Below are positions 1 through 64,000 of a stretch of DNA of 64,000 nt, piece by piece; the stretch's first letter is position 1; every line of letters begins with the position of its first letter. The notes beneath the pieces were generated by a model. That model saw only the letters and a program-made list of their open reading frames with translations. It did no database searches and was not told the origin of the DNA. Source of the stretch: Scheffersomyces stipitis CBS 6054 (Eukaryota > Ascomycota > Pichiomycetes > Serinales > Debaryomycetaceae); NCBI RefSeq assembly GCF_000209165.1, contig NC_009047.1, positions 248,001 to 312,000 on the forward strand, written 5' to 3'. A program made the translations under genes and the position numbers.

Positions 1-94
1 CATCATGCTAAAGTTGAGAACGAACTTTTTTTCTTTAGAGAATTGAAAAATCTAGCTTGATATCAACTGTAGATCCAAGTGAACCACGAATACA

Positions 95-1249
95 ATGTCC
101 CTTTTTAGAAAGGTGGGTATATCATGTTACCCCAATATAAGCAATTTGCAAGTCACTTCTCTTGGTGCTGTTAACCAAGTTCGTAATGCCACTAAAAAAG
201 TTTCGGGATCCAAAACGAATAAAAATGATTCGGCTGGTAGACGCTTGGGTCCAAAGGCTCATGAAGGTAACTTCGTTAAGCCTGGACAAATTATTATGAG
301 ACAGAGAGGTAGTAAGATACATCCCGGTGAAAATGTGAAAATTGGAATTGACCACACGATATACGCTGTAGAACCGGGATACGTTCGTTTTTACCACGAT
401 CCTTTTCATCCATTAAGAAAATATGTCGGCGTCTCTCTCAAGAAGGACTTAAACTTACCAACGCCTCATTTCTCACCTCGGGTAAGAAGGTTTGGGTACG
501 AATTGCTAACCGAACCTTCTGAAGCTAAGAAGGAAGAGGATCACATGTCAAGAAAGGAATACACTTATCAACCGAAGTTAGAGGAAGCCTTGAAAGCTGA
601 GAATGAACTCAAAAGCAGAATTACTTCCGAATTTGAAGACGCATTAAGAAATAAATTCAAATTAGTCTTAAATCAAGAAGATTTGAAGGTTGCATTGACA
701 AGATTTTATGATATCTTCCAATTAGTTAAGATTGGGAAGCCCGTCGAAGATGCGAAGATTCAAGCAACATATAATTTTATTCATGATCTCAAGCTTACAG
801 AACGAAGAGCAGAAATTTCAGCCGATGAATTTTTGTCCAAGAAGGCCTACTTCGAGAAATTTTTCTCAAGTCTTGACAGCCAGGTTACTGTTGACGTAGA
901 TGGATCATTAATTGCTTATATTGCCGAAGAAGAGAGACAATCTGAAAGACAAAGAATTTCTAAGACTTTGCATTCGACTTATTCAAACAGAGTTCTCTCG
1001 GTCAAAGAAAGAAAGGAAGTTGAGTCATTAATTTGTACACCAGGTGTATTTGATCTTTTGCAAAGGTATCAACTTAGAACCAAATACACTCCTTCCGTTG
1101 TTCCATTTTCGGTTCCTGATTCGGTCATTGAGATCACTGATGTTAAGAATCCTCCTGAAGGTGTGATTATCCAAAAAATATTTGACGAAGCTGCCAGATC
1201 AACTAGAATAGTAGGTAGACCCAGGGAAGTATTCGCTTTCAGAAAATAG
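95..1249 (+). CDS. MRP7: Mitochondrial large-subunit ribosomal protein bL27m (MRP7)
   Basis: A 384-residue protein close in length to S. cerevisiae Mrp7 (~371). It is a structural protein of the mitochondrial 54S ribosomal subunit, near the peptidyl-transferase centre. Residues 1-32 are basic and hydroxylated without acidic residues, as in a matrix-targeting presequence. Residues ~32-115 carry the bL27 fold signature: ATKKVSGSKTNKND, then SAGRRLGPKAHEG, then PGQIIMRQRGSKIHPG, then a tyrosine-rich YAVEPGYVRFY strand. The long charged C-terminal extension (~120-384) is the fungal mitochondrial addition. The start is the first ATG in frame and leaves only 94 bp of upstream sequence in the window. 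The next gene, RER1, is on the same strand 203 bp downstream. Confidence 0.93.
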   Translation: MSLFRKVGISCYPNISNLQVTSLGAVNQVRNATKKVSGSKTNKNDSAGRRLGPKAHEGNFVKPGQIIMRQRGSKIHPGENVKIGIDHTIYAVEPGYVRFYHDPFHPLRKYVGVSLKKDLNLPTPHFSPRVRRFGYELLTEPSEAKKEEDHMSRKEYTYQPKLEEALKAENELKSRITSEFEDALRNKFKLVLNQEDLKVALTRFYDIFQLVKIGKPVEDAKIQATYNFIHDLKLTERRAEISADEFLSKKAYFEKFFSSLDSQVTVDVDGSLIAYIAEEERQSERQRISKTLHSTYSNRVLSVKERKEVESLICTPGVFDLLQRYQLRTKYTPSVVPFSVPDSVIEITDVKNPPEGVIIQKIFDEAARSTRIVGRPREVFAFRK

Positions 1250-1452
1250 TTATAGTGAACCATACTTGTATATAGCGCAATGATCGTAACTGAACTGAAT
1301 TTTGTAGTGGCACTCGTTTGTTTTTGTGTGACAATCTACCAATGTATACGCGTTGAACAAATTTGAAAAGAAAAAATGAATGCAATGTGTTCAATGTCTC
1401 ATTTCAATCAAGAATTTGCTCGACAAATAAGGCAAGGTTTGAGATAGCAATC

Positions 1453-2028
1453 ATGGCAATCGACTTCTCTGCGAGCTGGATTCAGGAGAATCCAGCCTAT
1501 CAACAGTTTGTGAAAGTTGAAGTAACGTACCAAAAGTTCTTGGATCAAGCTGTGCCACATACAACCAATAGATGGATAGGAACAGCCATTTTGCTTTCGT
1601 TGTTCTTGTTGCGGATATTTGTTTCTCAAGGATGGTATATCATTTGCTATGCTTTAGGTATTTATCTTTTGAACTTGTTTTTGGCGTTTTTGACTCCGAA
1701 ATTTGATCCTTCTTTAGAGCAAGAGCTTAGAAATGAGTCCATCGAAGAAGGAGTTATAGAAGACGAACCTACCCAAGAGGATGAAGAGTTCAGACCTTTT
1801 ATAAGAAGATTACCAGAGTTTAAGTTTTGGTATAACGGTACAAGAGCTACAGTTCTTGCTTTGTTTCTTTCCTTTTGGAGTATATTCGATATTCCCGTAT
1901 TCTGGCCCATTTTGTTGATGTATTTCATTATTTTATTCACATTGACAATGAGAAAACAAATTCAGCATATGATCAAGTACAAGTATTTGCCTTTCGATTT
2001 TGGCAAGACTCGATACAGAAGAAATTGA
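1453..2028 (+). CDS. RER1: ER membrane-protein retrieval receptor Rer1
   Basis: A 191-residue tetra-spanning membrane protein, close to S. cerevisiae Rer1 (188). It returns escaped ER membrane proteins from cis-Golgi to ER in COPI vesicles by reading polar residues in transmembrane segments. Hydrophobic segments lie at about residues 41-57, 60-80, 131-150 and 152-170. The family motifs HTTNRWIGT, LTPKFDPSL, EFKFWYN and KYKYLPFDFGKTRY are all visible. The open frame extends 30 codons upstream to position 1363, but only through a TTG. ATG 1453 (MAIDFSASWIQ) is the only in-frame methionine and gives the family length. The N and C termini face the cytosol in the known family. Confidence 0.94.
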   Translation: MAIDFSASWIQENPAYQQFVKVEVTYQKFLDQAVPHTTNRWIGTAILLSLFLLRIFVSQGWYIICYALGIYLLNLFLAFLTPKFDPSLEQELRNESIEEGVIEDEPTQEDEEFRPFIRRLPEFKFWYNGTRATVLALFLSFWSIFDIPVFWPILLMYFIILFTLTMRKQIQHMIKYKYLPFDFGKTRYRRN

Positions 2029-3217
2029 TTTGCAAGAAATAAGAGAAGATTAGCTTCAAAGAGATTGATCTACATGGAAATTCAGAATATCCTAATTGCT
2101 AAGAGTATGCCAATCTGAATTCTTCTTTCATCCTGCTGTTAAATTTTACTATGTACATATTCAGAACGTTTTAATGTATGTATAATTCAATTAGGTATTA
2201 CGATTAAAATTTGTATGGACATAATAGAACAAAAACTATATACTTCGCCAATTCTGGTCACGTGATGATAATTTGAACCCTAGAAACAGAATGTTGGCTC
2301 GAGGCGCTAATATGATTAGATTTCCGAATATGATTTCTCATCAAATACAATTTCTATATTGGAGATGCGCTGCTAGTACGAGTATGTGATAACTGTAGTT
2401 GTCGCAAATACTACGATAGAGCCAACGCAGGCGTATCGTTATTGACTAGCGGTTCAAGGCATTTCTCGTTCTTGCGAAGGTGCTTCGGTCAAAACTCTTC
2501 GAATGGATCTTTCTTCGTCGATTGGAGTGTTACAGTCTACCTTGCACTTGCTCGAAATCAAGAGTTTTTATTCATTAGCATTGTTTACTTGCTGAGAGAA
2601 ATGGGAAAGATCAACTATGTCGCTATCCAGTTTCGGTTTTTCTGGACTCTATGGATGTTGTAAATCATTCTCTGGATTCGTTCAACATCAAGAAACTAAT
2701 CATTAGTAAAGGCTCTCTTTACTTCAAATGTTGAAACCATTATTCCCTTTTAGGTGGACCTTCAGTATAATAGAGATAGTAGAGAGTATAAAGGTCCTCG
2801 TTCTTGAAGTTAGATAGCTTGAATATTAGCAATGCTAAAGAAGTCGAAAAGTCACCATTCGGTTTATTCGACTTCTCAGCAAACGAAAACGGGATGTATT
2901 CAGTCTTAGAATCAAGGTCCAATTTTCATTAGATAGTCTATCCTTACCTCAATTGAAGTTAGTAAACACGTTATGTATGATACAGATGGTCGATCCGGAA
3001 ATATTTATACCTCACTGTATCTGAATAGTCTTATATAGAATTTTTCATGTCACTCTCTCTCTATGAATTGTAGTGCATCTATGCTAAGTTTTGTAAGGTC
3101 CTGCATAATTACTGTACTTTGGTGTCGACTTCAGGATCCGCTTCACCCCTAATTCAAAAAAAGGCTGTACCAAGTGAATCAATTGCACTCATTCAATACA
3201 TGACAATAGGATAAGAC
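2029..3217. other. Intergenic region RER1-SLA2, no convincing gene
   Basis: This stretch of 1189 bp lies between the RER1 stop and the SLA2 ATG. Short open frames at 2442-2663 (+) and 2740-2922 (-) start only at TTG and show no recognisable domain. A Cbf1/E-box type palindrome (GTCACGTG, 2257-2264) is present. I see no tRNA box pair and no LTR. The last few hundred bases should contain the SLA2 promoter, but I cannot single out its elements. Confidence 0.5.
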
Positions 3218-6200
3218 ATGAGTCGTGCTGAAGTTGACTTGCAGAATAGCGTCAAGAAGGCGTGCAACAATGATGAAGTTCCTCCAAAAAGAAAGCATGT
3301 CAGAGCTTGTATTGTCTACACTTGGGACCACAAGAACTCAAGGGCATTCTGGAATGCTGTAAAGATTCAGCCATTGCAAAGTGACGAAGTTCAATTATTC
3401 AAGGCATTGATAATGATTCACAAAGTTTTACAGGAGGGCCATCCAAATACTTTGAAAGACGCCTATCGTAACAGGGACTTTCTTTCTTCCTTGTCCTCGG
3501 TATTTCCATCCCATGGAACAGCTTATGGGAGATTGATCAATCAGTACGATAGATTCATACTCCAAAAATTGGATTTCCATCGTAACAACCCCGGCTTCAA
3601 TGGGATTTTTGAATATGAAGAGTATATTTCGTTGAGAGCTGTTAATGATCCCAACGAAGGATTTGAGTCTATTTTCCAATTGATGGACTTACAGGATCTG
3701 ATCAACGATTTGCAGAAGTTGATTTTTGCCACTATTAACCAAACCCCAAACAATTTGTGCAAGGTAAGTGCATTGGTTCCTTTGATTTCGGAATCTTATG
3801 GTATTTACAAATTTTGTACCTCCATGTTGAGAGCCATGTACCAGCAATTGGGTGATGATGAAGCATTGAAGATGCTCTTCGAGAGATTCGATTCGCAACA
3901 TTTTGTTCTTAGAGACTTTTATACAGATTGTCATGCTATCAAATTTTTGACCAGTTTGATCACGATTCCACGGTTATCAAACAACCCACCTAACTTGCAA
4001 GTGACAGATGAGGGAACACCAATTTCAAGACCAAGGTCTGTAAGCACTGAAAACACACCTCAAATTTCGTCTCAGCCAACCTCAAATTTTGAAGCCCCAC
4101 CAAATCCTCCACCAGCAGTAGATCAGCTTTTTAACCAGCAAACTGGAATCTTATTCCAACAACAACAGGAGCAAGAAAGAATTCAACGTGATTTGGAAAT
4201 GCAGCGTCTACAACAACTTGAACAGCAACAGTTGCAACAGCGTCTCTTCGAAGAGCAGCAACGTGAACAAGAGAAACGATTTGTTCAGGAACAGCAGGCG
4301 TTGCAACAACAACAAAGCCAACAACAGCAGACTCGAGTATCTGAACTTGAACATGATTTGTTGATGTTCAAGAATCAGTATGATAATGACCAGCTGTTGT
4401 TGCAGCAATATGATGCACGAGTTAAGAATTTGGAAACTGAGTTAATGAATTTTAACAACACGGCAACACAACAGATTGCATCAAAAGACGAACAGATCAA
4501 GAACTTGGAAGACCAAATCCTAAATTGGACCAAAAAGTATGAGTCCTTGGCAAAATTGTATTCCCAGTTGCGTCAAGAGCATTTGAATTTGTTATCCAAA
4601 TTTAAGAAAATTCAACAAAAGATCAATAGTGCTCAGGAATCAATTTTGAAAAAGGAAAAATTCGAAAAAGACTTGAAAGCAAAAACTGTTGAGTTGGCTG
4701 ATTTGATTCGTGAACGTGATAGAGCTCGCATGGACTTAGATAGAGTTAGGGCTAGCAAAGATCAAGAAATCGAAAATTTGAATGCTGAACTTAGAGAATT
4801 GAACAGTCAAGCTAGTGAATCCGGAAAATTACAGTCGTTGAACCTATCAAACATAATCTCTAAACACGAAACTGAAATGAATCTGTTAAGAAGAGAATTA
4901 GCACAAAAGGATTTGAGATTGAAGGATGCAGGTGATTCATTTGAATTGCAAGACCGATTGAAAGAAAAAGATATAGAGTTAGAAATTGCTCAAGAATCAT
5001 TGAAGTATGCACTTGAAGAGTTATCAATCTCAAAAAATGACAACGAAGACGTCGTCAATGCCGAGATTGATCATATTTTGTTGAAGAATATCGATAAACT
5101 CCGGAATTTGATTGACATTTTCTTGGAAAACAATATTAAAAGAGTTCAAGATATCAAGCATGAACTTTCTTCACCAATGCAAGCAGGCAATTTGAATTCT
5201 ACACCTGAATATCTCCTTTCTATTGTTGAGCTTTGTCAAGACACTGCAAATGATTTTGCAACCACTTTCAACAGCTTTATTGCTGAAGGAAAGCAAGCAT
5301 ACGATGATAATGATAACACTTATTCGGAAATTATTTTGTCCAGTTCTGAATTGACTGCGTCGGTGAATGACTTGATGTTGAATTCTAAGGGTATTACAAA
5401 ACTGATACAAAAGCTGGAAGAAGATAATCTTCTATCATTGGTCTCTAATACTTTGTCCAGTACTGAGAAATATTTTCGAGAATTGAAATCTGACCGTTTG
5501 AACACTTTCAGCGATGATGAAGATCGGATTGACAGCGTTATTGATTCAAATTTGACCTTACAAAATGATCTTCAGGCTATAGTCCAATTTGTTGAAAGCT
5601 TGAGTTCTAACAGAGGAATCCTGAGACTGGGTAATTTGGAAGACTTACTCAATAACGAAATGGAACACACTGCTCAAACAGTTGACTCTGCTTCCAAATT
5701 CTTGGATAAGTTGTTGCAGAACCCAAATATCCATGGTGGTAATTTAGAAGTTCATGAGGCTTTACTTTCTGCAGCCAAGGCAGTTACGCTAGCTGTGACT
5801 CTCTTGATTTCAGCAGCAACTGAATCTCAACGAGAAATTGTTAACAAGGGAAGAGGTTCTCAATCGAGAATTGAGTTTTACAAGAAGAACAGCAGGTGGA
5901 CGGAAGGCTTAATTAGTGCATCAAAGGCAGTAGCTGGAGCAACAAATGTCTTGATTCAGACGGCTGACGGTGTATTGCTGGAGTCTAACTCTCATGAACA
6001 ATTGATCGTGGCTTCCAATGAGGTTGCTGCTTCTACTGCTCAATTGGTTGCTGCATCCCGTGTCAAAGCTAATTTCACTTCTAAAACTCAAGAGAATCTT
6101 GAGGTTGCATCCAGTAAAGTTTCAACTGCATGTAAGTCTTTAGTTTCTAAAGTACAGGCCTTATTGGAAGTTGAAGAAAGCAGCCAACACGATGTTGATC

Positions 6201-6352
6201 TCAGCAAGCTTACTCCTTATGAAGGTAAGACCATTGAAATGGAACAGCAAGTAGAAATCTTGAAATTGGAAAACAAGTTGAACGCTGCTCGGAAGAGACT
6301 TGGAGAAATCAGAAAGCATGGCTATAGGGATGATGACAGCGACAATGAGTAA
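3218..6352 (+). CDS. SLA2: Endocytic clathrin/actin adaptor Sla2 (HIP1R family)
   Basis: A 1044-residue protein that couples the plasma membrane and clathrin coat to cortical actin during endocytosis. The ANTH phosphoinositide-binding domain occupies ~1-275 and contains the family signature KRKHVRACIVYTWDH (residues ~24-38). Residues ~300-375 are Pro/Gln-rich with long glutamine runs. Residues ~380-640 are a long coiled coil that dimerises and binds clathrin light chain. The C-terminal THATCH (I/LWEQ) actin-binding module is at ~800-1010, with SAAKAVTLAVTLL, SKAVAGATNVL and AASTAQLVAASRVKANF. S. cerevisiae Sla2 is 968 residues; the extra length is mostly in the glutamine-rich linker. CTG codon 921 (5978-5980) sits where fungal homologues tend to have Ser. 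Downstream lies the retrotransposon block. Confidence 0.96.
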   Translation: MSRAEVDLQNSVKKACNNDEVPPKRKHVRACIVYTWDHKNSRAFWNAVKIQPLQSDEVQLFKALIMIHKVLQEGHPNTLKDAYRNRDFLSSLSSVFPSHGTAYGRLINQYDRFILQKLDFHRNNPGFNGIFEYEEYISLRAVNDPNEGFESIFQLMDLQDLINDLQKLIFATINQTPNNLCKVSALVPLISESYGIYKFCTSMLRAMYQQLGDDEALKMLFERFDSQHFVLRDFYTDCHAIKFLTSLITIPRLSNNPPNLQVTDEGTPISRPRSVSTENTPQISSQPTSNFEAPPNPPPAVDQLFNQQTGILFQQQQEQERIQRDLEMQRLQQLEQQQLQQRLFEEQQREQEKRFVQEQQALQQQQSQQQQTRVSELEHDLLMFKNQYDNDQLLLQQYDARVKNLETELMNFNNTATQQIASKDEQIKNLEDQILNWTKKYESLAKLYSQLRQEHLNLLSKFKKIQQKINSAQESILKKEKFEKDLKAKTVELADLIRERDRARMDLDRVRASKDQEIENLNAELRELNSQASESGKLQSLNLSNIISKHETEMNLLRRELAQKDLRLKDAGDSFELQDRLKEKDIELEIAQESLKYALEELSISKNDNEDVVNAEIDHILLKNIDKLRNLIDIFLENNIKRVQDIKHELSSPMQAGNLNSTPEYLLSIVELCQDTANDFATTFNSFIAEGKQAYDDNDNTYSEIILSSSELTASVNDLMLNSKGITKLIQKLEEDNLLSLVSNTLSSTEKYFRELKSDRLNTFSDDEDRIDSVIDSNLTLQNDLQAIVQFVESLSSNRGILRLGNLEDLLNNEMEHTAQTVDSASKFLDKLLQNPNIHGGNLEVHEALLSAAKAVTLAVTLLISAATESQREIVNKGRGSQSRIEFYKKNSRWTEGLISASKAVAGATNVLIQTADGVLLESNSHEQLIVASNEVAASTAQLVAASRVKANFTSKTQENLEVASSKVSTACKSLVSKVQALLEVEESSQHDVDLSKLTPYEGKTIEMEQQVEILKLENKLNAARKRLGEIRKHGYRDDDSDNE

Positions 6353-6793
6353 TTTTAAATACTTTCAGTACTCTTGATATCTTACCTTGAACAAACTTAG
6401 AAAAGTTACTATTTCCTTTTTACATACAATACTTTAGTACATTGTTTTTACCCTTTACATATGTAAATTGAAATTTAGAAATTGAATTTTTAATAGTAGG
6501 TTGAGTCGATTCCAAAAGATTAACCTCCCTTTAAAAAAGAATTACCCTGTAGAAAAAATGCATGAGCAAAATAATCAATCTAAATGAGCATCGTTAACTA
6601 CGAGGGCACATCCAAAATCCATCTTTGACTCATATAAATGTACAACAGGCTCATATTTTTAGGTAAGCTTAATCCTTTTTCATGCATTTGCCTGGTTTGT
6701 AGTTTTTTTTTTAATTGAATGTTCCTCGCAAGAAATGACGCGCCAATTCACGTATAGTTGTTCATAACTGTTGAACTGATAGTTGTTCATAAC
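6353..6793. other. Intergenic gap between SLA2 and the retrotransposon block
   Basis: AT-rich non-coding sequence holding the SLA2 3' region. A poly-T run near 6703 is the only simple sequence of note. No gene, tRNA or complete LTR is visible before 6794. Confidence 0.6.
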
Positions 6794-6803
6794 TGTTGAA
6801 CTG
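6754..6803. repeat. 25-bp tandem duplication across the left LTR border
   Basis: Two exact 25-bp copies (6754-6778 and 6779-6803). Each ends with the first ten bases of the minus-oriented LTR (TGTTGAACTG), so the duplication overlaps the outer edge of the retrotransposon block. It probably arose when this border was rearranged. Confidence 0.85.
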
Positions 6804-7172
6804 ATTGCTTTGGAATCTCACTATTTTGTATTCATAATGTAGAATAGCAATTGATTAAGTTATTTAGGAAAGATATTTTCCATATATAAGAAGAAAAGTT
6901 GAAGAAAATTAGAAAAGAGAAGGGGAAGTAAGACCACTTAAATAGATTCCAATCCAACACAGGCTGACCCACATCAGGATCAAATGAAACTAGATCAGCA
7001 GAATTTCAGATTAGTTGATCTTAATTGTTTCTCATTGGTAAATGTTAACTTATCATCTTAATGTGTGGCGACTATTATGTCTAAATGGCTGCAAATCCTG
7101 CACTTATAAAATTTACGCATTGGATTGAACATATAGAATATGCCTTTAGGTTCAATATTAGCATATTCAACA
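6794..7172 (-). mobile_element. Divergent family-A LTR (A' subtype), left edge of block
   Basis: A 379-bp LTR in minus orientation, running from TGTTGAACTG to GCATATTCAACA. It keeps the A-family layout (gag start region, TATA-like TTTAAG, GGATTTGCAGCC homology) but has many substitutions against the 393-bp A LTRs. Its closest relative in the window is the inverted copy at 48686-49074. The five bases outside (ATAAC) do not match the bases at its inner border. It serves as the 3' LTR of the chimeric piece 7173-9738, but no polypurine tract lies next to it. Confidence 0.85.
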
Positions 7173-7549
7173 CATGCATCGGGAAGAACTTATGATACAC
7201 CAATAAGGAATCAGGAAAAAGTAAGTTTATGCTTAGTGAGCAAAGTCACTAAACATAAATTTACAACAGTTCCCTCTTATGACGATGCTGTGGCTCACAA
7301 GAGGGTTAGAATTGAATACATAAGTGACTACGAAGGAGGTTCTCCGGAGTCTTTAAATGATGATCCAAATGATGAAGATTACCAGATGTCAGACGAAGAA
7401 ATGTGGAAATTCAAAGCATGCGTTCACTGCTACTACAAGTGTTTTAGGTAGCCCCAAGACTCCCAATAGCTATAGCGAAGCTGTCGGAAGCCAAGATACT
7501 GGGACATGGATAGAAGCTATGAACGATGAAATGTCTGAGACAGGGGTAG
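7173..7549 (+). pseudogene. Family-D copia pol fragment (integrase-RT linker and RT start), left copy
   Basis: Translation on + gives KRVRIEYISDYEGG, then a DDPNDEDY acidic stretch. After a frameshift near 7440 it gives TPNSYSEAVGSQDTGTWIEA MNDEMSE in the next frame. This matches the start of the reverse transcriptase in families A (PRTYEEATNS...RWIEAMNKE) and B (PNTYEEAINS...KWIEAMNTE), but the sequence belongs to neither. I label it family D. It is antisense to the A pol fragment that follows and is repeated in inverted orientation at 48310-48685. The apparent 103-codon ORF starting at 7140 begins inside the LTR and is not a gene. Confidence 0.75.
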
Positions 7550-9738
7550 AGGAGGAGGTGAGGAGTGGAGGACACCGTGTCGGAGGCGTCCTCCATTTCC
7601 ATATTAGAAGTAGGACGAATAAGCGGAAGGGGATCCATGTCGGAGGCATCCTCCATTTCCGAGTCGTGATAAGAAGAAAAATCATCCGAATCCATCACCA
7701 CGATGTCCATATAGGTTGACGGATCTGGGTATTCTTCCTGATCCAGCAGAACATCCATAGAGGAGCGCGTGGAGATCAAAGGTGACGAACGGGGATGAGT
7801 ACCGTATTGCTCAGGAGCATCGAAGAATTCCTGATCAGAGACCACCTCCATGCCATAGCCATCTTCAGACATAGACTCAGGCTCAGTATACGTAGAGTCT
7901 ATTTCCATGGGTATGGCCGATGAAGATCCAGGGATAGTGGGTGGAGCCTCAACCGCAGGATGAGGAAGACCGAGAGGAGCAGTAGGAGCAGATAGTCTAT
8001 TGCGAGGAACAGGAAGAAGGGAGGGTACTGTACGAGGTGCTGGAAGTGAAGGTACCGTACGAGGTGCTGGAAGAGATGGCACCTTACGAGTTGAAGGAAG
8101 GGAGGGTACCTTACGAGGAGCAGTAAGAGTTGGTACCTCACGAGAAGCAGTGAGAGTTGGTACCTCACGAGAAGCAGGAGCTGTATAGGAGTCGTCGGAC
8201 AGCTCGTAGGAATCAGAGGGAGGCAGATCGGACCTCTGAGCCAGAACAACGGCACGGGATGGTGCGGTTAGGGCCGCAGAAGTAGAAGGTACCAGAGTAT
8301 CAGAAGGTACCGGAGCAGAAGTAGGCGCCGGAGTAGGAGAAGGTACCAGAATAGGAGAAGGCACCGGTGTAGGAGTCGACGGAGGCTGCGACAGAGGAGT
8401 AGTAGATGCAGCAGGAGAGACCGGTGCCGAAGCAGACGACAGAGCGGCAGATGAACCTGGCGATTGAGCAACAGTACTGTCAGATGGCGTGGATGGAGGC
8501 GAGGGAGATGGGGGCAGAGACACACGAGGACCCTGAGTGAGGCCTGGAGCGGGTGCCAGAATAGAAGGAAAACTTCCACCACCACTACCACCACCACCAA
8601 TGGAGGTAGCCGACACGACAGTAGACGTCAGAGGTCTTGCAAAAAGAAAGACATTTTCCTGGAACCGAACATGAGAAGAGGTAATCACTTGTCTGGTAGC
8701 GAGATCATAAACAAGATGAGCTTTCCGAAACGGATCAGATCCAAGATAAACACCCTTGATTGCACGAGCGACCAACTTCAGTTGACGGTGATTAGGTGGA
8801 ACATTCACAAAGGCAGCACACCCAAACACTTTAAGTTGAGATAAGATAGGCCTCGCGCCATGCCAGAGTTCAAATGGCGGGCGATTTTGGAGAACAGGTG
8901 TTGGTAGCCGGTTTAGGAGAAATGCAGCATGTTGGAGTGCATGCGGGTAGAGGGGCGAAGGAAGAGAGCTCGCAGTAATCATGGTACGCGTTTTATCAAG
9001 AACGGAGCGAATCGCTCTTTCAGCACGTCCATTTTGATGTGAGTTACCAGGCACAGTGAGCTGGGTCTGGCTACCTTCTGCCGCAAAGAAAGAAGTAAGC
9101 GTCAGATTGACGAACTCACCTCCATTGTCAGAACGAAAGTTACAGACACGGTAGCCACCACGACTGGAGAAGTGGTTTGTCCATGCCTTAATAACTTTGA
9201 TAATGAAGTCCGCAGCATCCGATTTCTTGAGGATAGGGCCAACAGCTTTGAAGCGAGTAAAGTCGTCAAGTAGAATACAAAAATAAAACAACGAGGAGGG
9301 ACCACCGGCATGAGGACCGGACAAATCACAGTGAAGAAGTTGCAAGGGAGCAAATGTGACTGGGCCGGTGGTCGTTTTGGGAATCACCCGAGTGCTCTTG
9401 GAGCTAAGACATGCTTCACATGAAATCGAGTCGTGAACAGCCGTGCGAGGCATGTTCGGATATTTCAAGGCCAGACGAACGACAGTCGGAGAAGGGTGGC
9501 CAAGGCGAGCATGGACAAGAGCAGAGGCAGAAACAGGAGCAGTGGCCGAGTAGGCAGAGTGGTTAGCCCGCGAGACAGTCGAGGGGCTGACAATTTCGAG
9601 ACACAGCAAGTAAAGATTTCTCAGGTCTCTGGTAGCAAGTTGGCCATACTTAGGGTGAACAATGTCATCATGAGAGATAACAAGTTTGTCACCAGTAGTA
9701 GTAACAGCCAGGGTGAGAAGATTCTGAGTACTGTCAGG
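7550..9738 (-). pseudogene. Family-A pol fragment (GAG-pre-integrase, integrase, linker), left copy
   Basis: An open minus-strand frame covers the zinc-binding HARLGHPS...CEAC module, the integrase core (HCDLSGPH, RSDNGGEF, NGRAERA) and the Pro/Ser-rich linker. It then crosses into D sequence, so it has no reverse transcriptase or RNase H. Gag and protease are lost at 9738, where a family-B LTR begins. It contains variants shared with the right-hand chimera (e.g. the GGTTGAC change near 7714), which shows common descent. The integrase core residues appear intact, but the piece cannot make a complete polyprotein. Confidence 0.85.
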
Positions 9739-10075
9739 TGTCGAAATCCGGTATTAGATAAAGTTTGATAATGCATAAATATGCATGATCTAGAAAATAT
9801 CGTAGATACCGGATATTAATAATCTAATAGATTTGGCTGCAACTCTTGTGAGAGCCAATCAAAATATTCATGATAAGGATATGGTAGTAATAGAAAACAC
9901 AGTGGCAGGTATACAGAGATGATAGGAGAACCCCACACGGACATATGGAAACAGATGTGGAGAAAGGTCTCAACCCCACAGCTATGAGATGAACGTGATG
10001 CAGAGAATAGGATCCATGAGATATTGAACAAGAATCACATGGAGCATGTGAGTGTGAGACAACAACATAAATAAG
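9739..10075 (+). mobile_element. Truncated family-B LTR (B' subtype)
   Basis: Begins TGTCGAAATCCGG and follows the B LTR for ~337 bp to ...AACATAAATAAG, then stops before the gag start. Base changes place it with the B5 LTR (34280-34748) rather than with the intact B2 LTRs. It interrupts family-A pol at 9738. Its terminal TGTCG replaces the usual TGTTG. Confidence 0.85.
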
Positions 10076-11040
10076 CCAATGTTGCTGTTAACGAAAGTGC
10101 GTTTGTACTTACTACAACCACCGGAACCACGACATCTCATTCACTGGAGTTCATCTTTGACTCTGGTGCTTCGATTCACATTTGTCATGATCGGTCCTTG
10201 TTTTGGAATTTTAAACCGGAGTCCGGTAGTTTTGTTTCTTGTGCTGGCGGAGTTCGTCTTCCTGTCTTAGGTAGAGGGTCTATCAGGTTTAGGTCTGCTG
10301 ATGAGACTATAGTCCTTCAGGAAGTATGCTATGTTCCAGAATGCACTAAGAATCTTATCTCCGTGCATGCTGCTGTTCGTGTCTCTGGTTCGCCCCTTAC
10401 CACCAAAGTAGACGGAATCTATCATCCACGGATTGGTCGTTTTGGTGTATATAGGGACGATCTTGGCCTTTCCGTCCTCGATATGAAACCTATACCACCT
10501 TTAGTCTCCGTCTTATCTGTTCTTCATAACCGTCTTGGTCATCCGCATCAGGCTATTGAACAGCAAGTTCTTCGTGACAATTACTCGCTTGCTGAAATTG
10601 AGAAAATTGGTGATGTAACGAAGAGTTGTGCCAGCTGTCTGGAATATAAGAAGACACGTAGTATCCCGAAGGTTTCCCATAAATCGGATACAACAACTCC
10701 TTTACAAATCCTTCACTCGGATGTCTCCGGCCCTCATAATACGCCAGGAATCTCTTCTGAAAGTTATTTCTGTGTGCTTGTGGATGATTATAGCAAGTTT
10801 AAGTGGGTGTTCCCAATCGTTAGGAAGTCGGATGCGGCCCACCAGATTATTATCCATATTCGGCTATTACACTCATTTTTCTCTACTCGTGGTGGATATC
10901 GTGTTGGTGCCCTTCGTACAGATAATGGGGGTGAATTTGTCAACCATAGTCTCAGGAGCTTCCTTGAACAGGAAGGTATAGCACATCAGCGTACGGTTGC
11001 TCACAATTCTTATCAGAATGGAACCGCAGAGCGTTCGATC
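10076..11040 (+). pseudogene. Family-B gag end / protease / integrase fragment
   Basis: The frame runs from AVNESAFV through the protease motif FDSGASIHICHDRS, the HNRLGHPH...CASC zinc module and the integrase core (HSDVSGPH, RTDNGGEF) to NGTAERSI. There a minus-oriented A LTR cuts it off. It joins the truncated LTR directly at 10075/10076, so the gag start, primer-binding site and most of gag are deleted. Over the shared part it is almost identical to the intact element at 28259-32542. A protein could not be initiated normally. Confidence 0.88.
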
Positions 11041-11442
11041 TGTTGAACTGTTTGCTTTGGAAGCTCAGTAGATTGAATCGGATTGTTCATAATGTAGGAC
11101 AGTATATTGATTAACTTATTTAAGATAGATAATTTCCATATAGAAGAAGAAAAGTTATAGAAAGTTAGAAAGGAGAAGGGGGAGTAAGACCCCCTTATAT
11201 AGATGCCAAATACAATCACAGGCTGACCCCTCATCAGGAGGAAATGAAACGACATGACCAGAATTTCAGGTTAGTCGGACATAATTGATTCTCATTGGTA
11301 GATGTTATCTTATCACATTACTGTGCACAATTATGTCTGAATGGCTGCAAATCCTGCATTCATAAAGTTTACGCATTGGATTAAAAATAGAATATAGAAT
11401 ATGCTTTTAGGTTTGATATCAGCATATTCAACATATTCAACA
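11041..11442 (-). mobile_element. Family-A LTR, 402-bp variant (probable 3' LTR of outer element A7)
   Basis: TGTTGAACTG to TATTCAACATATTCAACA. The last nine bases (TATTCAACA) are duplicated, giving 402 bp instead of 393. A polypurine tract (read on - as AGGGGGGA) follows at 11443, so this is a 3' LTR. Apart from one base it equals the LTR at 44976-45377, which carries the same 9-bp addition, and it differs at several sites from the LTR at 16997-17389. The left flank CGATC matches no other A flank in the window. Confidence 0.9.
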
Positions 11443-11466
11443 TCCCCCCTTAATCCAATGGTCATT

Positions 11467-14400
11467 TTATTGGGTTAGTTGCATTCCTGATAGTTGGATT
11501 AAGTGTTGGAAGGTTCCTGGAGTTAGTCCTTTTGTAAACATATCTGCAACGTTGTCGGCAGATTTGATTTGGCGAAGTTTGACAATATTGTCTATGATTT
11601 TGTCACGGATAAAGTGATAGCGAATATCTATGTGTTTCGTACGTTCGTGGTGTACAGGATGTTCGCTGAGTTTGATACACGAGGTGTTATCTTCCCAAAT
11701 CATTATTGGTAGTGATATTGGGATTCGAAGTTCTCTGAAGAATGTTATTAGCCAGATAACTTCTTTTATAACGGTTGCGAGGGCCATGTACTCAGCTTCA
11801 GTGGTTGACAATGCTGTGGTGGTTTGTTTCTTGGATTTCCAAGAGATTAGGCTTCCCCCATACTTGATGGCATACCCACTGATTGATTTCCTGTCACTGC
11901 TATCACTTCCCCAGTCTGAGTCAACAAACACTTGTAGATCGTTTATGTTTGTGTAGTGCTGACCGAGTTTCTGTGTTCCTTTTAGATAGCGGAGAACATG
12001 TTTGGCGGCAGTTAGAGTTACCTCTGTTGGTTCGTTGAAGTACCGACTTAACATTCCAACAATATAAGCAATATCACCTCGTATGGTATTGCTAGCATAA
12101 AGAAGCTTTCCTACTATGCTTCTGTAAATTGTTGCATCGCAGGGTTTGGATTTCTGGTTTAGATGCTGTCCCTGAATAATAGGACTTTTCACGCTGTTGA
12201 GCTCTTCAAGATTTAGTTCCTCCAACGTTTTCTTGATGTAGTCAGAAAGATTTGCTGTGATCCCTTCAGGGCCCTGTTCTATGTTGATTCCTAGGAATTT
12301 GCGTGCCAATCCAAGATCCTTCATCTTGAACTTGTTCAGGAGAAGTTTCTTGGCCTCGTAGATTTCATTTTCTCGAGGACTCGCAATAAGTAGGTCATCA
12401 ACGTAAAGGCCAAGAATCACATTATTTCTTCTGTAGATCCCGAACTCGGATTTTGATCGAATAAAGCCGTTATTCTCCAAGAATTTATTAATAGTCGAGT
12501 TCCAGATCAATGGAGCTTGTTTTAGACCGTAGAGTGATTTGTTCAACTTACAAACCATATGTGGATATTGTTCATCCATGAAACCTTTAGGCTGCTTAAT
12601 GTAGAGTTCTGTGTCAATCTTCCCATTTAGGAAGGCCGTCGAGACGTCCATCTGATGAATCTTCATCTTATGTACAGCCGCTATGGCTAGTAGAAGTTTG
12701 ATACTTTCACTCCTGATCACAGGCGCAAAGGTTTCTTCATAGTCAATTCCATGTTTTTGTCTAAAACCTAGAGCAACTAGTCTGGCTTTGTAAGTTCCAT
12801 CATCTTTGATGGTATATACCCACTTCATTCCTAGGGCTCGTTTTCCCTTAGGAAGCTCAGCAAGAGTCCACGTGGAGTTTTCCATTTGAGCACCAAATTC
12901 CTTGTTCATAGCTTCAATCCATCGTTCTCGTTGAGGACTGTTAGTGGCTTCCTCATAGGTGCGTGGCACTTGTGGAGTCATTATGGTGACCATAAATGCA
13001 CTGCTACCCATAATGAGAGGTTGGCCATGTGTTTCAGTATAGTCGAGATCGTTGGGATTGTCTGCTTCTGAAAACGATTCACTATCGGTGGTGATGTACT
13101 CAATTTGTTGTCTCTGTGGATAGTTGATCAAATTTTGATTGTCCTGTTGTCTCTGTGACCGTGTTGGAACAAGTATTGGTCTGTGTGCCCGCTTGAGTGT
13201 TTGTGGATGTGTTCCATCACGCGACGGAACCGGGGTGAGTCTATGCTTAACCCCATTCACCGGAGGAGGACGCGATACAACAAGATGAGTTAGTTTGTTG
13301 TTGGCCTCAGAATTCAGAGGGACCAAGGCACGGTCAGTCAGCGATAGGATGAGTTCCATCCCCCCTGAAGCAGGCAACTCAATGAGACGAGTAGGAGAAA
13401 GACCCGGAGGGAGGAGGAATTGCTGAGGACGAGATTGAAGTGGGGGAGAATCAGGAACCTCAATAATAGGAGAGGATTGTGGAGAGTCGGATTGAACGAC
13501 CCGAGGCAGTGGTTGAGGAGGAGGTGGAGGAGTGGAGGACACCACAGTCTGCGTAGTAGGAGTATGACGAGTGAGCGGCAGAGGATAAGTGACGGAGGTG
13601 TCCTCCATTTCCATATTAGAAGTAGGACGAATAAGCGGAAGGGGATCCATGTCGGAGGCATCCTCCATTTCCGAGTCATGATAAGAAGAAAGGTCATCCG
13701 AATCCATCACCACGATGTCCATATAGGTGGACGGATCTGGATATTCTTCCTGATCCAGCAGAACATCCATAGAGGAGCGCGTGGAGATCAAAGGTGACGA
13801 ACGGGGATGAGTACCGTATTGCTCAGGAGCATCGAAGAATTCCTGATCAGAGACCACTTCCATGTCATAGCCATCTTCAGACATAGGTTCAGGCTCAGTA
13901 TCCGTAGAGTCTATTTCCATGGGTATGGCTGATGAAGATCCAGGGATAGGGGATGGAGCCTCAACCGCAGGATGAGGAAGACCGAGAGGAGCAGTAGGAG
14001 CAGATGGTCTATTGCGAGGAACAGGAAGAAGGGAGGGTACTGTACGAGGTGCTGGAAGTGAAGGTACCGTACGAGTAGAAGGAAGAGATGGCACCTTACG
14101 AGTTGAAGGAAGGGAGGGTACCTTACGAGGAGCAGGAAGGGATGGTACCGTACGAGGAGCAGTAAGAGTTGGTACCTCACGAGAAGCAGGAGCTGTATAG
14201 GAGTCGTCAGACAGCTCGTAGGAGTCAGAGGGAGGCAGATCGGACCTCTGAGCCAGAACAACGGCACGGGATGGTGCAGTTAGGGCCGCAGAAGTAGAAG
14301 GTACCAGAGTATCAGAAGGTACCAGAGTAGCAGAAGGTACCGGAGCAGAAGAAGGTACCGGAGCAGAAGAAGGTACCGGAGCAGAAGAAGGTACCGGAGT

Positions 14401-17046
14401 AGAAGCAGGCGCCGGAGTAGGAGTCGACGGAGGCTGCGACAGAGGAGTAGTAGATGCAGCAGGAGAGACCGGTGCCGAAGCAGACGACAGAGCTGCAGAT
14501 GAACCTGGCGATTGAGAAACAGTACTGCCAGATGGCGTGGATGGAGGCGAGGGAGATGGGGCCAGAGACACACGAGGACCCTGAGTGAGGCCTGGAGCAG
14601 GTGCCAGAATAGAAGGAAAACTGCCACCACCACTACCACCACCACCAATGGAGGTAGCCGACACGACAGTAGACGTCAGAGGTCTTGCAAAAGGAAAGAC
14701 ATTTTCCTGGAACCGAACATGAGAAGAGGTAATCACTTGTCTGGTAGCGAGATCATAAACAAGATGAGCTTTCCGAAACGGATCAGATCCAAGATAAACA
14801 CCCTTGATTGCACGAGCGACCAACTTCAGTTGACGGTGATTGGGTGGAACATTCACAAAGGCAGCACACCCAAACACTTTAAGTTGAGATAAGATAGGCC
14901 TCGCGCCATGCCAGAGTTCAAATGGCGAGCGATTTTGGAGAACAGGTGTTGGTAGCCTGTTTAGGAGAAATGCAGCATGTTGGAGTGCATGCGGGAAGAG
15001 GGGCGAAGGAAGAGAGCTCGCAGTGATCATGGTACGCGTTTTGTCAAGAACGGAGCGAATCGCTCTTTCAGCACGTCCATTTTGGTGTGAGTTACCAGGC
15101 ACAGTGAGCTGGGTCTGGATCCCTTCTGCCGCAAAGAATGAAGTAAGCGTCAGATTAACAAACTCACCTCCATTGTCAGAACGAAAGTTACAGACACGGT
15201 AGCCACCACGACTGGAGAAGTGGTTTGTCCATGCCTTAATAACTTTGATAATGAAGTCCGCAGCATCCGATTTCTTGAGAAGAGGCCCAACAGCCTTGAA
15301 GCGAGTAAAGTCGTCAAGAAGAATACAAAAATAAAACAACGAGGAGGGACCACCGGCATGAGGACCGGACAAATCACAGTGAAGAAGTTGCAAGGGAGCA
15401 GATGTGACTGGGCCGGTGGTCGTTTTGGGAATAACCCGAGTGCTCTTGGAGCTAAGACATGCTTCACATGAAATCGAGTCGTGAACAGCCGTGCGAGGCA
15501 TGTTCGGATATTTCAAGGCCAGACGAACGACAGTCGGGGAAGGGTGGCCAAGGCGAGCATGGACAAGAGCAGAGGCAGAAATAGGTGCCACACCAGCGTC
15601 CGCAGCAGGAGCAGCGACCGTAACAGGAGCGGGGGCCGAGTAGGCAGAGTGGTTAACCCGCGAGACAGTCGAGGGGCGGACAATTTCGAGACACAGCAAG
15701 TAAAGATTTCTCAGGTCTCTGGTAGCAAGTTGGCCATATTTAGGGTGAACAATATCATCATGAGAGATAACAAGCTTGTCGCCCGTAGTAGTAACAGCCA
15801 GGATGGAAAGAAGATTCTGAGTACAGTCAGGAACGTAAAGAACATTGAACACCCGAATCTTCTGACCATGGAGATCAAACACAAGAGTACCACGACCGGC
15901 AATCGAGAGAGGCTCGTGACCGGCGTTCATGACAGAACCAGAGTGAGGAACGATGTCATGGAAGAGACTTCTATCGTTACAAATGTGGGTAGAAGCACCT
16001 GAATCAAAAATAAAGCTGGCAGAGGAAGAAGAAGCCAAGAGGGCATAGTGGGTGTAGTGAGCGAGATGAGCATAATAAGCACCGGGCTGGTCAAAACCAA
16101 AAGTCAGAGCATCATCAGCGAGAGCATAATGAGCAGCAGGCTTTGGACGAGAGCCGTGCCTCCTGCGGTGCTTTCCTGGACCGCCAGGACCGAAGCGAGA
16201 AGCCATACGAGGAACTTCACCCTCACGATAAGGAGCAGGGCAGTTCTTGGCCATGTGACCACACCCATAGCAGTTGTAGCAATCAAGCTGCCAAATCAGA
16301 TCCGTACCTTTAGCCTTGATCAAGTTCCTGGTGACAGGACCAGAAGGAGAAGACAAGGACGTAAGGGCATAAGCAGATTGAGACGAGGACAGGACAAGCA
16401 AGGCGGAGGACGTGGCAGGTGGAGTAAGCTCATCATGATAAGCAAAGAAATTGAGAACTTCGTCCGCAGTCACGGTGGGAGTCAGGCGAACTTGAGAAAA
16501 GAATAGATCTCTAACCTTGGAGTTCCCCGTACCATAAAGGAAGAGGAGCGCTTTCATGGAGTCGTTATCGTACTTAGTCATAAACGCAGTCAACTTTTCA
16601 GCAATCAAGAACCCAGCTTCAGTCGTAATGGTCGGATCAGCAAGGCCACCAAATAAGTACTTGAGATAACCGACCGCATCCCTAGAGCTGGCGATCGCAT
16701 ACTTGGTTTCGACAGCTTTCCAAGTTTCGACTCCCAGAGAGTAGTGCGTGAACAATGACTGAACGTCAGGCTTCATACACTTGAGAATAAGCTCACGGAG
16801 CTTGTGGCTCAACGCCTGCTGGTCCGTAAAGGTGATGGAAAGTTCTTTCTCTGAAAGATAAGCAGCAATCTCTGTAGCCAAGACACAGCTACTGAACATA
16901 CCAGTCATCCAGTCTTTCCATTCCAGAAAGTTCTCACGGCCTCTGAGAAGAAGAGTATCAATGACCATGAGGCCAGAATTTAATTGGCTCATAACCTGTT
17001 GAACTGTTTGCTTTGGAAGCTCAGTAGATTGAATCGGATTATTCAT
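11467..17046 (-). CDS. Family-A gag-pol polyprotein (Ty1/copia, Ty5-like)
   Basis: One frame of 1859 codons encoding capsid, protease, integrase, reverse transcriptase and RNase H of an LTR retrotransposon. Visible motifs: CCHC zinc knuckle CYNCYGCGHMAKNC (~256-269); aspartic protease FDSGAS (D348); integrase HxxxH-CxxC, then D559, D624, E660 (exact DD35E spacing); a long Pro/Ser/acidic linker (~750-1280) with internal minisatellites; RT with QMDVSTAFLNG, LYGLKQAP and YVDD (D1550-1551); RNase H with VDSDWGSDSSDRKS and TTEAEYMA; ending VADMFTKGL. ATG 17046 is chosen because the 55 upstream codons lie in U3, before the TATA box. The first codons lie in the LTR and the frame crosses the primer site (QQ-VMSQ). 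No frameshift separates gag and pol, as in Ty5 and copia. It ends MQLTQ, unlike the other A copies (MQLA). Confidence 0.93.
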   Translation of the reverse strand: MNNPIQSTELPKQTVQQVMSQLNSGLMVIDTLLLRGRENFLEWKDWMTGMFSSCVLATEIAAYLSEKELSITFTDQQALSHKLRELILKCMKPDVQSLFTHYSLGVETWKAVETKYAIASSRDAVGYLKYLFGGLADPTITTEAGFLIAEKLTAFMTKYDNDSMKALLFLYGTGNSKVRDLFFSQVRLTPTVTADEVLNFFAYHDELTPPATSSALLVLSSSQSAYALTSLSSPSGPVTRNLIKAKGTDLIWQLDCYNCYGCGHMAKNCPAPYREGEVPRMASRFGPGGPGKHRRRHGSRPKPAAHYALADDALTFGFDQPGAYYAHLAHYTHYALLASSSSASFIFDSGASTHICNDRSLFHDIVPHSGSVMNAGHEPLSIAGRGTLVFDLHGQKIRVFNVLYVPDCTQNLLSILAVTTTGDKLVISHDDIVHPKYGQLATRDLRNLYLLCLEIVRPSTVSRVNHSAYSAPAPVTVAAPAADAGVAPISASALVHARLGHPSPTVVRLALKYPNMPRTAVHDSISCEACLSSKSTRVIPKTTTGPVTSAPLQLLHCDLSGPHAGGPSSLFYFCILLDDFTRFKAVGPLLKKSDAADFIIKVIKAWTNHFSSRGGYRVCNFRSDNGGEFVNLTLTSFFAAEGIQTQLTVPGNSHQNGRAERAIRSVLDKTRTMITASSLPSPLFPHALQHAAFLLNRLPTPVLQNRSPFELWHGARPILSQLKVFGCAAFVNVPPNHRQLKLVARAIKGVYLGSDPFRKAHLVYDLATRQVITSSHVRFQENVFPFARPLTSTVVSATSIGGGGSGGGSFPSILAPAPGLTQGPRVSLAPSPSPPSTPSGSTVSQSPGSSAALSSASAPVSPAASTTPLSQPPSTPTPAPASTPVPSSAPVPSSAPVPSSAPVPSATLVPSDTLVPSTSAALTAPSRAVVLAQRSDLPPSDSYELSDDSYTAPASREVPTLTAPRTVPSLPAPRKVPSLPSTRKVPSLPSTRTVPSLPAPRTVPSLLPVPRNRPSAPTAPLGLPHPAVEAPSPIPGSSSAIPMEIDSTDTEPEPMSEDGYDMEVVSDQEFFDAPEQYGTHPRSSPLISTRSSMDVLLDQEEYPDPSTYMDIVVMDSDDLSSYHDSEMEDASDMDPLPLIRPTSNMEMEDTSVTYPLPLTRHTPTTQTVVSSTPPPPPQPLPRVVQSDSPQSSPIIEVPDSPPLQSRPQQFLLPPGLSPTRLIELPASGGMELILSLTDRALVPLNSEANNKLTHLVVSRPPPVNGVKHRLTPVPSRDGTHPQTLKRAHRPILVPTRSQRQQDNQNLINYPQRQQIEYITTDSESFSEADNPNDLDYTETHGQPLIMGSSAFMVTIMTPQVPRTYEEATNSPQRERWIEAMNKEFGAQMENSTWTLAELPKGKRALGMKWVYTIKDDGTYKARLVALGFRQKHGIDYEETFAPVIRSESIKLLLAIAAVHKMKIHQMDVSTAFLNGKIDTELYIKQPKGFMDEQYPHMVCKLNKSLYGLKQAPLIWNSTINKFLENNGFIRSKSEFGIYRRNNVILGLYVDDLLIASPRENEIYEAKKLLLNKFKMKDLGLARKFLGINIEQGPEGITANLSDYIKKTLEELNLEELNSVKSPIIQGQHLNQKSKPCDATIYRSIVGKLLYASNTIRGDIAYIVGMLSRYFNEPTEVTLTAAKHVLRYLKGTQKLGQHYTNINDLQVFVDSDWGSDSSDRKSISGYAIKYGGSLISWKSKKQTTTALSTTEAEYMALATVIKEVIWLITFFRELRIPISLPIMIWEDNTSCIKLSEHPVHHERTKHIDIRYHFIRDKIIDNIVKLRQIKSADNVADMFTKGLTPGTFQHLIQLSGMQLTQ
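16986..16996 (-). promoter_or_regulatory. Primer-binding site (initiator tRNA-Met anticodon loop)
   Basis: Reads GGTTATGAGCC on the minus strand, directly after the 5' LTR. It is complementary to the anticodon stem-loop of initiator tRNA-Met (anticodon CAU), the half-tRNA priming known from Ty5 and Drosophila copia. It also encodes gag residues VMS. Confidence 0.85.
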
Positions 17047-17389
17047 AATGTAGGACAGTATATTGATTAACTTATTTAAGATAGATAATTTCCATATAGA
17101 AGAAGAAAAGTTATAGAAAGTTAGAAAGGAGAAGGGGGAGTAAGACCCCCTTAAATAGATGCCAAATACAATCACAGGCTGACCCCTCATCGGGATGAAA
17201 TGAAACGACATGACCAGAATTTCAGGTTAGTCGGACATAATTGATTCTCATTGGTAGATGTTATCTTATCACATTACTGTGCACAATTATGTCTGAATGG
17301 CTGCAAATCCTGCATTCATAAAGTTTACGCATTGGATTAAAAATAGAATATAGAATATGCTTTTAGGTTTGATATCAGCATATTCAACA
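16997..17389 (-). mobile_element. Family-A 5' LTR of A1
   Basis: 393 bp, TGTTGAACTG to TATTCAACA. It has TATTTAAG in place of the usual TATATAAG, and CATCGGGATG in U3. The right border abuts B5 pol at 17390 (flank ACAGT). Confidence 0.92.
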
Positions 17390-20016
17390 ACAGTTCTCCA
17401 TTCCGAACTCTTCTAGGATCTTATCAATATAATCCCCTAAGTCTGCTTTTATTCCATCACTCCCTTGAGTGATATTAATGCCTAGGAACTTCCTAGCTAT
17501 TCCAAGATCTTTCATCTTGAACTGGGCACTCAACTGTCCCTTGATTTCTTTTATCTCATTCTGATTGTCTCCAGCAATCAATAAATCATCGACATAAAGT
17601 CCAATGATCACACTTCTTCTCGTGTATAGTCCATACTCTGACAAAGACCTTTTAAAACCGATCTTCTCAAGGAAACTATTCATTGTTTCATTCCATATCA
17701 ATGGAGCCTGTTTCAATCCGTACAAGGACTTATTAAGCTGACACACCTTCTCAAAGGCACTACAATCCTGGTACCCAGATGGTTGCTTCATGTAGATCTT
17801 AAGATCAATCTTACCATTCAAGAATGCAGTTGACACATCCATCTGGTGTACCTTCTTTCCATACATGGCCGCAAGTGCAAGTAACAACTTGACACTCTCA
17901 CTCCTAATTACTGGAGCAAACGTCTCTTTGTAATCAACTCCATATCTTTGTTGAAATCCTCGTACCACAAGCCTAGCTTTGTATTTTCCTCCATCCTTGA
18001 TGGTGTACACCCATCTTACTCCAAGGACTTTCGTTTTCTTTTCCGGGAGATCCACTAATGTCCATGTGTCATTTTCAGAATGAGCAGCCATTTCGGTATT
18101 CATGGCTTCAATCCATTTCTCAGAATCTGAAGAATTAATGGCTTCTTCGTATGTGTTTGGTACTTTCTTGCTCTCTGTAGATTCAACCGACATTTGATAA
18201 GCATGACCTTGGATGCAAATATTAGCTTCATCATATGTATCATCATTCGGATCATCGCTATTCGATTCTAAAGTCTCGTTCCAAAACTCATTGTCATCTT
18301 CAATGTATTCATATCTCACTTTCTTTGTCATCTTCGTTGATGGCACTTTCTTTCTCTTGTTTCCAGTCCTCTGATTTTGGTCAGGACTTATCACTGGTGT
18401 CAATGAGTGTTTGGTGAGAACCTCACCCCCCGTAGAATCGGATGCGAGGAGATTAGATGGCATGCGTGCAAGTTCAGAGTCCGTGGAATCATAGGACAGA
18501 AGAGACGCAGCAGGGGACGAATGTAATGGTTGCAAATTGTGCGAAATAGATACAGGGGTAGCAGGAGAATCGTCCCTGTGCATATCAGGTGATTGTGCGC
18601 GTGAGTGATCGCTCGAGGAAGTTTCATGTTCATCACTCGAGATGTGTTCAGCTCGTGAAGTGGTGGCAACGTCGGATGAAAAACGAGGGACACCGGACAC
18701 GCCCATAGGAATAGTCGAAGCAGACGTAGTTGGCGCATGATCAGGTGAGTTTTCAAATGGGTAGATCGATTCATCAAACGAAACTTGATTGGAGCTAACT
18801 ACTTTATGAGAATGTAATTCATATATCAAGTATGATGAGCGGTTGCTATCATAGCCCAACATCACTCCTTTAACGGCCCGAGGTGAGAATTTCAGGGGAC
18901 GAAGAGGTTCAGGAATATAAGCAAATGCAGCACACCCAAACGTGCGAAGATGATCAATCGACGGTGGTTCGAGGTGCAATAGTTCGAACAGCGTCTTGTC
19001 ACCAATAGTCCTGGAGGGAAGCCTATTCAATAAATAGGCGGCACATTTAACAGCGTAGGGCCAGAATGCTTGAGGAACAGAAGCATGTCCAAGTAGCGTC
19101 CTGGCCTTATCGATTACCGAGCGGATCGAACGCTCTGCGGTTCCATTCTGATAAGAATTGTGAGCAACCGTACGCTGAAGTGCTATACCTTCCTGTTCAA
19201 GGAAGCTCCTGAGACTATGGTTGACAAATTCACCCCCATTATCGGTACGAAGAGCACCAACACGATATCCACCACGAGTAGAGAAAAATGAGTGTAGTAG
19301 CCGAATATGGATAATAATCTGGTGGGCCGCATCCGACTTCCTAACGATTGGGAACACCCACTTAAACTTGCTATAATCATCCACAAGCACACAGAAATAG
19401 CTTTCAGAAGAGATTCCTGGCGTATTATGAGGGCCGGAGACATCCGAGTGAAGGATTTGTAAAGGAGTTGTTGTATCCGATTTATGGGAGACCTTCGGGA
19501 TACTGCGTGTCTTCTTATATTCCAGACAGCTGGCACAACTCTTCGTTACATCACCAATTTTCTCAATATCAGCAAGCGAGTAATTGTCACGAAGAACTTG
19601 CTGTTCAATAGCCTGATGCGGATGACCAAGACGGTTATGAAGAACAGATAAGGCGGAGACTAAAGGTGGTACAGGTGTCATATCAAGGACGGAAAGTCCA
19701 AGATCGTCCCTATAGACACCAAAACGACCAATCCGTGGATGATAGATTCCGTCTACTTTGGTGGTAAGGGGCGAACCAGAGACACGAACAGCAGCATGCA
19801 CGGAGATAAGATTTTTAGTGCATTCTGGAACATAGCATACTTCCTGAAGGACTATAGTCTCATCAGCAGACCTAAACTTGATAGACCCTCTACCTAAGAC
19901 AGGAAGACGAACTCCGCCAGCACAAGAAACAAAACTACCGGACTCCGGTTTAAAAGTCCAAAACAAGGACCGATCATGACAAATGTGAATCGAAGCACCA
20001 GAGTCAAAGATGAACT
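17390..20016 (-). pseudogene. Family-B pol, left part of interrupted element B5
   Basis: An open minus-strand frame from the protease motif (FDSGASIHICHDRS) through integrase (HSDVSGPH, RTDNGGEF, GTAERSI) and RT (QMDVSTAFLNG, YVDDLLIAG), breaking off at EEFGMENC, before RNase H. The left end is cut by the A1 LTR. At 20016 it is interrupted by A3; the sequence resumes at 21799 after a GAACT duplication. Over this part it is nearly identical to the intact B element at 28259-32542, although its gag (33577-34302) is clearly diverged. Confidence 0.9.
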
Positions 20017-20248
20017 TGTTGAATATGCTGATATCAAACCTAAAAGCATATTCTATATTCTATTTTTAATCCAATGCGTAAACTTTATGAATGCAGGATT
20101 TGCAGCCATTCTGAAATAATTGTGCACAGTAATGTGATAAGATAACATCTACCAATGAGAATCAATTATGTCAGACTAACCTGAAATTCTGGTCATGTCG
20201 TTTCATTTCATCCTGATGAGGGGTCAGCCTGTGATTGTATTTGGCATC

Positions 20249-20274
20249 TATATAAGGGGGTCTTACTCCCCCTT
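20249..20274 (+). promoter_or_regulatory. LTR-A TATA box and adjoining inverted repeat
   Basis: TATATAAG (20249-20256) is followed by AAGGGGG (20254-20260), seven bases, then CCCCCTT (20268-20274). Transcription should start downstream, before the gag ATG at 20360. The arms contain AGGGG/CCCCT, the stress-response-element core in S. cerevisiae. The same arrangement recurs in the other 393-bp A LTRs. Confidence 0.6.
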
Positions 20275-20359
20275 CTCCTTTCTAACTTTCTATAACTTTT
20301 CTTCTTCTATATGGAAATTATCTATCTTAAATAAGTTAATCAATATACTGTCCTACATT

Positions 20360-21082
20360 ATGAATAATCCGATTCAATCTACTGAGCTTCCAAAGCAAAC
20401 AGTTCAACAGGTTATGAGCCAATTAAATTCCGGCCTCATGGTCATTGATACTCTTCTTCTCAGAGGCCGTGAGAACTTTCTGGAATGGAAAGACTGGATG
20501 ACTGGTATGTTCAGTAGCTGCGTCTTGGCTACAGAGATTGCTGCTTATCTTTCAGAAAAAGAACTTTCCATCACCTTTACGGACCAGCAGGCGTTGAGCC
20601 ACAAGCTCCGTGAGCTTATCCTCAAGTGTATGAAGCCTGACGTTCAGTCATTGTTCACGCACTACTCTCTGGGTGTCGAAACTTGGAAAGCTGTCGAAAC
20701 CAAGTATGCGATCGCCAGCTCTAGGGATGCGGTCGGCTATCTCAAGTACTTATTTGGTCGTCTTGCTGATCCGACCATTACGACTGAAGCTGGGTTCTTG
20801 ATTGCTGAAAAGTTGACTGCGTTTATGACGAAGTACGATAACGACTCCATGAAAGCGCTCCTCTTCCTTTATGGTACGGGAAACTCCAAGGTGAGAGATC
20901 TATTCTTTTCTCAAGTTCGCCTGACTCCCACGGTGACTGCGGACGAAGTTCTCAATTTCTTTGCTTATCATGATGAACTTTCTCCTCCTGCCACGTCCTC
21001 CGCCTTGCTGGTCCTGTCCTCGTCTCAATCTGCTTATTGTCAACCACTGAAGCTGAGTACATGGCCCTCGCAACCGTTATAA
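20360..21082 (+). CDS. Truncated family-A gag of mini-element A3
   Basis: 240 codons from the LTR-internal ATG (MNNPIQSTELPKQ) through the capsid region. It ends in about 15 out-of-frame residues after the deletion junction. The zinc knuckle and everything downstream are missing. If expressed it would make a capsid-like protein without nucleocapsid. Truncated Gag restricts Ty1 in S. cerevisiae; whether this one has any effect is unknown. Confidence 0.7.
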   Translation: MNNPIQSTELPKQTVQQVMSQLNSGLMVIDTLLLRGRENFLEWKDWMTGMFSSCVLATEIAAYLSEKELSITFTDQQALSHKLRELILKCMKPDVQSLFTHYSLGVETWKAVETKYAIASSRDAVGYLKYLFGRLADPTITTEAGFLIAEKLTAFMTKYDNDSMKALLFLYGTGNSKVRDLFFSQVRLTPTVTADEVLNFFAYHDELSPPATSSALLVLSSSQSAYCQPLKLSTWPSQPL

Positions 21083-21378
21083 AAGAAGTTATCTGGCTAA
21101 TCACATTCTTCAGAGAACTTCACATCCCAATATCACTACCAATAATGATTTGGGAAGATAACACCTCATGTATCAAACTCAGCGAACATCCTGTACACCA
21201 CGAACGTACGAAACACATAGATATTCGCTATCATTTCATCCGTGACAAAATCATAGACAATATTGTCAAACTTCGCCAAATCAAATCTGCTGACAACGTT
21301 GCAGACATGTTTACAAAAGGACTAACTCCAGGAACCTTCCAACACTTAATCCAACTATCAGGAATGCAACTAGCATAA
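21038..21378 (+). pseudogene. RNase H tail of family A in mini-element A3
   Basis: STTEAEYMALATVIKEVIW, then WEDN and VADMFTKGL, ending MQLA: the last ~113 codons of A gag-pol. It is out of frame with the preceding gag, so it is not translated from the gag ATG. Confidence 0.88.
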
Positions 21379-21798
21379 TTAAATGACCATTGGATTAAGG
21401 GGGGATGTTGAATATGCTGATATCAAACCTAAAAGCATATTCTATATTCTATTTTTAATCCAATGCGTAAACTTTATGAATGCAGGATTTGCAGCCATTC
21501 TGAAATAATTGTGCACAGTAATGTGATAAGATAACATCTACCAATGAGAATCAATTATGTCAGACTAACCTGAAATTCTGGTCATGTCGTTTCATTTCAT
21601 CCTGATGAGGGGTCAGCCTGTGATTGTATTTGGCATCTATATAAGGGGGTCTTACTCCCCCTTCTCCTTTCTAACTTTCTATAACTTTTCTTCTTCTATA
21701 TGGAAATTATCTATCTTAAATAAGTTAATCAATATACTGTCCTACATTATGAATAATCCGATTCAATCTACTGAGCTTCCAAAGCAAACAGTTCAACA

Positions 21799-22007
21799 GA
21801 ACTCCGGTGAATGAGATGTCGTGGAGCCGGTGGTTGTAGTGAGCACGAAGGCACTTTCGTTAACAGCAACATTTGCAGTAGCACCTGACTTGTATTGCTT
21901 CTTGCGCTCATTGTCACTAAAGGAGCGCTTCTTGGACGTATTGGTCAGCCATCCAGTATACTTACCAACACGAATAGGCGAGCAACACACATCACGTCTG
22001 TGACCAC
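21799..22007 (-). pseudogene. Family-B gag segment of B5 between A3 and A4
   Basis: Minus-strand CCSPIRVGKYTGWLTNT through AVNESAFVLTTTTG: the sequence joining the nucleocapsid knuckle to the protease. It is bounded on the left by the A3 duplication GAACT and on the right by the A4 duplication ACCAC, which falls in the zinc-knuckle codons. Confidence 0.9.
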
Positions 22008-22400
22008 TGTTGAACTGTTTGCTTTGGAAGCTCAGTAGATTGAATCGGATTATTCATAATGTAGGACAGTATATTGATTAACTTATTTAAGATAGATAAT
22101 TTCCATATAGAAGAAGAAAAGTTATAGAAAGTTAGAAAGGAGAAGGGGGAGTAAGACCCCCTTATATAGATGCCAAATACAATCACAGGCTGACCCCTCA
22201 TCAGGATGAAATGAAACGACATGACCAGAATTTCAGGTTAGTCTGACATAATTGATTCTCATTGGTAGATGTTATCTTATCACATTACTGTGCACAATTA
22301 TTTCAGAATGGCTGCAAATCCTGCATTCATAAAGTTTACGCATTGGATTAAAAATAGAATATAGAATATGCTTTTAGGTTTGATATCAGCATATTCAACA
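22008..22400 (-). mobile_element. Family-A 3' LTR of A4
   Basis: 393 bp, preceded (on -) by the polypurine tract read as AAGGGGGGA (22401-22409). Confidence 0.93.
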
Positions 22401-25400
22401 TCCCCCCTTAATCCAATGGTCATTTAATTATGCTAGTTGCATTCCTGATAGTTGGATTAAGTGTTGGAAGGTTCCTGGAGTTAGTCCTTTTGTAAACATG
22501 TCTGCAACGTTGTCAGCAGATTTGATTTGGCGAAGTTTGACAATATTGTCTATGATTTTGTCACGGATGAAATGATAGCGAATATCTATGTGTTTCGTAC
22601 GTTCGTGGTGTACAGGATGTTCGCTGAGTTTGATACATGAGGTGTTATCTTCCCAAATCATTATTGGTAGTGATATTGGGATGTGAAGTTCTCTGAAGAA
22701 TGTGATTAGCCAGATAACTTCTTTTATAACGGTTGCGAGGGCCATGTACTCAGCTTCAGTGGTTGACAATGCTGTGGTGGTTTGTTTCTTGGATTTCCAA
22801 GAGATTAGGCTTCCCCCATACTTGATGGCATACCCACTGATTGATTTCCTGTCACTGCTATCACTTCCCCAGTCTGAGTCAACAAACACTTGTACATCGT
22901 TTATGTTTGTGTAGTGCTGACCGAGTTTCTGTGTTCCCTTTAGATAGCGGAGAACATGTTTGGCGGCAGTTAGAGTTACCTCTGTTGGTTCGTTGAAGTA
23001 CCGACTTAACATTCCAACAATATACGCAATATCACCTCGTATGGTATTGCTAGCATAAAGAAGCTTTCCTACTATGCTTCTGTAAATTGTTGCATCGCAG
23101 GGTTTGGATTTCTGGTTTAGATGCTGTCCCTGAATAATAGGACTTTTCACGCTGTTGAGCTCTTCAAGATTTAGTTCCTCCAACGTTTTCTTGATGTAGT
23201 CAGAAAGATTTGCTGTGATCCCATCAGGGCCCTGTTCTATGTTGATTCCTAGGAATTTGCGTGCCAATCCAAGATCCTTCATCTTGAACTTGTTCAGGAG
23301 AAGTTTCTTGGCTTCGTAGATTTCATTTTCTCGAGGACTCGCAATAAGTAGGTCATCAACGTAAAGGCCAAGAATCACATTATTTCTTCTGTAGATCCCG
23401 AACTCGGATTTCGATCGAATAAAGCCGTTATTCTCCAAGAATTTATTGATAGTCGAGTTCCAGATCAATGGAGCTTGTTTTAGACCATATAGTGATTTGT
23501 TCAACTTACAAACCATATGTGGGAATTGCTCATCTATGAAACCTTTGGGCTGCTTAATGTAGAGTTCTGTATCAATCTTCCCATTTAGGAAGGCCGTCGA
23601 GACGTCCATCTGATGAATCTTCATCTTATGGACAGCCGCAATGGCTAGTAGAAGTTTGATACTTTCACTCCTGATCACAGGCGCAAAGGTTTCTTCATAG
23701 TCAATTCCATGTTTTTGTCTAAAACCTAGAGCAACTAGTCTGGCTTTGTAAGTTCCATCATCTTTGATGGTATAGACCCACTTCATTCCTAGGGCTCGTT
23801 TCCCCTTAGGAAGCTCAGCAAGAGTCCACGTAGAGTTTTCCATTTGAGCACCAAATTCCTTGTTCATAGCTTCAATCCATCGTTCTCGTTGAGGACTGTT
23901 AGTGGCTTCCTCATAGGTGCGTGGCACTTGTGGAGTCATTATGGTGACCATAAATGCACTGCTACCCATAATGAGAGGTTGGCCATGTGTTTCAGTATAG
24001 TCGAGATCGTTGGGATTGTCTGCTTCTGAAAACGATTCACTATCGGTGGTGATGTACTCAATTTGTTGTCTCTGTGGATAGTTGATCAAATTTTGATTGT
24101 TCTGTTGTCTCTGTGACCGTGTTGGAACAAGTATTGGTCTGTGTGCCCTCTTGAGTGTTTGTGGATGTGTTCCATCACGCGACGGAACCGGGGTGAGTTT
24201 ATGCTTAACCCCATTCACCGGAGGAGGACGCGATACAACAAGATGAGTTAGTTTGTTGTTGGCCTCAGAATTCAGAGGGACCAAGGCACGGTCAGACAGC
24301 GATAGGATGAGTTCCATCCCCCCTGAAGCAGGCAACTCAATGAGACGAGTAGGAGAAAGACCCGGAGGGAGGAGGAATTGCTGAGAACGAGATTGAAGTG
24401 GGGGAGAAGCAGGAAGCTCAACAATAGGAGAGGATTGAGGAGAGTCGGATTGAACGACCCTAGGCAGTGGTTGAGGAGGAGGTGGAGGTGTAGAGGACAC
24501 CACAGTCTGCGTAGTAGGAGTATGACGAGTAGGCGGCAGAGAATAATTGGCGGAGGTGTCCTCCATGTCCGTATTAGAAGTAGGACGAATAAGCGAAAGG
24601 GGATCCATGTCGGAGGCATCCTCCATTTCCGAGTCGTGATAAGAAGAGAGGTCATCCGAATCCATCACCACGATGTCCATATAGGTGGACGGATCTGGAT
24701 ATTCTTCCTGATCCAGCAGAACATCCATAGAGGAGCGCGTGGAGATTAAAGGTGACGAACGTGGATGAGTGCCATATTGCTCAGGAGCATCGAAGAATTC
24801 CTGATCAGAGACCACTTCCATGTCATAGCCAACTTCAGACATAGGTTCAGGCTCAGTATCCGTAGAAACAATTTCCATGGGTATGGCCGATGAAGATCCA
24901 GGGATAGGGGATGGAGCCTTAACCGCAGGATGAGGAAGACCGAGAGGAGCAGTAGGAGCAGATAGTATATTGCGAGGAACAGGAAGAAGGGAGGGTACTG
25001 TACGAGGTGCTGGAAGTGAAGGTACCGTACGAGGTGCTGGAAGAGATGGCACCTTACGAGTTGAAGGAAGGGAGGGTACCTTACGAGGAGCAGGAAGGGA
25101 TGGTACCTTACGAGGAGCAGGAAGGGATGGTACCGTACGAGGAGCAGTAAGAGTTGGTACCTCACGAGAAGCAGGAGCTGTATAGGAGTCGTCAGACAGC
25201 TCGTAGGAGTCAGAGGGAGGCAGATCAGACCTCTGAGCCAGAACAACGGCACGGGATGGTGCAGTTAGAGCCGCAGAAGTAGAAGGTACCAGAGTATCAG
25301 AAGGTACCGGAGCAGAAGAAGGTACCGGAGCAGAAGAAGGTACCGGAGCAGAAGAAGGTACCGGAGCAGAAGAAGGTACCGGAGTAGAAGCAGGAGCCGG

Positions 25401-27834
25401 AGTAGGAGAAGGTACCAGAATAGGAGAAGGCACCGGCGTAGGAGTCGACGGAGGCTGCGACAGAGGAGTAGTAGATGCAGCAGGAGAGACCGGTGCCGAA
25501 GCAGACGACAGAGCTGCAGATGAACCTGGCGATTGAGAAACAGTACTGCCAGATGGCGTGGATGGAGGCGAGGGAGATGGGGCCAGAGACACACGAGGAC
25601 CCTGAGTGAGGCCTGGAGCAGGTGCCAGAATAGAAGGAAAACTGCCACCACCACTACCACCACCACCAATGGAGGTAGCCGACACGACAGTAGACGTCAG
25701 AGGTCTTGCAAAAGGAAAGACATTTTCCTGGAACCGAACATGAGAAGAGGTAATCACTTGTCTGGTAGCGAGATCATAAACAAGATGAGCTTTCCGAAAC
25801 GGATCAGATCCAAGATAAACACCCTTGATTGCACGAGCGACCAACTTCAGTTGACGGTGATTGGGTGGAACATTCACAAAGGCAGCACACCCAAACACTT
25901 TAAGTTGAGATAAGATAGGCCTCGCGCCATGCCAGAGTTCAAATGGCGAGCGATTTTGGAGAACAGGTGTTGGTAGCCTGTTTAGGAGAAATGCAGCATG
26001 TTGGAGTGCATGCGGGAAGAGGGGCGAAGGAAGAGAGCTCGCAGTGATCATGGTACGCGTTTTATCAAGAACGGAGCGAATCGCTCTTTCAGCACGTCCA
26101 TTTTGGTGTGAGTTACCAGGCACAGTAAGCTGGGTCTGGATACCTTCTGCCGCAAAGAATGAAGTAAGCGTCAGATTGACAAACTCACCGCCATTGTCAG
26201 ATCGAAAATTACAGACACGGTAGCCACCACGACTGGAGAAGTGGTTTGTCCATGCCTTAATAACTTTGATAATAAAGTCCGCAGCATCCGATTTCTTGAG
26301 GAGAGGGCCAACAGCCTTGAAGCGAGTAAAGTCGTCAAGAAGAATACAAAAATAAAACAACGAGGAGGGACCACCGGCATGAGGACCGGACAAATCACAG
26401 TGAAGAAGTTGCAAGGGAGCAGATGTGACTGGGCCAGTGGTCGTTTTGGGAATCACCCGAGTGCTCTTGGAGCTAAGACATGCTTCACATGAAATCGAGT
26501 CGTGAACGGCCGTGCGAGGCATGTTCGGATATTTCAAGGCCAGACGAACGACAGTAGGAGAAGGGTGGCCAAGGCGAGCATGAACAAGAGCAGAGGCAGA
26601 AATAGGTGCCACACCAGGGTCCGCAGCAGGAGCGGGGGCCGAGTAGGCAGAGTGGTTAGCCCGCGAGACAGTCGAGGGGCGGACAATTTCGAGACACAGC
26701 AAGTAAAGATTTCTCAGGTCTCTGGTAGCAAGTTGGCCATACTTAGGGTGAACAATGTCATCATGAGAGATAACAAGTTTGTCGCCCGTAGTAGTTACAG
26801 CCAGGATGGAAAGAAGATTCTGAGTACAGTCAGGAACGTAAAGAACATTGAACACCCGAATCTTCTGACCATGGAGATCAAACACAAGAGTACCACGACC
26901 GGCAATCGAGAGAGGCTCGTGACCGGCGTTCATGACAGAACCAGAGTGAGGAATGATGTCATGAAAGAGACTTCTATCGTTACAAATGTGGGTAGAAGCA
27001 CCTGAATCAAAAATAAAGCTGGCAGAGGAAGAAGAAGCCAAGAGGGCATAGTGGGTGTAGTGGGCGAGATGGGCATAGTAAGCACCGGGCTGGTCAAAAC
27101 CAAAGGTCAGAGCATCATCAGCGAGAGCATAATGAGCAGCAGGCTTTGGACGAGAGCCGTGCTTCCTGCGGTGCTTCCCTGGACCGCCAGGACCAAAACG
27201 AGAAGCCATACGAGGAACTTCACCCTCACGATAAGGAGCAGGGCAGTTCTTGGCCATGTGACCACACCCATAACAGTTGTAGCAATCAAGCTGCCAAATC
27301 AGATCCGTACCTTTAGCCTTGATCAAGTTCCTGGTGACAGGACCAGAAGGAGAAGACAAGGAGGTAAGGGCATAAGCAGATTGAGACGAGGACAGGACCA
27401 GCAAGGCGGAGGACGTGGCAGGAGGAGAAAGTTCATCATGATAAGCAAAGAAATTGAGAACTTCGTCCGCAGTCACCGTGGGAGTCAGGCGAACTTGAGA
27501 AAAGAATAGATCTCTCACCTTGGAGTTTCCCGTACCATAAAGGAAGAGGAGCGCTTTCATGGAGTCGTTATCGTACTTCGTCATAAACGCAGTCAACTTT
27601 TCAGCAATCAAGAACCCAGCTTCAGTCGTAATGGTCGGATCAGCAAGACGACCAAATAAGTACTTGAGATAGCCGACCGCATCCCTAGAGCTGGCGATCG
27701 CATACTTGGTTTCGACAGCTTTCCAAGTTTCGACACCCAGAGAGTAGTGCGTGAACAATGACTGAACGTCAGGCTTCATACACTTGAGGATAAGCTCACG
27801 GAGCTTGTGGCTCAACGCCTGCTGGTCCGTAAAG

Positions 27835-28281
27835 TGTTGAAATCCGGTATTAGATAAAGTTTGATAATGCATGAATATGCATGATCTAGAAAATATCGTA
27901 AATACCGGATATTGATAATCTAATAGATTTGGCTACAACTCTTGTGAGAGCAAATCATATATCATAATAAGGATATGGTGGTAATAGAAAACACAATGGC
28001 AGGTATACAGAGAGGATAATAGAACCCCACACGGACATACGGAAATAGATGTGGAGAAAGGTTTCAATACCACAGCTATGAAACAAATGTGAAACATGAG
28101 AACAAGAATCCATGGAGCATGTGAATGTGAGACAACACCATAAATAAGGGTGATATCCTCTCAGAGTTAGATAGACTTTCTTAATGTTTTAATAACGATA
28201 ACTAGAACAACTTACAAGTTCTACCTTTACTGTTAACAATTATTACACGTAAGACACTATGAATGCTTCTGAATTACAACA
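27835..28281 (+). mobile_element. Family-B 5' LTR of B2
   Basis: TGTTGAAATCCGG to GAATTACAACA. A TATA-like ATAAATAAG lies near 28142-28150. The gag ATG at 28259 lies inside the LTR, 23 bp before its end. Confidence 0.95.
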
Positions 28282-31200
28282 GGTTATGAGCCGTCACCTG
28301 AAGTTCAACTACTCAATTTCGTTTCCTTCAGAGCAATTGTTGGCTTCAAAGAACAACTTTCCATTATGGAAAACCAGAATGGATCAACTTTTCGAACCAA
28401 TTGGAAAAGAATTTGTGGCCTATCTTTTGCCTCTGACAAATGTTGACACTGGATACACTTCTGAGGACCGATCCGCATTCAACTCCTACATTGAATTTGT
28501 TCTTTCCAAAACCGTAACTGAAGACGTTCGTGTTACTCTCAGTGGTGAGTCAGTTACTGGCAGAGCCCGTTGGTTACGTCTCCTTACTCTTTATGGTACC
28601 ATGAATCACCGCGATGTTGTCAAATATGTTAAGGTATTATTGACAATGATTCTCAATCCTTCTTTGAAATCTAAAGCAGTCAAGCCGGCAATTGACTCTC
28701 TTTATTCCTTTACGGAATCTTATACCTTAGATGAAATTAAGGGTATTCAACTTCTAGCTACTAGCAGTGCTCCTAATCTCATACAAAATTACTTCCACCT
28801 GGGCAGCGAATCTTTGACGTATGATGATGTTTTCCAATTTCTTGCCGAATATGAAGAAAATACTACCGAAGCCTCTACTGCTCCATCGGTGCTTGCTGCT
28901 ACCTTTTCCACCGACTCCAGACGTCCTTCTGTTGATGCCAATGATCCACTTTGGAACACTAAGTGTTACAACTGTGGTGGTCGTGGTCACAGACGTGATG
29001 TGTGTTGCTCGCCTATTCGTGTTGGTAAGTATACTGGATGGCTGACTAATACGTCCAAGAAGCGCTCCTTTAATGACAATGAGCGCAAGAAGCAATACAA
29101 GTCAGGTGCTACTGCCAATGTTGCTGTTAACGAAAGTGCGTTTGTACTTACTACAACCACCGGATCCACGACATCTCATTCACTGGAGTTCATCTTTGAC
29201 TCTGGTGCTTCGATTCACATTTGTCATGATCGGTCCTTGTTTTGGACTTTTCAACCGGAGTCCGGTAGTTTTGTTTCTTGTGCTGGCGGAGTTCGTCTTC
29301 CTGTCTTAGGTAGAGGGTCTATCAAGTTTAGGTCTGCTGATGAGACTATAGTCCTTCAGGAAGTATGCTATGTTCCCGAATGCACTAAGAATCTTATCTC
29401 CGTGCATGCTGCTGTTCGTGTCTCTGGTTCGCCCCTTACCACCAAAGTAGACGGAATCTATCATCCACGGATTGGTCGTTTTGGTGTATATAGGGACGAT
29501 CTTGGACTTTCCGTCCTCGATATGAAACCTATACCACCTTTAGTCTCCGTCTTATCTGTTCTTCATAACCGTCTTGGTCATCCGCATCATGCTATTGAAC
29601 AGCAAGTTCTTCGTGACAATTACTCGCTTGCTGATATTGAGAAAATTGGTGATGTAACGAAGAGTTGTGCCAGCTGTCTGGAATATAAGAAGACACGTAG
29701 TATCCCGAAGGTTTCCCATAAATCGGATACAACAACTCCCTTACAAATTCTTCACTCGGATGTCTCCGGCCCTCATAATACGCCAGGAATCTCTTCTGAA
29801 AGTTATTTCTGTGTGCTTGTGGATGATTATAGCAAGTTTAAGTGGGTGTTCCCAATCGTTAGGAAGTCGGATGCGGCCCACCAGATTATTATCCATATTC
29901 GGCTATTACATTCATTTTTCTCTACTCGTGGTGGATATCGTGTTGGTGCCCTTCGTACAGATAATGGGGGTGAATTTGTCAACCATAGTCTCAGGAGCTT
30001 CCTTGAACAGGAAGGTATAGCACATCAGCGTACGGTTGCTCACAATTCTTATCAGAATGGAACCGCAGAGCGTTCGATCCGCTCGGTAATCGATAAGGCC
30101 AGGACGCTACTTGGACATGCTTCTGTTCCTCAAGCATTCTGGCCCTACGCTGTTAAATGTGCCGCCTATTTATTGAATAGGCTTCCCTCCAGGACTATTG
30201 GTGACAAGACGCTGTTCGAACTATTGCACCTCGAACCACCGTCGATTGATCATCTTCGCACGTTTGGGTGTGCTGCATTTGCTTATATTCCTGAACCTCT
30301 TCGTCCCCTGAAATTCTCACCTCGGGCCGTTAAAGGAGTGATGTTGGGCTATGATAGCAACCGCTCATCATACTTGATATATGAATTACATTCTCATAAA
30401 GTAGTTAGCTCCAATCAAGTTTCGTTTGATGAATCGATCTACCCATTTGAAAACTCACCTGATCATGCGCCAACTACGTCTGCTTCGACTATTCCTATGG
30501 GCGTGTCCGGTGTCCCTCGTTTTTCATCCGACGTTGCCACCACTTCACGAGCTGAACACATCTCGAGTGATGAACATGAAACTTCCTCGAGCGATCACTC
30601 ACGCGCACAATCACCTGATATGCACAGGGAAGATTCTCCTGCTACCCCTGTATCTATTTCGCACAATTTGCAACCATTACATTCGTCCCCTGCTGCGTCT
30701 CTTCTGTCCTATGATTCCACGGACTCTGAACTTGCACGCATGCCATCTAATCTCCTCGCATCCGATTCTACGGGGGGTGAGGTTCTCACCAAACACTCAT
30801 TGACACCAGTGATAAGTCCTGACCAAAATCAGAGGACTGGAAACAAGAGAAAGAAAGTGCCATCAACGAAGATGACAAAGAAAGTGAGATATGAATACAT
30901 TGAAGATGACAATGAGTTTTGGAACGAGACTTTAGAATCGAATAACGATGATCCGAACGATGATACATATGATGAAGCCAACATTTGTATCCAGGGTCAT
31001 GCTTATCAAATGTCGGTTGAATCTACAGAGAGCAAGAAAGTACCAAACACATACGAAGAAGCCATTAATTCTTCAGATTCTGAGAAATGGATTGAAGCCA
31101 TGAATACCGAAATGGCTGCTCATTCTGAAAATGACACATGGACATTAGTAGATCTCCCGGAAAAGAAAACGAAGGTCCTTGGAGTAAGATGGGTGTACAC

Positions 31201-32542
31201 CATCAAGGACGGAGGAAAATACAAAGCTAGGCTTGTGGTAAGAGGATTCCAACAAAGATATGGAGTTGATTACAAAGAGACGTTTGCTCCAGTAATTAGA
31301 AGTGAGAGTGTCAAGTTGTTACTTGCACTTGCGGCCATGTATGGAAAGAAGGTACACCAGATGGATGTGTCAACTGCATTCTTGAATGGTAAGATTGATC
31401 TTAAGATCTACATGAAGCAACCATCTGGGTACCAGGATTGTAGTGCCTTTGAGAAGGTGTGTCAGCTTAATAAGTCCTTGTACGGATTGAAACAGGCTCC
31501 ATTGATATGGAATGAAACAATGAATAGTTTCCTTGAGAAGATCGGTTTTAAAAGGTCTTTGTCAGAGTATGGACTATACACGAGAAGAAGTGTGATCATT
31601 GGACTTTATGTCGATGATTTATTGATTGCTGGAGACAATCAGAATGAGATAAAAGAAATCAAGGGACAGTTGAGTGCCCAGTTCAAGATGAAAGATCTTG
31701 GAATAGCTAGGAAGTTCCTAGGCATTAATATCACTCAAGGGAGTGATGGAATAAAAGCAGACTTAGGGGATTATATTGATAAAATCCTAGAAGAGTTCGG
31801 AATGGAGAACTGTAACCCAGTATCAACACCAGGTTTGCCTGGATTGAAACTTGAAAATAACGAGACTGCGTTATTGGAGAATCCTACCTTATACCGATCA
31901 ATAGTTGGAAAGTTGCTATATGCTAGCAACACGGTAAGAGGAGACATAAGTTTTATTACAGGAGTTCTCAGTAGATACTTTAAAGAGCCAAGAGAGGCAC
32001 ATCTTACAGCAGCGAAGCATGTTCTTCGATATCTCAAGGGAACCAGGTCTCTTGGGCAACGTTACTCAAAGACCGGACAACTTGAAGTATTTGTAGACGC
32101 AGATTGGGGATCTTCAACAGACAATAGGAAATCCATCACGGGCTATGCAGTGAAGTTCGGAGGAGGATTGATTTCTTGGAAATCGAAGAAGCAAGCTATA
32201 GTCGCAACTTCTACCACTGAAGCCGAATATATCGCACTAGCAGAAGCCGTGAAAGAAGTGCTTTGGTTGAGAACCCTATTTGGTGAACTACAGATACCAC
32301 TAACATTACCTATAGGAATTCATGAGGATAATGTATCCTGTATAAAACTAAGTGAACATCCAACCGTTCATCTGAGGACTAAGCATATCGACATAAGATA
32401 CCATTTCATCCGTGAAAGGATAAAAGAGGAGACTATCAAATTAATACCTGTCAAATCTGAATTCAATATAGCTGACATATTCACAAAGGCTCTAGCAAAA
32501 CCACAACACATAAAATTAAGAGCGTTAGCAGGGATTTCGTGA
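28259..32542 (+). CDS. Family-B gag-pol polyprotein (Ty1/copia, Ty5-like)
   Basis: A single 1427-codon frame, shorter than family A because the integrase-RT linker is shorter. Motifs: CCHC knuckle CYNCGGRGHRRDVC (~237-250); aspartic protease FDSGAS (D314); zinc module HNRLGHPH...CASC; integrase D501, D568, E604 (exact DD35E); linker with LHSSPA and acidic patches; RT QMDVSTAFLNG, LYGLKQAP, YVDD (D1119-1120); RNase H VDADWGSS and TTEAEYIAL; ending IADIFTKAL. The ATG is the first in the LTR. The frame crosses the primer-binding site (QQ-VMSR). No stop or frameshift is visible, so the element should be autonomous. CTG codon 684 (30308) precedes KFSPRA, where copia proteins often have Ser. Confidence 0.96.
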   Translation: MNASELQQVMSRHLKFNYSISFPSEQLLASKNNFPLWKTRMDQLFEPIGKEFVAYLLPLTNVDTGYTSEDRSAFNSYIEFVLSKTVTEDVRVTLSGESVTGRARWLRLLTLYGTMNHRDVVKYVKVLLTMILNPSLKSKAVKPAIDSLYSFTESYTLDEIKGIQLLATSSAPNLIQNYFHLGSESLTYDDVFQFLAEYEENTTEASTAPSVLAATFSTDSRRPSVDANDPLWNTKCYNCGGRGHRRDVCCSPIRVGKYTGWLTNTSKKRSFNDNERKKQYKSGATANVAVNESAFVLTTTTGSTTSHSLEFIFDSGASIHICHDRSLFWTFQPESGSFVSCAGGVRLPVLGRGSIKFRSADETIVLQEVCYVPECTKNLISVHAAVRVSGSPLTTKVDGIYHPRIGRFGVYRDDLGLSVLDMKPIPPLVSVLSVLHNRLGHPHHAIEQQVLRDNYSLADIEKIGDVTKSCASCLEYKKTRSIPKVSHKSDTTTPLQILHSDVSGPHNTPGISSESYFCVLVDDYSKFKWVFPIVRKSDAAHQIIIHIRLLHSFFSTRGGYRVGALRTDNGGEFVNHSLRSFLEQEGIAHQRTVAHNSYQNGTAERSIRSVIDKARTLLGHASVPQAFWPYAVKCAAYLLNRLPSRTIGDKTLFELLHLEPPSIDHLRTFGCAAFAYIPEPLRPLKFSPRAVKGVMLGYDSNRSSYLIYELHSHKVVSSNQVSFDESIYPFENSPDHAPTTSASTIPMGVSGVPRFSSDVATTSRAEHISSDEHETSSSDHSRAQSPDMHREDSPATPVSISHNLQPLHSSPAASLLSYDSTDSELARMPSNLLASDSTGGEVLTKHSLTPVISPDQNQRTGNKRKKVPSTKMTKKVRYEYIEDDNEFWNETLESNNDDPNDDTYDEANICIQGHAYQMSVESTESKKVPNTYEEAINSSDSEKWIEAMNTEMAAHSENDTWTLVDLPEKKTKVLGVRWVYTIKDGGKYKARLVVRGFQQRYGVDYKETFAPVIRSESVKLLLALAAMYGKKVHQMDVSTAFLNGKIDLKIYMKQPSGYQDCSAFEKVCQLNKSLYGLKQAPLIWNETMNSFLEKIGFKRSLSEYGLYTRRSVIIGLYVDDLLIAGDNQNEIKEIKGQLSAQFKMKDLGIARKFLGINITQGSDGIKADLGDYIDKILEEFGMENCNPVSTPGLPGLKLENNETALLENPTLYRSIVGKLLYASNTVRGDISFITGVLSRYFKEPREAHLTAAKHVLRYLKGTRSLGQRYSKTGQLEVFVDADWGSSTDNRKSITGYAVKFGGGLISWKSKKQAIVATSTTEAEYIALAEAVKEVLWLRTLFGELQIPLTLPIGIHEDNVSCIKLSEHPTVHLRTKHIDIRYHFIRERIKEETIKLIPVKSEFNIADIFTKALAKPQHIKLRALAGIS
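28282..28292 (+). promoter_or_regulatory. B2 primer-binding site
   Basis: GGTTATGAGCC immediately after the 5' LTR, complementary to the initiator tRNA-Met anticodon arm. It is translated as part of gag. Confidence 0.87.
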
Positions 32543-32554
32543 AGAGACTATTAG

Positions 32555-32566
32555 ATTAAGGGAGGC
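32555..32566 (+). promoter_or_regulatory. B2 polypurine tract
   Basis: ATTAAGGGAGGC directly before the 3' LTR, the expected plus-strand primer of reverse transcription. Confidence 0.85.
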
Positions 32567-33013
32567 TGTTGAAATCCGGTATTAGATAAAGTTTGATAAT
32601 GCATGAATATGCATGATCTAGAAAATATCGTAAATACCGGATATTGATAATCTAATAGATTTGGCTACAACTCTTGTGAGAGCAAATCATATATCATAAT
32701 AAGGATATGGTGGTAATAGAAAACACAATGGCAGGTATACAGAGAGGATAATAGAACCCCACACGGACATACGGAAATAGATGTGGAGAAAGGTTTCAAT
32801 ACCACAGCTATGAAACAAATGTGAAACATGAGAACAAGAATCCATGGAGCATGTGAATGTGAGACAACACCATAAATAAGGGTGATATCCTCTCAGAGTT
32901 AGATAGACTTTCTTAATGTTTTAATAACGATAACTAGAACAACTTACAAGTTCTACCTTTACTGTTAACAATTATTACACGTAAGACACTATGAATGCTT
33001 CTGAATTACAACA
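32567..33013 (+). mobile_element. Family-B 3' LTR of B2
   Basis: 447 bp with no difference from the 5' LTR seen by eye; followed by the TAAAG target duplication. Confidence 0.95.
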
Positions 33014-33183
33014 TAAAGGTGATGGAAAGTTCTTTTTCTGAAAGATAAGCAGCAATCTCTGTAGCCAAGACGCAGCTACTGAACATACCAGTCATCCAGT
33101 CTTTCCATTCCAGAAAGTTCTCACGGCCTCTGAGAAGAAGAGTATCAATGACCATGAGGCCGGAATTTAATTGGCTCATAACC

Positions 33184-33576
33184 TGTTGAACTGTTTGCTT
33201 TGGAAGCTCAGTAGATTGAATCGGATTATTCATAATGTAGGACAGTATATTGATTAACTTATTTAAGATAGATAATTTCCATATAGAAGAAGAAAAGTTA
33301 TAGAAAGTTAGAAAGGAGAAGGGGGAGTAAGACCCCCTTATATAGATGCCAAATACAATCACAGGCTGACCCCTCATCAGGATGAAATGAAACGACATGA
33401 CCAGAATTTCAGGTTAGTCTGACATAATTGATTCTCATTGGTAGATGTTATCTTATCACATTACTGTGCACAATTATTTCAGAATGGCTGCAAATCCTGC
33501 ATTCATAAAGTTTACGCATTGGATTAAAAATAGAATATAGAATATGCTTTTAGGTTTGATATCAGCATATTCAACA
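33184..33576 (-). mobile_element. Family-A 5' LTR of A4
   Basis: 393 bp, TGTTGAACTG to TATTCAACA, followed by the ACCAC target duplication. The primer site lies at 33173-33183 on the minus strand. Confidence 0.93.
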
Positions 33577-34302
33577 ACCACGACCACCACAGTTGTAACA
33601 CTTAGTGTTCCAAAGCGGATCATTGGCATCAACAGAAGGACGTCTGGTGTCAGTGGAAAAGGTAGCAGCAAGAACTGAAGGAGCAGTAGGAGTTTCGGTA
33701 GAATTCTCTGCTTTTGCTAGAAATTTGAAAACATCATCATACTTCAACGATTCGTTGCCCAGGTGGAAGTAATTTTGCATGAGATTAGGGGAACTTCGAG
33801 TAACTAGAAGGTGAAGACCCTTAATTTCATCAAAGGTATAGGATTCGTTCAAGGAATAAAGAGAGTCAAAAACCGGCTTAACCACGTCAGTTGTCAAAGA
33901 TGGAGTGCTAATCACTGTCAATAACGACTTGACATATTGGGCAACATCGTGGTGATCCATGGTACCATAAAGATCAAGAACCCGTAACCAACGTGCTCTG
34001 CCAGTGACTGGCTCACGACTGAGAGTACTACGAACTTTCTCAGACAAGGTTTTGGAAAGAACAAAGTCAATATAGGAGTTGAATGCGGATCTGTCCTCAG
34101 AAGTGTATCCAGTGTCAACATTTGTCAGAGGCAAAAGATATTCCACAAATTCTTTTCCAATTGGTTCGAAAAGTTGATCCATTCTGGTTTTCCATAATGA
34201 AAAGTCGTTGATGGAAGTCAACATTTGTTCTGAAGGAAACGAGATTGAGTAGTTGAACTTCAGGTGACGGCTCATAACCTGTTGAAGTTCAGAAGCATTC
34301 AT
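33577..34302 (-). pseudogene. Family-B gag (divergent) of B5, 5' part
   Basis: About 240 codons from MNASELQQVMSRHLKFNYS to the zinc-knuckle residues CYNCGGRG, where A4 is inserted. Compared with B2 gag it has many replacements in the capsid (e.g. DFSLWKTRMD against NFPLWKTRMD; TLSEKVRSTLSREPV against TVTEDVRVTLSGESV; VTRSSPNLMQN against ATSSAPNLIQN). Pol of the same element is almost identical to B2. The frame is open until the A4 break. Confidence 0.9.
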
Positions 34303-34936
34303 AGTGTCTTACGTGTAATAATTGTTAACAGTAAAGGTAGAACTTGTAAGTTGTTCTAGTTATCGTTATTTAAAACATTTAGAAAGTCTATCTAACTCTA
34401 AGGGGATACCACCCTTATTTATGTTGTTGTCTCACACTCACATGCTCCATGTGATTCTTGTTCAATATCTCATGGATCCTATTCTCTGCATCACGTTCAT
34501 CTCATAGCTGTGGGGTTGAGACCTTTCTCCACATTTGTTTCCATATGTCCGTGTGGGGTTCTCCTATCATCTCTGTATACCTGCCATTGTGTTTTCTATT
34601 ACCACCATATCCTCATTATGATATATGATTGGCTCTCACAAGAGTTGCAGCCAAATCTATTAGATTATCAATATCCGGTATCTACGATATTTTCTAGATC
34701 ATGCATATTCATGCATTATCAAACTTTATCTAATACCGGATTTCAACACTCCTATCATCTCTGTATACCTGCCATTGTGTTTTCTATTACCACCATATCC
34801 TTATTATGATATATGATTTGCTCTCACAAGAGTTGCAGCCAAATCTATTAGATTATCAATATCCGGTATCTACGATATTTTCTAGATCATGCATATTCAT
34901 GCATTATCAAACTTTATCTAATACCGGATTTCAACA
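34280..34936 (-). mobile_element. Family-B 5' LTR of B5 with a 188-bp terminal tandem duplication
   Basis: The minus-oriented LTR runs 34280-34748, and its outer 188 bp (34561-34748) is repeated at 34749-34936 with two visible mismatches. Both copies end TTTCAACA. Its sequence is the B' subtype shared with the truncated LTR at 9739-10075. It contains the gag ATG at 34302. Confidence 0.88.
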
Positions 34937-34950
34937 ACAGCTACTGAACA
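34937..34950 (-). pseudogene. 14-bp remnant of A7 gag
   Basis: ACAGCTACTGAACA matches A gag. It ends with GAACA, the target duplication of A6, and the rest of A7 gag continues at 44873. The left side abuts the B5 LTR, implying that B5 inserted into A7 gag. Confidence 0.75.
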
Positions 34951-35343
34951 TGTTGAACTGTTTGCTTTGGAAGCTCAGTAGATTGAATCGGATTATTCAT
35001 AATGTAGGACAGTATATTGATTAACTTATTTAAGATAGATAATTTCCATATAGAAGAAGAAAAGTTATAGAAAGTTAGAAAGGAGAAGGGGGAGTAAGAC
35101 CCCCTTATATAGATGCCAAATACAATCACAGGCTGACCCCTCATCAGGATGAAATGAAACGACATGACCAGAATTTCAGGTTAGTCTGACATAATTGATT
35201 CTCATTGGTAGATGTTATCTTATCACATTACTGTGCACAATTATTTCAGAATGGCTGCAAATCCTGCATTCATAAAGTTTACGCATTGGATTAAAAATAG
35301 AATATAGAATATGCTTTTAGGTTTGATATCAGCATATTCAACA
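34951..35343 (-). mobile_element. Family-A 3' LTR of A6
   Basis: 393 bp, of the same base subtype as A3/A4 (CATCAGGATG, TTAGTCTGAC, TTATTTCAGAATGG). The polypurine tract follows at 35344. Confidence 0.92.
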
Positions 35344-35379
35344 TCCCCCCTTAATCCAATGGTCATTTAATTATGCTAG

Positions 35380-35810
35380 TGTTGAGATTGGAAATCTAGA
35401 GTAATCCAATAGATTGAAGTTTAGTTATATAACAAGAAACTGAGCGTGCAAGAAATAATATTTCAGATTAGAAGCATTATTCAGAAACGCACAGGTTGCA
35501 AATTAAGCCGCACTGATGTGCAGGCAACTCTGAGGTATAAAAGAAAGCTGAAATCCTCAAAGTCTTGAAAAAGTTTATACGTTTATAATTAATCAATTTA
35601 CGATTCATTTGATGGAGGTTATTCTAGAGATGCAGAGAATAACATATTGAACGACTGTAGGATACGCTGTATCCATATAGACAAGTTGCGCGCCTTGTTT
35701 AAACAGTTGTATCAAGATAAAGAAGAAGACAGACAAATTACAACATGGATAGGCAATCAAGAGGTCTACATAAACTAGAGTCCATCATATCAACAATTCA
35801 CATCTCAAAA
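35380..35810 (+). mobile_element. Family-C 5' LTR
   Basis: TGTTGAGATTGG to CACATCTCAAAA, 431 bp. The terminal inverted repeat is TGTTGAGAT / ATCTCAAAA with one mismatch at the next-to-last base. It contains a consensus TATA box. Confidence 0.93.
35536..35543 (+). promoter_or_regulatory. TATA box in LTR-C
   Basis: TATAAAAG within the LTR, ~156 bp from its start, is a plausible promoter for the non-coding genomic RNA. Confidence 0.65.
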
Positions 35811-35824
35811 GGTTATGAGCCCTG
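35811..35824 (+). promoter_or_regulatory. C primer-binding site
   Basis: GGTTATGAGCCCTG: 14 nt complementary to the initiator tRNA-Met anticodon arm as known from S. cerevisiae, three more than in A or B, which diverge after GGTTATGAGCC. Confidence 0.83.
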
Positions 35825-36268
35825 TTAGTGTCTGCTTTTACTGTCATCCTTCGATATTGCTCTAGTCTTTGAGCAGATCGTTGGCTTTCTGTCCGTTTGC
35901 TGAATTCGGTTGATGTGGAAGTGTTTTTCTATCCATGTTGATATCATGTGGCGTTTCATTCACCCCTTCTGCTTGTGAAAATTTTTCTTTCTCTGTGTGG
36001 CTCATTTTGCTCCATCTCCAGTGCGATTTCATGTGCGATACCCATGTCCTGTGTGTAAGAATGAATCTATCCGGTTAAATTCTATTCGTCCTATTCCTGT
36101 GTCAAATACCACAAAGAGTTCTAGTCACTTTGTCCTGTTTTCGATGCTTTCGATGTTTTTATATATATACAGAGATTATAATCTGTGTAGTATTACGGTG
36201 AGGTATATTGCCGAATACCAAGAATCCGAGCTTGTTGTTCTCTCATTTGTTTGACGAGATCAATTAAT

Positions 36269-37040
36269 ACTTGTCCCGAGTGACATTCTACTGATTGACA
36301 GCCTACCGAGGCTGATATCTACTTGTCCCGAGCGACTGCTTCTTATTGACGGCCCCCTTGGCTGCTCTCCACTTGTCCCGTGCGACATCTTACTTATTAA
36401 CAGCCCTCTGGCTGATCTCCTCATGTCCCGAGCGACATCTTACTTATTGACAGCCCTCTGGCTGATCTCCACTTGTCCCGTGCGACATCCTACTTATTAA
36501 CAGCCCACTGGCTGATCTCCTCATGTCCCGAGCGACATCTTACTTATTGACAGCCCTCTGGCTGATCTCCACTTGTCCCGTGCGACATCCTACTTATTAA
36601 CAGCCCACTGGCTGATCTCCACTTGTCCCGAGCGACATCTTACTTATTGACAGCCCTCTGGCTGATCTCCACTTGTCCCGTGCGACATCCTACTTATTAA
36701 CAGCCCTCTGGCTGATTCTACTGGTCCCGAACGACTACTTCTTATTGACGGCCCTCTTGCCTGATCTCTACTAGTCCCGAGCGACATCATACTTCTGAAC
36801 GGCCCTCTGGCTGCTCTCTACTAGTCCCGAGCGACTACTTCTTATGGACGGCCCTCTTGGCGGATCTCTATTTGTCGCGAACGACATCTTACTTATTAAC
36901 AGCCTGCCGAGGCTGCTTCCTTCTGGTCCCGAGTGACTACCTACTGCCCACTATCTTGGCTGATTCCTTCTGGTCCTGAGTAACTAGTTTTTGACAATCC
37001 ACTGACTGATTCTCGTTAGTCCTGTGTGAATAGTTGCTAT
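36269..37040 (+). repeat. 50-bp tandem array inside C (about 15 units)
   Basis: Units start at about 36269, 36321 and then every 50 bp to ~36973. Each contains GTCCCGNGCGAC, a TTATTRAC stretch and CAGCCCTCTGGCTGA. The central units (36371-36718) are nearly perfect and mostly alternate between two subtypes (GAGCGAC.../GTGCGAC...), giving a 100-bp higher-order period. Units decay towards both ends. CAGCC...GGCTG in each unit can form a 5-bp stem. Confidence 0.9.
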
Positions 37041-37222
37041 TGTTAGTCACTTGTGACTATGCTGCTAGTACTGTAGGACCATTTACTGTGGGTGACGAGT
37101 AATTACTTCCTGTCAGCTCTATGTGACCATTTGCAGTGGTCGTTCCCATCTGTTTACTGCAAGCTCATAATGGTTACTTGCTTTCGGTCTGTTATTACTA
37201 CTTACTATTATTCCTTTGCGAC

Positions 37223-37271
37223 TAGTTATAGAAGACTGCCACTATTTATTGATGCTAGTCTTCTATAACTA
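37223..37271 (+). repeat. Perfect 15-bp inverted repeat (hairpin) in C
   Basis: TAGTTATAGAAGACT (37223-37237), a 19-nt spacer, then its exact reverse complement (37257-37271). It would form a stable hairpin in the RNA. It lies in non-coding sequence after the 50-bp array and is not followed by a T-run. Confidence 0.85.
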
Positions 37272-37906
37272 TATCATCTGATATGAGAGATCCCCGAGTG
37301 TTCTCCTATTATTTATTGCTGAGCCTGCCGTGGCTCCCTACTGTAGTCCGTTACGACTACCTCTCGTCTTACCCAACAAACTTGGGTATTCCTTCTGTAT
37401 TTTAAAGTGACACCCGGTCATTCTTAATTCTTTTACGATTAATTGCTACAGTCTACTGTGACTGTATTCTCTGTATTCTGCGAGAAACCTGATTGTGTTC
37501 TCGCTTACCTAGAATGATACACTCGCAGTCATTCCATGGTTGCGGTGCTATTTGGAACCTTATGTCGCGTTCCATTTAACCTACAATATGGTGCTCCGAG
37601 AGTCCATATTAACCATATGATTCCACGTCAGTCTGTTGGGCCCATGCAGTCTACGTGTATCATCTGAATTACTTTCTACTCCAAATTCAAGGAGTATCTG
37701 CTAAAGATAGCAACCCTATTCTCGAATATAGAATAGTATGCGCTGTTATAAAATCTGCACAAGCGGTGCAGTACTCACCGGTTCTGATAAGAAACATGAG
37801 TCTATGTTCTGACTGAAACTATCATCACTACCTTTATTTACTGTGAGGATGATAGTGAACATTGCGTGTGCAAACTACAAATCTGTGAATTACGAATGTT
37901 GTACTC

Positions 37907-37925
37907 TTAGATTATGGGGGAATGT
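37907..37925 (+). repeat. Internal copy of the C polypurine-tract border
   Basis: Nineteen bases (TTAGATTATGGGGGAATGT) identical to 38465-38483, which spans the true polypurine tract and the first three LTR bases. It could be a second (central) polypurine tract or the relic of an older LTR border. Confidence 0.75.
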
Positions 37926-38470
37926 GAATAGATTGCTGTTCTAATCCAAGAGTACTTGATTACACAGTTGCCCTTACAAAATGTGTAAGAGTAAAATGAA
38001 CGACTATTAGATTAAGAGCAGGAGTATTGAACATTGGAAATATCAAATGATCTAATCTAATAGTAATGTTGAATTGATTCATCGTTAGATATGATTATGT
38101 CTACAGTGTGCCGTACACACAAATAACCTCATTCTTATATCTACATTATACCATACTAACATCGTTATCGGATATAATGTTGATCTCGATAATCACAACA
38201 CAATGTGGGTATCCTACCCAACAACAATATGACCATCACGTAAGTGATGGAATACTACTCCTGGATGAAATTTAACAGGAAATTTAAGAAATAATCACTA
38301 GTGATCAAGATGCTCCAAATGGAATCTGAAAATTAGGAATATACATCACGAAGATTATTACCAGTCTATCAGGAAGTGCAAAGAGTGGAAGTTCACAAAT
38401 ACTTTCAAAACAGATGCTACTGATTTGAACTAAGAGCTGGATCAGATGCAAACTTCAATAACCATTAGAT

Positions 38471-38480
38471 TATGGGGGAA
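38471..38480 (+). promoter_or_regulatory. C polypurine tract
   Basis: TATGGGGGAA directly before the 3' LTR. Confidence 0.83.
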
Positions 38481-38911
38481 TGTTGAGATTGGAAATCTAG
38501 AGTAATCCAATAGATTGAAGTTTAGTTATATAACAAGAAACTGAGCGTGCAAGAAATAATATTTCAGATTAGAAGCATTATTCAGAAACGCACAGGTTGC
38601 AAATTAAGCCGCACTGATGTGCAGGCAACTCTGAGGTATAAAAGAAAGCTGAAATCCTCAAAGTCTTGAAAAAGTTTATACGTTTATAATTAATCAATTT
38701 ACGATTCATTTGATGGAGGTTATTCTAGAGATGCAGAGAATAACATATTGAACGACTGTAGGATACGCTGTATCCATATAGACAAGTTGCGCGCCTTGTT
38801 TAAACAGTTGTATCAAGATAAAGAAGAAGACAGACAAATTACAACATGGATAGGCAATCAAGAGGTCTACATAAACTAGAGTCCATCATATCAACAATTC
38901 ACATCTCAAAA
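38481..38911 (+). mobile_element. Family-C 3' LTR
   Basis: 431 bp, no difference from the 5' LTR by eye, followed by GCTAG. Confidence 0.93.
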
Positions 38912-41900
38912 GCTAGTTGCATTCCTGATAGTTGGATTAAGTGTTGGAAGGTTCCTGGAGTTAGTCCTTTTGTAAACATGTCTGCAACGTTGTCAGCAGA
39001 TTTGATTTGGCGAAGTTTGACAATATTGTCTATGATTTTGTCACGGATGAAATGATAGCGAATATCTATGTGTTTCGTACGTTCGTGGTGTACAGGATGT
39101 TCGCTGAGTTTGATACATGAGGTGTTATCTTCCCAAATCATTATTGGTAGTGATATTGGGATGTGAAGTTCTCTGAAGAATGTGATTAGCCAGATAACTT
39201 CTTTTATAACGGTTGCGAGGGCCATGTACTCAGCTTCAGTGGTTGACAATGCTGTGGTGGTTTGTTTCTTGGATTTCCAAGAGATTAGGCTTCCCCCATA
39301 CTTGATGGCATACCCACTGATTGATTTCCTGTCACTGCTATCACTTCCCCAGTCTGAGTCAACAAACACTTGTACATCGTTTATGTTTGTGTAGTGCTGA
39401 CCGAGTTTCTGTGTTCCCTTTAGATAGCGGAGAACATGTTTGGCGGCAGTTAGAGTTACCTCTGTTGGTTCGTTGAAGTACCGACTTAACATTCCAACAA
39501 TATACGCAATATCACCTCGTATGGTATTGCTAGCATAAAGAAGCTTTCCTACTATGCTTCTGTAAATTGTTGCATCGCAGGGTTTGGATTTCTGGTTTAG
39601 ATGCTGTCCCTGAATAATAGGACTTTTCACGCTGTTGAGCTCTTCAAGATTTAGTTCCTCCAACGTTTTCTTGATGTAGTCAGAAAGATTTGCTGTGATC
39701 CCATCAGGGCCCTGTTCTATGTTGATTCCTAGGAATTTGCGTGCCAATCCAAGATCCTTCATCTTGAACTTGTTCAGGAGAAGTTTCTTGGCTTCGTAGA
39801 TTTCATTTTCTCGAGGACTCGCAATAAGTAGGTCATCAACGTAAAGGCCAAGAATCACATTATTTCTTCTGTAGATCCCGAACTCGGATTTCGATCGAAT
39901 AAAGCCGTTATTCTCCAAGAATTTATTGATAGTCGAGTTCCAGATCAATGGAGCTTGTTTTAGACCATATAGTGATTTGTTCAACTTACAAACCATATGT
40001 GGGAATTGCTCATCTATGAAACCTTTGGGCTGCTTAATGTAGAGTTCTGTATCAATCTTCCCATTTAGGAAGGCCGTCGAGACGTCCATCTGATGAATCT
40101 TCATCTTATGGACAGCCGCAATGGCTAGTAGAAGTTTGATACTTTCACTCCTGATCACAGGCGCAAAGGTTTCTTCATAGTCAATTCCATGTTTTTGTCT
40201 AAAACCTAGAGCAACTAGTCTGGCTTTGTAAGTTCCATCATCTTTGATGGTATAGACCCACTTCATTCCTAGGGCTCGTTTCCCCTTAGGAAGCTCAGCA
40301 AGAGTCCACGTAGAGTTTTCCATTTGAGCACCAAATTCCTTGTTCATAGCTTCAATCCATCGTTCTCGTTGAGGACTGTTAGTGGCTTCCTCATAGGTGC
40401 GTGGCACTTGTGGAGTCATTATGGTGACCATAAATGCACTGCTACCCATAATGAGAGGTTGGCCATGTGTTTCAGTATAGTCGAGATCGTTGGGATTGTC
40501 TGCTTCTGAAAACGATTCACTATCGGTGGTGATGTACTCAATTTGTTGTCTCTGTGGATAGTTGATCAAATTTTGATTGTTCTGTTGTCTCTGTGACCGT
40601 GTTGGAACAAGTATTGGTCTGTGTGCCCTCTTGAGTGTTTGTGGATGTGTTCCATCACGCGACGGAACCGGGGTGAGTTTATGCTTAACCCCATTCACCG
40701 GAGGAGGACGCGATACAACAAGATGAGTTAGTTTGTTGTTGGCCTCAGAATTCAGAGGGACCAAGGCACGGTCAGACAGCGATAGGATGAGTTCCATCCC
40801 CCCTGAAGCAGGCAACTCAATGAGACGAGTAGGAGAAAGACCCGGAGGGAGGAGGAATTGCTGAGAACGAGATTGAAGTGGGGGAGAAGCAGGAAGCTCA
40901 ACAATAGGAGAGGATTGAGGAGAGTCGGATTGAACGACCCTAGGCAGTGGTTGAGGAGGAGGTGGAGGTGTAGAGGACACCACAGTCTGCGTAGTAGGAG
41001 TATGACGAGTAGGCGGCAGAGAATAATTGGCGGAGGTGTCCTCCATGTCCGTATTAGAAGTAGGACGAATAAGCGAAAGGGGATCCATGTCGGAGGCATC
41101 CTCCATTTCCGAGTCGTGATAAGAAGAGAGGTCATCCGAATCCATCACCACGATGTCCATATAGGTGGACGGATCTGGATATTCTTCCTGATCCAGCAGA
41201 ACATCCATAGAGGAGCGCGTGGAGATTAAAGGTGACGAACGTGGATGAGTGCCATATTGCTCAGGAGCATCGAAGAATTCCTGATCAGAGACCACTTCCA
41301 TGTCATAGCCATCTTCAGACATAGGTTCAGGCTCAGTATCCGTAGAAACAATTTCCATGGGTATGGCCGATGAAGATCCAGGGATAGGGGATGGAGCCTT
41401 AACCGCAGGATGAGGAAGACCGAGAGGAGCAGTAGGAGCAGATAGTATATTGCGAGGAACAGGAAGAAGGGAGGGTACTGTACGAGGTGCTGGAAGTGAA
41501 GGTACCGTACGAGGTGCTGGAAGAGATGGCACCTTACGAGTTGAAGGAAGGGAGGGTACCTTACGAGGAGCAGGAAGGGATGGTACCTTACGAGGAGCAG
41601 GAAGGGATGGTACCGTACGAGGAGCAGTAAGAGTTGGTACCTCACGAGAAGCAGGAGCTGTATAGGAGTCGTCAGACAGCTCGTAGGAGTCAGAGGGAGG
41701 CAGATCAGACCTCTGAGCCAGAACAACGGCACGGGATGGTGCAGTTAGAGCCGCAGAAGTAGAAGGTACCAGAGTATCAGAAGGTACCGGAGCAGAAGAA
41801 GGTACCGGAGCAGAAGAAGGTACCGGAGCAGAAGAAGGTACCGGAGCAGAAGAAGGTACCGGAGTAGAAGCAGGAGCCGGAGTAGGAGAAGGTACCAGAA

Positions 41901-44529
41901 TAGGAGAAGGCACCGGCGTAGGAGTCGACGGAGGCTGCGACAGAGGAGTAGTAGATGCAGCAGGAGAGACCGGTGCCGAAGCAGACGACAGAGCTGCAGA
42001 TGAACCTGGCGATTGAGAAACAGTACTGCCAGATGGCGTGGATGGAGGCGAGGGAGATGGGGCCAGAGACACACGAGGACCCTGAGTGAGGCCTGGAGCA
42101 GGTGCCAGAATAGAAGGAAAACTGCCACCACCACTACCACCACCACCAATGGAGGTAGCCGACACGACAGTAGACGTCAGAGGTCTTGCAAAAGGAAAGA
42201 CATTTTCCTGGAACCGAACATGAGAAGAGGTAATCACTTGTCTGGTAGCGAGATCATAAACAAGATGAGCTTTCCGAAACGGATCAGATCCAAGATAAAC
42301 ACCCTTGATTGCACGAGCGACCAACTTCAGTTGACGGTGATTGGGTGGAACATTCACAAAGGCAGCACACCCAAACACTTTAAGTTGAGATAAGATAGGC
42401 CTCGCGCCATGCCAGAGTTCAAATGGCGAGCGATTTTGGAGAACAGGTGTTGGTAGCCTGTTTAGGAGAAATGCAGCATGTTGGAGTGCATGCGGGAAGA
42501 GGGGCGAAGGAAGAGAGCTCGCAGTGATCATGGTACGCGTTTTATCAAGAACGGAGCGAATCGCTCTTTCAGCACGTCCATTTTGGTGTGAGTTACCAGG
42601 CACAGTAAGCTGGGTCTGGATACCTTCTGCCGCAAAGAATGAAGTAAGCGTCAGATTGACAAACTCACCGCCATTGTCAGATCGAAAATTACAGACACGG
42701 TAGCCACCACGACTGGAGAAGTGGTTTGTCCATGCCTTAATAACTTTGATAATAAAGTCCGCAGCATCCGATTTCTTGAGGAGAGGGCCAACAGCCTTGA
42801 AGCGAGTAAAGTCGTCAAGAAGAATACAAAAATAAAACAACGAGGAGGGACCACCGGCATGAGGACCGGACAAATCACAGTGAAGAAGTTGCAAGGGAGC
42901 AGATGTGACTGGGCCAGTGGTCGTTTTGGGAATCACCCGAGTGCTCTTGGAGCTAAGACATGCTTCACATGAAATCGAGTCGTGAACGGCCGTGCGAGGC
43001 ATGTTCGGATATTTCAAGGCCAGACGAACGACAGTAGGAGAAGGGTGGCCAAGGCGAGCATGAACAAGAGCAGAGGCAGAAATAGGTGCCACACCAGGGT
43101 CCGCAGCAGGAGCGGGGGCCGAGTAGGCAGAGTGGTTAGCCCGCGAGACAGTCGAGGGGCGGACAATTTCGAGACACAGCAAGTAAAGATTTCTCAGGTC
43201 TCTGGTAGCAAGTTGGCCATACTTAGGGTGAACAATGTCATCATGAGAGATAACAAGTTTGTCGCCCGTAGTAGTTACAGCCAGGATGGAAAGAAGATTC
43301 TGAGTACAGTCAGGAACGTAAAGAACATTGAACACCCGAATCTTCTGACCATGGAGATCAAACACAAGAGTACCACGACCGGCAATCGAGAGAGGCTCGT
43401 GACCGGCGTTCATGACAGAACCAGAGTGAGGAATGATGTCATGAAAGAGACTTCTATCGTTACAAATGTGGGTAGAAGCACCTGAATCAAAAATAAAGCT
43501 GGCAGAGGAAGAAGAAGCCAAGAGGGCATAGTGGGTGTAGTGGGCGAGATGGGCATAGTAAGCACCGGGCTGGTCAAAACCAAAGGTCAGAGCATCATCA
43601 GCGAGAGCATAATGAGCAGCAGGCTTTGGACGAGAGCCGTGCTTCCTGCGGTGCTTCCCTGGACCGCCAGGACCAAAACGAGAAGCCATACGAGGAACTT
43701 CACCCTCACGATAAGGAGCAGGGCAGTTCTTGGCCATGTGACCACACCCATAACAGTTGTAGCAATCAAGCTGCCAAATCAGATCCGTACCTTTAGCCTT
43801 GATCAAGTTCCTGGTGACAGGACCAGAAGGAGAAGACAAGGAGGTAAGGGCATAAGCAGATTGAGACGAGGACAGGACCAGCAAGGCGGAGGACGTGGCA
43901 GGAGGAGAAAGTTCATCATGATAAGCAAAGAAATTGAGAACTTCGTCCGCAGTCACCGTGGGAGTCAGGCGAACTTGAGAAAAGAATAGATCTCTCACCT
44001 TGGAGTTTCCCGTACCATAAAGGAAGAGGAGCGCTTTCATGGAGTCGTTATCGTACTTCGTCATAAACGCAGTCAACTTTTCAGCAATCAAGAACCCAGC
44101 TTCAGTCGTAATGGTCGGATCAGCAAGACGACCAAATAAGTACTTGAGATAGCCGACCGCATCCCTAGAGCTGGCGATCGCATACTTGGTTTCGACAGCT
44201 TTCCAAGTTTCGACACCCAGAGAGTAGTGCGTGAACAATGACTGAACGTCAGGCTTCATACACTTGAGGATAAGCTCACGGAGCTTGTGGCTCAACGCCT
44301 GCTGGTCCGTAAAGGTGATGGAAAGTTCTTTTTCTGAAAGATAAGCAGCAATCTCTGTAGCCAAGACGCAGCTACTGAACATACCAGTCATCCAGTCTTT
44401 CCATTCCAGAAAGTTCTCACGGCCTCTGAGAAGAAGAGTATCAATGACCATGAGGCCGGAATTTAATTGGCTCATAACCTGTTGAACTGTTTGCTTTGGA
44501 AGCTCAGTAGATTGAATCGGATTATTCAT
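38899..44529 (-). CDS. Family-A gag-pol of A6, extended by three codons from LTR-C
   Basis: 1876 codons from the LTR-internal ATG (44529). It has the CCHC knuckle, FDSGAS protease, DD35E integrase, YVDD reverse transcriptase and RNase H, all without interruption. The C insertion falls in the final codons: the normal ending MQLA-stop becomes MQLA-FEM-stop, read into the C LTR. The protein should therefore be functional, although the element's own polypurine tract is now 3.5 kb further away. It is nearly identical to the A4 copy (e.g. SEDGYDMEV here, SEVGYDMEV in A4). Confidence 0.93.
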   Translation of the reverse strand: MNNPIQSTELPKQTVQQVMSQLNSGLMVIDTLLLRGRENFLEWKDWMTGMFSSCVLATEIAAYLSEKELSITFTDQQALSHKLRELILKCMKPDVQSLFTHYSLGVETWKAVETKYAIASSRDAVGYLKYLFGRLADPTITTEAGFLIAEKLTAFMTKYDNDSMKALLFLYGTGNSKVRDLFFSQVRLTPTVTADEVLNFFAYHDELSPPATSSALLVLSSSQSAYALTSLSSPSGPVTRNLIKAKGTDLIWQLDCYNCYGCGHMAKNCPAPYREGEVPRMASRFGPGGPGKHRRKHGSRPKPAAHYALADDALTFGFDQPGAYYAHLAHYTHYALLASSSSASFIFDSGASTHICNDRSLFHDIIPHSGSVMNAGHEPLSIAGRGTLVFDLHGQKIRVFNVLYVPDCTQNLLSILAVTTTGDKLVISHDDIVHPKYGQLATRDLRNLYLLCLEIVRPSTVSRANHSAYSAPAPAADPGVAPISASALVHARLGHPSPTVVRLALKYPNMPRTAVHDSISCEACLSSKSTRVIPKTTTGPVTSAPLQLLHCDLSGPHAGGPSSLFYFCILLDDFTRFKAVGPLLKKSDAADFIIKVIKAWTNHFSSRGGYRVCNFRSDNGGEFVNLTLTSFFAAEGIQTQLTVPGNSHQNGRAERAIRSVLDKTRTMITASSLPSPLFPHALQHAAFLLNRLPTPVLQNRSPFELWHGARPILSQLKVFGCAAFVNVPPNHRQLKLVARAIKGVYLGSDPFRKAHLVYDLATRQVITSSHVRFQENVFPFARPLTSTVVSATSIGGGGSGGGSFPSILAPAPGLTQGPRVSLAPSPSPPSTPSGSTVSQSPGSSAALSSASAPVSPAASTTPLSQPPSTPTPVPSPILVPSPTPAPASTPVPSSAPVPSSAPVPSSAPVPSSAPVPSDTLVPSTSAALTAPSRAVVLAQRSDLPPSDSYELSDDSYTAPASREVPTLTAPRTVPSLPAPRKVPSLPAPRKVPSLPSTRKVPSLPAPRTVPSLPAPRTVPSLLPVPRNILSAPTAPLGLPHPAVKAPSPIPGSSSAIPMEIVSTDTEPEPMSEDGYDMEVVSDQEFFDAPEQYGTHPRSSPLISTRSSMDVLLDQEEYPDPSTYMDIVVMDSDDLSSYHDSEMEDASDMDPLSLIRPTSNTDMEDTSANYSLPPTRHTPTTQTVVSSTPPPPPQPLPRVVQSDSPQSSPIVELPASPPLQSRSQQFLLPPGLSPTRLIELPASGGMELILSLSDRALVPLNSEANNKLTHLVVSRPPPVNGVKHKLTPVPSRDGTHPQTLKRAHRPILVPTRSQRQQNNQNLINYPQRQQIEYITTDSESFSEADNPNDLDYTETHGQPLIMGSSAFMVTIMTPQVPRTYEEATNSPQRERWIEAMNKEFGAQMENSTWTLAELPKGKRALGMKWVYTIKDDGTYKARLVALGFRQKHGIDYEETFAPVIRSESIKLLLAIAAVHKMKIHQMDVSTAFLNGKIDTELYIKQPKGFIDEQFPHMVCKLNKSLYGLKQAPLIWNSTINKFLENNGFIRSKSEFGIYRRNNVILGLYVDDLLIASPRENEIYEAKKLLLNKFKMKDLGLARKFLGINIEQGPDGITANLSDYIKKTLEELNLEELNSVKSPIIQGQHLNQKSKPCDATIYRSIVGKLLYASNTIRGDIAYIVGMLSRYFNEPTEVTLTAAKHVLRYLKGTQKLGQHYTNINDVQVFVDSDWGSDSSDRKSISGYAIKYGGSLISWKSKKQTTTALSTTEAEYMALATVIKEVIWLITFFRELHIPISLPIMIWEDNTSCIKLSEHPVHHERTKHIDIRYHFIRDKIIDNIVKLRQIKSADNVADMFTKGLTPGTFQHLIQLSGMQLAFEM

Positions 44530-44872
44530 AATGTAGGACAGTATATTGATTAACTTATTTAAGATAGATAATTTCCATATAGAAGAAGAAAAGTTATAGA
44601 AAGTTAGAAAGGAGAAGGGGGAGTAAGACCCCCTTATATAGATGCCAAATACAATCACAGGCTGACCCCTCATCAGGAGGAAATGAAACGACATGACCAG
44701 AATTTCAGGTTAGTCGGACATAATTGATTCTCATTGGTAGATGTTATCTTATCACATTACTGTGCACAATTATGTCTGAATGGCTGCAAATCCTGCATTC
44801 ATAAAGTTTACGCATTGGATTAAAAATAGAATATAGAATATGCTTTTAGGTTTGATATCAGCATATTCAACA
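44480..44872 (-). mobile_element. Family-A 5' LTR of A6
   Basis: 393 bp, with U3 bases (CATCAGGAGG, TTAGTCGGAC, TTATGTCTGAATGG) that match the neighbouring A7 LTR rather than its own 3' LTR. Confidence 0.92.
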
Positions 44873-44975
44873 GAACATACCAGTCATCCAGTCTTTCCAT
44901 TCCAGAAAGTTCTCACGGCCTCTGAGAAGAAGAGTATCAATGACCATGAGGCCAGAATTTAATTGGCTCATAACC
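44873..44975 (-). pseudogene. Gag start of A7
   Basis: Minus-strand A gag codons from the primer site to the A6 insertion (MSQLNSGLMVIDTLLLRG ... WMTGMF). The other side of the break is the 14-bp remnant at 34937-34950. Confidence 0.88.
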
Positions 44976-45377
44976 TGTTGAACTGTTTGCTTTGGAAGCT
45001 CAGTAGATTGAATCGGATTATTCATAATGTAGGACAGTATATTGATTAACTTATTTAAGATAGATAATTTCCATATAGAAGAAGAAAAGTTATAGAAAGT
45101 TAGAAAGGAGAAGGGGGAGTAAGACCCCCTTATATAGATGCCAAATACAATCACAGGCTGACCCCTCATCAGGAGGAAATGAAACGACATGACCAGAATT
45201 TCAGGTTAGTCGGACATAATTGATTCTCATTGGTAGATGTTATCTTATCACATTACTGTGCACAATTATGTCTGAATGGCTGCAAATCCTGCATTCATAA
45301 AGTTTACGCATTGGATTAAAAATAGAATATAGAATATGCTTTTAGGTTTGATATCAGCATATTCAACATATTCAACA
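44976..45377 (-). mobile_element. Family-A LTR, 402-bp variant (5' LTR of A7)
   Basis: The standard 393 bp (44976-45368) plus a second TATTCAACA (45369-45377). It differs from 11041-11442 by one visible base. These two are the best candidates for the LTR pair of one outer element that contains everything between them. The right flank is A gag sequence (CTTGA). Confidence 0.85.
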
Positions 45378-45594
45378 CTTGAGAATAAGCTCACGGAGCT
45401 TGTGGCTCAACGCCTGCTGGTCCGTAAAGGTGATGGAAAGTTCTTTCTCTGAAAGATAAGCAGCAATCTCTGTAGCCAAGACACAGCTACTGAACATACC
45501 AGTCATCCAGTCTTTCCATTCCAGAAAGTTCTCACGGCCTCTGAGAAGAAGAGTATCAATGACCATGAGGCCAGAATTTAATTGGCTCATAACC
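45378..45594 (-). pseudogene. Gag start of a further family-A copy (A8)
   Basis: Minus-strand A gag from the primer site to LRELILKC. The next codons (MKPDV in other copies) are replaced by the A7 LTR border. Confidence 0.88.
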
Positions 45595-45983
45595 TGTTGA
45601 ACTGTTTGCTTTGGAAGCTCAGTAGATTGAATCGGATTATTCATAATGTAGGACAGTATATTGATTAACTTATTTAAGATAGATAATTTCCATATACAAG
45701 AAAAAAAGTTATAGAAAGTTAGAAAGGAGAAGGGGGAGTAAGACCCCCTTAAATAGATTCCAATCGTACCATAGGCCGACGCCACATTAGGATGAAATGA
45801 GGCAAGATTAGCAATTTCAGATTAATTAAACATAATCGTTTCTTATTGGTAGATGATATCAACATCTTTATGTGTGGCACAATTATGTCTAAATGGCTGC
45901 AAATCCTGCACTTGTAAAGTTAACGCATTGGATTAAAAATAGTATAGAATATGCCTTTAGGTTTGATATCAGCATATTCAACA
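45595..45983 (-). mobile_element. Mosaic family-A LTR of A8
   Basis: 389 bp. The gag-proximal ~100 bp is essentially identical to standard A LTRs. The outer part (from about 45690: TTAAATAGATTCCAATCG, GATGAAATGAGGC and so on) resembles the divergent A' LTRs at 6794 and 48686. The break lies near R, as expected from strand transfer between two different genomic RNAs. Confidence 0.85.
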
Positions 45984-46178
45984 ACTTCTACCACTGAAGC
46001 CGAATATATCGCACTAGCAGAAGCCGTGAAAGAAGTGCTTTGGTTGAGAACCCTATTTGGTGAACTACAGATACCACTAACAATAGGAATTCGTGAGGAT
46101 AATGTATCCTGTATAAAACTAAGTGAACATCCAACCGTTCATCTGAGGACTAAGCATATCGACATAAGATACCATTTC
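45984..46178 (+). pseudogene. Family-B RNase H fragment (B11)
   Basis: TSTTEAEYIALAEAVKEV through KHIDIRYHF on +, ~65 codons near the end of B pol. It lacks six bases present in B2 (LTLPIGIHEDN becomes LTIGIREDN). It is cut by LTR-A on the left and LTR-C on the right. Confidence 0.88.
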
Positions 46179-46625
46179 TATTGAAATGTGAATTGTTGAT
46201 ATGATGGACTCTAGTTTATGTAGACCTCTTGATTGCCTATCCATGTTGTAATTTGTCTGTCTTCTTCTTTATCTTGATACAACTGTTTAAACAAGGCGCG
46301 CAACTTGTCTATATGGATACAGCGTATCCTACAGTTGTTCAATATGTTATTCTCTACATCTCTAGAATAACCTCCCTCAAATGAATCGTAAATTGATTAA
46401 TTATAAACGTATAAACTTTTTCAAGACTTTGAGGATTTCAGCTTTCTTTTATACCTCAGAGTTGCCTGCACATCAGTGCGGCTTAATTTGCAACCTGTGC
46501 GTTTCTGAATAATGCTTCTAATCTGAAATATTATTTCTTGCATTCGCAGTTTCTTGCACGCTCAGTTTCTTGTTATATAACTAAACTTCAATCTATTGGA
46601 TTACTCTAGATTTCCAATCTCAACA
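46179..46625 (-). mobile_element. Solo family-C LTR (divergent)
   Basis: A minus-oriented copy of the 431-bp C LTR, here 447 bp because of a short duplication around the TTTCTTGCA stretch (46545-46570). The outer end reads CAATA (plus sense of the LTR), not CA. No internal C sequence adjoins. The flanks (ATTTC left, CTGTT right) differ and belong to different elements, so the site is rearranged. Confidence 0.87.
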
Positions 46626-48309
46626 CTGTTGGCCCTATTCTCAAGAAATCGGATGCTGCGGACTTCATTATCAAAGTTATTAAGGCATGGACAAACCACT
46701 TCTCCAGTCGTGGTGGCTACCGTGTCTGTAACTTTCGTTCTGACAATGGAGGTGAGTTTGTCAATCTGACGCTTACTTCATTCTTTGCGGCAGAAGGGAT
46801 CCAGACCCAGCTCACTGTGCCTGGTAACTCACACCAAAATGGACGTGCTGAAAGAGCGATTCGCTCCGTTCTTGACAAAACGCGTACCATGATCACTGCG
46901 TGTTCTCTTCCTTCGCCGCTCTTCCCGCATGCACTCCAACATGCTGCATTTCTCCTAAACCGGCTACCAACACCTGTTCTCCAAAATCGCTCGCCATTTG
47001 AACTCTGGCATGGCGCGAGGCCTATCTTATCTCAACTTAAAGTGTTTGGGTGTGCTGCCTTTGTGAATGTTCCACCTAATCACCGTCAACTGAAGTTGGT
47101 CGCTCGTGCAATCAAGGGTGTTTATCTTGGATCTGATCCGTTTCGGAAGGCTCATCTTGTTTATGATCTCGCTACCAGACAAGTGATTACCTCTTCTCAT
47201 GTTCGGTTCCAGGAAAATGTCTTTCCTTTTGCAAGACCTCTGACGTCAACTGTCGTGTCGGCTACCTCCATTGGTGGTGGAGGTAGTGGTGGTGGAAGTT
47301 TTCCTTCTATTCTGGCACCCGCTCCAGGCCTCACTCAGGGTCCTCATGTATCTCTGGCCCCATCTCCCTCACCTCCATCCACGCCATCTGGCAGTACTGT
47401 TGCTCAATCGCCAGGTTCATCTGCAGCTCTGTCGTCTGCTTCGGCACCGGTCTCTCCTGCTGCATCTACTACTCATCTGTCGCAGCCTCCGTCGACTCCT
47501 ACACCGGTGCCTTCTCCTATTCTGGTGCCTTCTCCTATTCTGGTACCTTCTCCTACTCCGGCGCCTGCTTCTGCTCCGGTATCTTCTTCTGCTCCGGTAC
47601 CCTCTACTTCGGCGGTCCAAACTGCTCCTTCCCGTGCCGTTGTTCCGGTTCAGAGGTCCGATCTGCCTCCCTATGATCCCTACGAGCTGTCTGACGACTC
47701 CTACACAGCTCCTGCTTCTCGTGAGGTACCATCCATTCCTGCTCCTCGTAAGGTACCATCCCTTCCTGCTCCTCGTCAGGTACCATCCCTTCCTTCAACT
47801 CGTAAGGTGCCATCTCTTCCTTCTACTCGTACGGTACCTTCACTTCCAGCACCTCGTCCAGTACCCTTACTTGCTACTGTTCCTCTCGGTCTTCCTCATC
47901 CTGTGGTTGAACCTGCACCCACTATCCCTGGATCCTCATCGGCCATACCCATGGAAATAGTTTCTACGGATACTGAGCCTGAACCTATGTCTGAAGATGG
48001 CTATGACATGGAAGTGGTCTCTGATCAGGAATTCTTCGATGCTCCTGAGCAATACGGTACTCATCCACGTTCGTCACCTCTGATCTCCACACGCTCCTCT
48101 ATGGATGTTCTGCTGGATCAGGAAGAATATCCAGATCGTCAACCTATATGGACATCGTGGTGATGGATTCGGATGACCTTTCTTCTTATCACGACTCGGA
48201 AATGGAGGATGCCTCCGACATGGATTCCCTTCCGCTTATTCGTCCTACTTCTAATATGGAAATGGAGGACGCCTCCGACACGGTGTCCTCCACTCCTCAC
48301 CTCCTCCTC
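46626..48309 (+). pseudogene. Family-A integrase-linker fragment, right inverted copy
   Basis: Begins inside the integrase core (VGPILKKSDAADF), keeps RSDNGGEF and NGRAERA, and continues through the Pro/Ser linker. A one-base loss near 48136 shifts the frame (stop at 48163); reading resumes at 48148. It ends at the inverted junction to D. Linker minisatellite copy number differs from the left copy, but junction bases and some substitutions are shared. Confidence 0.87.
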
Positions 48310-48685
48310 TACCCCTGTCTCAGACATTTCATCGTTCATAGCTTCTATCCATGTCCCAGTATCTTGGCTTCCGACAGCTTCGCTATAGCTACTGGGAGTC
48401 TTGGGGCTACCTAAAACACTTGTAGTAGCAGTGAACGCATGCTTTGAATTTCCACATTTCTTCGTCTGACATCTGGTAATCTTCATCATTTGGATCATCA
48501 TTTAAAGACTCCGGAGAACCTCCTTCGTAGTCACTTATGTATTCAATTCTAACCCTCTTGTGAGCCACAGCATCGTCATAAGAGGGAACTGTTGTAAATT
48601 TATGTTTAGTGACTTTGCTCACTAAGCATAAACTTACTTTTTCCTGATTCCTTATTGGTGTATCATAAGTTCTTCCCGATGCATG
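48310..48685 (-). pseudogene. Family-D copia pol fragment, right inverted copy
   Basis: The minus strand repeats 7173-7549: the first reading frame gives the same peptide (KRVRIEYISDYEGG, DDPNDEDY), with the same frameshift before SYSEAVGSQDTGTWIEA. Only one amino-acid difference was noticed (TPSSYS here, TPNSYS on the left). Confidence 0.78.
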
Positions 48686-49074
48686 TGTTGAATATGCTAA
48701 TATTGAACCTAAAGGCATATTCTATATGTTCAATCCAATGCGTAAATTTTATAAGTGCAGGATTTGCAGCCATTTAGACATAATAGTCGCCACACATTAA
48801 GATGATAAGTTAACATTTACCAATGAGAAACAATTAAGATCAACTAATCTGAAATTCTGCTGATCTAGTTTCATTTGATCCTGATGTGGGTCAGCCTGTG
48901 TTGGATTGGAATCTATTTAAGTGGTCTTACTTCCCCTTCTCTTTTCTAATTTTCTTCAACTTTTCTTCTTATATATGGAAAATATCTAACCTAAATAGTT
49001 ATAATAAATTATGTTCACATGAGTTTAGACAATCTCATTCAATCTACGGAGCTTCCAAAGCAAACAATTCAACA
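48686..49074 (+). mobile_element. Divergent family-A LTR (A' subtype), right edge
   Basis: 389 bp, TGTTGAATATGCTAATATTG to AACAATTCAACA. It is the inverted counterpart of 6794-7172. No polypurine tract precedes it. Confidence 0.85.
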
Positions 49075-49117
49075 CAACGAAGTCACAGTGAAACTACAGT
49101 AGGGCGGTGGCAGAAAC

Positions 49118-49484
49118 TGTTGAATATGCTAGTATTGAATCTGAAGGGATGTGGAATTTTTATTCAATGCTTATAAGTGCGGGACTTGCAGACATTCAAA
49201 CATGATTTTGAAAACATCTTAAGAATAAAAAAATCCACCAATGAGAAGCAGCCATTGCAAAAATCTTCTCATCTCATATAAATGACACAAGCTTGTTTAG
49301 TCAGACTGTTTAGATTTGAGATCTATTTAAGGGGATCATGGTATCTCTCTTTTATCTACTCGTATAAATATTCTTTCTTTTTAGATATGGAAATTCACTA
49401 TCGTTAAATAGGTTAGACAATATACTATCTTGACAATGAGAGAGAGACAATCTGTACCAATCTAAGGAAGCAAACAGTTAAACA
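49118..49484 (+). mobile_element. Old solo family-A-like LTR
   Basis: TGTTGAATATGCTAGTATTG to AAACAGTTAAACA, 367 bp. It keeps the landmarks (ATTCAATGCTTATAAGTG, ACCAATGAGAAGC, TATTTAAGGGGAT, GATATGGAAATT) but is heavily substituted. The flanks (GAAAC / GTTTA) show no duplication. It is the oldest LTR in the block and its right boundary. Confidence 0.75.
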
Positions 49485-51533
49485 GTTTACACTTCAATAA
49501 TTCGCCTTAGTATTATATACGGAATGGCTGCAAAATGTAACAATTTTCTCCAGCAACCATACAGTAATTTCCTGACAATATTCGTAGCCCCCTTAATAAG
49601 TTCATTCTCTGTAGATCTGCGTTGGCTTAAAAATTAAGGCAAGTAGAGACTGGTAGACTTCACATTCTCTTGCAAAACCACCTCAATTTTAGCAAAAGAA
49701 TGCGCTTGCCTTTGAAGAAAAAGCACTGAAGAGACGAATTATGGCGCCAACAAATGACAAAATTTGCACTAACTGGTGATAAATTAATTAGTGTGCAATT
49801 TAGACTTTCACAAATAAATCATTCGCGATCTGAATACTAATGAATAGATATAAAACAGAAATCATTCGTAAACCCTATATCATAAACTCAAAATTCTATG
49901 ATCTGACTCATGTGATTTTAAGAAGAGTGAATTCTTTCAATGAGGGATCATAATTTTACGTTAGGGCTCATAGGTTTTGCACGTGGAGCATAGTTTTGAA
50001 AACTGGAGCAATATGAGAGACCTAAATCAGTGAAGGGGACCTAAACCAGAGAGCGAAAGTTATACCAAGTGCTACATTTATATTAGAGGGTACTCAAAGG
50101 GATATGTATTGTGATTCAAGAAAGTACTACTGCAGGCTCTCATTTTAAGGGGGCAACCTTTATAAACCTACTGGTTATATTTTACTAAGTTGTGATACAT
50201 TGGAGTTAGTCTATAATATATTGATCAACTATAATTCCTTATATCCTTTTTGTCATTTTGCCTAAACAATTGTATGAGGACACAAAGAACAGCAAATTAA
50301 CTCAACTGCTTTACTTATTTCTCTTAGACTTATTAATTCATAAGCGGTACTCATTTATGAATAATTCTGAAGCTGCCATGCTCTTTAGCTCCTTGTTTGC
50401 TCAACTACTTGATACCTCTCTCAATCTCAAAGTACTGAAACTGCTTATGGACATCTTTTCCCCCCTTCTTTGCTTGTTATTCTGTGATGTGGTATACTTT
50501 TTCTTCTCTTTAGTAGGAATGATCCAGCTATCCAGCGCTTCGTTTACTTTCAGGTTGATGCTAACTCGTTTCAGATTGCTGTCTCCTTCCTTGTCTACTA
50601 CTCCTAGGTCATTCTACTCTTGACAGAATCTACCTCTTCTGCAGGATTTGACTAGTTTAAGACCGCATCGCCCGACATGGTTTTCCATCATGAAGAGCCT
50701 TCCTGGCTATGTTGTGGATTTCCGTGCCATTTCTGTCCATACCATGCCGTAACAGTCCACTTCCTTTAAGAATGAAATGATGCCGACTTAGTCCAAGCAA
50801 CTCTGGCTCCAGCAAGGTCGTTGTCTTGCGGAACTTTTCAAGTTTCTACAGCCTACAACAAGCTGACTATCCGACCAGGTTATTGGTGAAATTTTACAAT
50901 ACCTGAATCTTACAAGAATTATACTCCTCAGTTTAACGTGGTAAAATATCATTGGATATGGAAAGGAGTTATCCCTGCCAGGCATCTAGCAAAGGACTAT
51001 AAATAAGCTCGATATATTGCAATGTTTAGAATATGTAATTGGACTTCATTATCAACAGTTCAAAAATAATTATTATTAAGAATACAATGCCTAATTTTCA
51101 AGATGACTTACTTAAGGCGCGTCAACATTATTGCTAACCTCAGATTTTACGAACTGGATTGCAATTTTCCTCATAGAGATAAATTGTTTGCATAGAAATT
51201 TTTAATCATTCTGAGAATTTTGACCTTATCTAGATATTAGCTTGGCTTCGGTTCATTGGAAAGGTATCTGATTTTTTTGCGAATCAATTTTCAAAGAACA
51301 AAAGGATTGGTTGTTGACATTGAGGTAATTCTGGGTTTGCTTCATTAAATTAGCACGACGTGGAAGATCTCATTCAAAATCCTATGACTTGTACTTCCGT
51401 TGAACTCAAAACAAATTCCCGAGTTGATGTTCAGAATAGAATTTTGTTTGAAAACAAGATTTCCCTAAGGCACGAGAATACAATTTTAATTTAGGAAATA
51501 ATGCAATTTGTGTAGTTGCACATATTCCAATAT
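49485..51533. other. Two-kb AT-rich non-coding region before GRC3
   Basis: No ATG-started ORF of convincing length, no tRNA signature and no LTR. The 121-codon frame at 50258-50623 starts at TTG and is low-complexity hydrophobic. A possible gene relic is listed separately. The 3' region of GRC3 is at the right end. Confidence 0.5.
50500..51003 (+). pseudogene. Possible decayed protein-coding relic, unidentified
   Basis: In a single + frame (position 1 modulo 3), peptide-like stretches are separated by a few stops: NDPAIQRFVYFQVDANSFQI, then STAYNKLTIRPGYW-stop-NFTIPESYKNYTPQFNVV, then WIWKGVIPARHLAKDYK. Composition looks more protein-like than the surroundings. I recognise no family, and chance cannot be excluded. 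Confidence 0.25.
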
Positions 51534-53525
51534 TTACTGGTATGCTCTTCTTTTGACATTGCGTCTAATTTTCCATATTCCTCCAATCCTGCTCTTCTTC
51601 TCGAAGGAAACATAGGGATAAGGTACTGGAATAATGTTACTCTTCGCCGATTGGGAGCTGATTTGTTTGATGAGAAGTGTCAGGTTTAAGATTTCTGAAC
51701 TAGGAATTTCCCCTTCACCTCTGACCAAATATACTGTGTAGCCATGTTCTATGAGAGACTTGATCTTATCAGAATTTTGACATGGCATGTACATGTTCAA
51801 ATAGTTGAGCGTTCGATTTATACTATGGATCATGGATAGCCCCATATATAGAATTCCCTGTGAGTCGTTTCCCCCTACTATAGCAACGAACTGTGAAGAA
51901 TTTAGATAAAGTGGAAGAGTATTGTGTAGTGTTGAAGGATGTCTGTAGTTCTTAATTGTATGATGGACTTCAGCATCGACAAGATAGACCCCCACGATAG
52001 TGGAGTCCATCATTAATACGATATCCTCGTAGTTGAAGTCTTTACCTACATCGAAGTTTAACATTGTGAATGAGCTAACACCAGTAAATGTTTCCACAGA
52101 GTTCACAGTCTCATAGGATATACGAAAGGGTGAACTGTCTAGTATATGGCCATTGAAGTCAAACTTTTCTGCTTCAAGTTGATGGAAATATAATAGTTTT
52201 GAAAAGTTTCTGATTTGTGATGGAGAATATTTGGAAGTATTGAAAATTCCAGGTAATATATCCAAATTCTGGTAATGCAAATTCTGAAGTATTTCTAAAT
52301 TATCAGGATGGTCTTTATCCAAAGAACTCGTTAGTAGCAATAGGAAGTCAGGGTTGACAATTTGTGTCACTTCCATCAAAATTTCCTTTCCGTAGCCTCT
52401 TATCCATCCTGGGGTATTAATGACAAGATGGTTTCCTTTCAAAGCATGTAACTTCCTGTAAGACTTGATTAGTGACTTTATAATCCTTATGTACTGCTTC
52501 GGTTCATGAATAGGAGACGAGAAGCCGAAATAATGCTCCACGGTATTTTCAATTGAACACGAAGAAGAAGATGGAAGACACATTCCGAAAACAGGTTTAG
52601 TTATTTCTCTTAGTGATAATGAATATGGATAAGAAAATTCTGGTTGTCCTGGATCTAACTCCAAGTACGAGACTGGCGAATCTCCTCTTAATAACAAAGT
52701 GTTAAGAATAGCCTTTGAAGCTGTAGACTTGCCACTATTCTTATTTCCGATGATCATTATTACTTTTGGAAGCTGTTGCTTGTTCATGCTGTGTCCCAAT
52801 CTTTCTATTGTTGCAGACCACGGCCTATCCAAATATAAAGCATTGAAACCTCTATCTCTAAGTATAATCTCGAAAGAATATCTGAAAAATAATTTCTCAT
52901 AATCTCCGATTTCATCGCTTTCATCAAAAATTAGTTTGCTGTACAATAGTCTCTTGAACGGTGAGTAATACTCTCCAATGTTTTCGGCACCTGTATGAAA
53001 ATTTCGTAGCACAATTACAGATTTATAATCACTATTGAACAAATGTGAGTTCTCGGGTGTCATTGTATCCTGAATTCCAATGGAACGGTCCAAAACTTGT
53101 GTACTTGAAATAACAGGCAAAGATTGTGATGCTGGAGCAAATATTTTATAGTAAATGGGTTCTGCAAACATATAATGATGATTGTTCATCAAAACAGCAC
53201 CTCTTTGGACATTTAGTTCACATTGACCATTTAGTACGACGAACTCGTTAACTTTCAAACCAATTATCACTTCATCTTCCCCAAATATAAGATTTTCTGA
53301 ACTTGGAATGAACCTTGAATGTGAAATCAGATTTGAAGGTTTGTAAGATACTTTGGGTGCCGAAGAAGCACGGATAGAATTTGTATCTACAATAGTAGGA
53401 ATTTCAGCCTCTTCATCAGATGAATTCAATTCATATCTTACTATGTCAGTATCCTCTCCATCTTCAGCTTCATGAAATATCGACGCAATCGATGAAGTAT
53501 CCTTTAATGCAGCATAGGCACTCAT
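51534..53525 (-). CDS. GRC3: Polynucleotide 5'-kinase Grc3
   Basis: A 663-residue Clp1/Grc3-family kinase. Grc3 phosphorylates the 5' end of 26S pre-rRNA after Las1 cleavage of ITS2 and also acts in RNA polymerase I termination. Walker A GNKNSGKSTASK is at ~257-268, the Clp1_P strand LELDPGQPEFSYP at ~285-297, and NTPGWIRGYGKEIL in the middle. The N terminus (1-60) is acidic and disordered, and a beta-rich domain precedes the kinase core. S. cerevisiae Grc3 is 632 residues. The ATG (53525) is the first in frame. It is transcribed towards the retrotransposon block and divergently from GLK1. Confidence 0.88.
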   Translation of the reverse strand: MSAYAALKDTSSIASIFHEAEDGEDTDIVRYELNSSDEEAEIPTIVDTNSIRASSAPKVSYKPSNLISHSRFIPSSENLIFGEDEVIIGLKVNEFVVLNGQCELNVQRGAVLMNNHHYMFAEPIYYKIFAPASQSLPVISSTQVLDRSIGIQDTMTPENSHLFNSDYKSVIVLRNFHTGAENIGEYYSPFKRLLYSKLIFDESDEIGDYEKLFFRYSFEIILRDRGFNALYLDRPWSATIERLGHSMNKQQLPKVIMIIGNKNSGKSTASKAILNTLLLRGDSPVSYLELDPGQPEFSYPYSLSLREITKPVFGMCLPSSSSCSIENTVEHYFGFSSPIHEPKQYIRIIKSLIKSYRKLHALKGNHLVINTPGWIRGYGKEILMEVTQIVNPDFLLLLTSSLDKDHPDNLEILQNLHYQNLDILPGIFNTSKYSPSQIRNFSKLLYFHQLEAEKFDFNGHILDSSPFRISYETVNSVETFTGVSSFTMLNFDVGKDFNYEDIVLMMDSTIVGVYLVDAEVHHTIKNYRHPSTLHNTLPLYLNSSQFVAIVGGNDSQGILYMGLSMIHSINRTLNYLNMYMPCQNSDKIKSLIEHGYTVYLVRGEGEIPSSEILNLTLLIKQISSQSAKSNIIPVPYPYVSFEKKSRIGGIWKIRRNVKRRAYQ

Positions 53526-54544
53526 TTGATGGTGAAGATGACCAGCCTTGATTGTTCTTCACATCTTTCCTAATTTTCAATGAGAAAACATGGCGTGCAT
53601 ACAACGAGATGACATCTTCCAGGAAATTAGCGTAGTTGATGGCATACCTGTGTATAAGATTTGATTACCATCTTTCATACGACTCTCCTTGCTTGCACTT
53701 TTGATCTTCGTATTCAAAAATTGTACCCAGAAAGAATTAGAAATTGCGATAATAAAATAAGGTAGTATTTACATCATAGTGCTCCAGGTATTTTTCCGGA
53801 AAATTTCGGTAATGTAAAGCCTTAATTGCATTCAAATAGATAATAAATACACAGCCTGAAGAGTTGCGTGTTACTTGTATGTAACTTTAGCAACCAGATA
53901 TTTATCCGCATATTCGGAAAAATTTTATAACCAGTTAATCCAGACAGAAAGAACAATAATATATGCTTATCCATAACGTAGTCAGATATTTACATGGAAG
54001 TAGGGTTAGTTTATAGGCATGAATGTTTTCGCCTTTAAGATGCCATACGTAAGATAGAACAAAGAATACTCTCATAGGTATACAGAAAGACTACCTTTCT
54101 CTCCTGATGACAGCTGTCAACAGAGCTGTTGAATAAATAAGGCATTATTCATTTATAATTTAAGTATGAAGGGGGTTGGAAAAGCGACAGCAAGAATCAT
54201 TGGCAGCCGTTGGCTAGTGGTGTGATGAAAATAGAGCATTTTGGGGAGTAGTCACAAAAATTTGGTCAGTTACAATGTTGGACCAGGTGATACCTTCATA
54301 TAATTCAATTTGTCCACACTCTGAATGCTCTCATCTCGTTATTTTCTGCACTCCAAATAGGAAAGTAGTGATGCGAGAACGCGGAGTTCATTAGTGCAGA
54401 AGGGCAATTATGCCCCGAAACTTTTTTCTTAGTCGTCGTAGTACCTGGAATATTTAAACCTACGTAATTGTCTGAATTGCAGATATTCAATATTACACTA
54501 AAAGTCTTTCTAAAGATTGTAACGCATTTACCCTTTCTTTAAAA
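53526..54544. other. Divergent intergenic region GRC3-GLK1
   Basis: 1019 bp holding both promoters. A TATA-like ATATTTAAAC lies near 54448, about 95 bp before the GLK1 ATG. The 61-codon minus frame 54305-54490 overlaps this promoter and shows no homology that I recognise. No tRNA or LTR seen. Confidence 0.5.
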
Positions 54545-55960
54545 ATGAATATTGAATTAGAAGCTGCTGTTGAGGAAATTGTCAAGCAATTCGCTATTGA
54601 CAAGGATTTCCTTGTCGAAGCAACTAAACATTTTCACGAATCCATGAGCGCTGGTTTAGCAACTTCTACCCCAACTAGAGATTACATGCCTATGATTCCA
54701 ACTTATGTAACTGGAATTCCAACAGGAAAAGAAAAGGGATTGTACTTGGCCGCAGACTTGGGTGGTACCAACTTTAGAGTATGCTCCATCCACTTGGGTG
54801 GTGACCACACATTTGAAATGAAGCAGTCCAAGTACAAGATTCCTGTGGATTTGATGCAAGGTGAAGATGCCACTGCCGATGGTTTGTTCAACTATTTGGC
54901 AGAAAAGGTAAAAACTTTCTTGGACCAGCATCACAATGAACATGCTGAACAGTTGAAATTGGGCTTTACCTTTTCTTTCCCAGTGAACCAAACTGCCTTG
55001 AATAGAGGAACATTGATTCGTTGGACCAAGGGTTTTGATTTGCCTGATTGTGTAGACAAGGATGTCGTCGAATTATTGCAGAAGCATATGGAATTGTTAG
55101 GTGTCAAGGTTCATGTTGCTGCTTTGGCAAATGATACTGTTGGTACCTTATTGTCTAGAGCATACTCTAATGATATTTCCAAGACAAATTCCAATACCGT
55201 TGTTGGTGCCATCTTTGGCACAGGAACGAACGGAGCTTACTTTGAAACTTTGAAAAACATTCCAAAGTTGAAGAAGGAAGATATACCTGAAGGAGCCAAG
55301 GGTATGGTGATTAACACTGAGTGGGGTTCGTTCGACAATACATTGAAGATTTTGCCTTGTACCAAGTACGATAAACTTGTTGACGATGAGACTGCAAACG
55401 TCGGCTATCACTTATTTGAAAAGAGAATCAGCGGTATGTTTTTGGGTGAATTGTTGAGAGTTGCCTTAATGGATTTATTCGACCGTGGCTTGATCTTCCA
55501 GGAATTGTACAAGGCTAGAGGTGGTACCTTGCCCCACAGAATTTTCGAACCATGGCTTATTTCTGCAGAGGTGTTATCTTATTTACAAATTGATGATTCC
55601 ACTGACTTGAAGATGTCAGAATTGGTCTTGGAAAACCACTTGAGATTGCCAACCAACAAAGAAGAAAGGCTTGTTATTCAGAAATTGACTCAGTCAATTT
55701 CACATAGGGCTGCATATCTTTCAGCTATTCCATTGGCATCAATTGTTGCTCGTGTTCAGGATCAATATAAGGATGACGATAGAGATTTCGAATTTGGTTG
55801 CGATGGTTCCGTTGTTGAGTTCTATCCTGGCTTCAGATCAAAGATTTTGGAAGCAGTTGCTTTGATTGACCCATTGAAAGGTTCTTCGAAAAAGATCCAC
55901 CTCAGAATTGCCAAGGATGGAAGTGGAGTCGGAGCAGCATTGTGTGCAAGTGTCTCCTAA
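54545..55960 (+). CDS. GLK1: Glucokinase (hexokinase family)
   Basis: 471 residues, the length of yeast glucokinases rather than hexokinases (~485). It phosphorylates glucose to glucose-6-phosphate with ATP in the cytosol. Phosphate-1 motif ADLGGTNFRV (70-79); sugar-binding segment FTFSFPVNQ (141-149) and TKGF (161-164); catalytic-base motif ANDTVGTL with Asp197; phosphate-2 FGTGTNGAY (224-232); NTEWGSF; C-terminal adenosine motif GSGVGAAL. The N terminus (MNIELEAAVEEIVKQF) lacks the hexokinase-2 regulatory decapeptide. The codon bias (TTG Leu, AGA Arg, no CTG noticed) suggests strong expression. Confidence 0.92.
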   Translation: MNIELEAAVEEIVKQFAIDKDFLVEATKHFHESMSAGLATSTPTRDYMPMIPTYVTGIPTGKEKGLYLAADLGGTNFRVCSIHLGGDHTFEMKQSKYKIPVDLMQGEDATADGLFNYLAEKVKTFLDQHHNEHAEQLKLGFTFSFPVNQTALNRGTLIRWTKGFDLPDCVDKDVVELLQKHMELLGVKVHVAALANDTVGTLLSRAYSNDISKTNSNTVVGAIFGTGTNGAYFETLKNIPKLKKEDIPEGAKGMVINTEWGSFDNTLKILPCTKYDKLVDDETANVGYHLFEKRISGMFLGELLRVALMDLFDRGLIFQELYKARGGTLPHRIFEPWLISAEVLSYLQIDDSTDLKMSELVLENHLRLPTNKEERLVIQKLTQSISHRAAYLSAIPLASIVARVQDQYKDDDRDFEFGCDGSVVEFYPGFRSKILEAVALIDPLKGSSKKIHLRIAKDGSGVGAALCASVS

Positions 55961-56202
55961 TTCATCTAATAATGAAACATTACGACTTCTTGTATGAGCC
56001 ATATCTCTATCTAAAAGCAAATGCATATTTTCTAGTTTGTAATTTTTATAAATGTTTGACTTCGTACAATTATTGTAAGATATAGCTCATTTTTGGGCTT
56101 GTACTCCAAAGAGAGGTGAACTTTTTTTAGTACTATTTTAGTACGCACTATTTTTCAATCATTTTGAATCGATTAGTTGTTTTCCGTGTCAGAAGCGATA
56201 GA

Positions 56203-57633
56203 ATGAACTGGAAACTATATTTGCTATCAGTCGCTCCATTTGTGCATTTCAGCCAGGGTCTTTTGCCAGAATTAGAGATCGAGCCAGAATTGTCTAATAA
56301 TGAACAGAACGTTTCGCCGTTGTCCTTACCAAATTTGTTGAATATCCAAAAGCTAACAGAACTTCATGAAAATTGGAATATTTTGGGAGAAGTTCGACTT
56401 GACACCGGTCGTCTATTAATTGAAAATACTGGTGGTATCTGGTCCATTCCTTATCTTGAAGGTACTAAGGATTGGACCGTTGAATTAGTATTCAGATCTA
56501 CTGGAAGTGGCACGAGTGATTTACAATTCAGTGCAACGAATGGATTATCATTTTGGTTAATTAACCCAGATAATTCCTTGCCAATCAGCTCTCAAAATGT
56601 TGATAATTTTGGGGGACCATCTGAGTACGATGGATTCCAATTCCTAGTAAATAACCAGGATATAAATGGACTAAAGATATTCAATAATGATGGCAGTAAA
56701 AGAGTAGACAATAAGTTGGAGAAATCGGTTGGAAGCTGTGCCTTTAATTTCTTGGATTCGCTGATTCCATTCACTATGAGAGTATCTTATTCAGAGCCAA
56801 AGAAATGGTTCAAAGTTCAAATAGATAACGAATTGTGTTTTAAGACAGATCAAATTGTTTTTCCTAATGATATTAGCAACTTTGTACTCGGAATCACTGG
56901 CTCTGTGGATAAATCTTCTAAAGAAATATTCGAGATTTTGAGATTGGAAGTTTGGAATCATTTGACCAATGATGCAATCGATGATCACGGCTTGATGTCT
57001 GAGGGACAAGTGCATGTTACTGTTGCTTCAACCCCTGAAGAGGTAGTCCCGTCAAGAATAGTAAGGGAATCCCTATTAGAAAGAAATAGAAAGCACCGTG
57101 AAGAGATACAGAGACAGATTCAGGAGGATAACAACTCGTTAAAAGATGTGCATCAAAAGTTAGATCATCTTGAAATTATTCTCGAGACTTTAGAGAAGAG
57201 TGTGTCATATGATACGAAGAGCATAGATTCGCAGATTCAAGAATTGAAGCTTGTGCAGAATGAACAGAGGAAGATAGTGTCAGAACTTGGCAAGAATCTT
57301 GAAAATTTTGAGCAGACAATAACCCAACAATATAGTCAGATGTTGGGTGCCTTTTCCAAACTAAATGAAAAGGTAATTGGTGAAGTAAGGGAGCAGCATT
57401 ACGGCATGGAGGAATTAAGCAGAAAAGTGGATTTATTGATGTCAAACCACAGAGAGATTTCAGATCAGTACAAGCATCAAAACGCCCATACAATTGAAAG
57501 CAGAGAAGATATGTCCAACCTAATTAATTCGGTTGTCAAGTTCTTCTTAATACCAGTGGTAATAGCTCTCATTGCACTTACTATTTTTGTCTACAAAGTC
57601 AAACATGAAATTAAACACTCAAAGTTGCTTTGA
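56203..57633 (+). CDS. L-type lectin cargo receptor, Emp46/Emp47-like
   Basis: 476 residues. Emp46/47 bind glycoproteins in the ER and cycle in COPII/COPI vesicles. The signal peptide is ~1-19 (NWKLYLLSVAPFVHFSQG). The L-type lectin fold (~35-255) contains WTVELVFRSTG, GLSFWLI, GGPSEYDGFQ and KVQIDNELCF. A coiled coil spans ~300-430, a single membrane segment ~445-466 (FFLIPVVIALIALTIFVYKV), and a short cytosolic tail ends KHSKLL. The open frame extends upstream to 56164 only through TTG; ATG 56203 starts the signal peptide. I cannot tell Emp46 from Emp47. A CTG codon at 56761 falls at a polar position of the lectin domain. Confidence 0.85.
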   Translation: MNWKLYLLSVAPFVHFSQGLLPELEIEPELSNNEQNVSPLSLPNLLNIQKLTELHENWNILGEVRLDTGRLLIENTGGIWSIPYLEGTKDWTVELVFRSTGSGTSDLQFSATNGLSFWLINPDNSLPISSQNVDNFGGPSEYDGFQFLVNNQDINGLKIFNNDGSKRVDNKLEKSVGSCAFNFLDSLIPFTMRVSYSEPKKWFKVQIDNELCFKTDQIVFPNDISNFVLGITGSVDKSSKEIFEILRLEVWNHLTNDAIDDHGLMSEGQVHVTVASTPEEVVPSRIVRESLLERNRKHREEIQRQIQEDNNSLKDVHQKLDHLEIILETLEKSVSYDTKSIDSQIQELKLVQNEQRKIVSELGKNLENFEQTITQQYSQMLGAFSKLNEKVIGEVREQHYGMEELSRKVDLLMSNHREISDQYKHQNAHTIESREDMSNLINSVVKFFLIPVVIALIALTIFVYKVKHEIKHSKLL

Positions 57634-57720
57634 AAGAAGGACATATCCGTATATAATTATTCTTCATTTAGTAGTCTTTGAGTCACTGCCAAAATCTACA
57701 ATTTAGATAAACTTGATGAT

Positions 57721-60363
57721 TTAATCAACAACAATCACTTCGCTCTTAGAGTCTTTTCGTAATTTTGCTTCTCTGCTTGGAGATTCTGCTCTGTCTTCAG
57801 ATACTTCTGAAGATGGCGAGTCGAAGTGAGATGCCGAATTCCTAACTGAGGTTTTTCTGGATAAAGAGGGAGCAGCCGGTTGGGCCAAATCCGAAATGGA
57901 ACCATTTCCAGAGTCACCTGAGTTATCCTTCTTCGGAGATCTCGACGATACCACACTCAATTTCTCTTCAGATAATAGGGTATTCAACTTTTTCTTATTC
58001 GGAGAAGTAGACCTCTTCAATGAATTAGGTTCAGCCTTTTTTGGAGTGATAGGGGGTGGTGTTGAATCAGCTTCAGAATCATAAGATGGCGAGCCGTTCT
58101 CATCAGAAGCAGAACCAAATTTATTGCTACTATCAGTTTTCTTTGTCCGATGAATAGCACTTTGGAACTTCGATTCCAATCTCGATTTCGAACTAGCTAC
58201 CAATGAAGACCTCGGTGTTAATCTTGAGGTAACCGAAGGTTCTCTACTTGGCGTATTGCTGTTGACCTGTCTTGTAGAATTTCTTCTCCTTAATTCCTTG
58301 AATATGGTCTCCTTATTCTCAAACAAATCATTGATGAAGTTTATTTGATGCTTGTCGTTATGCAAGTTTCTCGAAATATCAACATTCATAGAGTCAACCT
58401 TCGGTCTGAGAATTAAACTTCCAAACTCTTTGGACAATTTGACCTGCAAGCTGTTAGCAAGTTCGCCATCCTTGGCGCCGATGATTTGAATCAATCTATT
58501 CAAATGAGTCAAAATGGCATCTAGTGTTGCAAGATTCGATTTTGGCAAGTCTACCAAAACATTCTGCAATCCATTAATTCTGTGGTTTGTTTTGGATGGA
58601 TCATTTACAGGATAATTTTGGTATAATGATTTGATTAGATCATAGTAGCTGTGAGGTACGACAGAATCAGGCAACTCCATAAAATATAATTTGAGAACAT
58701 TTGTGATAATCATTGGATGTACCTGGGATAAAATCTCCTGGATGATGCTCGGATCATTTACATTATTTATTTGAAATCTCAAGCTGTGAACATTAGATAA
58801 ATGAATAGGATGAGTCCACAAGTTTATTCTCTCCTCATCGTTCGCAAGACCTGGATAAACTTTATCCAAGTGAGATAAAATAGACTGGATAATGATTGGA
58901 ACAACTTTTCTATCCAAACGTGACTTCACCGATAAGTCAACACCAAATGTTTGGTTGATGTTGGAATTATAGTAGTTATCATAAAGGATGACGTGGGGTT
59001 TAAAATTCCCAGTTGCATAATTCTCAATCAAGAACTTCAAGTCGTTGGTCGGGTTAATGGTCTCTTCCAATATCAAAAGTTCATCACACGCCAGCTTCAT
59101 ACTTGTTACTTTATTTGCAAAGCTGGAAAGAAAATCGAAAGTAACTTTCTTAATGGCTTTCAATCTATCGAATTCACACTTTTGCATGAAGGTCAAATGG
59201 TCCATTATTAGTTCCTCGTAATCACATCTGATTTTGTCCAATTCAACTGCCTTCTTGTAGTAATGTGAATCCAATTGATTTACTTCGCTAATTAACTTTG
59301 AGAGTTGGGATATATCGCTGTAATCGACACTACCAACACCAATTGCTTCTTTGACATCATCAAAATAATCTTGAAATTGGGCCTTGTTTACAAGAGAAGT
59401 CTCCCTGCTGACATCATCTCCAGAAACGGCAGTCTCCATATTCGTTAACTTAGTCAATTCAAAGACTATTGGTTTCCACTGGTAGTAGAATTGCGATGAA
59501 TTGATGAAATTCTTGTTACCCATTGTACCAATCAATCTTATAAAACCAAGATTGACAAGGCCCTGTCCAAATTGTTCGGCCTTTACAATATTTCGATTGA
59601 GGTCCTCCCTGTTATCTAAAAGCCATTGTGTAATAGCACTACCGGTTGAAACGTTCTGGTATGTTCCCAAAATAGGAACTTTGTGGGAGGCTAACTCTAT
59701 TCCATTCAAAATATTCTTAAGCAATTGCTTGAGGGACCTATGATCAAAATCCGTTCCTGCGATCTGATACTTTGTAGAATCTTCTTCATCTTCAATATTT
59801 TCTTCTTCTTTGCTGTCACCTTTTTCAATCGACTCACTGAAAGAAAAATCTTTTAGTTCCTCGTTCAACTCATCTTCACCGTAGTGAGACTTAAATTCTT
59901 CGAGCATTCTGCATTTGTTAAAATACCTCTTTTGCAACTTTTCCAAGGAATGCTTTGCATTCTTGAAAACTTTATTCTTATCCAAGATAACTGATTCAGA
60001 ATATTCAACTCTTTGCTTGTGTTCCTTGCACCATTTTTCAAATGGCTCTAATACTAAAAGCTTGATGTTTGATGCGATCTGCAAATGCAATTCACCTTGT
60101 TTGGTGAAATTCTCGTTGACTTTTTGAAATGCATTCTTTATGGAAGACACATAATCGTCATTATTTTGTCTTTTGCTACTGCGTCTTACAACCGACTTTT
60201 CTATAGCTTCCAATTGAGTTCCGTACAAGAGTTCCAGTTCCATGCGCTTCGTGAACAATTGCACGAAATCTTCATTTTCACTGACTCCCTGGTATAATTG
60301 GTCAAACAATATCCTAAAACCCAGCTCATAGTCCTGAGTCCAGAAACTGTTAGCAAGGGACAT
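57721..60363 (-). CDS. F-BAR/DEP/RhoGAP protein, Rgd2-like
   Basis: 880 residues (S. cerevisiae Rgd2 is 714). F-BAR start ~1-175 (SFWTQDYELGFRILFDQL, LYGTQLEAIEKS); an acidic insert ~185-205; a DEP-like domain ~210-300 (GSAITQWLLDNRED); the rest of the F-BAR helices ~335-430; a RhoGAP-like domain ~450-655; and a Ser/basic disordered tail. Rgd2 is a GTPase activator for Cdc42/Rho5 in S. cerevisiae. The usual arginine finger (G-x-x-R near the start of RhoGAP) is not apparent: the region reads NLWTHPIHLSNVHSLRF. Activity may therefore be reduced or follow another mechanism. It is convergent with the upstream lectin gene (87-bp gap). Confidence 0.8.
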   Translation of the reverse strand: MSLANSFWTQDYELGFRILFDQLYQGVSENEDFVQLFTKRMELELLYGTQLEAIEKSVVRRSSKRQNNDDYVSSIKNAFQKVNENFTKQGELHLQIASNIKLLVLEPFEKWCKEHKQRVEYSESVILDKNKVFKNAKHSLEKLQKRYFNKCRMLEEFKSHYGEDELNEELKDFSFSESIEKGDSKEEENIEDEEDSTKYQIAGTDFDHRSLKQLLKNILNGIELASHKVPILGTYQNVSTGSAITQWLLDNREDLNRNIVKAEQFGQGLVNLGFIRLIGTMGNKNFINSSQFYYQWKPIVFELTKLTNMETAVSGDDVSRETSLVNKAQFQDYFDDVKEAIGVGSVDYSDISQLSKLISEVNQLDSHYYKKAVELDKIRCDYEELIMDHLTFMQKCEFDRLKAIKKVTFDFLSSFANKVTSMKLACDELLILEETINPTNDLKFLIENYATGNFKPHVILYDNYYNSNINQTFGVDLSVKSRLDRKVVPIIIQSILSHLDKVYPGLANDEERINLWTHPIHLSNVHSLRFQINNVNDPSIIQEILSQVHPMIITNVLKLYFMELPDSVVPHSYYDLIKSLYQNYPVNDPSKTNHRINGLQNVLVDLPKSNLATLDAILTHLNRLIQIIGAKDGELANSLQVKLSKEFGSLILRPKVDSMNVDISRNLHNDKHQINFINDLFENKETIFKELRRRNSTRQVNSNTPSREPSVTSRLTPRSSLVASSKSRLESKFQSAIHRTKKTDSSNKFGSASDENGSPSYDSEADSTPPPITPKKAEPNSLKRSTSPNKKKLNTLLSEEKLSVVSSRSPKKDNSGDSGNGSISDLAQPAAPSLSRKTSVRNSASHFDSPSSEVSEDRAESPSREAKLRKDSKSEVIVVD

Positions 60364-60636
60364 ACTTACAGTTTATTGAAGTTCCCAATTGTGTATAGTT
60401 GTAAAAAAAGAACAACACCCTGTATCCCTGTAATTGTAATGGATGACGCGCGTCAAGAATTCTTCTGGTAGAGAAGTGAATTTTTTTGTATGCAGTGACA
60501 CTACCAGGTTGTACTAATACTACATATTAAGAGAATACCTCGAAGGGTGTAAGATACATCTTGCTTATGAGTACATTAACAAATTTAAATTACATCTAAT
60601 ACTCTAGTAATGAAGTTCAACTAACAAAATCATACA

Positions 60637-62856
60637 TCAGTCCTCATGAAATTTCTTCAAGTTATCCCACCCTACGGAGTTAGAATTGGGCAATTTCAAA
60701 ATCTCGATTCTGTTCAATATTTCAGGGTTGTTCTTATCGGGGTAAGTGGTTACATACCGGACAGGTTTCTTGATGGCAGGAATATCTTCCTTATTATGAA
60801 GCACAGCCTTGCGTAATCCCATAGGAAGTTTCTTTACAATTTCAGGATAGAAAGTTGGTGCAGTAAATCGATTCACAGCATCTAGCTGAGGAGTTTCGAT
60901 GGGCATTGGAAGTGGAGCGGGATGAACCAATTCCAATTTTTCAGTCTGAAACTTTTCATCTAGTTCCCTTTCTTTCTCGTCCAAATCAGATGTAGACACT
61001 TCGGGGATGCTGGAACTGCTTTCATTACTGAAGGGATCATTAAACGTAGCCTCTAGTTGCCTCTGCCTTCTCTTCTCTTCACTGTCTTTCTGCCTTTGGA
61101 TACGCTCTCTTTGGATATTTTCTTTTTCGGTCCTTGTCTGTTCTACCAAACTGCGCAACTTCTCTTGTCTTTCCCTCTCATGTAATTCCCATTCACGTCT
61201 TTTTTCGATATCCCGGTTGCGAAGCTCTATCTCATCATGCTCCCTTTGTAAAGCACGCAATTGTTCATAATCCAGAGTTTTGAATTTATAGTAGTTCTGC
61301 CAAGTATCCTCAGAAATTTCACGATAGGAATTAACTAACAAATTAAATTGTAAATTATTGTGTAAAATTTCCAAATTCAAATAGTCCTCAGTATACTTTC
61401 TTTGCTTATTCAACACGGAATCTACCCAATATTTGTTGTACTTTTCATAAATCAAACCCTTTAGATTCTGATTATAACGCTTAGAAGCCAGTTTTGAAAT
61501 CTTCGTTTTGTGCGTGACCCTAAGGGGATCCGCTATCAAATGGATTTTATTGATTCTATTCATCAATGCGGCATCCTTATAGTTACCCGAACCAGGGCCC
61601 CTATAACTCTTCGTATAGAAATACTTGGAGTGATGATAAGTATCGCTATCATTGCTGAAAACCAACTGTTGAATGTTTTTCGACATCTTGATGTTTTCAT
61701 TAAAGAGGAAGGATGAATTTGAAGCAGAATTAATCCTTTTTAAATTAAATAATGAAGTTGAAGATGATGACGACGATACGTTCTGTTGGTTACTAGTAAT
61801 GTAGTAGTTCGGAACCTTGCATAAATGATTCACACTGAATTCTTGTATGTAGCCTTGACCAGGAATTACAGATTCAGCTAAATCCATGGAATTTGGATCA
61901 ATGTTGATATTATGTTTTTTCGACTTGCCAATAGGTTTCCGAATTCTTTTCCTATCCTGTTGCTCATTTTCATCACCCTCAATTTGGATTTCCAAATAAT
62001 CGTGGTCTCTTATTACTAATTCTCGTTCAGCGAAGTTCAATTTCGAATTGGGCAAGAATTTATAAGAGGAAGCCTGCAAGGTCTTGTAGTAGTTTAATTT
62101 TGTCAAAGAATTTAATGAATTAAAAGTGGCATGGTTCAATTGAAGTGATGAATCCACTAAGCCGTATTGTGGAAATGCCTGACTAACAGTAACCTTTTCA
62201 TTCGGGCTAGCCGCTTTATAGTCGGATCTCTTGTTCACTACTATCTTTTCCTCCTCCTCCTCCTCCTCATCATCCTCCTCCTCCTCATCATCTTCATCTT
62301 CATCTTCTTTGTCATTGCCATTTTCATCATCATCTTCATCATCTTCATCGTTTGCCGCTTTGCTAGGGTCTTGGCTAGCTTTTTCTTCCACTTTTTTAAC
62401 TTCTGGTACAGAAGCTTCATCTTTTGATGGTACGGGCACTTCCACAAAAAGGGACTCCTTGTTCTTTATAATGGAATAAATTGTGTCTAATTTTGCATAA
62501 AATAGTTTGAATCTAACCTCACTCTTAGTTATTGCATTGCTCTTCAGAAGATATGAATTTAATTCTTTGGAGGTGGTAAGTGTGAACACGTCTTTTGGTA
62601 ATCCAGACCGAGCAACAAAAGCAGCAATTAATTGGTATGAAGATGGAAAGTTCAAAATCTCTGCTATGTGCTTGATCAAAACATAGTAATTGTTGTCTTC
62701 TAACTGAAAGATGGGGAAGCCAAACTTCGGAATTAATATGTTCCAATCTGGTTCATCTCCATCTTCTGGTGCGCCAATCTCAAGTTGCACCTTCGAGGCA
62801 TTGACAAACCGTGCGGTCGCAGGATATGACGGATTTACAATTTCAAAGGCCGCCAT
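60637..62856 (-). CDS. Chromatin-remodelling subunit, Swp82/Rsc7 (Npl6) family
   Basis: 739 residues. The family signature GQGYIQEFSVNHLCKVPNYY followed by ITSNQQN (~335-362) and the HHSKYFYTKSYRGPGSGNYK region identify the CRC-subunit family shared by SWI/SNF (Swp82) and RSC (Rsc7/Npl6). Length and N terminus favour Swp82 (623 in S. cerevisiae). Residues ~170-210 form an almost pure Asp/Glu tract (62241-62350 in DNA). Residues ~545-640 are a highly charged Glu/Arg/Gln helix. It is expected to act in the nucleus in nucleosome remodelling. The start is the only ATG before the conserved region, and the gene is divergent from ARF1 with 259 bp between. Confidence 0.72.
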   Translation of the reverse strand: MAAFEIVNPSYPATARFVNASKVQLEIGAPEDGDEPDWNILIPKFGFPIFQLEDNNYYVLIKHIAEILNFPSSYQLIAAFVARSGLPKDVFTLTTSKELNSYLLKSNAITKSEVRFKLFYAKLDTIYSIIKNKESLFVEVPVPSKDEASVPEVKKVEEKASQDPSKAANDEDDEDDDENGNDKEDEDEDDEEEEDDEEEEEEEKIVVNKRSDYKAASPNEKVTVSQAFPQYGLVDSSLQLNHATFNSLNSLTKLNYYKTLQASSYKFLPNSKLNFAERELVIRDHDYLEIQIEGDENEQQDRKRIRKPIGKSKKHNINIDPNSMDLAESVIPGQGYIQEFSVNHLCKVPNYYITSNQQNVSSSSSSTSLFNLKRINSASNSSFLFNENIKMSKNIQQLVFSNDSDTYHHSKYFYTKSYRGPGSGNYKDAALMNRINKIHLIADPLRVTHKTKISKLASKRYNQNLKGLIYEKYNKYWVDSVLNKQRKYTEDYLNLEILHNNLQFNLLVNSYREISEDTWQNYYKFKTLDYEQLRALQREHDEIELRNRDIEKRREWELHERERQEKLRSLVEQTRTEKENIQRERIQRQKDSEEKRRQRQLEATFNDPFSNESSSSIPEVSTSDLDEKERELDEKFQTEKLELVHPAPLPMPIETPQLDAVNRFTAPTFYPEIVKKLPMGLRKAVLHNKEDIPAIKKPVRYVTTYPDKNNPEILNRIEILKLPNSNSVGWDNLKKFHED

Positions 62857-63040
62857 TACTTTGTTATCCGACAGCCGTGAAAATTGTATTTCGCAATGAA
62901 GAATGTAGTTCTCGGTCTATCTATCAGTTCCATTTGTTTTCTACATGGGTCGACAAAATTGCACCTGTATATAAACGAATTATGTGAACAACCACAACAA
63001 CTGTAAAATTGAGTTGAGAGAATTAACTGATCTGGAATGA

Positions 63041-63658
<618 letters not shown>

Positions 63659-64000
63659 GTCGGTGGATGAGAGAAGATGCCATACATATTTCAGGGGGAG
63701 AAAGTTATCTGGAATAATCTAACACCATACTCCCTTACCTACCTTTGAAGATAACGTAAGATTTTTTTTCCTTGATGTAAAAATCTTTCTTGACAAGCAT
63801 ATTTAAATTATCTCTATATTGTATTACTTGAATTGAATATAGTAACTATAATGTAAATAAGTGCAAGTACGGTTGGAAAGTCAGACTAGGCTTAGGCGTT
63901 GTGTAGAAGTTGTCACTGTTCTTAATTACTGGTCTAGTCGATTTAGAAAAAAGGATACGAGGTCACATGTTGTCTTCGTAAGATTCTAAATAGAGAACTC
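63659..64000. other. 3' region of ARF1, nothing else seen
   Basis: Non-coding, with a T-rich run near 63763. No further gene begins before the window ends. Confidence 0.6.

Follow-up and report, generated by a model that had tools for sequence, protein, structure and literature searches.

A non-coding Ty5-type LTR element, very probably mobilised in trans, in the retroelement clusters of Scheffersomyces stipitis

Structure of element C

The window analysed in this study is a stretch of 64,000 nucleotides from the genome of S. stipitis CBS 6054 (C7:248001-312000, contig NC_009047.1). It contains an LTR element, hereafter C, which is inserted in an element of the coding family A. The features of C and its surroundings are as follows.

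34951..44872, minus strand: host element of C, an A-family Ty5-like copia with target-site duplication (TSD) GAACA; C is inserted 36 bp from the host 3′ LTR
35375..35379, no strand: TSD GCTAG to the left of C, directly abutting the 5′ LTR
35380..35810, plus strand: 5′ LTR of C, 431 bp, identical to 38481-38911
35536..35543, plus strand: TATA box TATAAAAG in the 5′ LTR, predicted from sequence, inside the LTR stretch common to chromosome ends
35811..35824, plus strand: primer-binding site GGTTATGAGCCCTG, 14 nt matching nt 26-39 of initiator-type tRNA-Met (Ty5 type)
36269..36904, plus strand: tandem array in the interior, units of about 50/100 bp, 636 bp in all; 100 bp longer in the copy on contig C2
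36905..38480, plus strand: dyad-rich part of the interior; its many perfect inverted repeats are short (15 bp at most)
37907..37925, plus strand: internal second copy (19 bp) of the polypurine-tract/LTR-start sequence
38464..38480, plus strand: extended polypurine tract ATTAGATTATGGGGGAA (23-bp degenerate pattern)
38481..38911, plus strand: 3′ LTR of C, identical to the 5′ LTR over 431 bp
38912..38916, no strand: TSD GCTAG to the right of C, directly abutting the 3′ LTR
46179..46625, minus strand: single LTR-C without an exact 5-bp duplication

An earlier sequence-only reading had described the identical LTRs, TATA box, primer-binding site, polypurine tract and GCTAG duplication of C, and this anatomy was confirmed with exact coordinates. 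The interior is 2,670 bp long, and the polypurine tract GGGGGAA adjoins the 3′ LTR. LTR-C ends in AA in the window copy; the five remaining full copies, described below, end in TA, and the canonical terminus is CA. In addition, the primer-binding site pairs over 14 nt with the initiator-type tRNA-Met of the same genome, and those of the coding families A and B pair over 11 nt, which supports the earlier claim that C shares its tRNA primer with both families. Furthermore, an empty site for the window insertion was found, as an A-family copy (22008-27834) matches both flanks of C. The internal second tract copy may be a central tract or a relic. A 15-bp match to the tract region of B lies near it (38002-38016).

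Coding capacity

We found that the proteins of the coding families A, B and D gave no tblastn match (E ≤ 10) in the window copy of C or in the C4 copy, and the positive control worked. The longest ATG-initiated ORF of the interior encodes 56 aa, against a median of 80 aa in shuffled sequences, and C has no Ty5 Gag or Pol of its own. In addition, an RNA family search of 35000-39400 returned no match at E ≤ 1. Since C lacks its own Gag and Pol, it is classed with the Ty5 type solely as a non-autonomous element using Ty5 machinery. These results agree with the earlier view that the interior is non-coding and that C must borrow proteins. Meanwhile, the interior includes 46 ATG triplets against 61 in shuffled sequences. 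The depletion is most marked in the tandem array, where 3 triplets compare with 9 after shuffling, and is weak elsewhere, and it was set aside as a signal.

Copies of C and age of the lineage

C was searched against its own genome (15,441,179 bp, eight contigs), and there were at least 41 matches of LTR-C, including 18 near-full LTRs, six pieces in clusters and 17 matches at or near chromosome ends. Among the matches listed, the 18 near-full LTRs either belong to one of six full elements or stand singly (six cases), and pairs of LTR-C bound nothing but these six non-coding elements, as read from their positions. The full elements lie on contigs C1, C2, C4 (two copies), C7 (the window copy) and C8. 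The interior had 12 matches, six of them in the full elements and six as pieces on C2, C3 and C5. The window copy is 3,532 bp long with LTRs of 431 bp, and the other five full copies are 3,664 bp long with LTRs of 447 bp. Relative to the copy on C2, the window copy is shorter by 16 bp in each LTR and by 100 bp, or two units, in the array.

Each of the six full copies has a 5′ LTR identical to its 3′ LTR. Between copies there are 0 to 21 substitutions in pairwise comparisons (0-0.6%), and two copies on different contigs are identical over 3,664 bp. In addition, all six are flanked by exact 5-bp duplications, each different from the others; among the single LTRs, the duplication is exact in two and not exact in four. 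Duplications of 5 bp are typical of Ty5-type elements. When the flanks of each full copy were joined at one duplication, the junction was in all six cases spanned by an alignment to a coding element, of family A in one case, B in two and D in three. Two of these alignments span the whole 795 bases, the shortest reaches 26 bases past the junction, and one D-type alignment is only 71% identical. On the basis of the identical LTRs, the low divergence, the distinct duplications and the flank alignments, we read the six copies as separate, recent and nested insertions. Gene conversion within clusters could partly account for the identity among copies. C had earlier been considered recent and mobile, and the finding of six full copies at different target sites, all with identical LTR pairs, bears this out.

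Meanwhile, six diverged pieces of LTR-C were listed with 82-93% identity, and a relic of the interior on C5 is 73% identical to C (L048:5627-6350). Thus, these sequences indicate that C is an old separate lineage and not a fresh deletion product. By eye, the C5 relic adjoins an apparent decayed A-like LTR, and one of its hairpins is inverted relative to C.

Coding families and candidate helpers

The polypurine-tract pattern also led to a third coding family beyond A and B, here called D (locus L059). The D copy at this locus includes a frame of 1,530 aa with reverse-transcriptase, integrase and Ty5 Gag domains. Pfam reverse-transcriptase and integrase domains were found in A, B and D, although the integrase-core match of A (A was tested on copies 11467-17211 and 22428-27872) is just below the Pfam cut-off; a Ty5 Gag domain was likewise found in both B and D. 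Over 667 aligned positions that include the reverse transcriptase, D and B are 61% identical; for D and A, the identity is 46% over 866 aligned positions. The B protein is 98% identical to S. stipitis G9P44_000979, a longer record (2,194 aa). A, B and D are presumably the published Tps5a/b/c, in an order that is not established.

The sequence GGTTATGAGCC is common to A, B, C and D. Over 17 positions of the polypurine tract, D differs from C at one, A at three and B at four. Under strict scoring, the similarity of LTR-C to LTR-A, LTR-B and LTR-D does not exceed that to shuffled sequence. Under loose scoring, LTR-C against LTR-D scored 25 (shuffled mean 18, maximum 27), which is high and not beyond chance. 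Beyond the primer site and the tract, C and A share seven 11-mers in sense and five in antisense (shuffled mean 6.2), which is the chance level. The corresponding numbers are 7 and 8 for B (shuffled 3.1) and 11 and 1 for D (shuffled 4.8), a modest excess in both cases that includes tract-like words and array units.

One explanation for a non-coding element of this kind is simple internal deletion of one of the coding elements, and the primer site and polypurine tract that C has in common with A, B and D would be expected from it. However, LTR-C is not detectably related to the LTRs of these families, no coding relics are left in C, and the diverged LTR-C pieces and the C5 relic point to a long separate history. 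This origin is largely refuted, and we consider it extremely improbable; C was rejected as a deletion derivative of A, B or D on account of its different LTR and the lack of leftover coding sequence. Likewise, no coding relative was found of which C is such a copy, as LTR-C bounds non-coding elements alone among the matches listed.

The earlier suggestion that A or B could be the helper of C was upheld, and it is extended by D, whose tract is nearest to that of C. Because LTR-C has no significant similarity to the LTRs of A, B or D, packaging of C by any of them is something that we infer. D is favored by its polypurine tract, and we give it about an even chance of being the helper. However, in the single D copy that was read the LTRs are unequal, the 3′ LTR being cut near its end. 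This counts against D, whose present activity is putative. B is favored as the most recent intact coding copy seen: in the window, it has identical LTRs, an open frame of 1,427 aa and TAAAG on both sides. It is a possible helper with a lower probability than D, and A would be a rather unlikely one.

Dyads and folding in the interior

In the 36905-38480 part of C, perfect inverted repeats of at least 6 bp account for 336 bases; dinucleotide shuffles give 135 (z 7.1; none of 60 shuffles reached the observed value). Dyads are denser in this part than in any of the 40 segments that tile the window; two of these segments overlap it. The median z is 2.8 in 24 segments of the retroelement cluster, which are not independent since the same elements are repeated in them, C included, and 0.15 in the 16 segments outside.

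The folding of 100-nt windows was also investigated. In 36905-37854, z was below −2 in 8 of 18 sense windows and 6 of 18 antisense windows; in the controls, the fraction was 3-14%. Folding is weak in 37861-38480 (1 of 11 sense and 3 of 11 antisense windows). In addition, the unpaired letters of the dyad-rich part show no wobble bias (one G.T and one A.C). As the two strands fold alike and there is no wobble bias, the dyad-rich part resembles a set of DNA dyads more than an RNA under selection on a single strand. Sense-strand RNA structure was also considered for this part, and for the same two reasons it gained no support relative to DNA dyads. Only in the tandem array does folding lean toward the sense strand (6 of 11 sense windows against 1 of 11 antisense windows below −2).

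It could be argued that the interior itself is under selection, with hairpins serving as structured RNA (in packaging or in avoiding translation) or as non-B DNA. The size of the dyad excess and the number of folding windows in the dyad-rich part and in the sense strand of the array are in its favor. However, the likeness of the strands and the lack of wobble bias give little sign of selection at the RNA level in the dyad-rich part, folding is weak toward its end, the coding DNA of the A element is likewise dyad-rich, and many stems are broken in the C5 relic (by eye). We consider selection on the interior improbable.

Retroelement clusters and centromeres

A degenerate 23-bp polypurine-tract pattern was drawn from A, B and C and used in a search that allowed one mismatch, with the reversed pattern as control. 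There were 42 sites in the genome, all without mismatch; they fall in eight clusters, one per contig, and the reversed pattern had no site in the same genome. This fits the published retrotransposon-cluster centromeres of S. stipitis, with which the clusters may be equated. The centromere setting of C had been overlooked in the earlier reading. Among the matches listed, all LTR-C copies away from chromosome ends lie within the clusters, and the C6 cluster (about 895848-914600) is the only one with no match to LTR-C or to the C interior. Thus, it seems that not every centromere requires C.

The confinement of these LTR-C copies to clusters would also be expected if C were a unit of centromere DNA maintained or propagated because of a role at the centromere, through a process such as gene conversion and not by retrotransposition. 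The dyad-rich interior is in line with this, given the proposal that centromeres commonly have dyad symmetry (Kasinathan & Henikoff 2018, as described in PMC7263194). However, there are six nested insertions of C, each with its own 5-bp duplication, and C has no listed match in the C6 cluster. We regard such an origin as very improbable.

Relation to known elements and proposed mobilisation

The reference genome of S. stipitis has 15.4 Mb in eight chromosomes, and "noncoding, non-autonomous LARD" elements of its centromeres have already been published (PMC8546629, citing Coughlan & Wolfe 2019, Yeast 36:275). Like them, C is LTR-bounded and non-coding, and it lies in Tps5a/b/c clusters of the same species. 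Judged from the description in that source, C almost certainly belongs to the same family. A second precedent is Ty5.L of Wickerhamomyces anomalus, an analogous non-coding LTR element (PMC12711049). Ty5.L also has two LTRs and a non-coding interior (2.4 kb), is centromeric, has a primer site for the anticodon stem of initiator tRNA-Met, which is diagnostic of the Ty5 family, and neighbors two coding Ty5-like families, each of which has its own LTRs; it differs in species, and the parts of PMC12711049 that describe it mention no tandem array or dyads. Thus, the sequence-only reading, which knew of no described yeast example, did not hold on this point.

C is Ty5-type in its primer site (14 nt, tRNA nt 26-39) and in its 5-bp duplication (six of six full copies and two of six single LTRs). 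Plant LARDs are also non-coding LTR elements mobilised in trans, as is proposed for C. They are by convention longer than 4 kb, and C (3.5-3.7 kb) falls short of this strict plant-type length.

Taken together, C is very probably a LARD of the S. stipitis centromeres, a Ty5-type LTR retrotransposon that is non-autonomous and is mobilised by a coding Ty5-like helper. RNA polymerase II would transcribe C from the TATA box of the LTR, and the RNA would be packaged in particles made by A, B or D, the coding Ty5-like families that share its clusters. It would then be reverse-transcribed from the tRNA primer common to C and its helpers, with plus-strand priming at the common polypurine tract. The cDNA would be inserted by the integrase of the helper, and the proposed targeting of this integrase to centromeric chromatin would explain why C lands in other centromeric elements. 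The non-canonical terminus of LTR-C and the four single LTRs without an exact duplication weigh against this reading.

As a non-coding centromeric LARD of S. stipitis, C is already known, and our results are mostly confirmation. They verify, one copy at a time, that the centromere regions of a yeast have received recent and repeated insertions of an element without proteins of its own. The additions are the coding family D, evidence for an old separate lineage of C, its dyad-rich interior and the homology of the LTR promoter to chromosome ends; the last two may already be part of the 2019 description. Furthermore, testable helper candidates are supplied, and three coding families and one parasite in the same clusters make a small, tractable system for trans-mobilisation and centromere targeting.

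Similarity of LTR-C to chromosome ends

The promoter link between LTR-C and chromosome-end sequence is the part that specialists may not know. LTR-C is 69-79% identical to 17 listed places at chromosome ends, and all 17 point outward. Most of these matches span LTR-C positions 153-267, the longest spans 147-336, and the common stretch starts just before the TATA box. For at least 12 of the 16 ends, a match lies no more than about 1.2 kb from the contig tip. With a wider query from the C6 end, a family reaching the LTR-C core was found near 13 of the 16 tips (40 of 51 candidates scored). In addition, the chromosome ends shown (L022-L035) have 24-bp telomere repeats beside the LTR-C-like sequence, and 24-bp telomere repeats have been reported for S. 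stipitis (PMC8546629).

It is possible that the LTR-C-like sequence at chromosome ends is a candidate promoter for telomere-repeat RNA. C might even be a composite, with a promoter-and-leader module (the TATA core and the following 115-190 bp or so) common to centromeres and telomeres, which we consider doubtful. If that were true, the LARD would have gained (or donated) a promoter module. If both modules were active, one type of promoter would drive non-coding transcription through centromeric LARDs and the RNA of telomere repeats.

Meanwhile, a subtelomeric frame of 2,139 aa lies between telomere-repeat tracts on C1 (L022:1772-8191), and it has zinc-finger-like and helicase-like stretches by eye.
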